A stretch of 64,000 bases of DNA, from positions 7,250,001 through 7,314,000 of the forward strand of contig CAMRHE010000012.1 of assembly GCA_947044405.1 (NCBI GenBank), in the 5' to 3' direction. Positions 1 through 64,000 of the stretch are shown piece by piece. Origin of the DNA: Leptodactylus fallax. Taxonomy: Eukaryota; Chordata; Amphibia; Anura; Leptodactylidae. Position 1 is the first letter of the stretch. Each line of letters begins with the position of its first letter. The notes under the pieces were generated by a model, which was not told the DNA's origin, did no database searches, and saw only the letters and a program-made list of their open reading frames with translations. Made by a program: the position numbers and the translations under genes.

Positions 1-1850
1 TTGTACTTGTGTTTCCATCACATGGAACCAGGACAGGTTTTTTCTTTCACTGGAAGTACAGTGAACATAACAGTGACTGCAAGTCAAGAGGAAGTCTTGA
101 GGAATCAATACAGAAATTACTGGAAAATTTAACAACTTTTCATTATACAGATCCTTTGCCTAACCATTATATGCAGAAAGCTGGAATACCCCTTAAATGG
201 TAACAAAATTTTCAGACAAAGTAGTCTCATTTAATAGGACATGTGATGCTGGACCAAAACGTAATGCAGTTCATTTTAAAAGTGTTGTTGTTCTGTTCCT
301 TCTGGTTTCCGTATCTTTTTAGTGGGCAGAATAACACAAATTACTAAAAAAATGGAAAAATAATGAACTTGTCATAAGTCAATAAAAACTCTTTGGATCT
401 ATGAGTATGATTAAAAAAAACTAAAGGGCTTCTCCTATCCACCTTAGCTATATTTATCTACTGTAACAATGGGCAGTGTTTTCAGTTTTTATGTTTTTTG
501 TGAGGTCTTGGTTGACTTTGGTATTTTGTTCTGCATGGTTCTGAAATGAGAGAGTAGTGTTGTGGTCACATTCATTGCTGGGGAGCCCTGACTTTCTCAT
601 GAGGTAAATATTACGGGAATATTGTGAGGTTGTATACGGTGATTAGATCAGTGGATATCCACAGAGCATGAATACACAATGATAAATGGCTTTCTTCCAC
701 AGGCATGCTGCTGACAGATGATATAATTATGTACTCATGGAGAATCAGACACGTTTTATGTCTAGCAATGACCAAACTTCTTACTATTCCAAGACACATT
801 AAAATGTACTCATTTTCAGCCTTCAGTCTTTGTTACCCTCCTACAAAGTGATGTAATATTACTTTTCAAAAGTGAGCAGATTTTCTAAAGGTTGAGCACT
901 TTTAAATATGATACATTTTAGATAGTATAAAACTTTATTAGATCCATGAATTTCTAAAGGTCAGCAACTGCCTTGAAATTATAAACTTCATTTTATTCTT
1001 GCTAACATTTTCCAGTGCACTTTCAATGTTCTTCTACATGAAAAAGTCTACTACCACCCCTTGCTATATACTGTATGATGGCTTGTGCGTGTTGACCACA
1101 GGGAAAAACAGATCATTTGCATATGGGTTAAAAGTTGATTAAAGTTGGCAGCAAAATTTTAGTTTCAAACTAAAAAGGTCCACTATGCCACTATGCCATT
1201 AAATGCCCCTTTAAAAATGCATTCTAACCAGCTTTGCTTTTTTGCTGGGGATATAAGCAAAGGTTGGCATTGTGCAGGAACTAGGTGCAGGGTCTCTTTG
1301 CTCCATTGAAATTTGTCTTATCTAGTTTATGCCCGACATACATCTGACTAGAAAAAGTGCCCTGTCACTCTATTTGTGTGTTTATTGGGTTTGTTCCAAA
1401 GTGCCCAGGAGACCAATCCATGCCCTGAGGCAAGTCCAATACACTTCGTAACATGAAATAAAAATCTCAGGGCCAGTGTGGCTTTATGTCTCCACCACAC
1501 TTGGTTTTAGTTTTCAACACTTCTTAGTGGGTCTGAAGGAACCTACTAAAGTCAGGAATATCAATTGGCAGTTGTCGCCCCCTTCAAGAATTATAACTGA
1601 ATATTAATACTAATATGTGTCCAAAAAGAATAAGATGCAATGGGGATGATTTATCTAAAAACAGTGTAAATGAAAAATGATACAGTTCCCACTGCAACCA
1701 ATCTACTGTCAGCTGTCATCTGTCCAAGGCCCCCTTGAAAATGAAAGTACTAATGTGATTGGTTAGTATAGACAACTTCTGCACTGTACTTTCTCTTGTA
1801 CTAAAGTGCGCAATCTGAAACTGGCGCGCAAAAACATAAAAAACGTCAAT
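1..1850. other. Unassigned DNA, no gene seen
   Basis: AT-rich sequence with only short chance reading frames. I see no splice-flanked exon, no paired terminal repeats and no RNA gene. Host intergenic or intronic DNA or very old repeat is the likely content. Confidence 0.6.
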
Positions 1851-1975
1851 TGACTCTAGGTTCACACTTGCGCTCGGGTTTCTGTTCTTCAGGTCCACTT
1901 GGGGAACCAAAAAAATGGAAACCCAATCCGCTTACAAAGCAGTTATCTGCGTAAACCCGCAGACCCCTGCTGAAA
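1851..1975. repeat. Left end of a Harbinger-like MITE, cut by Tc1
   Basis: The stretch opens with CTAGGTTCACACTTGCG, close to the TIR-like ends of other MITEs here (GCTCACACTAGCG at 26251). It runs into the left arm of the neighbouring Tc1 copy and no matching right end is visible. Reading it as a truncated MITE is inference. Confidence 0.4.
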
Positions 1976-3578
<1,603 letters not shown>

Positions 3579-3581
3579 TGG

Positions 3582-3585
<4 letters not shown>

Positions 3586-3614
<29 letters not shown>

Positions 3615-3626
3615 CTGTATATATAT
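3586..3626. repeat. TA microsatellite, left part
   Basis: An alternating (TA)n tract beside the Tc1 right end. It continues on the far side of the LTR at 4153, so the LTR appears to have landed inside the microsatellite. Confidence 0.9.
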
Positions 3627-4149
3627 TGCAACGGGATTAGCTCAGGGATCGTCGTCTCCTCAGTTAGATGTGCGCTTTTGGCACAGTGATAACAGTCCAG
3701 TCCAGTCAAATATGGTGCAACTGGACGCAACCAGTTTTATTAGTTCTTCCACGCAAAACAAAAATAATACAAAAGAAAACCCTAGCCGTCCAGCTACTAC
3801 CTATAACACAGGTAACTAACTAAATTGAGAGCTGCGCCTACTGCACAGCTCCCCAAACACAATGCACAATTCACTGCAGCTTAACTCACAGTGGTTTCCC
3901 AGGAGCAGAGACAGCCAAATACCTGTGTGCTGTCTGCCCTTATATACACACACTTCATGAAACAAGGAATTATCCCCCTTCATCCCAAAACCTGAAGTGG
4001 CTGAATAGAGTGGAGACACACCCATTTCTCCCTACTCCAGCAGCCAGACCTTTTACCAGGGTTTTGGTAAAACCCTCCAGTAAGGCACACAGCTTTCTTT
4101 TCTCAGGTACTTTTAGAAGTTATTCTATCACTTTGCCCCTGGTCCTGTC

Positions 4150-4152
<3 letters not shown>
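3627..4152 (-). mobile_element. Solo LTR inserted in a TA repeat
   Basis: A 526-bp block that starts TGCAACGG and ends GTCACA on the plus strand, so it has TG...CA ends, and is flanked by ATAT on both sides (4-bp duplication, though the flank is a TA repeat and so only weakly informative). Read on the minus strand it shows a TATATAAGGGC promoter-like box near 3945 and an AATAAAACTGG polyadenylation signal near 3737, in the order expected for U3-R-U5. No coding region is attached, so it is a recombined solo LTR. The family is not identified. Confidence 0.65.
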
Positions 4153-4198
<46 letters not shown>

Positions 4199-4215
4199 TG
4201 TATATATTTATATAT
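4153..4215. repeat. TA microsatellite, right part
   Basis: Alternating AT dinucleotides for more than 40 bp, then an imperfect TATA-rich tail. Continuation of the tract left of the LTR. Confidence 0.9.
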
Positions 4216-4367
4216 ACAAATGTCACATGTAGGTGAAGCAGTTGCTAAGACTGAGAAGGCAAAAGGTGAAGAGACCAGTTTTTGGCATCCATTGTATCAC
4301 TATGGTGTAATTGAGCAGCAGCTTATTTAAAGTTTGCCCTTTAGAGGCATTCATTGCCTGAGCTTTA

Positions 4368-4701
4368 AGTATGTTTACACACCGGAATCTGCTGTTGATT
4401 TTGAGGCAGATTCTGCCCTGATACTGCCTCCTATTGAATACAAAACAGGACGCTGAAAAAAATAAATTTGATTTTGCCATGTATTACGCGGCTGCTTCAG
4501 CAGCAGAGTCCGCGGCTCAAGACTTCCCAATGATTAGGCCTAGTCATCTGGGCCCAATTAACTGCGGAAAGCTGCGGTGTAATATCGATGCTCTGCTTCG
4601 GCATTCCACTTTGGGGAGAAGGGAGGGCTGAAAATGAAAAGGAATCTGAGGTAGATGTCCACCTCAAATTCCTCTTCATTTTCCGCTGTGTGAACTTAGC
4701 C
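4368..4701. repeat. Harbinger-like MITE with TTA duplication
   Basis: Imperfect terminal inverted repeats (AGTATGTTTACACACCGGAA on the left; the right end reads TTCCGCTGTGTGAACTTAGC) are flanked by TTA on both sides (4365-4367 and 4702-4704). A TTA/TAA 3-bp duplication is typical of PIF/Harbinger. The interior has no frame. Part of it (a GCCTCCTATTGAA...GGACGCTG segment) recurs at 25375-25570. Confidence 0.55.
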
Positions 4702-4704
4702 TTA

Positions 4705-6443
4705 GTGTTCTTTGGTCTGACTCTGTCCTTGGATTAGTACGGTTTTCCAACAGACTGTTTCAAGTCCATTCTTGATGCTCATTTTGACTTACCTTTGGTT
4801 TGTCTTCTCAGTACAACTTTTGGCTGCAACTCTTGTTTTGGTCTCAGCCCATCTTTTGGTCACAACTTTGGTTTATTCTGGATCTCCTTAGTTAACAATG
4901 GTCAGTTGATTCCAGCTGGCCTCTCAGTTTTCTATTAATAATTGTGCCTTTTTCCATAGATGCCATAGAATATTATGACAGTGAATGAATTACTACTTTA
5001 ACATTCACTTTACAGTTTTATGTTTGCTGAATTGTTGACTGGGACCATGTTAATTTGACTGTTAATGCTGCTATTATCTTAAATCTACAAGGCAACCAAG
5101 GTCAATAACAACGGCTATTGAAGCTTTTGCAATGGGTGTGGTATGGAATATGAACCTCCATCTGTTTTTAAGATTCAGCTTTTAGACTTAGAATCAGATG
5201 CATAGTTTATTACTGTTGTGTTTGGTCTCCATGTCATTTATTTATTAAGCAATATACTGCAATCCTGCAATGAAAAAGTATTTCTGAGTAGCTACTGGAA
5301 AGCTAAAGCCTTTAATTTTTGTGTGGGAGAGCGATCTGGGTCCAGCCCTTTCATCCTACCTCTTCGAAGCAATGTGTTTAATTAATCACAGCTGATTTCT
5401 GCCTAAGAATATCAAACATTTTCCATTCTCCTTTCCTATCTGGAACCTCAGAAGGTAGCCTCACACTTGGCCATAGTTCCAGTTCACATTTCATTTGCAG
5501 GTCTGGCTTTCATCTATCTGGTATGTACATTGCACAGAGCTGTCTCAGTGATGCTTCCTGCTCAGATAATTCAGTGTCAAACATATACGTGGAGCAACGT
5601 TACTGCTTTTTTTGTCAGTGTTTCCATTACAGAACCAGTGAATGCTAATAATACATTTTGTGAGCATTGTTCCATATACCATACTGGCCTCTATATTACA
5701 TTCCATCTCTGTACGGGGCATCACTAATGATAAGCATTACTAATTTTTCTTTGGCTAAATATGGCTATGTTATGATGGCATTGTTATATGCTATTAAAAG
5801 AACCAAACTGATTTTTGCCAGGGGAAACCATCTCCGAATACCTTCCGGCAGTGGACACTATGGGAGAAAATGTTGCATATCATGGTGTAGTATTACATGT
5901 GAAACAGGGACAGGTCAAGTCCACCAGGACAGGATCAGCAATTACAGAATGTCTGGCCTGGCTCATAGTGGGGGCTACTAAAGCAACTTTAATTATGTGT
6001 ATTGTTTAATCATGTATATTGGGAAATGCTACATATTTAACAACATTGAATGAAAATGTCCCCACAGAACAACATTTCTATCACTGCCTAAAAATTTTAG
6101 TACCTTCAGTCTTAGAGATAAAGCAAGTTTCAAGTGGGTATATTCACTGTTAAAGGTGGAATGCCATCTCCCAGGGCGAAAATATGGGCCCTACCCATCA
6201 GTTAAGAGAGAGTTACTAATTCCAGTTGTAGCATACAGAGGGGGAGACTGCAAATTAATGCAAAAAGTTATATAATGACCAGATATAGTGCTATTTCCCC
6301 TGTACACACATATAGCAACAATTATACTGAAACGACAAGTACACTTTAAGAAGGAAGTAACTGTTATGTTATGAAAGTTTGGCTGCTCTCCCTTAATAAG
6401 TATTAATGTGGGCTCTGTGGAACACAGCCCTAGACCTCTAGAA
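4705..6443. other. Unassigned DNA
   Basis: No gene, paired repeats or RNA feature seen. Reading frames up to about 100 codons lack recognisable domains or consistent composition and are treated as chance. Confidence 0.6.
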
Positions 6444-6447
6444 TTAA

Positions 6448-7035
6448 AGGGGTATTCCCATCTCAAGGATCTCATGTATATTTCTAGCTTATGTAAATTC
6501 AAGAGTTTTCCTAAATACATTGCTTTAGCAATGCTGCTTCATTTGCCTTTGCCCCCAGCCTGTATCTGATAACAGGTCAGATGACGTGACTCACTGCTCC
6601 CTGGGGGGACTGAGTTCCCCAGATTGTCCTAGCTTACAGAGTTGTTATGTACAGCTCTGATTTCAGGACAATCAGGTCAGCTAATTGCAGTTTACTGATA
6701 AAGGCTCAGACAGTGTATGTTATCTCTCTATGTAAACACAAAACATAACATTGAGTACACTGCAAGAATGTTGTCTGGGAGCAAGTGTTCTCTCCATACC
6801 TATGTAATGTAATATACATTTACTGTGCATATTATCTGATCTGCATTTATATTAGATTTCTAGTAATCATAATAATTAATCTCTCATGGTAAAGGCACTG
6901 TCTTTATCTACTGAGGTTCTTCATAGTGTCCTGTCCATCAGTCAAAACCTGCCCACCAGCTTGTGGAAGAATACAGGAAGTGAGAAGAAGAGACAGCAGG
7001 CAAAGCTGCTGAGAGAAAGAGATGAGAAAACCCCT
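6448..7035. repeat. piggyBac-type MITE at TTAA
   Basis: A 588-bp block bounded by TTAA on both sides (6444-6447 and 7036-7039). Its ends are inverted: AGGGGTATTCCCATCTC on the left against the complement of GAGATGAGAAAACCCCT on the right. TTAA duplication is the signature of piggyBac-superfamily insertion. It encodes nothing, so it depends on a transposase from elsewhere. The MITE at 56932 has a related AGGGGTTGTTC end. Confidence 0.7.
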
Positions 7036-7039
7036 TTAA

Positions 7040-8926
7040 TGTCTAAGGATACTTAGGATTTTGCATATGAGGCATTGTGGCCCACATGAGAATGCAGAGG
7101 GGTGGTTACACTATGCTTTGGTGTTCCAAAGGTTGGTGACTCAAGGACATATATTTAATGATTGTGCCGGGCACTAAAGGAGTTGCGCTTGACTCATCTT
7201 GGCTAAGCAGATTCCCCTTTTGAGGCAAACAAGGAGAAGTACTAACATAGAGTCTGAGATACAGAGTCAGCATTCTAGCTACACTGGTTGCACATAGTTC
7301 AAGTGGCGGTGCTATAGTAATTGTGATGACTCCCAGACCATAGCTGGACAGCAATAAATCCATAGAGCTTAAAATGGGCTTAGAGTTTGGCTTGCAAATA
7401 GGGAAAGCATGCCCACTAAGTTTGTGAAAGACAGGATATTTGCAGAATAGTTCAAGCAGGTGGAGAGAGTGGAGAGACTCCTAATAATTTGAGCCACCAA
7501 CTGCTATACCTAGTTAGCCTTTGGAACAGTGCTGTTTGAAAATATATATGTATTATCCTCTATTGGACATATATGGTATTGTGGACAAATTATAATTCTA
7601 ATTACTAGATAAATAAACCATCAATGGGTAATTAAAAAAAAAAATTGCTACATTTGCTTATGGTAATAAAATTTCACTGACCTCATTAACATTTCCCTCA
7701 ATGGTATAAACATTTAAAATGATGAATGAACCATGATTCGGGATTCAAGTTATATATTATTTATATAACCATATGTAAAAATGTAACTTTTATGGGCAAT
7801 TTATATAAGGATGTAGAAATATGACAATATGATAGTTTTTATCACAACATATGTAGATATGTCTAACAAATATTATTCCCAGGGACACAAAGAATTCATC
7901 TAAATAGAAAATATGAGGATCCGTATTTCCTAGATTTCATGGACTGGTTATTCCAACTTTTAACCTTCATTTTTCTTTGACCTCATATAAATGCATTTCT
8001 TGAAACCATGACTAACTGTTGAAATGGCGAGTTTTTCTTCTCACAGCTAAAACTTACGTATTACAAACTGTTCAACGTGCAAGGTTTAATCTGTGCAGAA
8101 ATGAAAAGCTCCCATTTATTTTATTTTTAGAAATGATGACAAAATTCTTTGCTGTAGTTCAATATCCCCTATAAAACTAACATTTATCATTTGCATTCTG
8201 AAAGCTCTTACTTTACTCGACTTTCAGTGCTAGCAGTTAAAAAAATGACTTTTCCGCTTGTGCATGCCTTGGAGTTCAGCCGTATGAAACTACTTTTTAA
8301 AATTCAGTTTTATATGTTGGTTTTTAAGATCTAAGCTGTTCCAACCATATGTCATTCTGTAAGACAAAGATTGTTGTGTGTGGGTATGTTATTAATGCAC
8401 GTAAATGGAGGACATTATGCGGTCCTAATCTACGTGGCAAATTAAAGTAACAAATGTGATCATTATGTTTAGTATAACATCATTGGGAAAGAAATTACTT
8501 TTCATGAGATTAAACCGCTTATTCCAGCTTCTTCAACAATATAGAGACAGTTTCTGCTTTCCTTAGTCCAAAGCATATTGGATGTCAATTAAAATGTCAC
8601 GCTCCATGAAAGTTGTGACTATACTTTAAATTGCTTTGAGTGAATCTTAAATGTTAATATTTTTCTTGACTGAAGCACTGTAAAAGGAAATGGCTAGCAC
8701 ACAAAAATAAGATGAAGTCAAGAGTGATGCATTAAAATAAAGTGGGAACAGCAAGTCATTTGCACAGCAATATAAAGGAAGAATTGAACTCTGCAATAAT
8801 TTCTTTGGAAGTTTTCAGAATGTTCTGCTGTTCAGGTTATAGGAATTGTAAGGAGTAGGGAGAAAAAGTTTATAGTTTACACGTGTCAGTAATTTTACTA
8901 ACAATTACAAATATATATATAAAATA
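7040..8926. other. Unassigned AT-rich DNA
   Basis: Very AT-rich, with no open frame of note, no paired repeat and no RNA gene seen. Confidence 0.6.
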
Positions 8927-9019
8927 CTAGCAGAAGGACCCGGCTTCTCACGGGTATATTTCATTTTTTGTCTGTGTAGTGATCCCATAAGAATTGGCCA
9001 GTTTTGCACTTGACATCCA

Positions 9020-9190
9020 GTATGGCAGTCCAACATAGGTATAGTCTATTTATGGCTGTGTTGCTATGGAAACCTGGTAAATGAAATGTGAACTTATATT
9101 GGCTGATGCACGTCATATGACTGAATATTTAAGGACCTGCGAACTGCTATTGACTCATACCGGTCATAAATAGCTTGGTTGCTATGGAAA
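9020..9190. repeat. Internal Helitron repeat unit, copy 1
   Basis: This segment, with GCTATGGAAACCTGGTAAAT and GACCTGCGAACTGCTATTGA, recurs at about 10398-10565 with roughly 90% identity by eye. Shorter versions lie near 9290 and 9410. The duplication predates the hAT-type insertion, which sits just before the second copy. Confidence 0.7.
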
Positions 9191-9945
9191 CCTGGTGTAA
9201 CGCTGTGTGTATGTCAAGACTGAAGAACCTGCGATTTTCCATTGGTCCATAAGCGTCATGTGATCATGTGTATCTCAGTTTGGATATCAGTGAAAGAGCT
9301 GCGATTGGTTGTTTTGGAAAACCTGGAGTAAAGCTGTGTGTACGTGACCTTGTATAACAGTGTCATCCACAGCGCCCTGCCCCTTTAAAGCTGACCTACA
9401 GCAGTGAAGAAAAATGGCTGGGTTGTTATGGAAACATGGAGTGCAGCTGTGTGCATGTGGCTGACAATGCCTTGTCAGATTGGAGATGGGCTTGGGTCTG
9501 CTGGGGAGTTTCAGGAGCTCGCTGTTGTCTGTGACATACCTTTTCAGATTGGAGACGGGCTTGGGTCTGCTGAGAGTTTTCGTTAGCTCAAGCAGCAGCC
9601 ATGCGTTTTGCTGCAGGGGGCATGAGTAGTTTAAAAACGTTTCAATTTATAAGAATGCTTTCATCCACTATGGCTGTCCAGTCAGTGGTGTAAATACTGG
9701 GGTAGCAGTGGTAGCGGCTGCCACAGGGCCGGGGACATTAGGGGTCCCGGCAGGCCCCTGATGGGTTTTTTTTTTTTAATAGGCTGCTACCTGCTGGTGT
9801 TACACCAGCAGGTAACGGGCCCTATTTACTTACCGATCCCTGCTCCTGTTCACGGCCGCCTGCGCTTCACCTTCTGCGGAGGCGGCTGTGAGCAGGAGCG
9901 GGGATCGGTAAGTAAGCCTGCGGGCTGTGAACCCCACAAACACTG

Positions 9946-9993
9946 CGATCATTATACTCTGGGGTCTTTTCAGACCCCAGAGTATAATGATCG
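9946..9993. repeat. 48-bp near-perfect palindrome
   Basis: Arms CGATCATTATACTCTGGGGT and its complement enclose a TTTT-type loop around position 9969. Related palindromes are at about 24757-24805, 25050-25096, 55507-55552 and 55848-55892. Confidence 0.9.
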
Positions 9994-10203
9994 GAGGCCC
10001 CGAGGAGTGGAGGGAACATAAAAAACACTGTTACTTACCTCTCCTGTGCTACAGCAGGCTTTGGGCCTCCTTGGTGACGTCCCAGTCGTCGGTGGGCCAG
10101 TCCAATGTCATTATGCGAAGCGATGCATGCCTGGCTCATGTGACATCTGGTCCAACATTGAAGACTGAAGAAGTAGCGGGAAGTGCGCATAATACTATAT
10201 GAA

Positions 10204-10330
10204 GGGGCCACTATGGGGCATAATACTGTGTGCAGTGGCCACTATGGGACATAATACTGTGTGCAGGGGCCACTATGGGGCATAATAGTGTGTGCAGGGG
10301 CCACTATGGGGCATAATAGTGTGTGTAGGA
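10204..10330. repeat. ~30-bp tandem repeat (GGGGCCACTATGGGGCATAA)
   Basis: About four units of GGGGCCACTATGGGGCATAA followed by TACTGTGTGCA. The same unit occurs at 25172-25345 and, in reverse, at 55196-55470. Confidence 0.9.
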
Positions 10331-10397
10331 ATGCAGTTTGTGCGGGGGGGGGCGGTTGCGGGGGGGGGGGTCCCATGTCAAATGTTACGCCACTGAG

Positions 10398-10565
10398 TCC
10401 AGTATAGGTACAGTCTATTTATGGCTGTGTTGTTATGGAAACCTGGTAAATTAAATGCGAACTTATATTGGCTGATACACGCGATATGACTGAATATTTA
10501 AGGACCTGCGAACTGCTATTGACTAATACAGGACATAAATAGCTTGGTTGCTATGGAAACCTATG
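10398..10565. repeat. Internal Helitron repeat unit, copy 2
   Basis: Second copy of the unit at 9020-9190, with the same order of GGAAACCTGGTAAAT, TATTGGCTGAT and AGGACCTGCGAACTGC blocks. Confidence 0.7.
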
Positions 10566-10876
10566 TGCCTGAGGAGACTAAGCGCCTGTGAGCTTCTATT
10601 GGCTGATAAGGGACATGTTACCTTGTGTATGGCAGTTGGAATATGAGTGAAAGACTTGCATGCTTGTATTAGCTAATGCTGGTCATTTTTTGGGAATACT
10701 GCATCTCAGGAATGGTACATCCTTTAGAGCTGAGACCCAGTCTAAAATATTCCCGGACACCTGATGTACACATGTGCCAAATTTGGTGAGGATCAGTCCA
10801 GTCGTTTGGTTGCGCATAAAGAACAGACAGACAGGAAGACAGACAGACAGAAACTCATTTTTATATATATAAGAGA

Positions 10877-13482
10877 TTAAAATTACTATAAAGGGATTCC
10901 TAGGATGCCCTAATTTTAGCAGGTTCTGCAGAGAAATGAATGTGTATGGGGTTTTCCAATTGTACCCCAACAACAGATATTGTAGGAAAGAAGGATCAGA
11001 CATGTTTTATTTCACAATGCCCATATGTTCCCATGGGATTTAAGCTGCTGTCAGAAGTAACTGGCTTCATTGTTTTCCTTTCTTCTCATTGAAATAAATG
11101 TGCACAGTTATGCATATTTATGGTACAGATACAGGAGCAATAGCTAGTGGCCTGATACTCATTCAACTAATACCTATCTCATGTGTATGGTCAGATTTAC
11201 AGTTGATGCTTTAAAACTGAAGAATAACAGTATTGACAGGTTAATATACAGGTGCACATGTAGACTTCAACAAACTATGTTAGGAAACCAACTTAATAAA
11301 AAGAGAGTCTTGCAAAGATACTTACAATTTATCAGTAAAACATAGTCCATAGTCTCAACAATAACTCTATATACTTTAAACTCCTTAGCTCCCTCTACTG
11401 GTGCCTGTAAGCAGTTTTTATTTTATGCCTATGCAGAGCATATTGCCGCTGTATTAGAAAAGCTCAGCTGAGCCCATTATAAAGTATTATAAGTTATATA
11501 AAGTCAGACAACACAGATTGTTGGCTTTAAAATGATGTGGTATGGCGGTCACTTACTTTAATAACAGTCAGTAATATGTGATACCTAGAGATATCAACCT
11601 GGGAGACCACTTTCTAGGGCGATACCTGAGGAACAGGTAAGCTAAAAAAAAGGGGAGTGGTTTATATAAGGGATGTGGTTAATATAAAAGGGTGTGACTA
11701 AGGGCTAAGGCATCAATCCCTAGAATACATCAATTGTATTTTTACATTGTATTGCAGAACATCGCACATAGACTCCCTATGTGCAAAAGGGATAGGCAGC
11801 CAGAAGGCAGTTACTCAGCCTCCTGGCAGCCATGGCAACCCCTCGGACACTGCAATCTCATCATAGGTAATCCAAGTGGTGGCAGGGGGGGGCAATCTTG
11901 TCCCTGAACCACCCAGATGTCGATCTAAACTGCTAGAGTATTTTCCACCTCTGAAAGTTGCTACAGACACATCTTCTGTGCCTATGACATGAAAGCACCA
12001 TACTATTACGGCACTGAGTCTTAACTATATGATCAGCCTGGCATAATAGTACCCCTTTCAAATGCAGCTATCAAGGCAGATTGTCCTGGGTTCTGCCGCT
12101 GACATCCTGGCAAACAGTTGCTAGAGGAAGCTGCGGCTAGTCAGGCATTTCCAGCCATTCAGAAGAAATGTAGTATTACATGGTGACCATAAAGACGATT
12201 GGCCTTTATTGTAATAGAAGGACTGCTTGAGATTTCCATAAGAGGAGCTACTAGTACACATTGAATCTTTCTTCTGGCTCATAGATGGGGATACAAGCGC
12301 AAGAGGACATATTCATGAGATTACTCCTTACAATCTGATGTCATACAAAATAACTAGTTTACTCACAGATTTTTAATTCATAAATGTAGTTTGAATTTTG
12401 GATGCATTGGAAGTATTGTTTTGGCATCATTAGTTTTCATTTTTGAGGACCCATGAAGGAAAGGAAGGATTTGTTTTGTATTGGATCCTAATGGATTTAC
12501 ATTGTGTCTGTTCTGTTTTTGTCACTGGGCAGAATAGTTCGGTAGGACTATTATACTACCCATCTGGGGGCAACCATAAGACTTACCCATGATACATAGT
12601 TCAACCTACAGTTTTATTTTTTTGCTATGTTAATCCAGAGGAAGGCAATACAGAACCTAATAAGGTAGATGCCGGGTAAGAGGGAAATGAAAATCTTTCT
12701 GAATATGCAATCAGAATAAATCCCCAGATTAACTACCCAAATCAGAGCAATGTGATGTTGTAATGCTGATATCATTTTTCTTCAGTAATTTGTGAGCATT
12801 TCTCTGTATCCAGTTCCCTAGATTGGATAACACTTTTTATTGTTTGTATCAGCAATACACAGTGAGGTCATAGAATTCAATTATTCTGCCACATTGGGTT
12901 AAAGAGGAGAGCAGCACTTGCCTCATGGTGTTTGTCATCTCACTTCACTGTATGGTATTGATGGTATGAATGGAAAGCAATTCAATGACCCGTTCTTCTC
13001 TACATTGATTATTTTATGCATGCAAACTCTAGAAATATACCAGATATGGAAAAAAATTTAGGGCTGCAATTAATATTTAGGAATAAGGAGATACAGTAAA
13101 TGTATAGTAGTAGAAAATGAGATGGCTTAGATGGTTATTAATGACTTTAAGGGGTGTTAATGTTTAGTAGATCTCTTTGTTTTAGTGATTCTCTCATTGT
13201 GAAAACAAGAATCTTGATTACTATCATATGCTTTCAGTGACCTTGTTGCAGTCTTAGCTCTGTCTTCACACACATGAGTAATGCATAACTCATTTTTAGT
13301 TTACATTCTTTATAGTCCAATGATGGACAATTATTTGATTGGGTATTTTCTTTGTACTTTGTCCAAGGATATTACTTTTGAGGCACAGTGATGGGAGCAA
13401 CATTTATATAATATGGAATGTTAATAAACATATATTGTCATTTGAGATTTTATATGGCATCTATTGTATTTGTTTTCAAAGC
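10877..13482. other. Unassigned DNA
   Basis: No gene or complete mobile element recognised. About 11385-11475 (CTCCCTCTACTGGTGCCTGT) resembles a dispersed anuran repeat, from memory and not checked. The rest shows no paired repeats or long frame. Confidence 0.55.
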
Positions 13483-14302
13483 AGATGTAGGGTTGTATCT
13501 TCACAAAGAGTCCAATCCCATCCAAAACTTAATTACACTTCACAGATACTAAATGGTACAAATATTAAGATAAAACTTAACTTTTAATAATAAAAAATAT
13601 AAAAAATCTCCAAGCGGACGTCCACTACCATAAAATACACAATCAGTAGTATCCTATGTTTGCATCACCTAAATACATCAAAAAGGTTTAAACAAACTGC
13701 TTATCCGAGCCGGGGCTTCTTGCTTACCTGCCCTCACACTCCACAGCAATATCAACTAGGGATAACCCACACGTTATTGACCTATCTAAATGACCCTTTA
13801 ATTCCACAGTATACTGAATAAATACGGTGCCATGATTCCACTAACTAATTGTACTCACAGCACATCTTACCCAGTCTTGGAGCCCCCCTATAGGCGTGAC
13901 AGAAATCCCATACATATATATTGCTGGTACTAAAACAAATCTATATTAAATATCCCACAGGTGGCAAACAATTACCAAACTCTGGATTGCTATAAAACTA
14001 TCATACCAAGGTCCGTACCAGGAGTGCACCATAAATTATTTCCCCCCTCTCACTTGACCAGAAAATAAGGCAGCTGCAATCTGTATACCTTTAATATAGG
14101 TAACAGCCAACACCACCCCTTCACATTAATCCGAGGCGATATAATAGTCCAAATAGTCGGTTCCCCCTGATTTAGGAACCCACTATACTATTACTAACTC
14201 TGTCAGTTAGGATACATGACCGCTACAAAAGCGACACACTTGGTCAATTGATAATCTATGACCACATTATAGCTGTTCTAAATATTCATAACTGTTCTAT
14301 CT

Positions 14303-14346
14303 GCTCTACGCGTTTCCTCTATGCAACCCATAGGTTCATCAGGAGC
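14303..14346 (-). ncRNA. Hammerhead-ribozyme-like motif, type I layout
   Basis: On the minus strand: helix I strand GCTC, core CTGATGA (14336-14342), a helix II with arms CTATG and CATAG closing a GGTTG loop, then GAAA (14313-14316), a minimal CGCG helix III loop, the TA cleavage-site dinucleotide and the helix I partner GAGC (14303-14306). All invariant core bases C-U-G-A-N-G-A and G-A-A-A are present and helix I is perfectly paired over 4 bp. The two pairs of helix II next to the core are mismatched (A-G and C-A), so activity is doubtful. Self-cleavage of retroelement RNA is the known role in Penelope-like elements. Confidence 0.55.
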
Positions 14347-15105
14347 GATATTCACTAAAGTCAGGAACCATATTACCCTAACTTCCCCTACTGATAACTG
14401 CCAAATCCCATTACTATTCTATTGATGAAGAATATTGTTGTGCAGTAATAACCGCAGTTCCCAGTAGCACTGATGGTGTGCTCCCGGTACTTCATGTAGT
14501 GTGTCGCTTTTGTAGCGGTCATGTATCCTAACTGACAGAGTTAGTAATGGTATAGTGGGTTCCTAAATCAGGGGGAACCGACTATTTGGACTATTATATC
14601 GTCCTCGGATTAATGTGAAGGGGCGGTGTTGGCTGTTACCTATATTAAAGATATACAGGTTGCAGCTGCCTTATTTTCTGGTCAAGTGAGAGGGGGGAAA
14701 TAATTTATGGTGCACCCCTGGTACAGAACTTGGTATGATAGTTTTATAGCAATCCAGAGTTTGATAATTGTTTGCCACCTGTGGGATATTTAACCCTGCT
14801 TTTCTGTTCGGTCAAAAATGACCGAATTTGAAATTTGATATTTTTTAAAATATTCATTATGCGGTTCTGAAACTTGTGGTTCATTGACTTTTCCTCATTT
14901 GAGGGGTTCTTACTAATAGCAATTTTTATTTATTTATTTTTTGTTTACTTTTTGCTCCACGTCTTTTTTTACACTTGTACTATTCGCTCACAAATGACCG
15001 ATAGCCTTTTATACTAATCTCCAGCCATTTTTTAAAAAAAATAAAGGAGTTATAATCTCATTTTGGTCTATATAGTTCATCTACTACTATTTATCAATTT
15101 ATCTA

Positions 15106-16672
15106 CAGTCATGGCCAAAAGTTTTGAGAATGACACAAATATGATATTTTCACATGATCTGCTGCCCTCTGGTTTTTATGTGTGTTTGTCAGATGTTTTT
15201 ATCACATACAGAAATATAATTGCATTCATATTATGAGTAACAGAAGCTTATATTGACAGTTAGAATGAGTTAATGCAGCAAGTCAATATTTGCAGTGTTG
15301 GCCCTTCTTCTTCAGGACCTCTGCAATTCTCCCTGGCATGCTCTCAATCAACTTCTGGACCAAATCCTGACTGATAGCAGTCCATTCTTGCAGAATCAAT
15401 GCTTTAATTTTGTCTGAATTTGTTGGTTTTTGTTTGTCCACCCGTCTCTTGATGATTGACCACAAGTTCTCAATGGGATTAAGATCTGGGGAGTTTCCAG
15501 GCCATGGACCCAAAATCTCTATGTTTTGTTCCCTGAGCCATTTAGTTATCACCTTTGCTTTATGGCAAGGTGCTCCATCATGCTGGAAAAGGCATTGTTG
15601 AGCGCCAAACTGCTCTTGGACGGTTGGGAGAAGTTGCTCTTGGAGGACATTCTGGTACCATTCTTTATTCATGGCTGTGTTTTTAGGCAAGACTGTGAGA
15701 GAGCCGATTCCCTTGGCTGAGAAGCAACCCCACACATGAATGGTTTCAGGATGCTTTACAGTTGGCATGAGACAAGACTGGTGGTAGCGCTCACCTCTTC
15801 TTCTCCAAATAAGCTGTTTTCCAGATGTTCCAAACAATCGAAAAGGGGATTCATCAGAGAAAATGACTTTCCCCCAGTCCTCAGCAGTCCACTCCCTGTA
15901 CCTTTTGCAGAATATCAGTCTGTCCCTGATGTTTTTTCTGGAGAGAAGTGGCTTCTTTACTGCCCTCCTTGAGACCAGGCCTTGCTCCAAGAGTCTCCGC
16001 CTCACAGTGCGTGCAGATGCACTCACACCTGCCTGCTGCCATTCCTCAGCAAGCTCTGCACTGTTGGTAGCCCGATCCCGCAGCTGAAACACTTTGAAGA
16101 GACGGTCCTGCCGCTTGCTGGTCTTTCTTGGGCGCCCTGGAGCCTTTTTGGCACCAATGGAACCTCTCTTCTTGAAGTTCTTGATGATGCGATAGATTGT
16201 TGACTGAGGTGCAATCTTTTTAGCTGCAATACTCTTCCCAGTTAGGCCATTTTTGTGCAGTGCAATGATGACTGCACGTGTTTCTTTAGAGATAACCATG
16301 GTTAACAGAAGAGAAACAATGATGGCAAGCACCAGCCTCCTTTTAAAGTGTCCAGTGGTGTCATTCTTACTTAATCATGACAGATTGATCTCCAGCCCTG
16401 TCCTCATCAACACCCACACCTGTGTTAATGGAGCAATCACTGAAACGATGTTAGGTGGTCCTTTTAAGGCAGGGCTGCAATGATGTTGAAATGTGTTTTG
16501 GGGGATAAAGTTCATTTTCTAGGCAAATATTGACTTTGCAAGTAATTTCTGTTAAGCTGATCACTCTTTATAACATTCTGGAGTATATGCAAATTGCCAT
16601 TAGAAAAACTGAAGCAGTAGACTTTGTAAAAATTAATATTTGTATCATTCTCAAAACTTTTGGCCATGACTG
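15106..16672 (-). mobile_element. Tc1/mariner element 2, DD35E, apparently intact
   Basis: Inverted ends CAGTCATGGCCAAAAGTTTT of about 37 bp match with one difference by eye, flanked by TA at 15104-15105 and 16673-16674. The single gene is open over the full expected length. It lies within the piggyBac copy, which lies within the Penelope-like repeat, so it is the youngest layer of the nest. The near-identical ends and open frame suggest a recent, possibly active insertion. Confidence 0.93.
15283..16299 (-). CDS. Tc1/mariner transposase, full length
   Basis: DDE cut-and-paste transposase that binds the element's inverted ends and moves it to TA sites in the nucleus. The start is taken at the Met of MVISKETR (338 residues, the usual Tc1 length); an in-frame Met 11 codons upstream gives a hydrophobic leader that is not typical. 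The N-terminal half has the two helix-turn-helix units (KNGLTGKSIA..., later ASARTVRRRL) separated by a GRPRKTSKRQ AT-hook-like linker. Catalytic residues: Asp in FSDESPF, Asp in FQHDGAPCH, Glu in [12 protein letters not shown] count 35 residues between the second Asp and the Glu (DD35E), not the 34 of the other Tc1 copies here. No stop or frameshift. Confidence 0.93.
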   Translation of the reverse strand: MVISKETRAVIIALHKNGLTGKSIAAKKIAPQSTIYRIIKNFKKRGSIGAKKAPGRPRKTSKRQDRLFKVFQLRDRATNSAELAEEWQQAGVSASARTVRRRLLEQGLVSRRAVKKPLLSRKNIRDRLIFCKRYREWTAEDWGKVIFSDESPFRLFGTSGKQLIWRRRGERYHQSCLMPTVKHPETIHVWGCFSAKGIGSLTVLPKNTAMNKEWYQNVLQEQLLPTVQEQFGAQQCLFQHDGAPCHKAKVITKWLREQNIEILGPWPGNSPDLNPIENLWSIIKRRVDKQKPTNSDKIKALILQEWTAISQDLVQKLIESMPGRIAEVLKKKGQHCKY

Positions 16673-16674
16673 TA

Positions 16675-17010
16675 GGTCCTTTACATTACAATGCCACAAA
16701 AGGGGCAGTTGATACTCTAGATCAACTCATAGGCACTTACACCTGTAAACGCAAAACTAATTGGTGGCCAATGGTTGTTTTTTACAACATTCTTGATGTG
16801 TCGGCGTACAATGCATTTGTGTTATGGCGTGAAATAGACCCAAATTGGAAAAAAAATAAACTATATAAAAGAAGAATTTTTTTAGAGGAGTTGGGAAAAT
16901 CACTGGTTAGGCCATATATTGAACACCCAGAGATGATGGAGCTGCAGCCATTGTCGACAAATGCAAACAGTAAATTTAGCACCTTGAACCTTATTTCACA
17001 TTTTATATAG
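16675..17010 (+). pseudogene. piggyBac transposase C-terminal remnant
   Basis: Starts directly after the Tc1 insertion and matches the end of the piggyBac catalytic region: YNATKGAVDTLDQL, then YTCKRKTNWWPM and FYNILDVSAYNAFVLW. The upstream catalytic Asp motifs are absent, and there is no cysteine-rich C-terminal domain before the stop at 17010. Sequence left of the Tc1 is AT-rich 5' flank, so most of the gene was deleted before or during decay. Confidence 0.85.
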
Positions 17011-17788
17011 AAAAAACTAACTTTTTATTTTTATTTATTTATTTTTTAATATATTTACATACAGTTTGATGTTATTATTTATAGTTTACAGTTTTATAAA
17101 GATTTTTTTTTTGTGCAAATGTGCAATATGCATGAATAATGCAATAAGGTCATGTAACATTTTTTGACGCAAAAAAAATAAAAATTAAGTTTTTGATTTC
17201 ATTTTTCATTTGTTTATGAACAACCATGTTCACATACAGTATAATAATGCAAAAGAAATTCAAATAAAACACTTAGTTAAAAATCCAGACTTTAATAGGC
17301 CCGGTCAAAAATGTCCGAAACATTATATGTGTATAGTAAAACCGAACAGAACAGCAGGGTTAATATAGATTTGTTTTAGTACCAGCAATATATATGTATG
17401 GGATTTCTGTCACGCCTATAGGGGGCTCCAAGACTGGGTAAGATGTGCTGTGAGTACAATTAGTTAGTGGAATCATGGCACCGTATTTATTCAGTATACT
17501 GTGGAATTAAAGGGTCATTTAGATAGGTCAATAACGTGTGGGTTATCCCTAGTTGATATTGCTGTGGAGTGTGGGGGCAGGTAAACAAGAAGCCCTGGCT
17601 CGGATAAGCAGTTTGTTTAAACCTTTATGATGTATTTAGGTGATGCAAACATAGGATACTACAGATTGTGTATTTTATGGTATTGGACGTCCGCTTGGAG
17701 ATTTTTTTATATTTTTTATTATTAAAAGTTAAGTTTTATCTTAATATTTGTACCATTCAGTATCTGTGAAGTGAGATGTAGGGTTGTA

Positions 17789-18374
17789 GTTACAAACGAG
17801 ATGGTCTAGTATGAATATGGTTAAATGATGTGACATGACAAGGACGCTCAGCATACAGCAAATGCAATGTTTCAAATAGCCCTTGTCAGTTCTCTCTATA
17901 GCAGTGTCAGACACAGTGTCCTCTTAACAGAAAAACTGAGGGTCATGTTTTGAAAAGGGGAGTCTTAAAGGGTACCTGAGTTTTCTTGAAAAGTTGAAAT
18001 ATGTGCAGGGTCTTGGTGGGCACTCTGTTCTATGACTGTATAAGCCTTCATACATGGTGTCATCAGTTTTTTTTGCTGCTAATGTCCCCATTTTGGCTGA
18101 AGCACATTTTGCATTCTACTTTGAAGGTGTAGGGGTGTACAATAAAGAGCAAACTGTCCCCTCCCGTATCCATTATAACTAGTTTGGTTTGCTTACATGT
18201 TATTCTGCCAGGAGTAACTGTAACACAACAAAGAAATAGCTGAGAGAAGCCCAAGTAACCATCATATAAGGGATCCAGGAACAATGAACTGCAAATACAA
18301 GGCAAATACATGCATGTAGCCACTTCATTCTAGCATCTACAATGCAGGCACGACACAGGAAAAAATCTATGAGC
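17789..18374. other. Unassigned DNA
   Basis: No gene or paired repeat recognised between the nested complex and the next LTR-like block. Confidence 0.6.
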
Positions 18375-18941
18375 TGTCAGGAAATAATATCCCTTCTGTA
18401 ACCACACAAGCAGCCATAAGTGTTATGGTTAGATGCAAGGCCACAATAAAAGCAATAACAAGCAATCAGCTGATAACTGCGAGCAGTAGAGACAGCTATC
18501 TACAACCAGAACACCTCTGTGAGTCAAGATAGATCCCCAGACGCCTTCACCAGAGCAAGGAAAGATGGGCTTTGCAGGATCTGGGGATCTGAATTGTCAC
18601 CAAACAGATAAATGTACTAAAAGTAAATGCACTGCTGCAGCAACCAACACAAGGACCGCTCAAACTTACAAAGTGGTGTGGACAGAAGAGAAGTCATACA
18701 GCAGGGTCAAAACCAGGAGAAAGGAATACGTAGAGGCTGGAGACAAAAGTGATTTCTGAGAAACTAGCCAAAAGGTCAAAAATCTAGCTGGAATGTCACA
18801 AAAGAATCAAAAAGCGAAAGAGGAATCCAAAAGCAAGCCAGAGGTCAGTAATCAAACAGGTATTCACAGACAAGATGAGAGCCAAGCCAATCAAACGTCG
18901 GCATCCTTAAAGAGGCAGCAGCTGAAGGGACACTCCTGACA
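18375..18941 (-). mobile_element. Probable solo Ty3/gypsy-type LTR
   Basis: The block begins TGTCAGGA and ends TCCTGACA, a perfect 8-bp inverted terminus with TG...CA. Read on the minus strand the body (short T- and CTGG-rich phrases such as GACCTCTGGCTTGCTTT) resembles in style the gypsy LTR at 61312. I see no target duplication and no second copy, so the assignment is tentative. Confidence 0.4.
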
Positions 18942-19429
18942 ATAAGTACATACAAGTACATAGAAGACTTGTATCTTACATTATAAGGTGTGAGATGTGC
19001 ATAATGTTTAGTCTGAAGTTTGCAGACATGTCTGTTCAGGCTGTGAGGAGAATCAGACTCTCCCATTTGCATTCACCCCTCCTCTCTTTTTTCAGGCAAA
19101 AAGCAGCAAAAATATTTAATTAAAGTGTATTACATGTTCGTCCAGAATCACATGCTCTGTCAAATGAGACTAAGTTGTCTGAAAAGTTAGTGACCATCTA
19201 AAACTATCCTAGCCCTAAGTCATCTGAAGAAATCCAGAAAAAATAATTTGAGCGCAAAAACTTTGCTCAAGGGAATGCCATGGGTCTACAAATGTGTCTC
19301 GTTGAAGTGTCAGTGTCCAGAATGTCCACTGTAGAAGGAATGAACATTAACTGTAACATTGCAGAAGTTTCCCACCAAGAATGTTTTTGACCGTTTGTCC
19401 AAATATGTAATTTACTTATTGGACTGATA
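18942..19429. other. Unassigned DNA
   Basis: No gene or repeat structure recognised. Confidence 0.6.
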
Positions 19430-19640
19430 CAGTGGGGGAAAAAAAGTATTTAGTCAGCCACCAATTGTGCAAGTTCTCCCACTTAAAAAGATAAGAGAGG
19501 CCTGTAATTGACATCATAGGTAGACCTCAACTATGAGAGACAAAATGAGAAAACAAATCCAGAAAATCACATTGTCTGATTTTTAAAGAATTTATTTGCA
19601 AATTATGGTGGAAAATAAGTATTTGGTCAATAACAAAAGT

Positions 19641-20667
19641 TCATCTCAATACTTTGTTATATATCCTTTGTTGGCAATGACAGAAATCAAACGTTTTCTG
19701 TAAGTCTTCACAAGGTTGGCACACACTGTTGCTGGTATGTTGACCCATTCCTCCATGCAGATCTCCTCTAGAGCAGTGATGTTTTGGGGCTATCGCTGGG
19801 CAACACGGACTTTCAACTCCCTCCAAAGGTTTTCTATGGGGTTGAGATCTGGAGACTGGCTAGGCCACTCCAGGGCCTTGAAATGCTTCTTACGAAGCCA
19901 CTCCTTCGTTGTCCTGGCGGTGTGCTTGGGATCATTGTCATGCTGAAAGACCCAGCCACGTTTCATCTTCAATGCCCTTGCTGATGGAAGGAGGTTTGCA
20001 CTCAAAATTTCACGATACATGGCCCCATTCATTCTTTCATGTACAAGGATCAGTCTTCCTGGTCCCTTTGCAGAGAAACAGCCCCAAAGCATGATGTTGC
20101 CACCCCCATGCTTCATAGTAGGTATGGTGTTCTTTGGATGTAACTCAGCATTCACTCTTCTCCAAACACGACGAGTTGTGTTTCTACCAAACAGTTCTAC
20201 TTTGGTTTCATCTGACCATATGACATTCTCCCAATACTCTTCTGGAACATCCAAATGCTCTCTAGCAAACTTTAGACGGCCCGGATATGTACTGGCTTAA
20301 TCAGGGGGATATGTCTGGCACTGCAGGATCTGAGTCCTTGGCGGCATAGTGTGTTACTGAAGGTAGCCTTTGTTACATTAGTCACAGCTTTCTGCAGGTC
20401 ATTCACTAGGTCCCCCCGTGTGGTTCTGGGCTTTTTGCTCACCGTTCTTGTGATCATTTAGACCCCAAGGGGTGAGATCTTGCGTGGAGCCCCTGACTGA
20501 GGGAGATTATCAGCAGTCTTGTATGTCTTCCATTTTCTCATTATTGCTCCCACAGTTGATTTCTTCACAACAAGCTGCTTGCCTATTGCAGATTCAGTCT
20601 TCCCAGCCTGATGCAGGTCTACAATTTTGTTTCTGGTGTCCTTCCACAGCTCTTTGGTCTTCACCAT
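19641..20667 (-). pseudogene. Tc1 (DD34E) transposase, broken
   Basis: Starts [15 protein letters not shown] at 20667 and runs toward 19641 across frames broken near 20457, about 20255-20300 and about 19800. Visible parts: N-terminal helix-turn-helix ([17 protein letters not shown]), Asp in [10 protein letters not shown], Asp in [11 protein letters not shown], Glu in [15 protein letters not shown] (34 residues apart). Several frameshifts make it non-functional. Product would have been a nuclear TA-specific transposase. Confidence 0.88.
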
Positions 20668-20689
20668 AGTGGAGTTTGGAGTGTTACTG

Positions 20690-21836
20690 TGTAAGATGGG
20701 GAAACAGCCCTCATGTTATGAATGTAACTGTTTCTGTAGATAAGTTTATTTTTTTTTATAAACTGACATTTGTTTGTTTGACCACAAAAGGCCACTGTTA
20801 CCTCAGAAATAGAAGAGACTGTAATTCTGTAATTCTGTAATTCCCTGGAGTAGTGACGTGGAGACCCTGTTCTGCAGAGGAGGAACAAGAAGAGAGAGAG
20901 TGTGTCTGGCAGCCATTTTAGCTGTGTGTGCTTCTGAGCTTTTAGAAGAAGAAGGGCTGAAGTGAGAGGAAAAGACATTCTTAAAGGATTAGAGACATAT
21001 AACAAGAGTGTGCTGAAGCAGAGACTGTTCCAGGGTTTGCTCAGACAGCATCCTAAGGTGAAGATTGCTATCAAGGACCGGCTGAGAAGTGGCCCTGTCA
21101 GTGAGACCACATGTTTGGATGAGCCCTGCTTTCAGCGGTTCCAGAGAGAAACTACAAGGTACCCAACAAATCTGAAACAGTAAAAGAAGTAATTGTGCAC
21201 GCACCACATTAGATTTTTGGCGCAAATTGCTTGGGACTGAATAAGGGCCTGTAGTTAGACTAGTTAGGCATACACATCTTCACAGGCCACACTACTGGTA
21301 AATTATCTACCTATTCGGTAGTAAGGACTCAGAGAATTCTATTGAGTTGTAACTCCCAGAGTGGAGCTTCTGAGGAAGTCTAGAAGCGACATTTTATACG
21401 TTGTCATATTTCTTTGGGTTGCAAGCTGATCTACTATGATATTTACTCGGTTATACTTTGTTTGTGGGGAATAGGGGTATTTTGATAAGTTTGTAAGCTC
21501 TTGTGTTATACCGCCGGTGCCTCTATCACACTCATTGAATTGTTCCTGTGACTAGGGTGATAAAAAGGTAACAAGCTGCTGGTTAGTTGCAGCCTGCAGA
21601 TAGGTAAAAGCTTGGAGTTTATTGTAGCTACACATGAGAAGACACCGCGCTGTACAACACCAGGGTCTCAGCTTACTGGCTGAGTGTATGTAAATAGTTG
21701 AGAGTGTTTTTCTGGTAAATAGGTGTTACTGCACAAAGTAAAATCTTGTTTTTTTTTACTAAATTGATTTGGAGTTGCTTCCTTTGTTCGTGTCTTCGCT
21801 GTATCCTGGGGAGCCCACCCTGGTACACGGCTTACA
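20690..21836. mobile_element. Solo LTR (1147 bp) inserted in the Tc1 leader
   Basis: Ends are a perfect 6-bp inverted pair, TGTAAG...CTTACA, and the flanks ACTG (20686-20689 and 21837-21840) are a 4-bp duplication. Comparison with the uninterrupted copies at 28174 and 51001 shows the expected CACTCCAAA...CAGT leader sequence resumes exactly after the block. A 4-bp duplication with TG...CA termini is LTR-retroelement integration. No internal coding region remains. Orientation and family are not established. Confidence 0.75.
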
Positions 21837-22329
21837 ACTGTTTGAGGTTGGGTGTCTTTTATACTGATAACAATTTCAAACAGGTCCCATTACTACAGGT
21901 AATGAGTGGAGGACAGAGGAGCCTCTTAAAGAAGAGGTTACAGGTCTGTAAGAGCCAGAAATTTTGCTTGTTTGTAGGTGACCAAATACTTATTCTCCAC
22001 CATAATTTGCAAATAAATTCTTTAAAGATCAGACAATGTGATTTTCTATATATGTTTTCTCATTTTGTCTCTCATAGTTGAGGTCTACCTATGATGTCAG
22101 TTACAGGCATCTCTCATCTTTTTAAGTGGGAGAACTTGCACAATTGGTGGCTGACTGAATACTTTTTCCCCACTGTACAGTATTATATAAAATGGGGGGT
22201 AGGGGGGGAGAAATTGTCCCTCCCCCCCTCATTTTTCATATTTACACTACAAAAAATATTGAAAAGATATTAAAAGATACCAATTCTGTCTTGGTCAAAG
22301 TATAAAATGCAAATAAATATTTAAAATAT

Positions 22330-23350
22330 TTTAAAAGGTTGTGACATTTCACATTCCATGAAGCTTTATTACCCATAACAGTACATAACAGTACACAAAC
22401 ATATCAGTAATAAAATATGAATAAACAACAAAAGTACATATTCCTCTTGAGACTGTGCTCCACCTTTCCCTTGTACAGTAGCTCAAAACCTTCACCTTAA
22501 AGTCTCATATCCAACACAACCTTGTGCATTCCAAACCATCAAAGAGAACAAAATACTACTGCCCATACAGCAATTTAAAGAAAATGAAAAATAAGACATC
22601 CCTTTATCCATCATTACTTTAGTCTACAGTATGCAGGCAATTTCACTGTTAATTCTAACCAGGATGCCACCTCTGGAGAATAAAAAAAACAAAAAAACAA
22701 TACATTCCTTGCTCTATGAATTTCAGCTTTGAGGGGAAGAGTATTGCATATTGTAATCTGCATTTTCCTAGATTAGATTTGACATTAATAAACCCAGAAC
22801 ATTTCTTTTGAATTTCTTTGTCGAAGTCTGGAAACAACATCATTTTGGAGCCATTAAAAGACAATTCACTGAGCTCTCTAGCCTTAAGTAAAATGTAGTC
22901 GCTGTCCTATGAAGACAAACACTTCAGCAATAATAGTCTTGGTTTACTTCCTGATGGCGGCTGTTTCGGCGGAATTCTATGCGGTCTATCCACAAAGTTT
23001 ACAGACAGAACATTTTCCTCTCCAAAAGTCTGCACCAGCAGTCTTTATGAACTTGACCACATCGGCTTCCTGTACCTCCTTTGGGAATCCCAGACATCTA
23101 ACATAGTACATCCTTGAATATTTCTCAATTCAATTAGTTTTTCCATTAAGATTGTATTAGTTTGCACAGACTTTAGCCTCCTTAGATAGTTTCAGTACGT
23201 TATCCTCCAAGATATCACCAAGAGCCCTATACTCTGCTTTGCCTTGCACCCTCTTTTTTTTCTTGAATGGCCTTAGAAGGGCAGTCCCAAGAGTCACCTG
23301 TGAAAGCTTGTGAAAATTCCTATGCATTTTATGTTGCATTGCCACCACTC
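22330..23350 (-). pseudogene. L1-type LINE ORF1 relic, antisense
   Basis: On the minus strand, broken frames match the L1 ORF1 RNA-binding protein: a coiled-coil-like stretch (LEDNVLKLSKEAKVCANTN) near 23157-23240, then a PPSGSKPR segment near 22960 and LSFNGSKMMLFPDFDKEIQK at 22655-22864, followed by FPSKLKFIEQG. These correspond to the RRM and C-terminal domain of ORF1p. Multiple stops and frameshifts separate them. No ORF2 follows. Confidence 0.75.
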
Positions 23351-24536
23351 CTTAGGGGACTACTCAATAGGGAAACAAAAAGCTGTCTAATATCCCAATG
23401 TGTTCGGGTCCACAACGGTGGATCTCCTGGTCTGCATTACAAATCACACTGGTGGAAAGTCCTCTCTATCTATACTGGAGGGCACTGAGAATAGATCCAA
23501 CCTAAATTTATAGCTCAGTGTATGGGTGTTTCTTTATGTCATGCCCATTACTCTGTCAACATCATTCCCATCATTGATGCACCTCAATGCAGGGTTGGGT
23601 GGAAGGAAGTGAGGCTTTTGTGGTTAGGTATTGGGAGAGCCTGCAGACAGCCTGTGTAGAACAGTCAATGCAGCTTCATCATAGAGGAAATGAGATTGGG
23701 ACTTTTGGAGAGATAAAGAAGACATATAATCAGGGTCAACACATTGGTGGGCCCAGTGTAAAGGTTTCATAAGTGTGCTCCCACCATCACGACCTCTTAG
23801 ACATACCTGGCCCCCACATAGTATAATGCTCCTTATTGTCCTATATAATGGTGCATACTCATTAAGTTGTCCCCCCCAGTGGCCCCCTGAGACATTATAT
23901 TATAATTTACCTCTCCAGTTACCCTCAAACTATAATTCCCCCTCCAGTTACCCACACAATTCCATGTCCCCCTCCTAGTTTCCCCCATAGTTTCATGTCC
24001 TCTTCCAGTTACCCCCACAGTTTCATGTCCCCTCCTGGGGGTGATGTCACTACATCGCAGGTATTGCTCTCAAGACACCAGGAGTAAGAGGTAGAGGCCA
24101 ACTGCTGAAGCAGGGAGTAGATGGCTCCCATTGTATTCAATTCATTGGATAGCTCCCATTGTATTCAACTCATTTGAATCGGGATGGCCCTGAGCCACTA
24201 CCCAGAACAGCCGTATAGTTAAAGCAGATCAGAATGAGATTACATGGCACAATGGAAGAAAACGATTCCATTAATTTTGAGACAGAAAAGAATAACAAAA
24301 AAAAGCAGACATTTAGATTGTGAGCCCTATATGTGACAATGATCGACAATGTCAGTAAAGTGATGAGGAATATGTTGCTGCTATAAAACTATGATAAATA
24401 AATAAATAAATTACAGGGATCAGTCTCAAAATTGCACACAGTGCACATTTTGCATCTTTATAGCACTTTCTGATAGGTGTCCAGACAATGAGAATGAATT
24501 CCAATGAAATTCACCATATCAGATGTTGGTGACAAA
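23351..24536. other. Mostly unassigned; short tandem block and LINE/SINE tail
   Basis: About 23890-24035 holds three to four degenerate ~33-bp units with TCCAGTTACCC and CATAGTTTCATGTCC. About 24315-24412 resembles a common amphibian 3' tail (TTAGATTGTGAGCCCTATA ... ATAAATAAATAAAT), a decayed relative of the one at 56259. No gene seen. Confidence 0.5.
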
Positions 24537-25171
24537 CAGGGCCGGCATGCTGACTATGGCTTTTTTTTTTTTTTTAAATAGGCCCTGTTTACTTACCAGT
24601 CCCTGATCCTGCCTACGGCCGCTTTCCCTTCAGTCTACCATGGGGTCCCATGCGTCACATTGCTGTCAGCAACTGTGGGCAGAAGCACGGATCAGTAAGT
24701 AAGGCCAGGATCGTCCGGTGGTTTGGCTCAAACCAAATACATCCGACCCGAAACTGCTATTATTATACTGTGGGGTCTCTTCAGACCCCAGACTATAATA
24801 ATCAGAGGCCCAAGAAGGTGATAAAACATAAAAACCAGTGTTACTCTCCAGGGCTCCGGTGTGGTCTTCAGTCCTCTTCAATGACGTCACAGACGTCATA
24901 TGGGTCAGGCCAGCATCGTGATGCATAATGATGTTGGTGTAACCCACTGCTGTGATGTCATTAAAGAGGGCCAAAGACTGAGCAGGGAGTTGCGCCAGAG
25001 CCCAGGAGTAACATGTTTTTTTATGCTTGTCACCACCCCTGGGCCTCCGATCATTATATTTGGGGGTCTGAAAAGACACCCGAGTATAATAATCGTTTGT
25101 GGGTTGTGAACCCCAAAAATTTTGGATTCTGCCGAACCTGAAATTTTTGCAATATTTGCAAGGAACCCTGT

Positions 25172-25345
25172 AGGGGCCACTATGGGACATAATACTGTGT
25201 GAAGGGGCCACTGTAGGACATAATACTGTGTGGAGGGGCCGCTATGGGACATTATACTGTGTGCAGGGGCCACTATGGTACATTATACTGTGTGTATGGA
25301 CCACTGTGGGACATCATACTGTGTGCAGGGTCCACTATGGGACAA
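25172..25345. repeat. ~30-bp tandem repeat in element B
   Basis: About six units of GGGGCCACTATGGGACATAA followed by TACTGTGTG. The same unit is found in elements A and C. Confidence 0.92.
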
Positions 25346-25374
25346 TGAGACTGTTAACAGTATCAGTCCCTGTT

Positions 25375-25570
25375 CACACAGTGGAATCTGGCACTGATTT
25401 TGCACCGGATTTTGCCCCCAAATAAGTGGAAGATTCTTCCCTCATTCTGCCTCCCATTGAAAACAATTGCAGCAGGACGCTGGAAAAAAAGCTGCTCAAT
25501 CTTGCTGTGGAATTTGCAGCTGATTTGGAGGCTGTGGCTTAAAAACTCCCCACTGATTAGGTCTATTCAT
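25375..25570. repeat. Partial MITE copy inside element B
   Basis: Shares CTGCCTCCCATTGAAAA ... CAGGACGCTGGAAAA with the Harbinger-like MITE at 4368-4701. It starts TGTTCACACAGTGGAATCTG and lacks a clear opposite end. Confidence 0.45.
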
Positions 25571-25667
25571 TTTTGGTTGTTTTTTTGCTGCGGTGCACAT
25601 GAGTTGCTCCACTGTGGCTCTGTTGCCCAAGGGCCCACACAAACCTGGAGCCAGCCCTGGTGACAAT

Positions 25668-26249
25668 GCACGTATATCTGTTATAAATTGATTACAGCAT
25701 TCCTCAGTGGGTACCTAGACAATAATTGACATTATTCTCATAAGTGTGCCTACAGTACAGGTGGCAATATGCTGATAAGGGCACAGTTGCCACCCAGAAA
25801 GGTTGTTCATAGTCTGTGTAGTCCATGGCACTCATTTGGCCAGAGGATCTCATGGTGATTGATCCAGTTTGGGAACTTTTGGTTATTCTGTTAACAAAGG
25901 GGACCATCTGAGGTTCTTGCATGTATTTCTGTGCTGGTGGTGGACCCCTGATGATTAGGGGTGGGCCCTCCTGTCTTTTTGAAAATGCCTAATCTAAAGA
26001 AATTTAAAGTCATGAAAGCATCTCTTGGTGTGGCAAAAATAGACATATCCCCTAACTGATAGTTTCCAGGGTTTCATTTAAGTTCTTTCGGGTCAGGCTC
26101 TGAAACCAATAAATCCAGTATGATTCCCTCGATTTGAGCTTATGGCATCAATTAATTTCACACTATCTGCTGAATTGGCATGATCCTAATGCCTGTGAAG
26201 TCCTTGTTGTACTCCCAGGTTAGATGCCTGGAGATGCTATGTAAGGTAG
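25668..26249. other. Unassigned DNA
   Basis: No gene or repeat recognised. Confidence 0.6.
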
Positions 26250-26610
26250 GGCTCACACTAGCGTTGGAAATCCGTTATGAAGGTGTCCATTAAGAAAAAA
26301 ACAACGGAAACCTACAATAATGGACACAAACAGACTGTAAATGATACCTACGTGTCCGTTTTTTAAAGGATCCGTTAAACTCAATCCGTTAAAAATACAT
26401 AAAAAAAGGACAGTAAACCATCGGTTTGTGTCCGTTAATTTCTAGTCCGTTTTTTTTTGCTTAATTGGTTGCCATAAACACAGAATGACGACAGAGAGAA
26501 TATAAAAGCAGAAAGAAGAGCTGACAATTCAGTCTGGAGCCAGGTTTGGAGAGGAGAGTATTGTTCCTGTGTTCCAGTTCTTCTTGTGGTGCTGCTGTCA
26601 TTTTTTGAAA

Positions 26611-26919
26611 ATGAGTCCACCATCTCTTTTATTTGACTTAGAGGTGATCTGGCTGAGGGCGAACTGGAAAAGGCAGAGGCGGCGTCAAAGGCGACGATTC
26701 TGGGTCCATACCATTACATCCGCCCACATAACAAGGGGAGTGTATGCAAGTCTGTATGGAGAACTGCGACAACATCCAGAGAAGTTCCACGATTATCTGC
26801 GTATGTCCATTCCCAGCTTTGATGAACTTCTTTGGCGGCTGTCAACAAGACTCCTGAGGCAGGACACCCACTTGAGGAGAAGCGTTACACCAAAGGAGCG
26901 CTTGACAGTGACCCTTCGG
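26611..26919 (+). pseudogene. Harbinger transposase first exon (HARBI1-like N-terminus)
   Basis: The frame from MSPPSLLFDL reads RRRFWVHTI, then ELRQHPEKFHDYLRMS, FDELLWRLSTRLLRQDTHLRR and VTPKERLTVTLR. This pattern (arginine-rich start, FW.H.I, KF..Y.RMS..SFD.LL, P.ERL..TLR) is the N-terminal part of PIF/Harbinger transposases and of HARBI1. It stops at a splice-donor-like GTGAGT at 26920. The following DDE nuclease exon is not found in the element. Confidence 0.75.
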
Positions 26920-27207
26920 TGAGTATCAACACTGTATTTCAAATGTGTATGTATATATATATTATACATACATATATGTATATATAAGTTTTTTCTTGGA
27001 ATTTTTTTTTTTTACTTTTTTTGGACAGTCAAATGTGCTGAAAAGTCTCGATGATTAAAGTCCTGAGCACTGAAAATGAGAGACTTTATTACTCAGCATG
27101 CAGACTGCTCCATTTTCAATGCTTGCAACTGCCACAGAATTTTTTTTTTTATTCCTCAGTTGTCTTTTGCACATGCTTTCTTAAGGGTAGTGTCATAGGG
27201 GGGTTGG

Positions 27208-27251
27208 CCCTCAGTCGACAAAGTGTAAACATACACTTTGTCCACTGAGGG
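27208..27251. repeat. Hairpin, copy 1 of 2
   Basis: CCCTCAGTCGACAAAGTGTA pairs with the following TACACTTTGTCCACTGAGGG with one mismatch and a 4-nt loop. It lies in a ~150-bp unit that is repeated once. Confidence 0.9.
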
Positions 27252-27357
27252 TCCCTCCCCTGACACCGCCTTTAAAGAAAGCATGTTTGTTCATTCTTTT
27301 GCCTGAGTTTGTGTTTTGCATATGCTTTTTTCAAGGGTGGTGTCATGGGGGGGGTGG

Positions 27358-27401
27358 CCCTCAGTGGACAAAGTGTAAACATACACTTTGTCCACCGAGG
27401 G
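27358..27401. repeat. Hairpin, copy 2 of 2
   Basis: CCCTCAGTGGACAAAGTGTA pairs with TACACTTTGTCCACCGAGGG. It is exactly 150 bp from copy 1, with matching flanks (GTGTCAT before, GGTCCCTCC and AAAGAAAGCATGTTTGTTCAT after), so the whole ~150-bp unit is tandemly duplicated. Confidence 0.9.
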
Positions 27402-28173
27402 TCCCTCCGCTGACATCGCTTTTAAAGAAAGCATGTTTGTTCATCCTTTTGGCTCTGTTTGTAATTTTGTGGCTAAAAAAAAACAAATTTGTTTTAATAA
27501 AAAAACTTTATTAAAATATTTTATTGTATATAAATTTATCTTCAAAAATCACTGTCAAGAAAAACAAATTTAGTTAAACATATAGTGAAACAGTTGAGGT
27601 AGATTTTCAGACTAAGCGGTGGCGGTACAGGGCATAGGAGTGCAAAACGTGTTTTTTTTTTTACAGTGCACAGGAGTGCAAAACATTTTTTTTTTTTTTT
27701 GGTGTTTGAACACCTTTTTTATATTTTTTTTAGTGATGAACTTTTTTTTTTTCCCTTTCTGAGCATGTGCAGAAAAAAAAAATGGACATAAAATAACAGA
27801 CAGTAACTGAGGGCTTGCTGTCCGTCAAGAATCCGTTTTTTTCAAACGGACAAAAAGTTCTTCATGTAGGATTTTTTGTCTGCGAAGAAAAAACGGACTT
27901 CTGACGGATTTGGTGTAAACGGACACAAACGGACACTAACGGACACAATATAAAAACCCATTGAAATGAATGGAAATTTTTACGGATTTCTGACGGTTCA
28001 GCTAGTGTCCGATGCTAAAATCTTGTAACGGACAATAGAAACAGACACTACTGATGGTCACCAACGGTAGTGTGAACGCCCCCTAAAGGTCATCTTGTTG
28101 GTATTTCAGCAGTGTCTGTTTATTCTTTGTATTAATATTTGTTTTGTTCAGCCAAAATGTTGAAGGTTGCATA

Positions 28174-29780
28174 CAGTGGGGAAAAAAAGTATTTAGTCAG
28201 CCACCAATTGTGCAAGTTCTCCCACTTAAAAAGATGAGAGAGGCCTGTAATTGACATCATAGGTAGACCTCAACTATGAGAGATAAAATGAGAAAACATA
28301 TCTAGAAAATCACATTGTCTGATTTTTTAAGAATTTATTTGCAAATTATGGTGGAAAATAAGTATTTGGTCACCTACAAACAAGAAAGATTTGTGGCTCT
28401 CACAGACCTGTAACTTCTTCTTTAAGCGGCTTCTCTGTCCTCCACTCATTACCTGTAGTAATGGCTCCTGTTTGACATTGTTATCAGTATAAAAGACACC
28501 TGTCCACAACCTCAAACAGTCACACTCCAAAGTCTACTATGGTGAAGACCAAAGAGCTGTGGAAGGACACCAGAAACAAAATTGTAGACCTGCATCAGGC
28601 TGGGAAGACTGAATCTGCAATAGGCAAGCAGCTTAGTGTGAAGAAATCAGCTGTGGGAGCAAGAATTAAAAAATGGAAGACATACAAGACCACTGATAAT
28701 CTCCCTCGATCAGGGGCTCCACGCAAGATCTCACCCCGTGGGGTCAAAATGATCACAAGAACGGTGAGCAAAAATCCCAGAACCACACGGGGGGCCTAGT
28801 GAATGACCTGCAGAAAGCTGGGACTAATGTAACAAAGGCTACCGTCAGTAACACACTATGCCGCCAAGGACTCAGATCCTGCAGTGCCAGACGTGTCCCC
28901 CTGCTTAAGCCAGTACATATCCGGGCCTGTCTGAAGTTTGCTAGAGAGCAAACTTGGATGTTTCAGAAGAGTATTGGGAGAATGTTATATGGTCAGATGA
29001 AACCAAAGTAGAACTTTTTGGTAGAAACACAACTCGTCGTGTTTGGAGGAGAGTGAATGCTGAGTTGCATCCAAAGAACACCATACCTACTGTGAAGCAT
29101 GGGGGTGGCAACATCATGCTTTGGGGCTGTTTCTCTGCAAAGGGACCAGGACGACTGATCCGTGTACATGAAAGAATGAATGGGGCCATGTATCGTGAGA
29201 TTTTGAGTGCAAACCTCGTCCCATCAGCAAAGGCATTGAAGACGAAACGTGGCTGGGTCTTTCAGCATGACAATGATCCCAAGCACACCGCCAGGGCAAC
29301 AAAGGAGTGGCTTCGTAAGAAGCATTTCAAGGTCCTGGAGTGGCCTAGCCAGTCTCCAGATCTCAACCCCATAGAAAATCTTTGGAGGGAGTTGAAAGTC
29401 CGTGTTTCCCAGCGACAGCCCCAAAACATCACTGCTCTAGAGGAGATCTGCATGGAGGAATGGGCCAACATACCAGCAACAGTGTGTGCCAACCTTGTGA
29501 AGACTTACAGAAAACGTTTGACCTCTGTCATTGCCAAAAAAGGATAAATAACAAAGTATTGAGATTAACTTTTGTTATTGAGCAAATACTTATTTTCCAC
29601 CATAATTTGCAAATAAATTCTTTAAAAATCAGAGAATGTGATTTTCTGGATTTGTTTTCTCATTTTGTCTCTCATAGTTGAGGTCTACCTATGATGACAA
29701 TTACAGGCCTCTCTCATCTTTTTAAGTGGGAGAACTTGCACAATTGGTGGCTGACTAAATACTTTTTTTTCCCCCCACTG
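28174..29780 (+). mobile_element. Tc1 element 4 (same family as 19430 and 51001)
   Basis: TA-flanked (28172-28173 and 29781-29782), 1607 bp, with inverted ends CAGTGGGGAAAAAAAGTATT and its complement, arms over 100 bp. The gene is on the plus strand. High similarity to the other two family copies shows a shared amplification. Confidence 0.95.
28539..29547 (+). pseudogene. Tc1 (DD34E) transposase with two frameshifts
   Basis: Starts [10 protein letters not shown] and is open to about 28790, where a run of Gs (ACACGGGGGGCC) shifts frame. A second shift lies near 28945-28955. The catalytic core is then open to 29547: [39 protein letters not shown], with 34 residues between second Asp and Glu. 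Only small indels separate it from an intact frame, so inactivation is recent. Confidence 0.92.
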
Positions 29781-29782
29781 TA

Positions 29783-30235
29783 TGTAAAGCCAGACATTTG
29801 TGTCTAAAATAATTCCTGTGCTCTTGTACTTATATGTAAAACAATACATAATATATTCAAGTTTTATACCTGCATCATTACTATAACTCCCAAGAACATA
29901 TGTGACAATGTTATTTTCTAGCTGTTATATGTTTACAGGAGACAAAAGACGTATAAAAATGAGAAAATATCAAGAAAAAAAAGATGATTTGCTTGAGGCC
30001 TTGCTGCTCATTGCTTATACTTCAAGGGCATCTTCATATGTATATTGATCCATATCCTTGCTCAACACCAGTGTGAAATTCCTGTTAAGAGTCTTTGCGA
30101 ATTGACTCTCCTGGTGTCCAATCTAATGTTGCATATTATTCACACCAATCAATGTGGCGTTATGCACATATGTTTTTTTTTTTTGTTGTTTTTTTTTTAA
30201 CCAGGGAGTTTTTAGTGGAAACAGTAAATATTATA
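29783..30235. other. Unassigned DNA
   Basis: AT-rich, T-runs near 30170-30200, no gene or repeat recognised. Confidence 0.6.
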
Positions 30236-30465
30236 ATATTATGTGTCTAAGGCGTTTGACAGGGTTGACTGAAATTTATTTTGGCATAGGAGTAATGGGA
30301 GAATTTTATAATTTGATTAAAACTACTGTATCAAGCCAAAGAAGCGCAAGTCCAGAATATGGTACCATGTCTAGACTTTTTTCCTATCCATGTGAACTAG
30401 ACAAGGTTGTTCAATATCCCACTTTTAATTTTGTCATTTTTGGAACTATCTTTTATAATGAATCG
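30236..30465 (+). pseudogene. L1-like reverse transcriptase fragment
   Basis: Plus-strand phrases in shifted frames match L1/Tx1-type RT: KAFDRVD-W from AAGGCGTTTGACAGGGTTGACTG at about 30250, and TRQGC from ACAAGGTTGTTC near 30405. The fragment ends where the DIRS terminal sequence begins, so DIRS probably inserted into or beside it. Confidence 0.5.
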
Positions 30466-30530
30466 TTGATTGTAATGTCAATCTGTATTCCCTTAGTCCA
30501 GACAGCAGCACAATATGGGGTATCTCTGCC

Positions 30531-30632
30531 CCTGTGTGTTGTTTAGGACAGGTGGAACCTTTAATTAGCACCAAATTTAAGGTGCCTCCTACTGGCCCTA
30601 TAAGAGGGCACCTGAGACCTCCCTCCACTGTG
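30531..30632 (-). repeat. DIRS terminal inverted repeat, 3' side
   Basis: Contains GACAGGTGGAACCTTTAATT and CTGGCCCTATAAGAGGGCAC, whose complements reappear around 35634-35649 and 38977-39035. Outside it, 30466-30515 is an inverted match (one or two mismatches) of 30683-30735 in the internal complementary region. Confidence 0.85.
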
Positions 30633-30677
30633 TAAATTATAAAGTAAAAGGAAACAAGCTTCTAGGGAGGGAAGCCT

Positions 30678-30770
30678 TGTGCTGCTGTCTGGACTAAGGG
30701 AATACAGATCGACATTACAATCAACGATTCCCCTTACGTCCGACAGCAGCACAATATGGGGAGATAGCAA
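30678..30770. repeat. DIRS internal complementary region
   Basis: Two facing halves: TGTGCTGCTGTCTGGACTAA at the left and CCCTTACGTCCGACAGCAGC at the right, themselves near complements. The left half with GGGAATACAGATCGACATTA is the inverted copy of the element's outer end at 30466-30515. In DIRS1 elements such a region templates completion of the ends during circle formation. Its place between recombinase gene and terminal repeat is the expected one. Confidence 0.85.
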
Positions 30771-30779
30771 GTAATTCCC

Positions 30780-31800
30780 CTAGGGAGGGTTTCCTCGCCT
30801 TACAACGTCAAGGACTGTCTGACCAAAGGCAGTTGTCTGGGAACTGCGGACGTCTAAACGATAATGTTTAACAAAGGTCAACTGAGATGACCATGATGCA
30901 GCTGCACAAATCTGGTCCAATGGTAAGGACCGGTACTCAGCCCAAGAAGTCGACACAGCCCTGGTCGAGTGGGCCGTTGAAAAAACTGGAGGGAGTAACT
31001 CCTGAACAAGGAAGGAAGACTTAATTGTCTCCTTGATCCATGTGGATAGAGTAGGCTTGGAAGCCTTGAGGACTTTGTTTTTACCCTGCATGTTAATTAG
31101 TAGGTTTTCGGTCTTCCTAAACGGTTGAGTGCGGGATAGGTAAATCCGCAGACACCTTACCACATCTAAGGTGTGGAGCTTTTCTTCCTCCTCAGAGGTT
31201 GGAGTGGGGAAAAACACTGGTAGCGAAATTAGCTGATTGCTATTATAGCATGAGGGGACCTTAGGGTTAAACCCAGGCAAAAATCTAAGGTGCACCCTAT
31301 CTGCAAAAAACAAAATGTACGGTTCTCTAGAAGAGAGAGCCTGGAGTTCCCCTACTCTTTTGGCAGATGTAATAGCCAACAAAAAAGCGGTTTTGTAGGC
31401 TAAATATTTTAGCTCCGTAGTCTCCAAGGGTTCAAATGGAGGACCGCACAGGCCTGTAAGGACTACCGCAAGGTCCCACTGGGGAACTGGAGAGGATACT
31501 GAGGGCTTTAGCCTCATTGCCCCTTTAAGGAAACCTTGCAACCAGAGGATCTTGAGACAGACGTCTGTTCAAATGAGCGGAGAGGGTAGCAATCTGCACT
31601 TTCAAAGTGGCAGGGGCAAGGCCCTTATCCAAACCGTCCTGAAGAAAATTTAAAATATCAGCCATTGAAGGTTGTAGATTATTAATACCCTTCTTGGAGC
31701 ACCACTCCATGAAAATCTTGGCTGTCCTCTGGTAGTTCTTATTGGTAGAGTCTGCTCTTGCAGAAGAAAGAGTCTTCAGGACGGCCTCTGACAGTCCTCT
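30780..31800 (-). pseudogene. DIRS tyrosine recombinase, frameshifted
   Basis: The N-terminal core-binding part (LSSARADSTNKNYQRTAKIF) is at the end of the RT frame; a one-base shift near 31530 puts the catalytic part in the frame 30780-31541. Catalytic residues are visible: Arg in SAKRVGELQALS, the HxxR box in AHSTRAV, and Tyr in FVKHYRLDV near the C-terminus. This enzyme would recombine circular DIRS cDNA into the genome. Confidence 0.85.
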
Positions 31801-33834
31801 ATCCTGTTGTAGGGACTGCTCAACCTCCAGGCTGTCAGGTTGAATCTCCAGAGATCCTGACACTTCAGAGATCCTTGGGAAACCAGGTTCTGGATGGGGG
31901 GAAGCCTCCAATATATCCCTCGACTCATCTCCATGAGTTGGGAAAACCAAGCTCTTTTTGGCCAGAATGGAATGATGGCTATCACAGAGACTTGGTCCTG
32001 TCTGATTTTCATCAATACCTTCGGTATTATTGGAATTGGAGGGAAAAATGTATGCCAGCCTGGACCTCCGAGGGATGGACAGGGCATCCACTGCCAAGGG
32101 ATTGTCCTCCTGGTAAAGGGAACAGAACGTCTCCACCTTGGCGTTGAGTCGGGTTTCCATGAGGTCTATTTCTGGAAGACCCCACTTCAGGGTAATCTGA
32201 TGAAAGATTTCTGGATTGAGTGACCATTCTCCTGATACGGCATGACCCCGACTCAACCGATCCGCTACTATGTTCAGGGAGCCCTTGATGTGAACTGCGG
32301 ATAAATGGGTTAGATTTTTCTCTGCCCATGTAAATATCAGATCTACCTCCCTCAGGAGGGTTGGTGATCTGGTGCCTCCCTGTCTGTTCACGTACAGCAC
32401 TGTGGTCATGTTGTCTGACCGGATTTTGACTGCTCTTCCCTTGAGAAGAGGCGAGAAATGGAGTAAGGCACGATATACAGCTCTGAGCTCCTTCCAGTTG
32501 GACGAGGTCCTTCTTTCTGGAGCGCTCCAGACTGCCTTTATGGAGGTTTCGTCCAAATGGGCTCCCCATCCCAAGAGGGATGCATCTGTAGTCAACAGGG
32601 TCCAAGAAGGTTGGACCGTGGACCTTCCGTCTTTCAGGTGCAACCACCACTTGAGGGAAAGACGGGTCCTGGGGGAGAGTCGAATCTTCTTGCTGAGTGT
32701 AAGAAGGGAGCGATCCCAAGCCTCTAGTAATTCCTTCTGGAGGGGACGTAAGTGCCACAAAGCCCATGGGACTGCCTCCACTGAGGAAGACATCAAGCCC
32801 AGGATCTTCATCAATGTTCTGATGGAGGCTATCGGCTTTTTGAAGAGGTGCCGGACTGCACCGACCAGTTTCTCCTTCCTTGATGGTGTCAAGGAGACCT
32901 GCAGGCGGACTGAATCCAGGAAGTAGCCGAGGAACTTCCTTCGGGTTGAAGGGATCGTTACCGACTTCTCCCAGTTTATAAGCCATCCCAGACTCTGAAA
33001 CAGGGACACGGCTGTATGTAGATGCTGGAGCAGAACAGACTCTGACTGGGCTTTTATCAACCAGTCGTCTAGATAAGGCACCACGAATATCCCCTGAAGT
33101 CTGAGGGCGGCCGCTATAGGAGCCACTACCTTTGTAAAGGTGTGGGGAGCAGAGGAGATCCCGAAGGGTAGTGCTGTGAATTGAAAATGCTTCCTGTGGC
33201 CGGAAACTACTACGGCAATCCTTAGAAATCTTCTGTGTGGAGGATAAATAGGAATATGCAAATAGGCATCTTTTAGATCCAAAGTCACGAAAACATCGCC
33301 TTGGAGGAGAAAGGTGGTGACAGACTTTATGGTTTCCATACGAAAGTGCTTCTTTTTGATGAAGCGGTTGAGGTACCTTAAGTCTATGATCATTCTCCAC
33401 TTGTCTGCCGGTTTTGGTACCAGGAAGACGGGAGAATAGACACCGGATCCTTCTTCTAGAGAAGGGACTTCCTCCAGGGCTCCCTTGTGAATGTACTCTC
33501 AGATGGAGCATTCCAATGTAGTCTGATGCATTGTAGGGAGGCTGCGAGTTAACACAAACCGATCCTGTGGAGGATGGAGGAACTCGATTGCATATCCTTT
33601 CTGGATTACCTGCAGGACCCATGGGTCTCGAATTTTTTCCTGCCAGCAGTTGAAAAAATGGGAGAGACGACCCCCGACAGGAATCTCGGCCACAGGAAGA
33701 CTGCTCCTGATGTCAAAAGCTAGGCTTCTCCTTTTTATCATCAAACTTCGGGAATCTCTGGACGGCGCCTCTAGAGGAATATCTAGAGCCTCTTTGGGAC
33801 TGCCGTCCACGACGAGGCGGATAGCCTCTACCAC
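31525..33834 (-). pseudogene. DIRS reverse transcriptase-RNase H-methyltransferase-like frame
   Basis: One frame is open from 33834 except for a single TGA at 33499-33501. RT motifs: FVTLDLKDAYLHIPI, LPFGISSAPHTF and catalytic YLDD. RNase H motifs: LTTDASLLGWGA, WKELRAVYRAL and IRSDNMTTVLYVNRQGG. Then comes the DIRS-specific segment (LPEIDLMETRLNAKVETF ... DALS), likened to DAM methyltransferase. Between about 32040 and 31810 the family-like sequence runs in another frame (FFPPIPIIPKVLMKIRQD), so two small compensating indels are present. Confidence 0.88.
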
Positions 33835-34940
33835 GGCCAGAGTCAGATCTACCTCTAAAGGCCTGGGGTAAAGTTTTACCCTTCCTATTGGCCAAGCCCT
33901 CCAGGATCTCGTCTAGGGCACTGCCAAAGACTCTACCTGGCTCAAAGGGTAATGCGCACAAATTATATTTTGAGGGGAAAACAGCTCTCCAGGGTTTTAA
34001 CCATAGAGGTCTTGCTGCAGTGGTAAGTGCCTGGGATTTGGCCGCCAGCCTTAATTGATGGTGGGAGGCTTCCGCTAAATATTCAGCTGCCAGGGAAACC
34101 GAGCCTAGAAACCTGAGCAGCTCGTCTCTGGAGACTCCAGAGTCGATGTCCCTTTCGAGGTTGACCAGGTCAGTGTGTAATTTGGCTGACACTTCACAAG
34201 ACGCAACCGCCACAGAGGTCTGGGCCGAGGCAACTGAATACGCCTTCTTGAGGGTATTGTCGATGCGCCTGTCCATGGCGTCGTGCAAATTTGATCCATC
34301 ATCTGATGGTACCATAGTGCGGCGGGACAGTTTGGCCACTGCCATATCCACCTTGGGAGGAGGACCCCATTGATCCCATTGAGCAACTGGGAATAAAGCC
34401 TTGAACCTCCTAGAAACCACAAGAGGTTTTTCAGGACATTTCCACTCTGAAGACATTAATCTTTGTAATGTCTCGTCCACTTGGAAGACCCTAGGCCCTC
34501 TATAGGTGGACGTGGAGGCTTCCCCCGTCAACATCACGATCCTTAGACCGGATGGACTTCAGCAGCCGGCTTAGTGTTTCGAGTGGGAAGCACGGTCTGC
34601 TGGAATCTTCAGTGGAATCGTCAGATGAGAGTGTCTCGTCCACTATCTGATAATCTTCGTCAGCGATGCGTAGGGAAGACTGTGTCTCAACCCGCGGTTT
34701 CTTGGCAATCTGGGCGATGGAAGAACGGATCTCCTTAAGAGACTCCTCCATATAATCCTTTACCCAAGTGACAACCTCTCTTATAGAAGGTTCTTCTGAC
34801 GGAGGTCCGCGGCATTGGCGACAGTGGGTAAAATCATAGCCATCAGGTAAAGGAGTATTGCAATCCAAACACATTAGGTGTTTACGTTTAGAGGACTTTT
34901 TCCTCCTCAGCCCATCGCCGTTACCTGATGCAGAAGATGA
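33713..34940 (-). pseudogene. DIRS gag-like protein, one frameshift
   Basis: Likely start at MSSSASGNGDG (about 34940). An N-terminal zinc-binding pattern CLDC-x13-CRQC follows, then an acidic region; after a frameshift near 34530 the frame continues with ALFPVAQWDQWGPPPKVD and ends in an RG-rich tail (RGRGYPPRRGRQSQRG). The basic RG tail fits RNA binding. Its 3' end overlaps the beginning of the RT frame, as in DIRS elements. Confidence 0.75.
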
Positions 34941-35633
34941 CATCTGAAACATCAAAAGCCACATAACAATGTAGAATGGAAGATTGCCAAGCATCGCACA
35001 AGAAGAAAAAACCCAAGGGGTACCTTACTTTAAATCGGTCACTTGAAGAGAAAAAAAGATCCAGTCAGGAAAAACCAGACACCGCCAACCGCAGCAGAGG
35101 AGCTAGTAACCACGAGCTCACCAAGTAAAGGACTGAAGCCCTTTTAAATGTAATCCAGCAGCGAGGGGAGGAGCCAAACAAAGACACCCTCATACAGCGC
35201 CAAACGAGGTCAAATGCCATAATGGAACATAGAGGAGCATAAGCCTAAGCCAGAGGCTCTAAATACAAGCAGCAAAAAATAATTCTATATTTTGCCTTTA
35301 AAATGTCAATTTTCATACTTACCGCACTTTTCCGAGAAAAACTGGAAGTAGGCCGCGAAAGGCTTCCTTCCCCGGGGAATACGGGACCGAAGAAAAGGTT
35401 CCGGCCGAAGAGGTTCCCCGCTTACTTCTGGGATCGCGCTGCCTGCAGAGCGATGAGCCGGGTAACGCTGCGCTGCGGAGCGGAAAAGGCCCGAGGGACC
35501 GGAGGATCTATGGAACGTCAGAAAGGACCGAGGTACCCCCAAAAGGTAAGCCAGGAGCTTTAGGAAAAAACCCCTAGCAACGGGAGGTCACCAGAGACCT
35601 CCGTCCACCTGTCCCACACAGGACAGAAAAAAA

Positions 35634-35649
35634 CACAGTGGAGGGAGGT
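35634..35649 (-). repeat. DIRS terminal repeat, 5' side, inner piece
   Basis: CACAGTGGAGGGAGGT is the complement of the inner end of the left terminal repeat. The LINE begins shortly after; the remaining repeat continues at 38977. About 14 bp (equivalent to CTCAGGTGCCCTCT) are missing at the junction. Confidence 0.8.
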
Positions 35650-35660
35650 TTTTTTTTTCC

Positions 35661-38600
35661 AAGATGGCGCCGCTGGAGTGGCTGCCAGCTACAGCAGCTC
35701 TGAGACTCTCTATCTTATTTTTCTTTCTATGACTCGTTTTGTACCTCTATACTTAAGGACTTTGCACTATGAAACACACACAAAGACTTGGACCCTTGTG
35801 ATACTTTTTTTTTTTTTTTTTTTTGTTTTTTATCTGTCTTTTTGTTCTGCTTGAAAATGGGATCTTTTGTGTATGCAGACAATTCCTTTGTCTATACAAG
35901 AGAGGAAATTCTGCAGCTCAGAGGCACAGCAGGGGGGCATACCATCTGGTCACACATCCCCCGTGAGATTTGGAGAAAGAAAAAGCGGGTGAGGGGATGC
36001 AGAGCTGGTACTCTTCAGAGGATTAAAAAGAGGCGTTACCGACCAGCTGTTCCCTCCATCATCATGGGCAATGTGAGATCTCTTGCAAACAAGATGGATG
36101 AACTAACAGCGCTCACCAGGCAGCATCAGGAGTTTCGGGCGTGCAGCATGATGCTACTTACAGAGACTTGGCTCACTGAAGTTACTCCTGACCCTCTGGT
36201 CTCCTTGGATGGTTTTAAACTCCTTCGGGCAGACAGGACAAGGGAGAGCGGTAAGAGGAAAGGAGGGGGGCTGGCAATGTTTGTGAATAATAGATGGTGT
36301 AATCCTAGGCACATTGTGATTAAGGATCAAACTTGCTGTAAGGACATTGAACTATTAGCTGTGAGCATGAGACCTTTCTACCTACCAAGGGAACTATCAC
36401 ATGTCATCGTGATAGCTGCATATGTCCCCCCCTCTGCAAAAGCTGACGCTGCCTGCGAGGTCCTACAAGCCACGCTGAGCCAGTTACAGTCTCAGCACCC
36501 CCAGGCCCTCTTTCTTCTGTCGGGTGATTTCAACCATGCCTCTCCATCATCCACACTGCCCAGTTTCACACAGTATGTAACCTGCCACACAAGAGACAAC
36601 AAAACACTGGACTTGTTCTTTGCCAACGTGAGGGAGGCATATAACTCATCAGCCCTACCGCCCCTGGGAAGATCGGATCACAACCTAGTACATCTCCGAC
36701 CTGTGTACAAGCCACTTGTACGTAGAGAACCAGCTGTCACCCGCACAGTGAGGATATGTTCCGAGGAGAGTGATGAGGCTCTGAGGGATTGTTTTGACAC
36801 AACCGCATGGGAAGTTCTGCAGGATTCTTATGGGGAAGACATAGAAGGACTCACACACTGCATAACGGACTACATTAATTTTTGTGTGGACAACACAGTA
36901 CCCACAAAAGTGGTGAGGTGCTTCTCCAATAACAAACCATGGATTAACTCTGATATAAAAACACTACTTAAGGAGAAAAAGATGGCATTCAGGACAAGAG
37001 ATAAGGAGGGGTTGAGGGAAGTACAAAAGGAGCTGAGGCATCAAATCAGGCAGGGAAAAGCCAGTTATAAAGAAAAAATGGAAAAGCAAATGGAAAGAAA
37101 AGACATAAGGGGGGTGTGGGAGGGGCTTAAGTCAATTTCGGGTCATAAACAGTCTGTCTGCCAGATTGAGGCAGATGTTAATTGGCTTAATGAACTAAAC
37201 CTATTCTTCAACAGATTTGATCACACACCAGCTCCTCCCACCCCAGTATGTCCTTCAGCTCCCCCCACCACAATGACTTCTCCCTATGCGGCCACTTCCC
37301 AACAGACCAGTAAATCCAGAATTCCATCTTTATCTGGCCACAGTCTGACCTTCACACGGGCCCAGGTGAGGAAGGAGATGAAAAAGATCAAGGCGAGGAA
37401 AGCCGCAGGGCCAGATGACATCAGTGCAAGGCTAATTAAGACTTGCGGGGACCAGCTGTGTGGTATAATTACATATATGTATAATATGAGCCTGAGGCAG
37501 GAAATAGTCCCTGAATTATGGAAATCTTCTTGTGTGGTACCAGTTCCAAAGAAACCCCACCCTATGGACCTCAACGACTACAGACCTGTAGCACTGACAT
37601 CCCACCTGATGAAGATCTTGGAGAGATTGGTTCTCACACATCTCCGCCCTCTAGTGAGCCCCGCTATGGACCCACTCCAGTTTGCTTATCGGCCGGGCAT
37701 TGGGGTAGATGATGCCATCATCCATCTTCTGCACAGGGCTCTGTCTCACCTGGAGAAACCAGGGAACACGGTGAGAATAATGTTCTTTGACTTCTCCAGT
37801 GCTTTTAACACCATACAGCCCAGGTTATTGAGGGACAAGCTGGGCCTTGCTGGAGTGGACCACCACCTCTCCAACTGGATCCTAGACTACCTCACAAATC
37901 GACCTCAATACGTGAGAGCCCGAGACTGTGTGTCAGGTACCGTGATCTGTAATACGGGGGCACCTCAGGGTACGGTTCTCGCCCCTTTCCTCTTCACACT
38001 GTACACTGCAGATTTTAGGTGCAACTCATCCAGCTGCTACCTACAGAAGTATTCTGACGACTCTGCAATAGTGGGTCTCATCACAGATGATGATGACAGG
38101 GAGTACAGAGAACTGAACCAGCATTTTGTGGACTGGTGCCACCGGAACCACCTGAAGATTAACGCGGGGAAGACCAAGGAGATGGTGGTGGACTTCCGCA
38201 AAGGCAGAAGCCCTCCTAAACCAGTGGACATCCTGGGGACGGGCATCGAGATTGTGAACACCTATAAGTACCTGGGTTTGCTCCTTAATAATAAGCTGGA
38301 CTGGGCAGATCATATGGAGGCCCTGTACAGGAAGGGCCACAGCAGGATCTACCTGCTTAGGAAACTGAGAGCCTTTGGAATCCGGGGGGCACTTCTTAGA
38401 ACTTTCTTCAACTCGGTAGTGGCATCAGCCATCTTCTTTGGAGTGGCCTGCTGGGGGAGCAGTATATCAACCAGGGACAGAAATAAACTTGACAAGCTGA
38501 TTAGAAGGGCCAGCTCTGTCCTGGGGAGCCCACTGGACCCAGTGCAGGTGGTGGGTGACAGAAGGATACTGTCCGTGGTGAGCTCCATGCAGAAGAAGAA

Positions 38601-38976
38601 GTCCCATCCCATGCATGAGACTGTGATCGCGCTGAGCAGTACTGTCAGTGACCGACTGCTCCACCCTAGGTGTGAGAAGGAGCGCTATCGGAAGTCTTTC
38701 CTCCCCCACCGCGGTTAGGCTGTACAACCAACACCGACCTAAGCGGAGATCATTACACACAGAGAACTGAAATATCTCTCTGCCTGTTAAATCCCCCCCC
38801 CCCCCCTCTGCTACGCCCTATCTGTCTGTCTGCTATTAATGTAATGCCTCTCACCTTGGAACATTCCTGTACATGTTGTATTTGTATTTGTATCTGCTTA
38901 TCTTATCTTATCTTTGCTGCTGTAACACACTGAATTTCCCCATTGTGGGACTATTAAAGGATTATTATTATTATTA
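35661..38976 (+). mobile_element. Rex1/CR1-group LINE, apparently full length
   Basis: Starts AAGATGGCGCCGC, a YY1-type promoter motif common at the 5' end of full-length LINEs, preceded by a T-run. It ends with CTGAATTTCCCCATTGTGGG, then an (ATT)n tail. Start and end motifs suggest no 5' truncation. It encodes one long open frame with endonuclease and RT. It is inserted in the DIRS terminal repeat and therefore younger. Rex1 affiliation is from recalled motif similarity. Confidence 0.88.
35788..38718 (+). CDS. LINE ORF2-type protein: AP endonuclease and reverse transcriptase
   Basis: 976 codons, open throughout. The apurinic-type endonuclease covers roughly residues 90-300: Asn in MGNVRSL, Glu in LLTETWL, Tyr in AAYVPPS, GDFNH, and the final GRSDHNL. 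RT spans about residues 560-830: LNDYRPVALTS, FFDFSSAFNTI, GAPQGTVLAPFLFTLY and catalytic YSDD near residue 755, then KTKEMVVDF and YKYLGLLL. The protein nicks target DNA and copies its own RNA there. The first ~23 codons include a poly-Phe run encoded by a T-tract; the Met of MGSFVYAD is an alternative start. No stop or frameshift, so it may be functional. Confidence 0.9.
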   Translation: MDPCDTFFFFFFCFLSVFLFCLKMGSFVYADNSFVYTREEILQLRGTAGGHTIWSHIPREIWRKKKRVRGCRAGTLQRIKKRRYRPAVPSIIMGNVRSLANKMDELTALTRQHQEFRACSMMLLTETWLTEVTPDPLVSLDGFKLLRADRTRESGKRKGGGLAMFVNNRWCNPRHIVIKDQTCCKDIELLAVSMRPFYLPRELSHVIVIAAYVPPSAKADAACEVLQATLSQLQSQHPQALFLLSGDFNHASPSSTLPSFTQYVTCHTRDNKTLDLFFANVREAYNSSALPPLGRSDHNLVHLRPVYKPLVRREPAVTRTVRICSEESDEALRDCFDTTAWEVLQDSYGEDIEGLTHCITDYINFCVDNTVPTKVVRCFSNNKPWINSDIKTLLKEKKMAFRTRDKEGLREVQKELRHQIRQGKASYKEKMEKQMERKDIRGVWEGLKSISGHKQSVCQIEADVNWLNELNLFFNRFDHTPAPPTPVCPSAPPTTMTSPYAATSQQTSKSRIPSLSGHSLTFTRAQVRKEMKKIKARKAAGPDDISARLIKTCGDQLCGIITYMYNMSLRQEIVPELWKSSCVVPVPKKPHPMDLNDYRPVALTSHLMKILERLVLTHLRPLVSPAMDPLQFAYRPGIGVDDAIIHLLHRALSHLEKPGNTVRIMFFDFSSAFNTIQPRLLRDKLGLAGVDHHLSNWILDYLTNRPQYVRARDCVSGTVICNTGAPQGTVLAPFLFTLYTADFRCNSSSCYLQKYSDDSAIVGLITDDDDREYRELNQHFVDWCHRNHLKINAGKTKEMVVDFRKGRSPPKPVDILGTGIEIVNTYKYLGLLLNNKLDWADHMEALYRKGHSRIYLLRKLRAFGIRGALLRTFFNSVVASAIFFGVACWGSSISTRDRNKLDKLIRRASSVLGSPLDPVQVVGDRRILSVVSSMQKKKSHPMHETVIALSSTVSDRLLHPRCEKERYRKSFLPHRG

Positions 38977-39040
38977 TAGGGCCAGTAGGGGGCACCTTAA
39001 ATTTGGTGCTAATTAAAGGTTCCCCTGTCCTAAAAAACAC
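38977..39040 (-). repeat. DIRS terminal repeat, 5' side, outer piece
   Basis: GGGCCAGTAGGGGGCACCTT and GGTGCTAATTAAAGGTTCCC continue the complement of 30531-30605. It breaks down into a G-run where the outer end should be. Confidence 0.85.
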
Positions 39041-39225
39041 ACGGGGGGGGGGATCCCCCTTTTTGGGTGGTGGGGGGGGGAAGGGGGAAGGGGGGGGGGG
39101 GGTGGGGAAAAAATTTAAAAAAAAAAAAAAAAAAATTTATAGGTGATTTTTTTTTTTTTGGGGAAAAAAAAAAATATTTTTTAAAAAAAAAAAAAAAGGG
39201 GGGGGGGGGGGGGGGGGGGATCCTA
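39041..39225. other. Homopolymer tract, probable assembly or base-calling error
   Basis: Long runs of G, A and T in succession (G-runs of up to about 22, A-runs up to about 19). It sits where the outer DIRS end should read like the complement of 30466-30530 and fragments such as GATCCCC resemble that sequence distorted. I read it as poor consensus and not as biology. Confidence 0.6.
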
Positions 39226-39432
39226 GAGGTTTCTATACAATTTCTGATGTACAGTAATTAAATAAATGTATTATCAATTTTAATGTAAAAAATAATATAG
39301 ATTATTTATTTATTTTTTAAAGTTTAAGTGGACCTATCATTTAGGTACATGAGAGTATTTTAGAATGAGATACAACACAAGGCATGCCAGGCTGCATTGT
39401 ATTGAATTGTTGTAGAGCTGGCATTTCTATTA

Positions 39433-40079
39433 CCGTATATGCCGGCGTATAAGACGACTGGGCGTATAAGACGACCCCCAACTTCTGCCCTAAAAATATA
39501 GAATTTGGTATATACTCACTGTATAAGACTACCCCTCTCCCAAATGAAAAAAAGTCTGCTTTGATTTCAACATGTTAATTTTAATTCAAATGCATATGAC
39601 ATGCAGGTACTGTATATAGCAGCAAAACTGTCACTTATAAACATAAGGTTGTTTCAAACATGTACGGTAAAGCTAAGCTCTTCATTAATATCACAGCATG
39701 GATGCGAGGGGAATCTGGCGTTACTGCACCGCCAGCTTTCCCCTCGCATCCATGCTGTGATATTAATGAAGATCCGACATGCTTCTGTAAGTGCCGCCTG
39801 TGACCCCCCAGCTCTGTGACGCCGACCGCTGTGACGGGGCGGCTGCATTAGCATACAGCGCGCCGCCCCGTCAGCGCGTACTAAGCCTCTTCTAATGACT
39901 GTGAGAGGCGGATTGCCGCGCATGCGCGGCGGTCCCAGGAAGCGGCTCTCTACGCGCTGACGGGGAAAAAAAACACCTCACACAGTGCGGCCCCCGTATA
40001 TCCGGCGTATAAGACGACCCCCCACTGTAGCCATTATTTTAAGGGGTTAAAAAGTCGTCTTATACGCCAGTATATACGG
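39433..40079. repeat. TA-flanked foldback MITE
   Basis: Ends CCGTATATGCCGGCGTATAA and, as complement, CCGTATATACTGGCGTATAA, with TA on both sides (39431-39432 and 40080-40081); the sub-terminal GTATAAGACGAC is repeated. A 42-bp-arm hairpin lies at 39678-39771, and a second inverted pair (CGCCCCGTCAGCGCGTA with TACGCGCTGACGGGG) spans about 39858-39965. TA duplication suggests Tc1/mariner-type mobilisation. No coding frame. Confidence 0.7.
39678..39771. repeat. Perfect-looking 42-bp hairpin
   Basis: TCTTCATTAATATCACAGCA ... GAGGGGAA is followed, after a short spacer (CTGGCG...CGCCAG closing), by the full complement ending TGCTGTGATATTAATGAAGA. It is the core of the surrounding foldback MITE. 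Confidence 0.9.
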
Positions 40080-40261
40080 TATATACAGTATTATACTACC
40101 ATTATAAGATATGCAGCACCTTTACAAAATAATTTTTACCTGGATATTGTAAGGAATATATTGAGCATTTCTCCTTAAATTGTGGGTTTTCCATTAATTA
40201 TGTGAATTTCTTTTCAGTATCATGAATCCTCAAATGTAAATTTAGGTTTTCACTTTTGGAG

Positions 40262-40700
40262 ATATACAAAAAAGACCAAGCACAATTTTTATTATTTTTT
40301 TTTTCAAAAGCGTAAAAGAGTATAATTTATTGTTGCACATATAAAGTACATAAATATTCACACAGGAAGAGTGAAGAGACCACTTAGAAGAACGATAGCT
40401 CCCCTCATGCATAGATAAGACAGTAAGGTATATAATACATTAATAAATGCAAGGATAGTGTCCCTTATGCCAATAGTGGTCACATAATCACTGAAAATCA
40501 CAATGTATGTATAAGGCTAAAAGAGACATACACCTATGGTAAGTTACATTCAAAACACAGTAACAGTGTCAGCACTACTGGATGAGGGAGAGGAAAGACG
40601 CGCCCCGACGTGCGTTTCGCCTAAGCTTCGTCTAGGGGAAATCTATAGACAGACTACTTGTATAGTTTTAAGATATATGAAATCAGACTTCAAAAACATG
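40262..40700 (-). repeat. Penelope-like terminal-repeat fragment
   Basis: An AT-rich start (TTTTATTATTTTTTTTTTCA) and TTTATTGTTGCACATATAAA resemble the terminal zone at 52617-53488 (TTTTATTGCACCTTACAAAT), and a hammerhead-like remnant lies at 40603-40638. No coding capacity. Assignment rests on these resemblances only. Confidence 0.45.
40603..40638 (-). ncRNA. Degenerate hammerhead-like motif
   Basis: Minus strand: CCCC, then TAGACGA where CUGANGA is required, AGC-TTAG-GC as a tiny helix II, GAAA, CGCAC, GTC and the pairing partner GGGG. Helix I (CCCC/GGGG), GAAA and the GUC cleavage triplet are kept; the CU of the core is mutated to UA, so it should be inactive. Confidence 0.45.
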
Positions 40701-41409
40701 CCACGATTGTCTATTGAGCTTTACAGATTTTGAGTAGTAGGCACAATAAACCCTGAATTGTCTTTATATTTTGTCTCTTGGGTGCAGTATTCTGCTGCTA
40801 ATACACAAATGACACCAGAGGAATCTTTGTGGAATTTTACAATTTGACATAAACAATCCTGGTTTACAATACCAGTCTTGTAGCACATTCAGTGAAATAG
40901 AAATGACAACCTAGGGATAACTCAGAAATGTTCAGCATGTGTCAGAGTTGTTTGGATGAAATGATATGACGCATGGTTTAATAGACTACTTGTATAATTT
41001 TCAACAATATGTAAATGTCAGAACATTTAAAGAGATCTTTGGCTGTACAGTCACAACAAGCCATTACTTAGGACCCCCATGAATTAGGGTTCTGCCTTTC
41101 ATTACTACCATACTGTTGATGGTTTGAATATTTTTTTTTTATATATAATTTTATCTTTTTAAGCTCCTGCTTAATGTTTGCAGGATAAATTGTTCTTTAT
41201 AATGGTACAATTTATTATTCTGTACAATGTACTGGAAATCTGGAAAAAAATTCAGAATGGGGTAGAATTGGAGAAAAAAAAACATTTGTGTGACTTTCTT
41301 ACGGGCTTCGTTTGGCGTTCACTCTGGAGCCAAAATGACACATCACCTGTATTCTATGTTTCTGTACAATTCCGGAGATACCAAATTTATATAGTTTTAT
41401 TTACATTTT
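40701..41409. other. Unassigned DNA
   Basis: No gene or repeat structure recognised. Confidence 0.55.
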
Positions 41410-41870
41410 AATCTCTTAACAAAAATCTAAAACTTTGCAAAAACAATTTTTTCTAAAAGTCACCATATTCTGACACCCGTAACTTTTTTATATTTCCATG
41501 TATGGGGATGCATAAAGTGTCTTTTTTGTGGGGCCAGGTGTACTTTTTAGTTATTCCATTTTGGGGAATGTCTGTTGCTTTGATCACTTTTTATTAAAAT
41601 TTTTATCAGAGGCAAAACACCGAAAAAACGATGGTTTGGCACTTTTGATTTTTTTTTTCTCCCACTACATTGTTCACCGTACAGGAAAAATATTTTTATA
41701 AGTTTGTAGACAGGGTTTGTAGACAGGGGTTGTGATCACTAATGCAATGCATTGCAAAATATCAGCATTTGTGGAGCACTGATCGAAGGTGTTAGCGCTG
41801 GGTCTCTGCAGCTATGGCGGCTGCTCAGCTCCTGAGCGACTGCCATATTTAAATACTGGACATCCACCTT
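41410..41870 (+). repeat. Dispersed non-coding repeat, family R1, copy 1
   Basis: GTCTTTTTTGTGGGGCCAGG and GTACTTTTTAGTTATTCCAT recur in reverse at 59735-59815 and, more diverged, at 50222-50300. Further matches (CAATGCATTGCA, GCAGCTATGGCGGCTGCTCA) continue the collinearity. No coding capacity or clear ends. Confidence 0.65.
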
Positions 41871-43019
41871 ATCATTATGGCAGATATTGGGAAGGGGCTA
41901 AAGGGGTTATCCCACAATAGCAACTCTTCATCCATCCACAGGATAAGTATAAGTATTTGACTGCCCATTGCTAAAAACTCTTGCAGATCACAAGAAGAGG
42001 AATGGAGGGACAGTTCTGCATGATACACCGATAGCATGAATTGGAATGTCAGTTATAAGCCAGACTTTGTTGTCCATCATCGGTTTATGACCTCATAAAT
42101 GCTGTTTTAGCTTAATAGATACAAAGTCCCTCAAATACATTTCAAAACTTTTGGAAAGTCTTACCAGACGAGCAGAGGCTGTTATCTACAAACAGGGAGA
42201 AATCTACAAACAGGGGGGAAAACTGTATATTAAATGCCATGACTTTGAAATAGGATGTCTAAGGGGTTAATCACATGACTGCAAAAAATGGACATGTGAA
42301 GGATGTATTAGCAACGACTGTGATATGTCTGTTTTGACAACATATTGTATTCAATGTGTCTATTCACATGTCTGTTTTTTGACAGTCCATTTTTCACAGT
42401 TATCAAAAAGACTGACATGCACTATATTTGTCCGTGAAGGAAATACTATCTAGGCATTTGAATATACACATTGAAAATCATGGATTCTGTAATGGCCATG
42501 TAAAAGCCGATTCAGAAACGTTTGTCACATGGCCATTATGGTCAGGTGTCTACATACTTTTGGCCATAAAGTGTTCTTACCCTGGATATAGAAATGAATG
42601 GGAGACTTTTAACATTTTTTGTCTGTTTTAGTATACATACTTTAGATCTCACTGTGCTTTCAGAGTTGTATGTGCTGGTTTATGTATATTTGGTGCTCTG
42701 CTCACAAACAACATCATGTATTTTATGATACAGTGATTGCAATTCAGTTTTGGGTGGGGAAAGGTTGCTACTTCTAGTTGTCATTTGATTGGTTAAAAAA
42801 CTGCATTTATGAAGTAGAATTTGAAGTCTCTTCTTTGTTGCCTACATTTCCTAAATGCTTTCCCTCCTGCTAATAGATCAATAGAATCTAGAAAATGAAA
42901 ATTATTGATATGACTTGGAGGTCTAAGTTCTTTCAAATATGATTTTAGGCAAATCAAAACAGAGTTCATTGTGCAAAAAATATGGTTTGTCTCTTACACC
43001 TGTACCTGCCATTAGTTTC

Positions 43020-43055
<36 letters not shown>

Positions 43056-43719
43056 TGTAACAAAATATAACAGTAAGGAATTTCCTTTACAGTATTTTCT
43101 AATGTACAGTACTGAACTATACTGTATATCTAAGCAAATATATTAAGTGTGAAATAAATGAGTACATTAAAGGAGAGCATTGGCGTGCTTTTTGAGTTTT
43201 TTTTAAACTATAAGAAGTTCAGTATGCTTACATTTTCATATCCAATTAATTTAATAGATTGAAGTACAGTGGAGCATACATAATTTTAATTTCCTGAAAG
43301 TATAAAATTTTGGATTCCTGACCTCTTTCACTACCCATACAGATACCTCACAACTCATGAGATAGACTAGTTTCGAAAAGACTGCAACACCTGCTAAATA
43401 TGAAATAAAAATAAACCTAAAGTTAATACTCATTTTTCTTGCAAAGAATAACAGTCATTATAGGTTTTCTTTACTTTGTGGGAAAACTTCTGTGATTTTA
43501 AAGAAAAGCAGCAGAGACTTGTATCATTCATCTATACAATGTTGAGTTTATATATGTACTGTATAAGTTATGTATTGTAGCTATGACCTATTAGGGAAAA
43601 CCTAGTTAATTGAGGGCCATCTCCTAATTGGAACTTTGGATGGAAAGCTAGAATTGTTTGAATTGTTTTGTAAAGTAGTCCTCACATTGTGAGATCAGGC
43701 CTGTCTTTGTATTGCACGT
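41871..43719. other. Mostly unassigned; Tc1 end fragment and TA repeat
   Basis: About 42540-42575 (GGTCAGGTGTCTACATACTT, TTGGCCATAAAGTG) resembles the outer end of a vertebrate Tc1/mariner element but no partner end is visible. A TA microsatellite lies at 43023-43053. About 41898-41930 resembles the AGGGGTTATCCCA end of a TTAA-type MITE. No gene. Confidence 0.5.
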
Positions 43720-44155
43720 TGTGAAAGCTTGGAGGAATTAAACTCAAAATGGCGGCTTGTCCTGGTCCGGACAGCGGTGGTTCGTGGTACTGGGCGCCGG
43801 AAAGATAGCTTTCAGACGGTCCAAGTGTAAAATAAAACGTGGCTTTATTCAGCTTAACTGCAACATAACAAAAACAACAAACACCTAGGGCCACAGTTAG
43901 GGCACTAACTGACTCCTTGAGTCCCTAACTAGCCTCTGGGGCAATAAGAGCCTGACTTAGTCTTTGTAAGTCCTCTCTGGATCCAAGCCCTCTGGGACAG
44001 ACTGCCTCTCTGTCCTAGGTTGGTCCACCATTTCCTGCTCCAAGCAGGTTTCTCCAGCCTTCTGGAGATACACGCCCCCCTCAAAGGCGTGGCTGAGAGC
44101 CTTTTCAGGGCTAGGCCTGGGTCGCTCAACAGCGCCCTCTGGCTACATACTCACA
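43720..44155 (-). repeat. 3' LTR of the captured-gene element
   Basis: 436 bp. On the minus strand it opens TGTGAGTATGTAGCCAGAGG and ends GAATTCCTCCAAGCTTTCACA-like (TTTCACA). It holds the AATAAAGCCACGTTTTATTT polyadenylation region about 100 bp from its end. No clear TATA box was seen. Differs from its partner by about eight substitutions and two single-base indels. Confidence 0.92.
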
Positions 44156-44971
44156 TACCCTCTCCCTCAGCTCACTACCCATGGGGTGAGCTACAATGGG
44201 ACGAGACATCCTATGATGAAGTCCCTCTTCAACCAAATATGCCTGTTCAGTGTCTCTCCAGAAGTCCCAGTCAGGCGGTCTTTTCTTCCAAATACTGCTC
44301 TGTCGAGTTCTACGTTTTCTCATCACTTTAAAGTCCCAATCTGGCGGTCTCTTCTTCCAAATTCCGCTCAGTCGAGTTTTCCGTTTTTTCAGCACTTTAA
44401 ATGCTACGCCAAGATCCTGGCCATTCTGTACAAAGGCAAGTTCTCCTTCATCACCTTCACAATTCGCCATACAGGGGATCACATCATTTTCATCACATTT
44501 CTCGCCGTACTCTTCAGCCATCCCATTGCATAACCTTGATCCCTTTAGTAAATAGCTGGAAGAATCTTCATCTTTACCTATCATGAATCCACAGGAGCTC
44601 AGAGACCAACTAACACGTACTTCATGCACATCAATGTCTTTAGAGTATAACTGTATCACGGGAACTTTTTCCGTAACCTTCATTTCAAAGCAAACTTTGC
44701 CATCACCATCAAGGCTTAGAAGTTTAGGAGACATAGGCCGCTTGCTCTCAGCTTTGTTTGAGATACACAAGCTCTGTACCGCAATATCTTCTCCTTTTGC
44801 ACAAGGGCCATACCGTGCACCCTCACATAATAGATCACGCTGAACTACATTTTCTGGTATGTCTTTTAACAACTGTCCCATCATTGGTGACATGTAGCCA
44901 TCTCTTACTTCTGCACGCAAATGACGGCTGCTCAGTCTCTGCATTAGAACCTCTACCACGGTTACTTCCAT
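44126..44971 (-). CDS. Captured-gene ORF3: hnRNP U-type SPRY domain with tandem tail
   Basis: 281 codons, in the same frame as ORF1/ORF2. Residues ~90-194 match the SPRY domain of hn[52 protein letters not shown], and [11 protein letters not shown]. The nuclear RNA-binding protein's SAP, ATPase-like and RGG parts are absent. After it come two 23-residue repeats ending [10 protein letters not shown] (69-bp DNA units at 44263-44400), then a tail that reads across the purine tract 30 bp into the 3' LTR. A start Met is present at 44971, but it may be internal to a longer original frame. Confidence 0.8.
44158..44171 (-). promoter_or_regulatory. Polypurine tract
   Basis: Minus strand GCTGAGGGAGAGGG, two bases before the 3' LTR. 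This is the position and composition of the plus-strand priming site in LTR retroelements. Confidence 0.65.
44263..44400 (-). repeat. 69-bp tandem duplication in ORF3
   Basis: Two units beginning AGTCCCA on the plus strand at 44263 and 44332, about 85% alike by eye, both keeping frame and coding ...[11 protein letters not shown]. Confidence 0.85.
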
Positions 44972-45024
44972 TAGTTAGGGACTTAGTAACATTGTATCTC
45001 AGCCTCTTCTTGTTGCTATTAGTA

Positions 45025-45462
45025 TCAGGCGGTAAAACACCTTCTGCCCTCTTCTCTTTTTGGGTTGACTATATTATTTCCTGACTCCCCCTTCACAGAC
45101 AACATGGAGTCATTTTTCACCATTTGTCCACCCGACATTTGGCTAGAGACAGACACAGCAACACCTTTATCCACAATGGCTTCAGACACTTTAGCTGTTG
45201 GAACAACATATGCATGGTCAGTCTTCTTACGGATTCTTGTTCCACACTTTTGATGACCCTTCACCTTATTTACCATCTCACAGCCCTCTAGGCTTTGGAC
45301 CTCATTGGTTTGAAGCTGGACCCACTCTGTCACAGGCAGTGTGTGACCAATCACAGTTTTTTCTTCTGTTGGACCTTCTTTGGCCTCCTCACATTTTGCA
45401 GGAAGTCCACCTTTAGCAGCATCTTCCTGGGGAACTATACCCTCTACTTGATGTTTTACCAC
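45025..45462 (-). pseudogene. Captured-gene linker frame, origin unknown
   Basis: A 145-codon frame shifted relative to ORF2 and ORF3, overlapping ORF2's end by 50 bp. The segment is hydrophilic, Lys/Glu/Val-rich (GIVPQEDAAKGGLPAKCEEA, GHQKCGTRIRKKTDHAYVV) and I do not recognise it. It is open where neighbouring frames are closed, so I read it as part of the same original frame displaced by two indels, near 45440 and 45025. It could be retroelement-derived or from another host gene. Confidence 0.5.
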
Positions 45463-46156
45463 GTGGTTTTATCATAATCTGATCATTGGTATCAACATTA
45501 GTGGACAGGTCACTCATGTCTGTCTGACTTAATGATTCTCCTTTCTCTGCCTCTATGCTGGCAGCTTTCCCCAATTCTAACGCCTTCTGTAGCGCACAAA
45601 CCTCTGATTCCAGTTCCAGAACTTTCTTCACTGCCACATCTTTCTGAGCAGCCTCCATCTCAGCCTTCACCATTGCAACTTGCAGATCTTCCTCAATCTT
45701 CCTGACATCCTCTATGGCAGCAGATGTAGATGCCATCTCTTTATCCACTATGTCTCCCAATTCTAGGATATTCTGCAGTGTTCTTCCAACATTTGTCAGG
45801 TCAGCATCCTGGATAATATTTTCTGCTTCCCTCACTGTTCCCTGAACTATATTGAACTGATCCTCCAACATCTTCTGATAAAGCTTCTGCTCATCTGCAG
45901 ACTTTTTGTCAAGTCTTTCATTCAAGTCCCGTATCTCAGTGGCTCTCTTATCTTGCTCTTGGTTGAATAAAGACTCTATTTCTTGAATCACATTTTTCAG
46001 GGATAACAGCTCTGATTCTTTAGAGGTTAACAGGTTCTGCAGCGAGTCTCTCTCAGCTTCTAGTGCTGCCAGCTTTGCAGATAGGGAAGATGCCGACTGT
46101 TCAGTATTGGATAAAGACTGCTGCAATCGATCCAATTCTTCTCTTTTAGATTCCAC
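45413..46156 (-). pseudogene. Captured-gene ORF2: HIP1/HIP1R-like segment
   Basis: In frame with ORF1 after a single TAA; the first sense codon is GTG, so it is a continuation and not a separate start. Residues 1-100 are coiled coil (SLSAKLAALEAERDSL). Then MLEDQFNIVQGTVREAENII and ELGDIVDKEMASTSAAIEDV match the HIP1 family, the latter being the start of the actin-binding THATCH (I/LWEQ) region, and VLELESEV resembles its C-terminal end. About 150 residues normally between the first two blocks are reduced to about 15, so it is a deleted copy. In HIP1 these parts link clathrin coats to actin. It ends in a probable frameshift near 45440. Confidence 0.75.
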
Positions 46157-47821
46157 TTAGGTTTTTGACTGTTCAATCTGAAAAGTGCGCTCTTCCAACT
46201 TTATTTCTGACTCACACTTCACTTGATCCATCTGAAACTCCAGCTGTTCCTTGATTTCCTCCTGCTTGTTCACTTGCACCTTTAGTTTAGCAACAAGCAT
46301 TTTTAGATCTACAATCTCAGTAGATAAATTAGACAGGTTTCCCTCAAACTGAATCCTCATGTCTTCTATCTGGAGGTCCAATTCTCTCTTGGCCTTTTCC
46401 AGCATCTCATAAGCATTAGCTTTGTTCTCATACAATATCTGCACAGATTCCAGGTTTTTCTCAACTTCATCCTTGGAGCTAACCAAATCCTCCATTTCAG
46501 TGCGCAGTTGCTTGTTGAGCCTCTTTAACTTGGCCTTCAATTCAAGGGCCTCTGCTTCAGCACTGTCACGTTCTTCTGCATATCTAGCAGAAAGAGTCTT
46601 CTCTTCACCAAGCCGCTGATCAAACTTTTTCTGCTTCTTTTTCAAATTTGACACAATCCGATGTTGATGATCAAGATCTACACCTACATCTTCTAGTTCC
46701 TGCTGTAGTCTATTTTTCATCTTCTCAAGTTTGTCATAAGCAGCAACCTTCTCCTCAAACCGTTGATTTGTAGCTTCTAGCTCCTTTTGCAACTTTTCCT
46801 TTAGTTCTTCAACAGAGTCCAAGGACCCAATACTATCCTCCATTTTTTTCTTCATATCAGTCGCCTGAGCCTGTAGTGTTGAAATCTGCTTTGTCAAATC
46901 TCTTTTTGCTATCCCCTCTTCTTCTAGTTGCTCAAGGAAACCATTTTTCTCATCTTCCATTTGTTTTAGTTTTGTACTAAGGTCAAGCTTCTGACGGGTT
47001 TCTTCTTGCAAAAGTTCCTGAGTGTCCTGAAGCTGGGATTCTAGTGTAGAAAAATCTTTGGAAAGTTTGATAAACTTGCTGTCTGCTTGAGAAAGAAGCC
47101 CTGTAACATTATTCAATTCTTTGTCTTTATTTTGCACCAAAACAGACAACTTCTCATTATCTTCACAAGATCCTGACAGCGTCCTCTCCAGGCTACATAT
47201 TCTAGCTTTGAATTCCCTTTCTCTTTGTTTAGCAGTTTCAAGCTCATCTCTCAATTTTTCAATGACACTCTCTTTGGCAATGGAGTCTTGAACACGCTGC
47301 TCCTTTAAATCCTGCAATTGCTTCTCAAGCACTTGCTTTTGCTCTACACTCTGTATGACTTCATTAGATACAGCACATTTCATTTCAGCAAACTCCTTCT
47401 TAGTGACACAGTCCATTCCAGGCAAACCCAGCACCACATTTTTACAATGACTAGAATTTGAACTCCTCATAGATTCAAGATCTTTCTTTAACTTCAGGTT
47501 CAACTTAACATTAGATTCAAGATTTTTCTTTGACTGCAGTTCTAATACCTCAAATTGCCGTTTAATCTCATCTTGAAGCTGCTGCACCCTAATATTTTCA
47601 TCTTTGGCGCTTTCATGCACTCCAATATGAGACATACAATCAGCAGGGACATATTTATTCATAGAACAGAGGTACTTTAGAAAAACTGAGTCACCATCAT
47701 GCAACCCTTTATCTTTACTTGCATTCCACATGATCTGTTCCGGGTTTTGTGTCTCTCTGCATTCAGACTGCTGCACTAATAAACCTGTGCATAACTTCTC
47801 TGCTTTTTTACAAGCTGACAT
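46157..47821 (-). CDS. Captured-gene ORF1: novel coiled coil plus non-muscle myosin II rod
   Basis: 554 codons from [10 protein letters not shown] to a TAA at 46157-46159. Residues 1-230 are unfamiliar and become strongly heptad-like from about residue 75. Residues ~235-455 match the rod of non-muscle myosin II heavy chain (MYH9/MYH10 type): [89 protein letters not shown]. Segments present in the myosin rod are missing, for example after AEAEA, so it is a condensed copy. There is no motor domain. In myosin this region forms the dimeric tail that assembles filaments. Same-frame ORF2 follows directly. Confidence 0.85.
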
Positions 47822-48278
47822 TCTCTTTTACTTGCCCATGGTTTACTAACAAGATTACACAATATTCCACAGCAACATTTTTTGCTATCTTCTGCAGTCA
47901 CATGTATTCAAACAGTTAACTTATGTGGCACTACAACAACCAGCATTTTCTTCTGTCTGCCACAGAAACACCAACATGGCACCATAGCCTTTCACATAGA
48001 CTGTTTGCAATATCCAGCTTCTACACACATTGCTTATTTTCTTGCCATCAGCAAAACACTTCACAGACTTCTGTGCCACAGTATACACAAAGTCCATTCC
48101 CTGGATTCCTCTTCCAGTGTTTTACTTTCACCTTGCTATGTTGCAATTCATTCACCCCCTCCTGGGTTTCTTCAGTTGAAATCACCGATTTCTTCCAGCT
48201 GTAAGCCACAATGCACACTTTGCATTACTGCAGTCACCAAACTCTTGTCTTCCAGGACTTGCGTGGATCTCTTTATGC
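47822..48278 (-). other. Leader between primer site and ORF1
   Basis: About 460 bp without a minus-strand open frame of note. Plus-strand frames here are antisense chance frames. It is the expected 5' untranslated/packaging leader of the element RNA, by position only. Confidence 0.5.
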
Positions 48279-48294
48279 GCGCTATTCTCCACCA
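48279..48294 (-). promoter_or_regulatory. Putative primer-binding site
   Basis: Two bases inside the 5' LTR the minus strand reads TGGTGGAGAATAGCGC. TGG next to an LTR is the usual tRNA primer-site start. The first eight or nine bases would pair with a tRNA ending CTCCACCA (alanine-type end, from memory); the rest does not obviously match a tRNA. Confidence 0.5.
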
Positions 48295-48296
48295 TA

Positions 48297-48732
48297 TGTG
48301 AAAGCTTGGGGGAATTAAACTCAAAATGGCGGCTTGTCCTGGTCCGGACAGCGGTGGTTCATGGTACTGGGCGCTGGAAAGATAGCTTTCAGACGGTCCA
48401 AGTGTAAAATAAAACGTGGCTTTATTCAGCTTAACTGCAACATAACAAAAACAACAAACACCTAGGCCACAGTTAGGGCACTAACTGACTCCTTGAGTCC
48501 CTAACTAGCCTCTGGGGCAATAAGAGCCTGACTTAGTCTTTGTAAGTCCTCTCTGGACCCCAGCCCTCTGGGGACAGACCGACTCTCTGTCCTAGGCTGG
48601 TCCACCATTTCCTGCTCCAAGCAGGTTTCTCCAGCCTTCTGGAGATACACGCCCCCCTCAAAGGCGTGGCTGAGAGCCTTTTCAGGGCTAGGCCTGGGTC
48701 GCTCAACAGCGCCCTCTGGCTACATACTCACA
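48297..48732 (-). repeat. 5' LTR of the captured-gene element
   Basis: Partner of the left LTR at the same length. It would supply the promoter for the genomic RNA read on the minus strand. AATAAAGCC is present near 48420. Confidence 0.92.
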
Positions 48733-48736
48733 ACGT

Positions 48737-49009
48737 GTATCACTTGACTTACTGTGAAATCATTGTCGGCTGTGGAATCACAATCAATAAAGTGGAATCT
48801 GTATGGAAATTTACCTGTAAATGTTCAAATTCTTTGCTGTGCCACCACAGGGGAAAATAAGCCTTAAAAAATGTCAACCTAAAGCGAGTCTGTCAGCAGT
48901 ACATTGGTTATAAACCTAGTTCCAGTACCTTGTAGAGGTGGTTTGATGCTTTTTGGGTTCAAAGTAAGAATTAATAAATTATCATTCTAAGCTTCCATCT
49001 TAAATTAAT
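48737..49009. other. Unassigned; short MITE end
   Basis: About 48878-48905 (AAAGCGAGTCTGTCAGCAGT) resembles the end of a common amphibian MITE, from memory. Otherwise nothing seen. Confidence 0.4.
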
Positions 49010-49340
49010 TCTGTCCAATGTGTATTTGATTCTTGTCTGACTGTTTGCAATAAAGTTTCCATCAACATTATAAACAGCAATGGAGAAAGTGGATAGCCTT
49101 GGGGCATGCCGTTGAATACATTTATGAATTTAAATGGGAAGCTGAATTTTGTCATGGTTTCTTTTGGAAATAGCCAAACCCCCTGTCAAAGATTTTTTTT
49201 TACATCTGTACCAAGGAGACCAAGAGATGTTTTAAATGTTTGGGTGTAAGCTATAGCATTGAGAATGTTATAAGTGTTATCTTTCCCCTCTTTCTTTGGA
49301 GTCTGATCAGGGTTTCCAGCAAGTTTTAACAGTACTGAGC
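49010..49340 (-). pseudogene. L1/Tx1-like reverse transcriptase fragment
   Basis: The minus strand reads INVFNGMPQGYPLSPLLLFI and METLLQTVRQ, matching the NG...RQGCPLSPLLFAL...MEPL block of L1-type RT. Upstream minus-strand phrases (NAIAYTQTFKTSLGLLGTDV) fit the preceding RT segment. Frames are broken. Confidence 0.65.
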
Positions 49341-49789
49341 AGTATAGTTATGAGATAGATATCTCACTATTATCTTCTCCATAACATCTGTGTTTTATGT
49401 TTCTCAGTCACTTCCCTTCTTCCTTCCTCCTCCCCCTCCATAGACTTCTATGAACTCCTGACTGTCTTCTGTGAAGACAAGTCTGAGTAGTAAATTGAGC
49501 AGTTTAGAAGGCAGGAGATGAGCTGCTAACAGGAGATAGAAGCATTTTCCGCTGATAAGATATTACAAAGTTTCTTATATTTACCTAAACTGTTCATTAA
49601 CAAAAATGAGAAAGAAAGTTTTAAACAACAGTTACTTAAATCATTGGGTTGTCTTTAGCATGCATGACACAAAGGGGAGGATTTATAAGGTTTGGTGGTT
49701 TAAATACCAGTCTTCATATCCACCTGCACCGAAGGAGGGTGAGCCTTATTTATGATGATGTGCATGCCTTCTCATAAATCAGGCGCACC
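49341..49789. other. Unassigned DNA
   Basis: No gene or repeat recognised. Confidence 0.55.
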
Positions 49790-50330
49790 CTCTACAGGGG
49801 ATCATTTACACTAGTAAAAATGGCCGAGGTGCCAATTTGGGCTGGATTGCCAGCCCCCGGAACAAGATCCAGGGGCGGTGATCCATTGTCATGACAGCTG
49901 GGAGCCTATTGAAGGATCCCAGGTTTGTTACTATATAAAGTCTATTACAGACTGCTAGGCAAGCCTGTAATAGAACCTTAGTAATTTTACAATGCATTGC
50001 AATGCATTAACATTGCAGTGCATTGTATTAGGGATCAGATCCCCTGGGGTTCAAGAACCCTTGGGGGTCTAAAAATAACAGTAAAAAAGTAAAATAAATA
50101 AATCACCCCCTTTCCCTGGAACAAATATAAAAGTAAATAAATAAAGTAAAACAAGTACACAATAGGCATCCCTGTGTCCAAAAATGCCCAGTATACAAAT
50201 TTATAAAACTATTTTTCCCATACAGTGAACAATTCACATTCCCTAAATTGGTATAAATAAAAGTACACCTAGCCTCCACAAAAAATACACCTTATACATC
50301 CCTGTAGAAGGATATGGCGACTTCAAGAAT
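49790..50330 (-). repeat. Dispersed repeat family R1, copy 2
   Basis: Collinear with 59290-59860: GGCGGTGATCCATTGTCATG, GGATCAGATCCCCTGGGGTT, AAGTACACCTAGCCTCCACA recur there with small changes. Opposite in orientation to copy 1 at 41410. Confidence 0.7.
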
Positions 50331-51000
50331 TTTTGGTATTGTCGAAATCATACCAACCCACAGAATACAGATGACATGTCATTTTGGCTGCACAGTGAAT
50401 GCTGTAAAAACAAAGTCTGTAAGAAAGTCATGCAAATGCAGTTTTTTTCTAATTCTGAATTATTTTTACCTTCACTTTTCTGAGAAATTTTTTCTCTGGT
50501 TTGGATGCCCCTAGTGGTATTTAGGGATGGTGCCTGCTAGCATATTTGTCCTTTTTGCTTGGGCAACCACTTTTTCAGGGCCCTTGCCAAAAGTTGATTG
50601 CAGAGTCTCTAGTTGCCGATAGTAGTCTGTGCAATCTGTTGGTGAACCACAATCTATATGCTTGCTGCTTAAGTACTACTGATACAGAGATAGGAAGACT
50701 GTGCTAACTGAAATGGAACAATGATGTTATTGAATAAAAAGCAACATGCTTTATACTGGGCCCAAATTATAAATCTAGATAAATGGTTGATGAAAATGTG
50801 ACAAGCTAGCAGTGAGAACACAAAATAAAGAGCTTATTGCAGGATTCCAAAATGAATAACAAAAGGTGTTCTAAGATAATTGAAATCTATGTGATGGAGC
50901 CTTGTTGAAACAAATTGACCCTAAAGAGGTAAGGGTAGTTAATCAACTCCAAAAAAACATAAAAGGTCCCATTGTGACCTAGAAACCCTATTTTAACCTA
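50331..51000. other. Unassigned DNA
   Basis: No gene or repeat recognised. Confidence 0.55.
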
Positions 51001-52598
51001 CAGTGGGGAAAAAAAGTATTTAGTCAGCCACCAATTCTGCAAGTTCTCCCACTTAAAAAGATGAGAGAGACCTGTAATTGACATCATAGGTAGACCTCAA
51101 CTATGAGAGACAAAATGAGAAAACATATCTAGAAAATCACATTGTCTGATTTTTTAAAGTATTTATTTGCAAATTATGGTGGAAAATAAGTATTTGGTCA
51201 CCTACAAACAAGCAAGATTTCTGGCTCTCACATACCTGTAACTTCTTCTTTAAGATGCTCTTCTGTCCTCCACTCATTACCTGTAGTAATGGCTCCTGTT
51301 TGACATTGTTATCAGTATAAAAGACACCTGTCCACAACCTCAAACAGTCACACTCCAAACTCCACTATGGTGAAGACCAAAGAGCTGTGGAAGGACACCA
51401 GAAACAAAATTGTAGACCTGCACCAGGCTGGGAAGACTGAATCTGCAATAGGCAAGCAGCTTGGTATGAAGAAATCAACTGTGGGAGCAATAATTAGAAA
51501 ATGGAAGACATACAAGACCACTGATAATCTCCCTCGATCAGGGGCTCCACACAAGTTCTCACCCCGTGGGGTCAAAATGATCACAAGTACAGTGAGCAAA
51601 AATCCCAGAACCACACAGGGGGACCTAGTGAATGACCTGCAGAAAGCTGGGACTAACGTAACAAAGGCTACCGTCAGTAACACACTACACTGCCAGGGAC
51701 TCAGATCCTGCAGTGCCACACGTGTCCCCCTGCTTAAGCCAGTACATATCCAGGCCCATCTGAAGTTTTCTACAGAGCATTTGGATGTCCCAGAAGATTA
51801 CTGGGAGAATATCATATGGTCAGAGGAAACCAAAGTAGAACTGTTTGGTAGAAACACAACTCGTCATGTTTGGAGGAGAGTGAATGCTGAGTTGCATCCA
51901 AAGGACATCGTACCTACTGTGAAGCATGGGGGTGGCAACATCATGCTTTGGGGCTGTTTCTCTGCAAAAGGACCAGGACGACTGATCGGTGTACATGAAA
52001 GAATGAATGGGGCCATGTATAGTGAGATTATGAGTGCAAACCTCCTTCCAGGGCATTGAAGATGAAACGTGGCTGGGTCTTTCAGCATGACAATGATCCC
52101 AAGCACACCGCCAGGGCAATGAAGGAGTGGCTTCGTAAGAAGCATTTCAAGGTCCTGGAGTGGCTTAGCCAGTCTCCAGATCTCAACCCCATAGAAAACC
52201 TTTGGAGGGAGTTGAAAGTCCGTGTTGCCCAGCGACAGCCCCAAAACATCACTGCTCTAGAGGAGATCTGCATGGAGGAATGGGCCAACATACCAGCAAC
52301 AGTGTGTGCTAACCTTGTGAAGACTTACAGAAAACATTTGACCTCTGTCATTGCCAACAAAGGATATATAACCAAGTATTGAGATGAACTTTTGTTATTG
52401 ACCAAATACTTATTTTCCACCATAATTTGCAAATAAAATCTTTAAAAATCAGACAATGTGATTTTTTGGATTTGTTTTCTCTTTTTGTCTCTCATAGTTG
52501 AGGTCTACCTATGATGTCAATTACAGGCCTCTCTCATCTTTTTAAGTGGGAGAACTTGCACAACTGGTGGCTGACTAAATACTTTTTTTTCTCCACTG
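51001..52598 (+). mobile_element. Tc1 element 5 (same family as 19430 and 28174)
   Basis: 1598 bp flanked by TA (50999-51000 and 52599-52600), with ends CAGTGGGGAAAAAAAGTATT and its complement. The gene is on the plus strand with one break. Confidence 0.95.
51367..52382 (+). pseudogene. Tc1 (DD34E) transposase with one small deletion
   Basis: Open from [10 protein letters not shown] through [10 protein letters not shown] to about 52055, then continued in another frame: [14 protein letters not shown] and [15 protein letters not shown] to 52382. Compared with the copy at 28174, about 7 bp are missing near 52050 (CCTTCCAGGGCATT against CCATCAGCAAAGGCATT). In addition the first catalytic Asp is changed to Glu (SEET for SDET). 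Both changes should inactivate it. Confidence 0.92.
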
Positions 52599-52839
52599 TA
52601 TCTATAAATAGTGAATAGCTGTCTACGTAAAACATACCTTTTATTGCACCTTACAAATAGAATTAAAAACACAATCAATGAAGACTGATTGCTATTAAAA
52701 CCATTCTTGATATCAAGTTTCATTTATGCGCCGCATTTTGAGCCGTCTCTACTTCTTCCTTCCCTAAGGCAGCAGTGAAACTCCCCCATTTGTCGTCTGG
52801 TTACCCCCCCCCCCCCCCTTACTTTTGCCCTCAGCATCA

Positions 52840-53340
52840 AACCGCTGGCTGGCAGGATTCGGCTGACACCGGATATTAAGGGGACCACTGTGCAGGATAG
52901 GGAATTTAAATTCTCACTTTTCGCCAATGATGTCCTCCGCACCTTCACCTCCTCACCTGCCTAACCTATTACAAGTATTGGATGACTATAGTCACCTTTC
53001 CGGATATAAGAATAACTCCTCTGAAACCTAAGCTTTGACTATTAACCTCCCTCTGTTACCTGGGAATCCAGCTCACTCCCTCTTATAAAACTCTGCAAAA
53101 TATCCTCGGCTTCTCCACGAGCTCAGGGTCCTACTGGATAAATGGAGACCTCTGCATATTTCCCTATTAGGATGTAGAGCAGTGGTCAAAATGAATTCCT
53201 GAATTGCTCTATTATTTTGAGACGCTCCCAGTGGCGGTCCCCAGAGCGGGACTTCACAGTCTGTAGAAGGCTATATTCCAATTCATCCAATTCATTTGGA
53301 ATGCCAAGCGCCATAGAATTCCAAGCGCCATAGATTTCCC
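52840..53340 (+). pseudogene. L1-like RT C-terminal relic
   Basis: Plus-strand phrases: RLTPDIKGTTVQDREFKFSL with FANDVL in place of FADDVL at about 52850-52935 (the catalytic YADD-type box, first Asp changed to Asn), then remnants of the LGIxLT and W.GR.A..KM region out to about 53310. Multiple stops and shifts. Confidence 0.65.
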
Positions 53341-53365
53341 CCCCCCCTCAGGGATTTGTGGGGCG

Positions 53366-53402
53366 CTGAGAACTTCTTGTGTAGGCAAAACATGTCAGGG
53401 GC
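53366..53402 (+). ncRNA. Decayed hammerhead-like remnant
   Basis: CTGAGAA stands where CTGANGA is expected, and GGCAAAACATGTCAGGGGC looks like GGCGAAACGCGTCGGGGC with CpG-to-TpG/CpA changes. Certainly inactive. Supports the same family as 40603. Confidence 0.35.
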
Positions 53403-53488
53403 AGCACAGTAATGAGCACAATTTTCGTTAATTGTGTTTTTTTTTACTTTATTTGTAAGGTGCAATAAAAGTTATGTTTTACATAGTC

Positions 53489-55139
53489 TGAGGGAAAATT
53501 GAGTTCTCCAGATAGATGAAAAATCCTGTGGCATGGAGCAATATTTACAGTGTAATGAGGGCATGCTTCTGCGGCTATATACACATGAACACGTACATCT
53601 GTGGGTCAGTGGGAAAACAGAACAGACAGACATGTATTATATCTATGCACTGTCTATGCCTTCCATGGACCCATTCATTCTTGCTGTGAGCCCGAGCTGC
53701 AGAAAGAACAGGAATAGGACCTGTCCTGAATTCTGTCCCCGGCCTCACAGTCCTCTACATGCACCCATTATTATACACATGGGACCATAGAAAATAGTAG
53801 ATCAGTACAGTGGCAAAGCACATGTTCATGTGCATGGAGACTAAGTAGAGTATCGTACCCTTTTGTGAAAAAGTGGCAATTTTTCTAATGGTACAACTAC
53901 AACTACACACCATCATTCATCGCTTTCATTCATGTGTTGTATCCTGACCTAGTGTTTATATATTTGCATCCAGGCTAGACAAGCCTCCTGGACTCTTCTA
54001 ATTAAAATGTACCATGCGACACCTTCCCTAACCCACAGCTCTTTGGTAAATACTCTATTAGAGTGGCAGACATGAAGTCTGACCAATACGTGCTTGGACT
54101 AAGTAATAAGAGCTAACTTTTTGCTTGTTGCATTTGGCCACAGTGACTACTCCCAAAATGACTGCTAAAACTGTTGTCAGAATCTGAATGCTGTTAAAGT
54201 ATGAGAAGTTTGTGGAAATACGAGTGTTGTCCTAAACAAAGCAACCATTTGAATAAAGATGTGAATAAAACAAAAGAGCTTAGAAATAGTACAACTATTT
54301 TCAATATGACGTTAAATCCTATGTTGATTACTGACAGCCAACATTCTCTAATTTGCCTCATGCATAAATGACTTGTGTGGAGACATATGTCTGGAAATAA
54401 CTATTGCTGTTACATCTGTGGGGAGCTTATCCAGGCTTGCTCTACAACCTAAGATTTTCCAGTCCCACATTTTAATCAGAATTTTATTTAGTTACCGGAA
54501 AGCGCACTTTTCCTTGTAGGCAGCTTACAAATCATTGAAGGGTTGTACCATTTAGCCAACCCTCTTAAAATTTGGAGTTTCTTGAAAAGTGAGCTGATTA
54601 CAAAGGGGTCCTGCAGCTAGAACTCCCCAAAGTTTATGTCTGGGGCAAGTTTTTTGCACCTGCACATATTCCTTAGAGTCGCACTGCAGAGGAAATGTTA
54701 TATCATACAGTTATCTTGGAAATTAGTGGGTTAGCTGGATAGGTGTAGTGGGGGGTCAGAGGGCCTAAGTATCTCCCACCACAGTGAATTTCCACAATAC
54801 AAATTCTAGTGCAAGAGTTGTAATTTAAAACACTTGGGTCCCAATACAAAGTAAGTAACATGCCTCCCTATCTACAATATGCCATTTATAATACTTACTG
54901 TATGTATACTTACATGGCTGAGGGTCCCTTGAGCTCCATTAGACACCAGGTCATAGTTATGACTGCTACCTCTGTACTGTTATGTTACTGTTATGCAGTA
55001 TATAAATTTTATGTCCTAAGATATTTTACCTCTTTCTGATTTTCAAATTGCGAGCCCTATAATATTTCTAGTTATTTATTTAAAATTACCCAAGTCACTA
55101 GAAATATAACTTGGTTTCAAAGATTGAAATATTATATAA
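53489..55139. other. Unassigned DNA
   Basis: No gene, RNA gene or complete repeat recognised. Confidence 0.6.
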
Positions 55140-56015
55140 CAGGGGTAGGCAACCTTTTTTGTTCGGCGTGCCGATTTTAAATAAAAAATCAAAGATGTCC
55201 CATAGCATCCCCTGCACACCGTATTATGTTCCATAGCGTCCCCTGCACACCGTATTATGTCCCATAGCTGCCCCTGCACACCGTATTATGTCCCATAGCG
55301 TCCCCTGCACACTGTATTATGTCCCATAGCTGCCCCTGCACACTGTATTATGTCCCATAGCGGCCCCTGCACACTGTATTATGTCCCATAGCGGTCCCTG
55401 CACACGATATTATGCCTCATAGTGGTCCCTGCACTGTATTATGTCCCATAGTGGTCTCTGCACATGGTATAACATTCTAACTTTCATAATTTTTACCACT
55501 CACTAGCTATAATTATACTGTGGGGTCTCTTCAGACCCCTGAGTATAATAAGTGGAGGGCCAAGAGAGGTGACAAACATAAAAAAACAATGTACTTACAG
55601 TTTCCTGCGCTCCGCAGCCGCTCTGTTCTCTTCGGGCGCTTCTGCCTGTAGTCAGCGACCGCTGTTTGGTTCTCAGGGGTCACGTTGCGTCCTTATGCGT
55701 AATGACGTCGGACGTGACCCAAGAGGTCCTGCCAGCTATCTCTTACGTCAGACAAGAAGCACCCGAAGAGCAGACAGCGGCTGCGGAGCGCCGGAAAGGT
55801 GACTTACATTGTTTTTTCTATGTTTCATCACTTCTCCTGAGCCTCCGCTTATTATACTCAGGGGTCTGAAGAGATCCCCGAGTATAATAACAGCAGTTTC
55901 GTTTCGGTTGTGTTTGATCCGATCGAAACTGCTGCGAGAGGACTCCGCTGCCGTGCCAGGGAAATATGCCTCGTGCGCCGCTCTTGGCACACGTGCCGGG
56001 GGTTGCCGACCCCTG
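55140..56015. mobile_element. hAT-type non-autonomous element C
   Basis: Ends CAGGGGTAGGCAACC and GGTTGCCGACCCCTG, flanked by TTATATAA and CTATATAA (8 bp, one mismatch). No transposase. The interior has the reversed ~30-bp tandem unit (55196-55470) and two palindromes (about 55507-55552, 55848-55892), as in elements A and B. An inverted pair CAGCAGTTTCG...CGAAACTGCTG spans about 55890-55935. Confidence 0.75.
55196..55470 (-). repeat. ~30-bp tandem repeat in element C
   Basis: About nine units of TGTCCCATAGCGGCCCCTGC followed by ACACTGTATTA, the reverse complement of the unit at 25172 and 10204. Confidence 0.92.
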
Positions 56016-56258
56016 CTATATAAGGAATCAATTTTTAGACAGGACAAACTTAGACTAGACACTTTTAAGTACGGGGCCCCATGTGGAGTAAACGCCGCAG
56101 TTACATTACTATGGCAGGCCTGGGACAGCTCCCATGATCGCACCGCAAGGGGGTGGGGGGCCTGTTACCGATTGTAATATAGCTTCAGTTACATAACTTT
56201 TCTATTAAAAGATGGCTGGACCATGGTAGTAAAGAAGCCCTCTGACCTCTTGTGTCCC
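56016..56258. other. Unassigned DNA
   Basis: No feature seen apart from a short G-run near 56150. Confidence 0.5.
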
Positions 56259-56446
56259 CCCTATCTCCTCATAGAATGTAAGCTCTTGCGAGCAGGGCCC
56301 TCACTCCTATTGTTTGATATGTTTATTTCTTTGTCACATTTTAATGTCTCATATTGTCTGTTCATATGTCTCCTGATTTGTAAAGTGCTACGGAATATGT
56401 TGGCGCTATATAAATAAAGTTATTATTATTATTATTAATATAGAAA
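56259..56446 (+). repeat. LINE/SINE 3' tail of a common amphibian family
   Basis: GAATGTAAGCTCTTGCGAGC, then GCGCTATATAAATAAAG and (ATT)n. This tail is familiar from amphibian genomes and resembles the 3' end of L2/CR1-type elements or SINEs that use it. A decayed relative lies at 24315-24412. Confidence 0.65.
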
Positions 56447-56777
56447 GTGAAAGTAACCACTTAGATGCATTTGACTCGGCATCTGAGATAACCTCATGCC
56501 CATGATGAGAGTATTCTGTAACAATGCTGCTGGGTTTCTTCTGTATGAAGCAGCACAGACCCACAGACCCGGCTGCTAGTGTGTCTGCTCTGCTTCTGTA
56601 CGTCCTGGTGCACGTAGGGGTTAAAGTGTCCCAGATATTCACAATGACAAATGGAAGTTAATATAACTGATGTATCTTTCGATTGTCTAGTTGAAGTTTA
56701 TGCCACCTATTAGTTGGCTTATATTGCAATAGAAATTAGCACAATCCTGGCACACATTGTTGCATATTAACCCTTAA
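56447..56777. other. Unassigned DNA
   Basis: No gene or repeat recognised. Confidence 0.55.
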
Positions 56778-57840
56778 AAGAGGACCTTTTACCATCTCCA
56801 TCCATTCCAGTTCTTATAATCTTTTAATACTGTAGGTGCCGCTCCACTGATTCCAGCACAGTTGGAATTTTCTCTCTAGCCTCCACCATTACCGAGAAAC
56901 AATTGCTTTTAGTGTCTGATATGCTATTTAAAGGGGTTGTTCAGGATAAAATTAAATTTATACTGTAACCTAAAGAACCTCCCCTGCATACTTTCTAAAT
57001 TACTTAGTTTAGCAAAACTGTATATTTACCAGTATCACCGGGGTGGTCATGTGACCACCCCCACCCATCATATTTACCTGTCTTCCTGTTCAGATCTTCT
57101 AGGCACGGGAGATGACTTCCTTTTGTAAGGATGGCTCCGCCTCTTCTTTGTCATCTGTCGGCGCTTGCACAATAGAGCTGGTGCCCTGACATTGCGCTGT
57201 TTCCGACAGTCCATCTCTATTGCGGGCGTGGGAGGCCAGAGGAGCTTAGTAGAGGGCAAGATAGCTTGCGAGACAGGGAGGGGGTGTGAGGGAATGAGAG
57301 AGAGAGGGGGAGGGAGTGAGAGGGCGGTAGTGTGAGTCAGCTCATGCAATGCATCATAGTAGTTGGGGGATAAAAGAACAGGAAGCTACACCATGTAAAC
57401 TAATGCAGAGGATGCCAGGAGCTTCCAAAAAACCCAGAAATCAGTCAAAACACTGCTAAAAGTATATGGGTGTACTTATTAACCCATTAATAGCACTAAC
57501 AGACCTTTAAAAAAAAAAAAAAAAATTTTGGGCCGGAAACCCCTTTAAGCTCTGTAATGCCAGAAGGGCAGTGCTAAACAGGGAGGCGTGATTCAGAACT
57601 CCAATCAGAGGAGGACAGTGTCAGAGTTCAGAATCACACCCCTTGCCTGCTCATGCCTGTCACCGCCTTACTGACAGTACAGAGCCTAAAAGGCATATCA
57701 GGCACCAAAAATAACAGCATTGATTGCTTGGGAACGGTGGGGGCTAGAGAAAAGATTCCAACTGTGCCGGAATCAATGGAGCAGTGCCTATTAATCGATG
57801 TAAGTAGCTGGGCTTGTTGGAGGTAGTGAAAGGTCCTCTT
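56778..57840. repeat. Foldback MITE, outer
   Basis: Ends AAGAGGACCTTTTACCATCT and, as complement, AAGAGGACCTTTCACTACCT. TTAA precedes the left end; TTGA-type sequence stands at the right. Inside, GCTCCACTGATTCCAGCACA near 56851 is inverted at about 57752-57780. It is interrupted at TTAA by the inner MITE. The right half recurs at 60850-61130. Confidence 0.65.
56932..57544. repeat. TTAA-type MITE, inner, nested in the previous one
   Basis: 613 bp flanked by TTAA (56928-56931 and 57545-57548). Ends AGGGGTTGTTCAGG and GGCCGGAAACCCCT. Related in end sequence to the MITE at 6448. Non-coding. Confidence 0.7.
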
Positions 57841-59149
57841 GAAGGACACAGGGAAGTTGAGAGTTAAGGCTCAGTAACTTTTTTCATATTTTCCATCTTT
57901 TGCCTTAATCTTTGTACAATGAATTGTATTATTAGTTGGCACCATTTTGGGGTATATATAATATTTTAATTAGCTTTAATTAACATTTTTGGCATGGTCC
58001 TCATGACAAAAATGTACAATTCTGTCATTATTTTTCATGTTTTGCTTTTATGCCTTTCACTCTGCATTAAAAATAACATGGCAGCTTTTTCTGGAGGGTC
58101 ATTACGATTACAATGATACTATATGTATATCAGTTTTATTATTTTTTGCATCCTTTGCTAAATAAATTGCCACATAATGAAAAAACACAGATTGCCTGGA
58201 TGCACCAAATTCTAATGTCCATAACATTCTTTACCATTTTTTTTAATGGAGCAAATTGAGAACTATTTTTTGTGCAGTAAGTTGTAGTTTTATTTGATTC
58301 CATTATCTGACATGAACAACTTTTTGATCGCTTTTTATTGATTTTTTTGGGGGGAATATGAGGTGAAAAAACATTAAAAACACATTAATTTGCACATTGC
58401 AGTACTTTTTGTTTTTTTCTTTTACAGCATTTACCAAGTGGGATAAATAACATTATTTGGATAAACTGGATTTATTTACTGTGATCTCACAGTGTGTGGG
58501 GGAGGGGCTGAGAGGGTGAAGAAGGGCCCACCCAACTACCCAGATGCCATGATTAATATTGGGTTAGAGTAATTTCTGACTCTGGCAGTTTGCCCTGGAT
58601 CCCACCTCTATAATACAGCTAGAACCTGGAAGTGGTCTAGCAGGCACAGCTCCTGTATTGAGCTTTAACTATAAGCTCACCATGATATAATAGTACAGTA
58701 CAGAGGGAAAAGGTGTTAAGCGCCAACCATTTTCCCAGCAAGTTCCACCCCTTCTTACAAATGTGTCTGTGTTTTTTTGCGCCAAAACCAGGAGTGAATT
58801 TGGCAGAAGAGAGAAGTTTTAGTGATTTCTGTATGTATGCCATTCCTGTTGAAGTCAACGAAAAACACAGCAAAATCTGCAAGAAAAAAGCAGCTTTTCT
58901 GCAATGTGGGGCCTCAGCCTAAAACACATGATAAATGTAATGCACAGCATGTAGGCCAGTTTGTAGGTGTAAATTAAGCCAACATTCTAGAACATTTAGC
59001 TAAGTAAATCTTCCCAGTTTATTTAAAAACCAGGAGCAACACAACACTGACAGGACAGGTATGGTTAGAAGGGTGGAACCCAATGTAATATTGACCTGTT
59101 CACACTTACAGATTAACCAAATCCTGATATCCTCTGTAATAATATATAT
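57841..59149. other. Non-coding, parts resembling repeat R1 and a MITE end
   Basis: About 57900-58470 has the style of family R1 (TTTTTTGATCGCTTTTTATT, near 58320) but little firm alignment. About 58855-58921 (GCAATGTGGGGCCTCAGCCT) resembles a Harbinger-like MITE end. No gene. Confidence 0.4.
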
Positions 59150-59870
59150 ATTGAGTGTTTAAATATGGTGGCCACTCAGGACCTGAGCAGCTGCCATAGC
59201 CGCCAGGTCTCTACTATATTATACAGCGGAGAACTGGTGGCAATGACCACAAATAGTGCCCACACTGATCTCAGGCATTAACTCCCCTGGCTCCTTGGTC
59301 AAACCTCACCAATGGACTATTTTCCCATGGATCGCCAGCCCCTAGAGTGAGATTCAGGGATGGTGATCCATTATTATGAGAGCCGGGAGCCTTTTGAAGG
59401 CTCCTTGTAAGCTCTAGGCAGCCTATAATAGAAGTACTGGTATTTTACAATGCATTGCATTAGTGATCAGATCCCCTGGGGTTCAAGACCATTATGGGAT
59501 CTAATAATTACAGTAAAAAAAAATAGTAAAAAATTGAAAATAAATAAAAATTAAAATCACCCATCTTTCCCTAGAACGCATATAAAAGTATAAAAAAAGT
59601 TAAACACATGCACATTAGGTATCTCTGTGTCTAAACGCACCCAGTCATATGAAAATATTTTTCCCACACGGTAGGAAAAAATATCACAAGAGCTGAACTG
59701 CCACTTTTTTGCTATTTTGCCTCCCATAAAATTTTGGATAAAAAGTGATCAAAGCAATAGACGTTCCCCGAAATGGTATAACTAAAAAGTACACCTGGCC
59801 CCACAAAAAAGACACCCAATGCATCCAATAAAAACAAAGATCAAAAATGAAAAATGCCTGTGGCAGGAAA
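59150..59870 (-). repeat. Dispersed repeat family R1, copy 3
   Basis: Reverse complement of copy 1 at 41410-41870 (CCTGGCCCCACAAAAAAGAC, AAAAAGTGATCAAAGCAATA) and collinear with copy 2. The longest of the three copies. No coding frame. Confidence 0.7.
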
Positions 59871-60629
59871 GGGTTAAAGAGCTGTTATGGAGCACAATCT
59901 AGGGCTCTTACAAGTAAAATATTGTGCAGACTAAAAAAGAAGAAATCATGAACACATATTTTAACTGTCAGACAAAAAAGGTGCTTTAAGATGCTGATTT
60001 TGTTTCTCCAACTCTAAATCCAGAACTGTTTTTTAAAAAACATGTTTCCTATAGTTTTTTCTATGTGTTCATCATCAGTTGGAATAATTCCACCACAAAA
60101 ATGGTTATCTACAGCAGCAGACCAACAAATGACATAGACGTAAAGTAATACTATGTTCTTGTTACCAATCAAGACACTGTAAATTAAGAAAATAGAAAGA
60201 AAATGAAGATAAACTGTTCACCAATTAAACTAAATTTCCTGAAACTTAAGCCAAGTACACACTGACTTGTAATAAACTTGAGTGCTCATTAATATGTATG
60301 CCACATCTGTTAATATGTACCAGATGCTTTATAATGTATGAGCAGAAAGTTTTTTAAATAGTTAAAATGTAATGGTAAAGGACTGTAAGCGATCTCTGGA
60401 CAATCCATATGGGATGTAGAAAGTACGCCATTCTCCGTTATTGACCTGCGACTTCAGATGCTCATGACCAGCAGATACTTTTCATCACATATCGTTTTGT
60501 TAGGAAAAAGGAATACATATGGCATAATTGGCATAAAAGACACAGTAATAAAATGTTAAGCTCATCTAAGCATTAAGATCACAATAAACTCTAATACTTA
60601 AAATGCAAGATAGGTCATCAGTATTAGAC
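59871..60629. other. Unassigned DNA
   Basis: No gene or repeat recognised. Confidence 0.55.
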
Positions 60630-60820
60630 AGGTTGAGTTTCAACATCCGGACCCTGTGCCATTCAGCTGTTTTGGCTGGAGGAAGCTGTATACAAGATAC
60701 ATGGCCTGTACTAGCTCTGCTCCTAATTAAGTGAGTGGGAGCAGAGCAGCAGTTCCTGGAGCCATTGCTACAGTGTACAGAGCTCAGTACACTGCATACA
60801 GCTTCCTCTCCCTTCAGTGT
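60630..60820. repeat. Imperfect palindrome, MITE-like
   Basis: GGAGGAAGCTGTATAC near 60677 is inverted as GCATACAGCTTCCTCTCC near 60795, with CAGCTCTGCTCC/GGAGCAGAGC-type pairing inside. No coding content. Confidence 0.5.
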
Positions 60821-60849
60821 AGCTGTGGTGCTGGGAGCTGCAGCTCTTG

Positions 60850-61130
60850 TCTGATTCATATTTAGCTAAAACTGCTGTTTGGAGTGGAGTTCAGGTGTTG
60901 GAGAGCTCAGAATCATGCCCCCTTGCCTCTCCTTCCTGAGACCACCCACCTGACAGTACAAAACCTAATTAGCATATCATGGAACCAAAATTAATTGCAC
61001 TAATTGCTGTAGAATTCCAGGGGCTAAAGAAAACATTCCAACTGCACTGGAATCAGTGGAGTGGCACCTTTAACATAATGCAAAGAGCTGGAGATGGTGG
61101 AGGTGGTGAAAGGTTCTCTCTAAGGGAATT
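60850..61130. repeat. Half copy of the foldback MITE at 56778
   Basis: AACTGCACTGGAATCAGTGG and GGTGGTGAAAGGTTCTCTCT match 57740-57840, and CAGAATCATGCCCCCTTGCC matches near 57630. The left half is missing. Confidence 0.65.
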
Positions 61131-61306
61131 TTTACAGCCATTAATATCTGCTATACCGATCTAATTAAAACATAGTCCGCAACTTCAGGCTTGCGGTTTA
61201 CAATACACCGAGACAACAGACAGAGTATGTCTGCTTCTCGGCACAGACAGGTACGATGACGTCATATTATTGCGCCTCCTGTGCTGAGACACAGACGTCC
61301 TGAGCA
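61131..61306. other. Unassigned flank of the LTR element
   Basis: No feature. Ends in the TGGAC that is duplicated at the far side of the LTR element. Confidence 0.6.
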
Positions 61307-61311
61307 TGGAC

Positions 61312-61975
61312 TTTAACGTCTCTGCCTGTTCGGGTCTCTGCGCCACCCTCCGCTCGCACGCTGCGGCGAAGGAGGCGTGTTCAGTTTGATTCCTTGCGTA
61401 GGTTTCTTGTTGCTCAGTCTGAACACGGTCCTACTTCCCTTGTTGTGTAATGGATTTCCAGCCACACCCATGTTCTGAGCATTGTTTCTCTTTGGACTGC
61501 ATAGAGTTAATCTTTTCCTTGCCTGTGTGACTGACAGCCTGTGTACCTATCAGTACTAGGGCTGGGCCCATACTTTCTATATACGGGATGTTACTTTCTC
61601 AGCAAGTTTCCGGTTATTGCACTGTCTTTGCCTGCTCTCTTTGTTATATCCCTTGCAGCTTTGTTACCTGATTCTCTGACCTTTGGCTTGCCTTGTGACC
61701 AGTCTCTTGGATTTTGATTCTGTACTGCATTGCTCGTCTGTTACCGAACCCTTGGCTTTCTGACCTCCCTTTTTGTCGTTTGTTCTGTCTGTGTTCTGTG
61801 TGGTCACTTACTCAGTATAGGGCTCGTCTTCAGGTTGTCCTTTTACCGTTTAGGGTAACTGAGGCAATAGGAAGGGACAGTGGCTGGGGTGATATTAGGG
61901 CTCACTTGTCTCTGTCCTTCCTCCCAGATCGCTGCAGTAGTGTAGGGTATTGCTACATCTGGCAAGACCCTAACA
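61312..61975 (+). repeat. 5' LTR of the gag-only element
   Basis: 664 bp, from TTTAACGTCTCTGCC to AAGACCCTAACA. Terminal G is mutated compared with the 3' LTR. Confidence 0.9.
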
Positions 61976-62021
61976 GAATAACCGGCCCATAACCTTCTGC
62001 CATTTCTTCCACCAGGATAGC

Positions 62022-63283
62022 ATGGATCCTATTCAGGGCCTTGCGGCCAAGTTGGAAGGTTTGGTAGGCCTGGTAGCTGAGCTTACTAAACAGGTGCAGA
62101 CCCTTACTGATGCTGCTGCAGCATCTCCGGTTGTTTCTGCCCCTTTCAGGGTTAAGATGTTACTCCCGGATCGTTTTTCAGGGGATCGTGAAAAATTTGA
62201 GACTTTCCGGGAGTCCTGTCGCCTGTATTTTCGGATTAACCCACACGCATCCCAGGCCCAAATGGTGGGAGTAGTTATACCCCTCCTACAGGGGGATCCA
62301 CAAGCTTGGGCCCTTAAACTCCCTCCTGGGGCTGAGGAGTGGATTAACTTTGAAAAAAATTTTTTGTCCCTGGGCCATATGCTGAGCCAGACCACAATGG
62401 ACTTGCAGAATCGCAACTTCTCACTATGCGGCAGGGCAAATGCTCTGCTGAGGAATACTGCTCAGAATTTCGCAAGTGCTGTGTAACTGCAGGTTGGTGT
62501 GAGTCAGCTCTAAAGGCCCACTTTAAACAAGGCCTATGTGACTGTGTTAAGGAGGTCTGGGTTGGTCACCCAGATCCCCCCACTCTTGAGCAGGCCATGA
62601 CTTTGGCTGTCCGTATTGACCGTAGGATCCGGGAAAATGTTAAAGAGAGAATAGGGTCTGCTTCTTCCAAGTTTTCTGTCTCTCCCTCACTCTCTCCTGA
62701 AAAACCTGTTATTTCTTCCATGACTCCTGGTGAGGAACCCATGCAACTGGGAGTTATGGATGCCAAGACGCGACGAGAGTATCGTCTCAGGAACAACCTC
62801 TGCCTGTACTGTGGTTCTTCCGGTCATTTCATCCGTGACTGCTCGACCAGACCTCGCAGACCAGCAGAAAAGCTTCAGTGCCTGAGTGGTAATCAGAAGA
62901 ACCACTCAGGCAACCAGGTATTTGCTGATATGATTTCTCTGCACACTTTAAATTGTGTTACTGAGGAGACTGTCTCGGCTGCTAAAAGTGGGAAACACCA
63001 GGTGAATAAAAAATGTTTGCCTGGCCCACCAGTGTCTGTGGTTGTGCAAAAAGACCCTGAATTTAAGGCAGAAAAAATACTGGGTCCTACTAAAACTGGT
63101 TTATCTGGTGAGGGTTCGGTGGCCCCTCATAAAGGGGGGGGTACTGTAACGTCTCTGCCTGTTCGGGTCTCTGCGCCACCCTCTGCTCGCACGCTGCGGC
63201 GAAGGAGGTGTATTCAGTTTGATTCCTTGCGTAGGTTTCTTGTTGCTCAGTCTGAACATGGTCCTAGTTCCCTTGCTGTGTAA
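62022..63283 (+). pseudogene. Gypsy-type gag, one frameshift
   Basis: Starts MDPIQGLAAKLEGL (62022). A short coiled-coil-like start is followed by the capsid-type segment MLLPDRFSGDREKFETFRES and VIPLLQGDPQAWA, typical of vertebrate Ty3/gypsy gag and PEG10/RTL-type relatives. A frameshift near 62350-62385, in or beside the A- and T-runs, moves the rest to the frame seen from 62426: CSAEEYCSEFRKC, then a CCHC zinc knuckle (CLYCGSSGHFIRDC) near 62800. Gag would form the particle that packages element RNA. The tail lacks any protease motif. Confidence 0.85.
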
Positions 63284-63808
63284 TGGATTTCCAGCCACAC
63301 CCATGTTCTGAGCATTGTTTCTCTTTGGACTGCATAGAGTTAATCTTTTCCTTGCCTGTGTGATTGACAGCCTGTGTACCTATCAGGTCTGGGGCTGGGC
63401 CCACACTTTCTATATACGGGATGTCACTTTCTCAGCAAGTTGCCGGTTATTGCACTGTCTTTGCCTGCTCTCTTTGTTATATCCCTTGCTGCTTTGTTAC
63501 CTGATTGTCTGACCTTTGGCTTGCCTTGTGACTAGTCTCTTGGATTTTGATTCTGTACTGCATTGCTCGTCTGTTACCGAAACCTTGGCTTTCTGACCTC
63601 CCTTTTTGTCGTTTGTTCTGTCTGTGTTCTGTGTGGTCACTTACTCAGTATAGGACTCGTCTTCAGGTTGTCCTTTTACCGTTTAGGGTAACTGAGGCAA
63701 TAGGAAGGGACAGTGGCTGGGGTGATATTAGGGCTCACTTGTCTCTGTCCTTCCTCCCAGACCGCTGCAGTAGTGTAGGGTATTGCTACGTCTGGCAAGA
63801 CCCTAACA
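63145..63808 (+). repeat. 3' LTR of the gag-only element
   Basis: 664 bp, TGTAACGTCTCTGCC to AAGACCCTAACA, with TG...CA ends. The gag frame reads through its beginning to a stop at 63281-63283. Confidence 0.92.
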
Positions 63809-64000
63809 TGGACACTGTGCAGGTCAAGAAGAGGAGGCAGCAGCTCCCTTCATCAGGATCGCAGGTAGGTGAGTATAACTTATATTTTTGGTTTTTCTTT
63901 AGCACAGTTGTAGATATTTTAGTAGTATAAGGGGGTCATTAGGAGGGGGAATTATCACTATAAGGTAGTATTCATTAGGGGGCATTATGAATATAAGGGA
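63809..64000. other. Flank of the LTR element
   Basis: Begins with the duplicated TGGAC. No gene seen; short G-rich repeats (GGGGGTCATTAGG, GGGGGCATTATG) at the end. Confidence 0.55.

Follow-up and report, generated by a model that had tools for sequence, protein, structure and literature searches.

Host coding sequence carried between the LTRs of retroelements and retroviruses has been described in several forms. One example is the maize element Bs1, which is present in low copy and retains some gag. Transducing retroviruses, such as RSV, walleye epidermal hyperplasia virus and the avian two-gene viruses, hold spliced host mRNA between their LTRs, usually one or two growth-control genes within an infectious virus. 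LARD and TRIM elements are non-autonomous LTR elements that by the usual definition are without a long ORF. LTR-mediated retroposition in metazoans, treated by Tan et al. in 2016, reportedly yields mostly single retrocopies. Template switching from LTR-element RNA to mRNA is a published model (PMC5408686). In Bs1, segments of three host genes, encoding a proton ATPase, a xylan endohydrolase and a beta-1,3-glucanase, are fused into one chimeric gene according to a 2026 review (PMC13317346), rather than being the single-gene capture for which the original prediction had taken Bs1. The crocodilian elements CrocERV29 and CrocERV31 are described as LTR elements that captured host mRNA, of KIT-ligand and nectin3, respectively, and spread in the genome, and walleye epidermal hyperplasia virus as carrying two cyclin-like ORFs (PMC4299795). 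Among the titles and abstract openings of the open-licence PMC papers listed, no vertebrate LTR element with at least three host genes was found, and a search of that literature for two-gene retroviruses returned nothing to the point.

The element described here, from the frog Leptodactylus fallax, belongs to the already known Bs1 kind, as a vertebrate variant that is larger and present in many copies. Similar to Bs1, it has host coding sequence between LTRs, fused in frame and present in multiple copies; Bs1, however, is a plant element, whereas the frog element draws on at least four genes, has at least 150 scored places with one of its pieces (HIP1R) and shows no viral coding sequence that we could see. 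CrocERV29 and CrocERV31 each combine a single host gene with viral genes, whereas here several host genes stand in place of the viral ones. Compared with transducing retroviruses, four or more genes are involved, the element is endogenous and no growth gene was seen in it. With metazoan LTR-mediated retroposition it would have in common a switch of templates from LTR-element RNA to mRNA (PMC5408686), and with LARD and TRIM elements it shares LTRs and a purine tract without gag-pol, as well as a possible primer site and probable movement in trans, but its ORF of 1,139-1,303 codons is at odds with their lack of substantial coding capacity. All in all, it is very probably a high-copy, non-autonomous LTR retroelement of a hyloid-type frog, whose origin lies in successive template switches onto spliced mRNAs and which a helper moves in trans.

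Structure of the element

One LTR element of 5,013 bp occupies positions 43720-48732, on the minus strand, of the window, i.e., the whole 64,000-nucleotide stretch analysed. Its 5' LTR (48297..48732, minus strand), with AATAAA at LTR position 307, and its 3' LTR (43720..44155, minus strand) both read TG...CA on the sense strand; they are separated by a K2P distance of 0.0187, and the repeat blocks are 98% alike. Sequence inspection and the comparison of two-LTR copies place the target site duplication ACGT at 43716..43719 on the left and 48733..48736 on the right. A polypurine tract, GAGGGAGAGGG, lies at 44158..44168 (minus strand) and is present in 14/14 two-LTR copies. The coordinates originally given for the element proved exact, and the TG...CA LTRs, the ACGT duplication and the purine tract are confirmed. 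Two nucleotides inside the 5' LTR there is a possible primer binding site, TGGTGGAGA (48286..48294, minus strand), which we take to resemble the 3' end of tRNA-Ala, the match being 9 nt only.

Gag and pol, which between LTRs mark an autonomous LTR element or endogenous retrovirus, were not found: Pfam detected no domain of either in the 11 ORFs scanned, and three reverse-transcriptase ORFs from the window and locus L018 matched none of 31 interiors, in agreement with the claim that neither gene lies between the LTRs. Likewise, no gag-pol helper was found at the 24 LTR loci fetched, 18 of which have the same interior and six of which are solo LTRs. L018 was considered for this role, but the Ty3-type pol ORF there stops nearly 1.9 kb short of the solo LTR, which has no purine tract; hence it is no helper. 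By eye, the sequence around this solo LTR is presumably piggyBac-type coding sequence.

Captured host gene pieces

Protein comparisons trace the interior to at least four source genes, MYH9, HIP1R, HNRNPU and Bucky ball/Velo1, and protein alignment confirms that all host pieces run in the element's sense direction (minus strand of the window). The MYH9 rod piece (46343..47119, minus) corresponds to residues about 1281-1542, matches Phyllobates at 72% and is recognized by Pfam as Myosin_tail_1 (2.3e-75), its top matches being frog myosin-9. It is followed by HIP1R residues 475-639 (45803..46255, minus; 81% to Eleutherodactylus), fused within the element to residues about 746-804 of Bufo HIP1R (45689..45814, minus). 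The alignment of this second HIP1R piece overlaps that of a second MYH9 piece (about 1055-1132; 45542..45757, minus), which is upstream in MYH9 but lies downstream of the 1281-1542 piece in the element. Farther along, the Bucky ball/Velo1 piece (residues 233-288; 44705..44872, minus; 71% to Leptodactylus) ends at 44705 and the HNRNPU SPRY piece (residues 281-386; 44387..44704, minus; 80% to Leptodactylus) starts at 44704, on the adjacent base. Three host genes had been predicted; the MYH9 rod and HNRNPU SPRY identities hold, but Bucky ball/Velo1 brings the count to at least four, and the HIP1-family piece, correctly placed as to family, is HIP1R rather than HIP1 by its best protein matches. 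The second MYH9 piece had likewise gone unmentioned. Because its ORF is broken, the window copy scores 26.4 bits against Pfam HIP1, below the cut-off of 28.8; five other copies score 50.6-66.1.

Other stretches of the interior are the N-terminal coding stretch at the start of the window's 554-aa ORF (47120..47821, minus) and a MID segment (44873..45541, minus) that stands where the Bucky ball piece would have its 5' part, for both of which Pfam and PDB searches found no source, and a C-terminal stretch with no source in the Pfam search. At its C-terminal end, the coding region has a 69-bp tandem duplication (44262..44401, minus). Chance similarity among coiled coils was excluded, since the MYH9, HIP1R, Bucky ball and HNRNPU pieces align with specific frog proteins at 71-85% across 56-240 residues. 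Trees built with 23, 20 and 19 hand-picked host rows place the MYH9 and HIP1R pieces with those of hyloid frogs (99/95 and 93/97). Mixophyes HIP1R scored high but was rejected as evidence that a second frog carries the element, because the score stems from a duplication within that protein. To judge from their collinearity with the proteins, the pieces appear to be intronless.

These are not loose fragments, as they had been taken to be. Intact copies contain, after a leader of about 460 nt, a single chimeric ORF of 1,139-1,303 codons through all pieces, reading MYH9, HIP1R, MYH9 again, Bucky ball/Velo1 and HNRNPU, plus the other stretches. Such a frame is found in L019 (1,139 codons), L024, L037, L038 and L039, the last three having been picked for long open frames, and 20/150 scored places have at least 900 open codons around the HIP1R piece.

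A high-copy family

Searching the genome with the LTR gave 3,341 first-look candidates, 40 of which were scored; the HIP1R-type piece gave 3,369, and all 150 of those scored exceeded Pfam's cut-off, against a match in 1/14 control genomes (Haloferax) and none over the cut-off. These candidate counts exclude a single-copy artefact. The 31 interiors surveyed comprise the window copy, 15 from LTR-hit loci (L019 holds two), eight from HIP1R-search loci, and three and four from two further sets of loci; LTR-hit loci were drawn from the 40 scored matches, paired matches first. Low-identity tblastn rows were dropped below 40%, 42%, 50% or 55%, depending on the table (50% in the 31-interior survey), and in two comparisons, one of them between subfamilies, rows had to cover at least 40% or 50% of the piece in question.

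Piece order is identical in 31/31 interiors, and pieces of all four host genes are present in 27/31; at ≥50% identity, the main MYH9 piece is absent from L013 and L041, and HIP1R piece 1 from L015 and the second L019 copy. Among 14 two-LTR copies, whose LTR-LTR K2P distances are 0.0068-0.0231, ten have exact 4-bp target duplications, all different, one has a 5-bp duplication and three lack a clean match. A shared order with distinct duplications (10/14) was the original prediction's own test of a mobile family, and the results support a multi-copy LTR family carrying unrelated host genes as a passenger. Copies differ in the Bucky ball module: 25/31 have only its 3' part, mostly with the MID segment as substitute, and 6/31 have a longer piece. 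Fixed differences between the subfamilies number nine in all, which is too few.

Probable origin by template switching

We propose that reverse transcriptase copying packaged element RNA in germ cells would have switched repeatedly onto spliced host mRNAs, giving a product that retained the LTRs, primer site and leader. Since then, copies would have been transcribed from the LTR and would have relied on a gag-pol helper for packaging and for copying in trans. Modules have been exchanged in that time, as between the short Bucky ball piece with MID and the longer one. Coding-only pieces from four genes, in one frame and with jumped or reordered HIP1R and MYH9 segments, are as expected of jumps between mRNAs. 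Alternatively, processed copies made by a LINE could have been inserted at the DNA level, one by one, into an ordinary LTR element. Both LINEs and Tc1 elements do occur, and a Tc1-type element sits inside copy L011, but this route is very unlikely given that Bucky ball and HNRNPU abut base to base and share a frame, neither poly(A) nor a duplication being seen at their junction, that the HIP1R and MYH9 pieces derive from the inside of their coding sequences and that all pieces are sense and share a single frame. Read-through transduction of neighbouring genes, similar to 3' transduction, is a recognised capture route of retroelements (PMC13317346); that it replaced template switching here is highly improbable, since four different genes contributed the pieces, which are coding, internal, in one frame and located between the LTRs.

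Is the chimeric protein under selection?

Unlike the template-switching account, in which the ORF travels as a passenger, another explanation holds that the ORF was retained for a function of its protein, useful either to the element or to its host, for instance as a domesticated or selfish germ-line protein. Long frames are open in many copies, and uncorrected dN/dS is 0.44-0.69 in 9/10 pairs, with an interval below 1 in 8/10; however, the five copies compared had been chosen for open frames, and neighbour-matched N/S is 0.75-1.34 of expected, with P<0.05 in only 1/10 pairs. Singleton stops are rare in the MYH9 piece (1 vs 4.7 expected, P 0.02), and changes steer clear of invariant HIP1R sites (0/28 vs 14/96, P 0.04; matches P0124-P0229 of 120, with P0123 excluded), whereas changes in the BUC and HNRNPU pieces show no site preference and the N-terminal stretch has a pN/pS of 0.99. 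On balance, retention for protein function is unlikely. It is a doubtful proposition that the element evolved a working replacement protein aiding the concentration of RNA or particles in oocyte germ plasm, or packaging by the helper. Its parts would, with similarly low probability, be a MYH9/HIP1R coiled-coil scaffold, the Bucky ball/Velo1 germ-plasm piece and the SPRY piece of the RNP protein HNRNPU. If true, captured genes would have been turned into a transmission device.

Implications

Loss of viral coding sequence need not keep a vertebrate-type LTR element from becoming abundant, even when a chimera of at least four unrelated host genes in a single ORF has taken its place. Bucky ball/Velo1 is an egg-cell germ-plasm gene, and its presence among the sources points to oocytes as the cells of capture. 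The family thus opens a test, in living frogs, of how often and in which cell type reverse transcriptase jumps between packaged mRNAs, of how RNA-level events can build multi-domain proteins, and of how gene-carrying passengers find their helper. For annotation, it is a warning that many myosin-, HIP1R- and HNRNPU-like ORFs in such a genome are repeats, not genes.

Structure of the element and its chimeric reading frame

The complete LTR element occupies positions 43720-48732 on the minus strand of the window (5,013 bp), with a copy of ACGT on each side. Its LTRs are 436 bp long, run from TG to CA and are 98% alike (K2P 0.0187); a purine tract lies ahead of the 3' LTR, and two bases separate the 5' LTR from TGGTGGAGA, a 9-nt sequence that may match the 3' end of a tRNA-Ala. 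The TG...CA termini, the ACGT duplication and the purine tract of the original prediction were all seen. So was its claim that gag and pol are missing from the interior: Pfam detected neither in the 11 ORFs scanned, one of which is the Tc1 ORF in L011 (a copy elsewhere in the genome), and none of 31 interiors was matched by any of three reverse-transcriptase ORFs taken from the window and from L018, a locus with a solo LTR of the family.

A leader of ~460 nt is followed by an ORF that takes up the rest of the interior. The ORF starts with an N-terminal stretch that lies outside the four host-gene pieces, followed by a MYH9 rod piece (residues about 1281-1542), whose best matches, among those listed, are the myosin-9 proteins of Phyllobates, Dendrobates and Dendropsophus. 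Third comes a HIP1R piece (about 475-639 joined to 746-804), for which the named matches listed are nearly all HIP1R, with one labelled HIP1, and then a short second MYH9 piece (about 1055-1132) from an upstream part of that gene. The following Bucky ball/Velo1 piece has a longer form (residues 124-288, 77% to a Leptodactylus protein) in 6 of the 31 copies; the others keep just its 3' part, preceded in most of them, the window copy included, by the segment MID (44873-45541 in the window), which stands where the 5' part would be. The HNRNPU SPRY piece comes next (residues 281-386, 80%), starting at 44704 where Bucky ball ends at 44705 in the window copy, and a C-terminal stretch carrying a 69-bp duplication, again outside the four host-gene pieces, closes the ORF. 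Of the three host genes first proposed, the myosin II rod and the HNRNPU SPRY domain stand, the HIP1-family member is HIP1R, and Bucky ball/Velo1 is added as a fourth.

The name Bucky ball is based on a Hymenochirus homologue (62-65%), the other frog records being unnamed, uncharacterized or hypothetical. In published work, Bucky ball (Velo1 in Xenopus) is reported to organise germ plasm (PMC6219760, PMC5080839); zebrafish Buc showed no binding to non-muscle myosin II, used there as a control, and Velo1 has its amyloid-forming motif inside the N-terminal BUVE region (PMC6219760). The captured piece, beginning at residue 124 (frog numbering), is without most of that region.

In the window copy the pieces appear as separate ORFs, with one frame kept over most of the length and two stops; the breaks between them are decay. 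In L019 a single frame runs through every piece and, counted from its first M, spans 1,139 codons; L011 has the piece order in a single frame interrupted by a Tc1-type transposon (its ORF was assigned by Pfam to Tc1-type transposases), and L024 is open for 1,199 codons with a different start. Three copies selected for long frames (L037-L039) are open for 1,231-1,328 codons, or 1,229-1,303 from the first M. Around the HIP1R piece, the open frame has a median of 552 codons at 150 scored places and reaches at least 900 codons in 20 of them. No fused protein occurs among the best 120 of 3,276 matches to the whole ORF, the best of which covers 42%.

Copy number, mobility and other repeats

A search of the 2.5-Gb genome with the LTR gave 3,341 first-look candidates (40 scored), and the Pfam HIP1 clathrin-binding model, an independent entry, gave 3,369, with all 150 scored above the curated cut-off. 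Since first-look candidates are not copy counts, 150 is only a floor, and the HIP1R piece is present at 150 places or more. Eighteen of 24 fetched LTR places (20 plus four later) hold an interior and six are solo LTRs; the 31 interiors comprise copies at LTR loci, eight loci from the HIP1-model search and three chosen for long frames. All 31 keep one and the same order (MYH9, HIP1R, Bucky ball, HNRNPU); all four pieces are present in 27/31, and Bucky ball and HNRNPU in every one.

An exact 4-bp target duplication flanks 10 of 14 two-LTR copies, in ten different sequences, that of L019 having little weight as it lies within an AT repeat; among the remainder, L028 has a 5-bp duplication, and a clean duplication is lacking in L011, L021 and L024. 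A shared gene order with distinct target duplications, proposed as the check for a mobile family, is therefore what the copies display. LTR-LTR distances in these 14 copies are 0.0068-0.0231, which, at 2-3e-9 changes per site and year, would give the insertions a very rough age of one to six million years. From the target duplications and LTR-LTR distances, the family moves. Additionally, L038, L039 and second copies in L019 and L025 combine the same kind of interior with LTRs only ~80-91% like that of the window, and so make up an older or separate LTR subfamily.

Several other repeats lie in the window. Reverse transcriptase/RNase H-like and recombinase-like ORFs at 30780-34537 (minus strand) resemble a DIRS-type element. 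At 35788-38718 (plus strand) a 976-aa ORF, used as a control against the 31 interiors, shows features of an endonuclease and a reverse transcriptase and resembles a LINE. Tc1-type transposase ORFs occur at 15283-16332 (minus), 28954-29547 (plus) and 51367-52059 (plus), and related 31-bp tandem arrays at 10187-10329, 25172-25344 and 55195-55464. At 62426-63283 (plus) a gag-like ORF of 285 aa, which contains a CCHC motif, perhaps belongs to a Ty3-type element extending beyond the window. Two candidates were set aside: a Ty3-type pol ORF near the solo LTR (L018:7070-9901, minus) is part of another element, and the internal coiled-coil duplication of ~100 residues in the annotated HIP1R of Mixophyes fleayi (P0123) has no relation to the element.

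Host lineage and origin of the chimera

In trees built from a hand-picked set of frog and outgroup sequences, MYH9 pieces group with dendrobatids, Rhinoderma, Dendropsophus and Bufo (99/95), the HIP1R pieces with Bufo, Engystomops, Ranitomeya, Eleutherodactylus and Dendropsophus (93/97), and the HNRNPU pieces with Leptodactylus (90/76) within a weak 67/78 group. These frogs are hyloid, and the placement fits capture inside that group.

Because coding pieces of four genes share one frame, the HIP1R piece skips residues, the MYH9 pieces are permuted and Bucky ball is swapped for MID, the chimera was probably built by a reverse transcriptase switching templates from element RNA to host mRNAs. Switching of an LTR reverse transcriptase between element RNA and mRNA is a published model (PMC5408686). 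Being without enzymes of its own, the element would have been moved in trans by those of a helper; no helper was found among the 24 LTR loci.

Tests for selection on the chimeric ORF

Signals of function are mixed and, on balance, the substitution patterns do not show one. Five long-ORF copies compared pairwise give an uncorrected dN/dS of 0.44-0.69 in 9/10 pairs and of 0.92 in the closest, with a bootstrap interval excluding 1 in 8/10; these copies were selected for open frames, and absence of stops therefore carries no evidence. When changes are redistributed over neighbour-matched sites, the ratio is 0.75-1.34 of expectation (P<0.05 in 1/10 pairs), and out-of-frame reading of the same ten pairs gives 1.02-1.42 and 0.74-1.33. 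Computed from 14-16 copies of each piece, pN/pS is 0.61 for MYH9, 0.67 for HIP1R, 0.60 for 3' Bucky ball plus HNRNPU and 0.99 for the N-terminus (1.49 for 5' Bucky ball, from two copies only). In these copies shared changes have no significant synonymous excess, and singletons have one in the N-terminus only (P 0.024); MYH9 singletons include 1 stop against 4.7 expected (P 0.02). Replacements are rarer at host-invariant sites in HIP1R (0/28 vs 14/96, P 0.04), less clearly so in MYH9 (12/145 vs 15/95, P 0.09), and Bucky ball and HNRNPU show no such avoidance.

Relation to known gene-capturing elements

Maize Bs1, cited in the original prediction as a single-gene capture, in fact holds three host gene segments fused into a new gene (PMC13317346), and in crocodilians each of the ERV groups concerned has a single host gene (PMC4299795). 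The open-licence papers listed, judged by title or abstract opening, describe no LTR element of a vertebrate that holds at least three host genes. The present element is therefore Bs1-like in principle, with several host genes fused between LTRs, whereas it differs from Bs1 in residing in a frog-type genome, in holding more genes and in its many copies.
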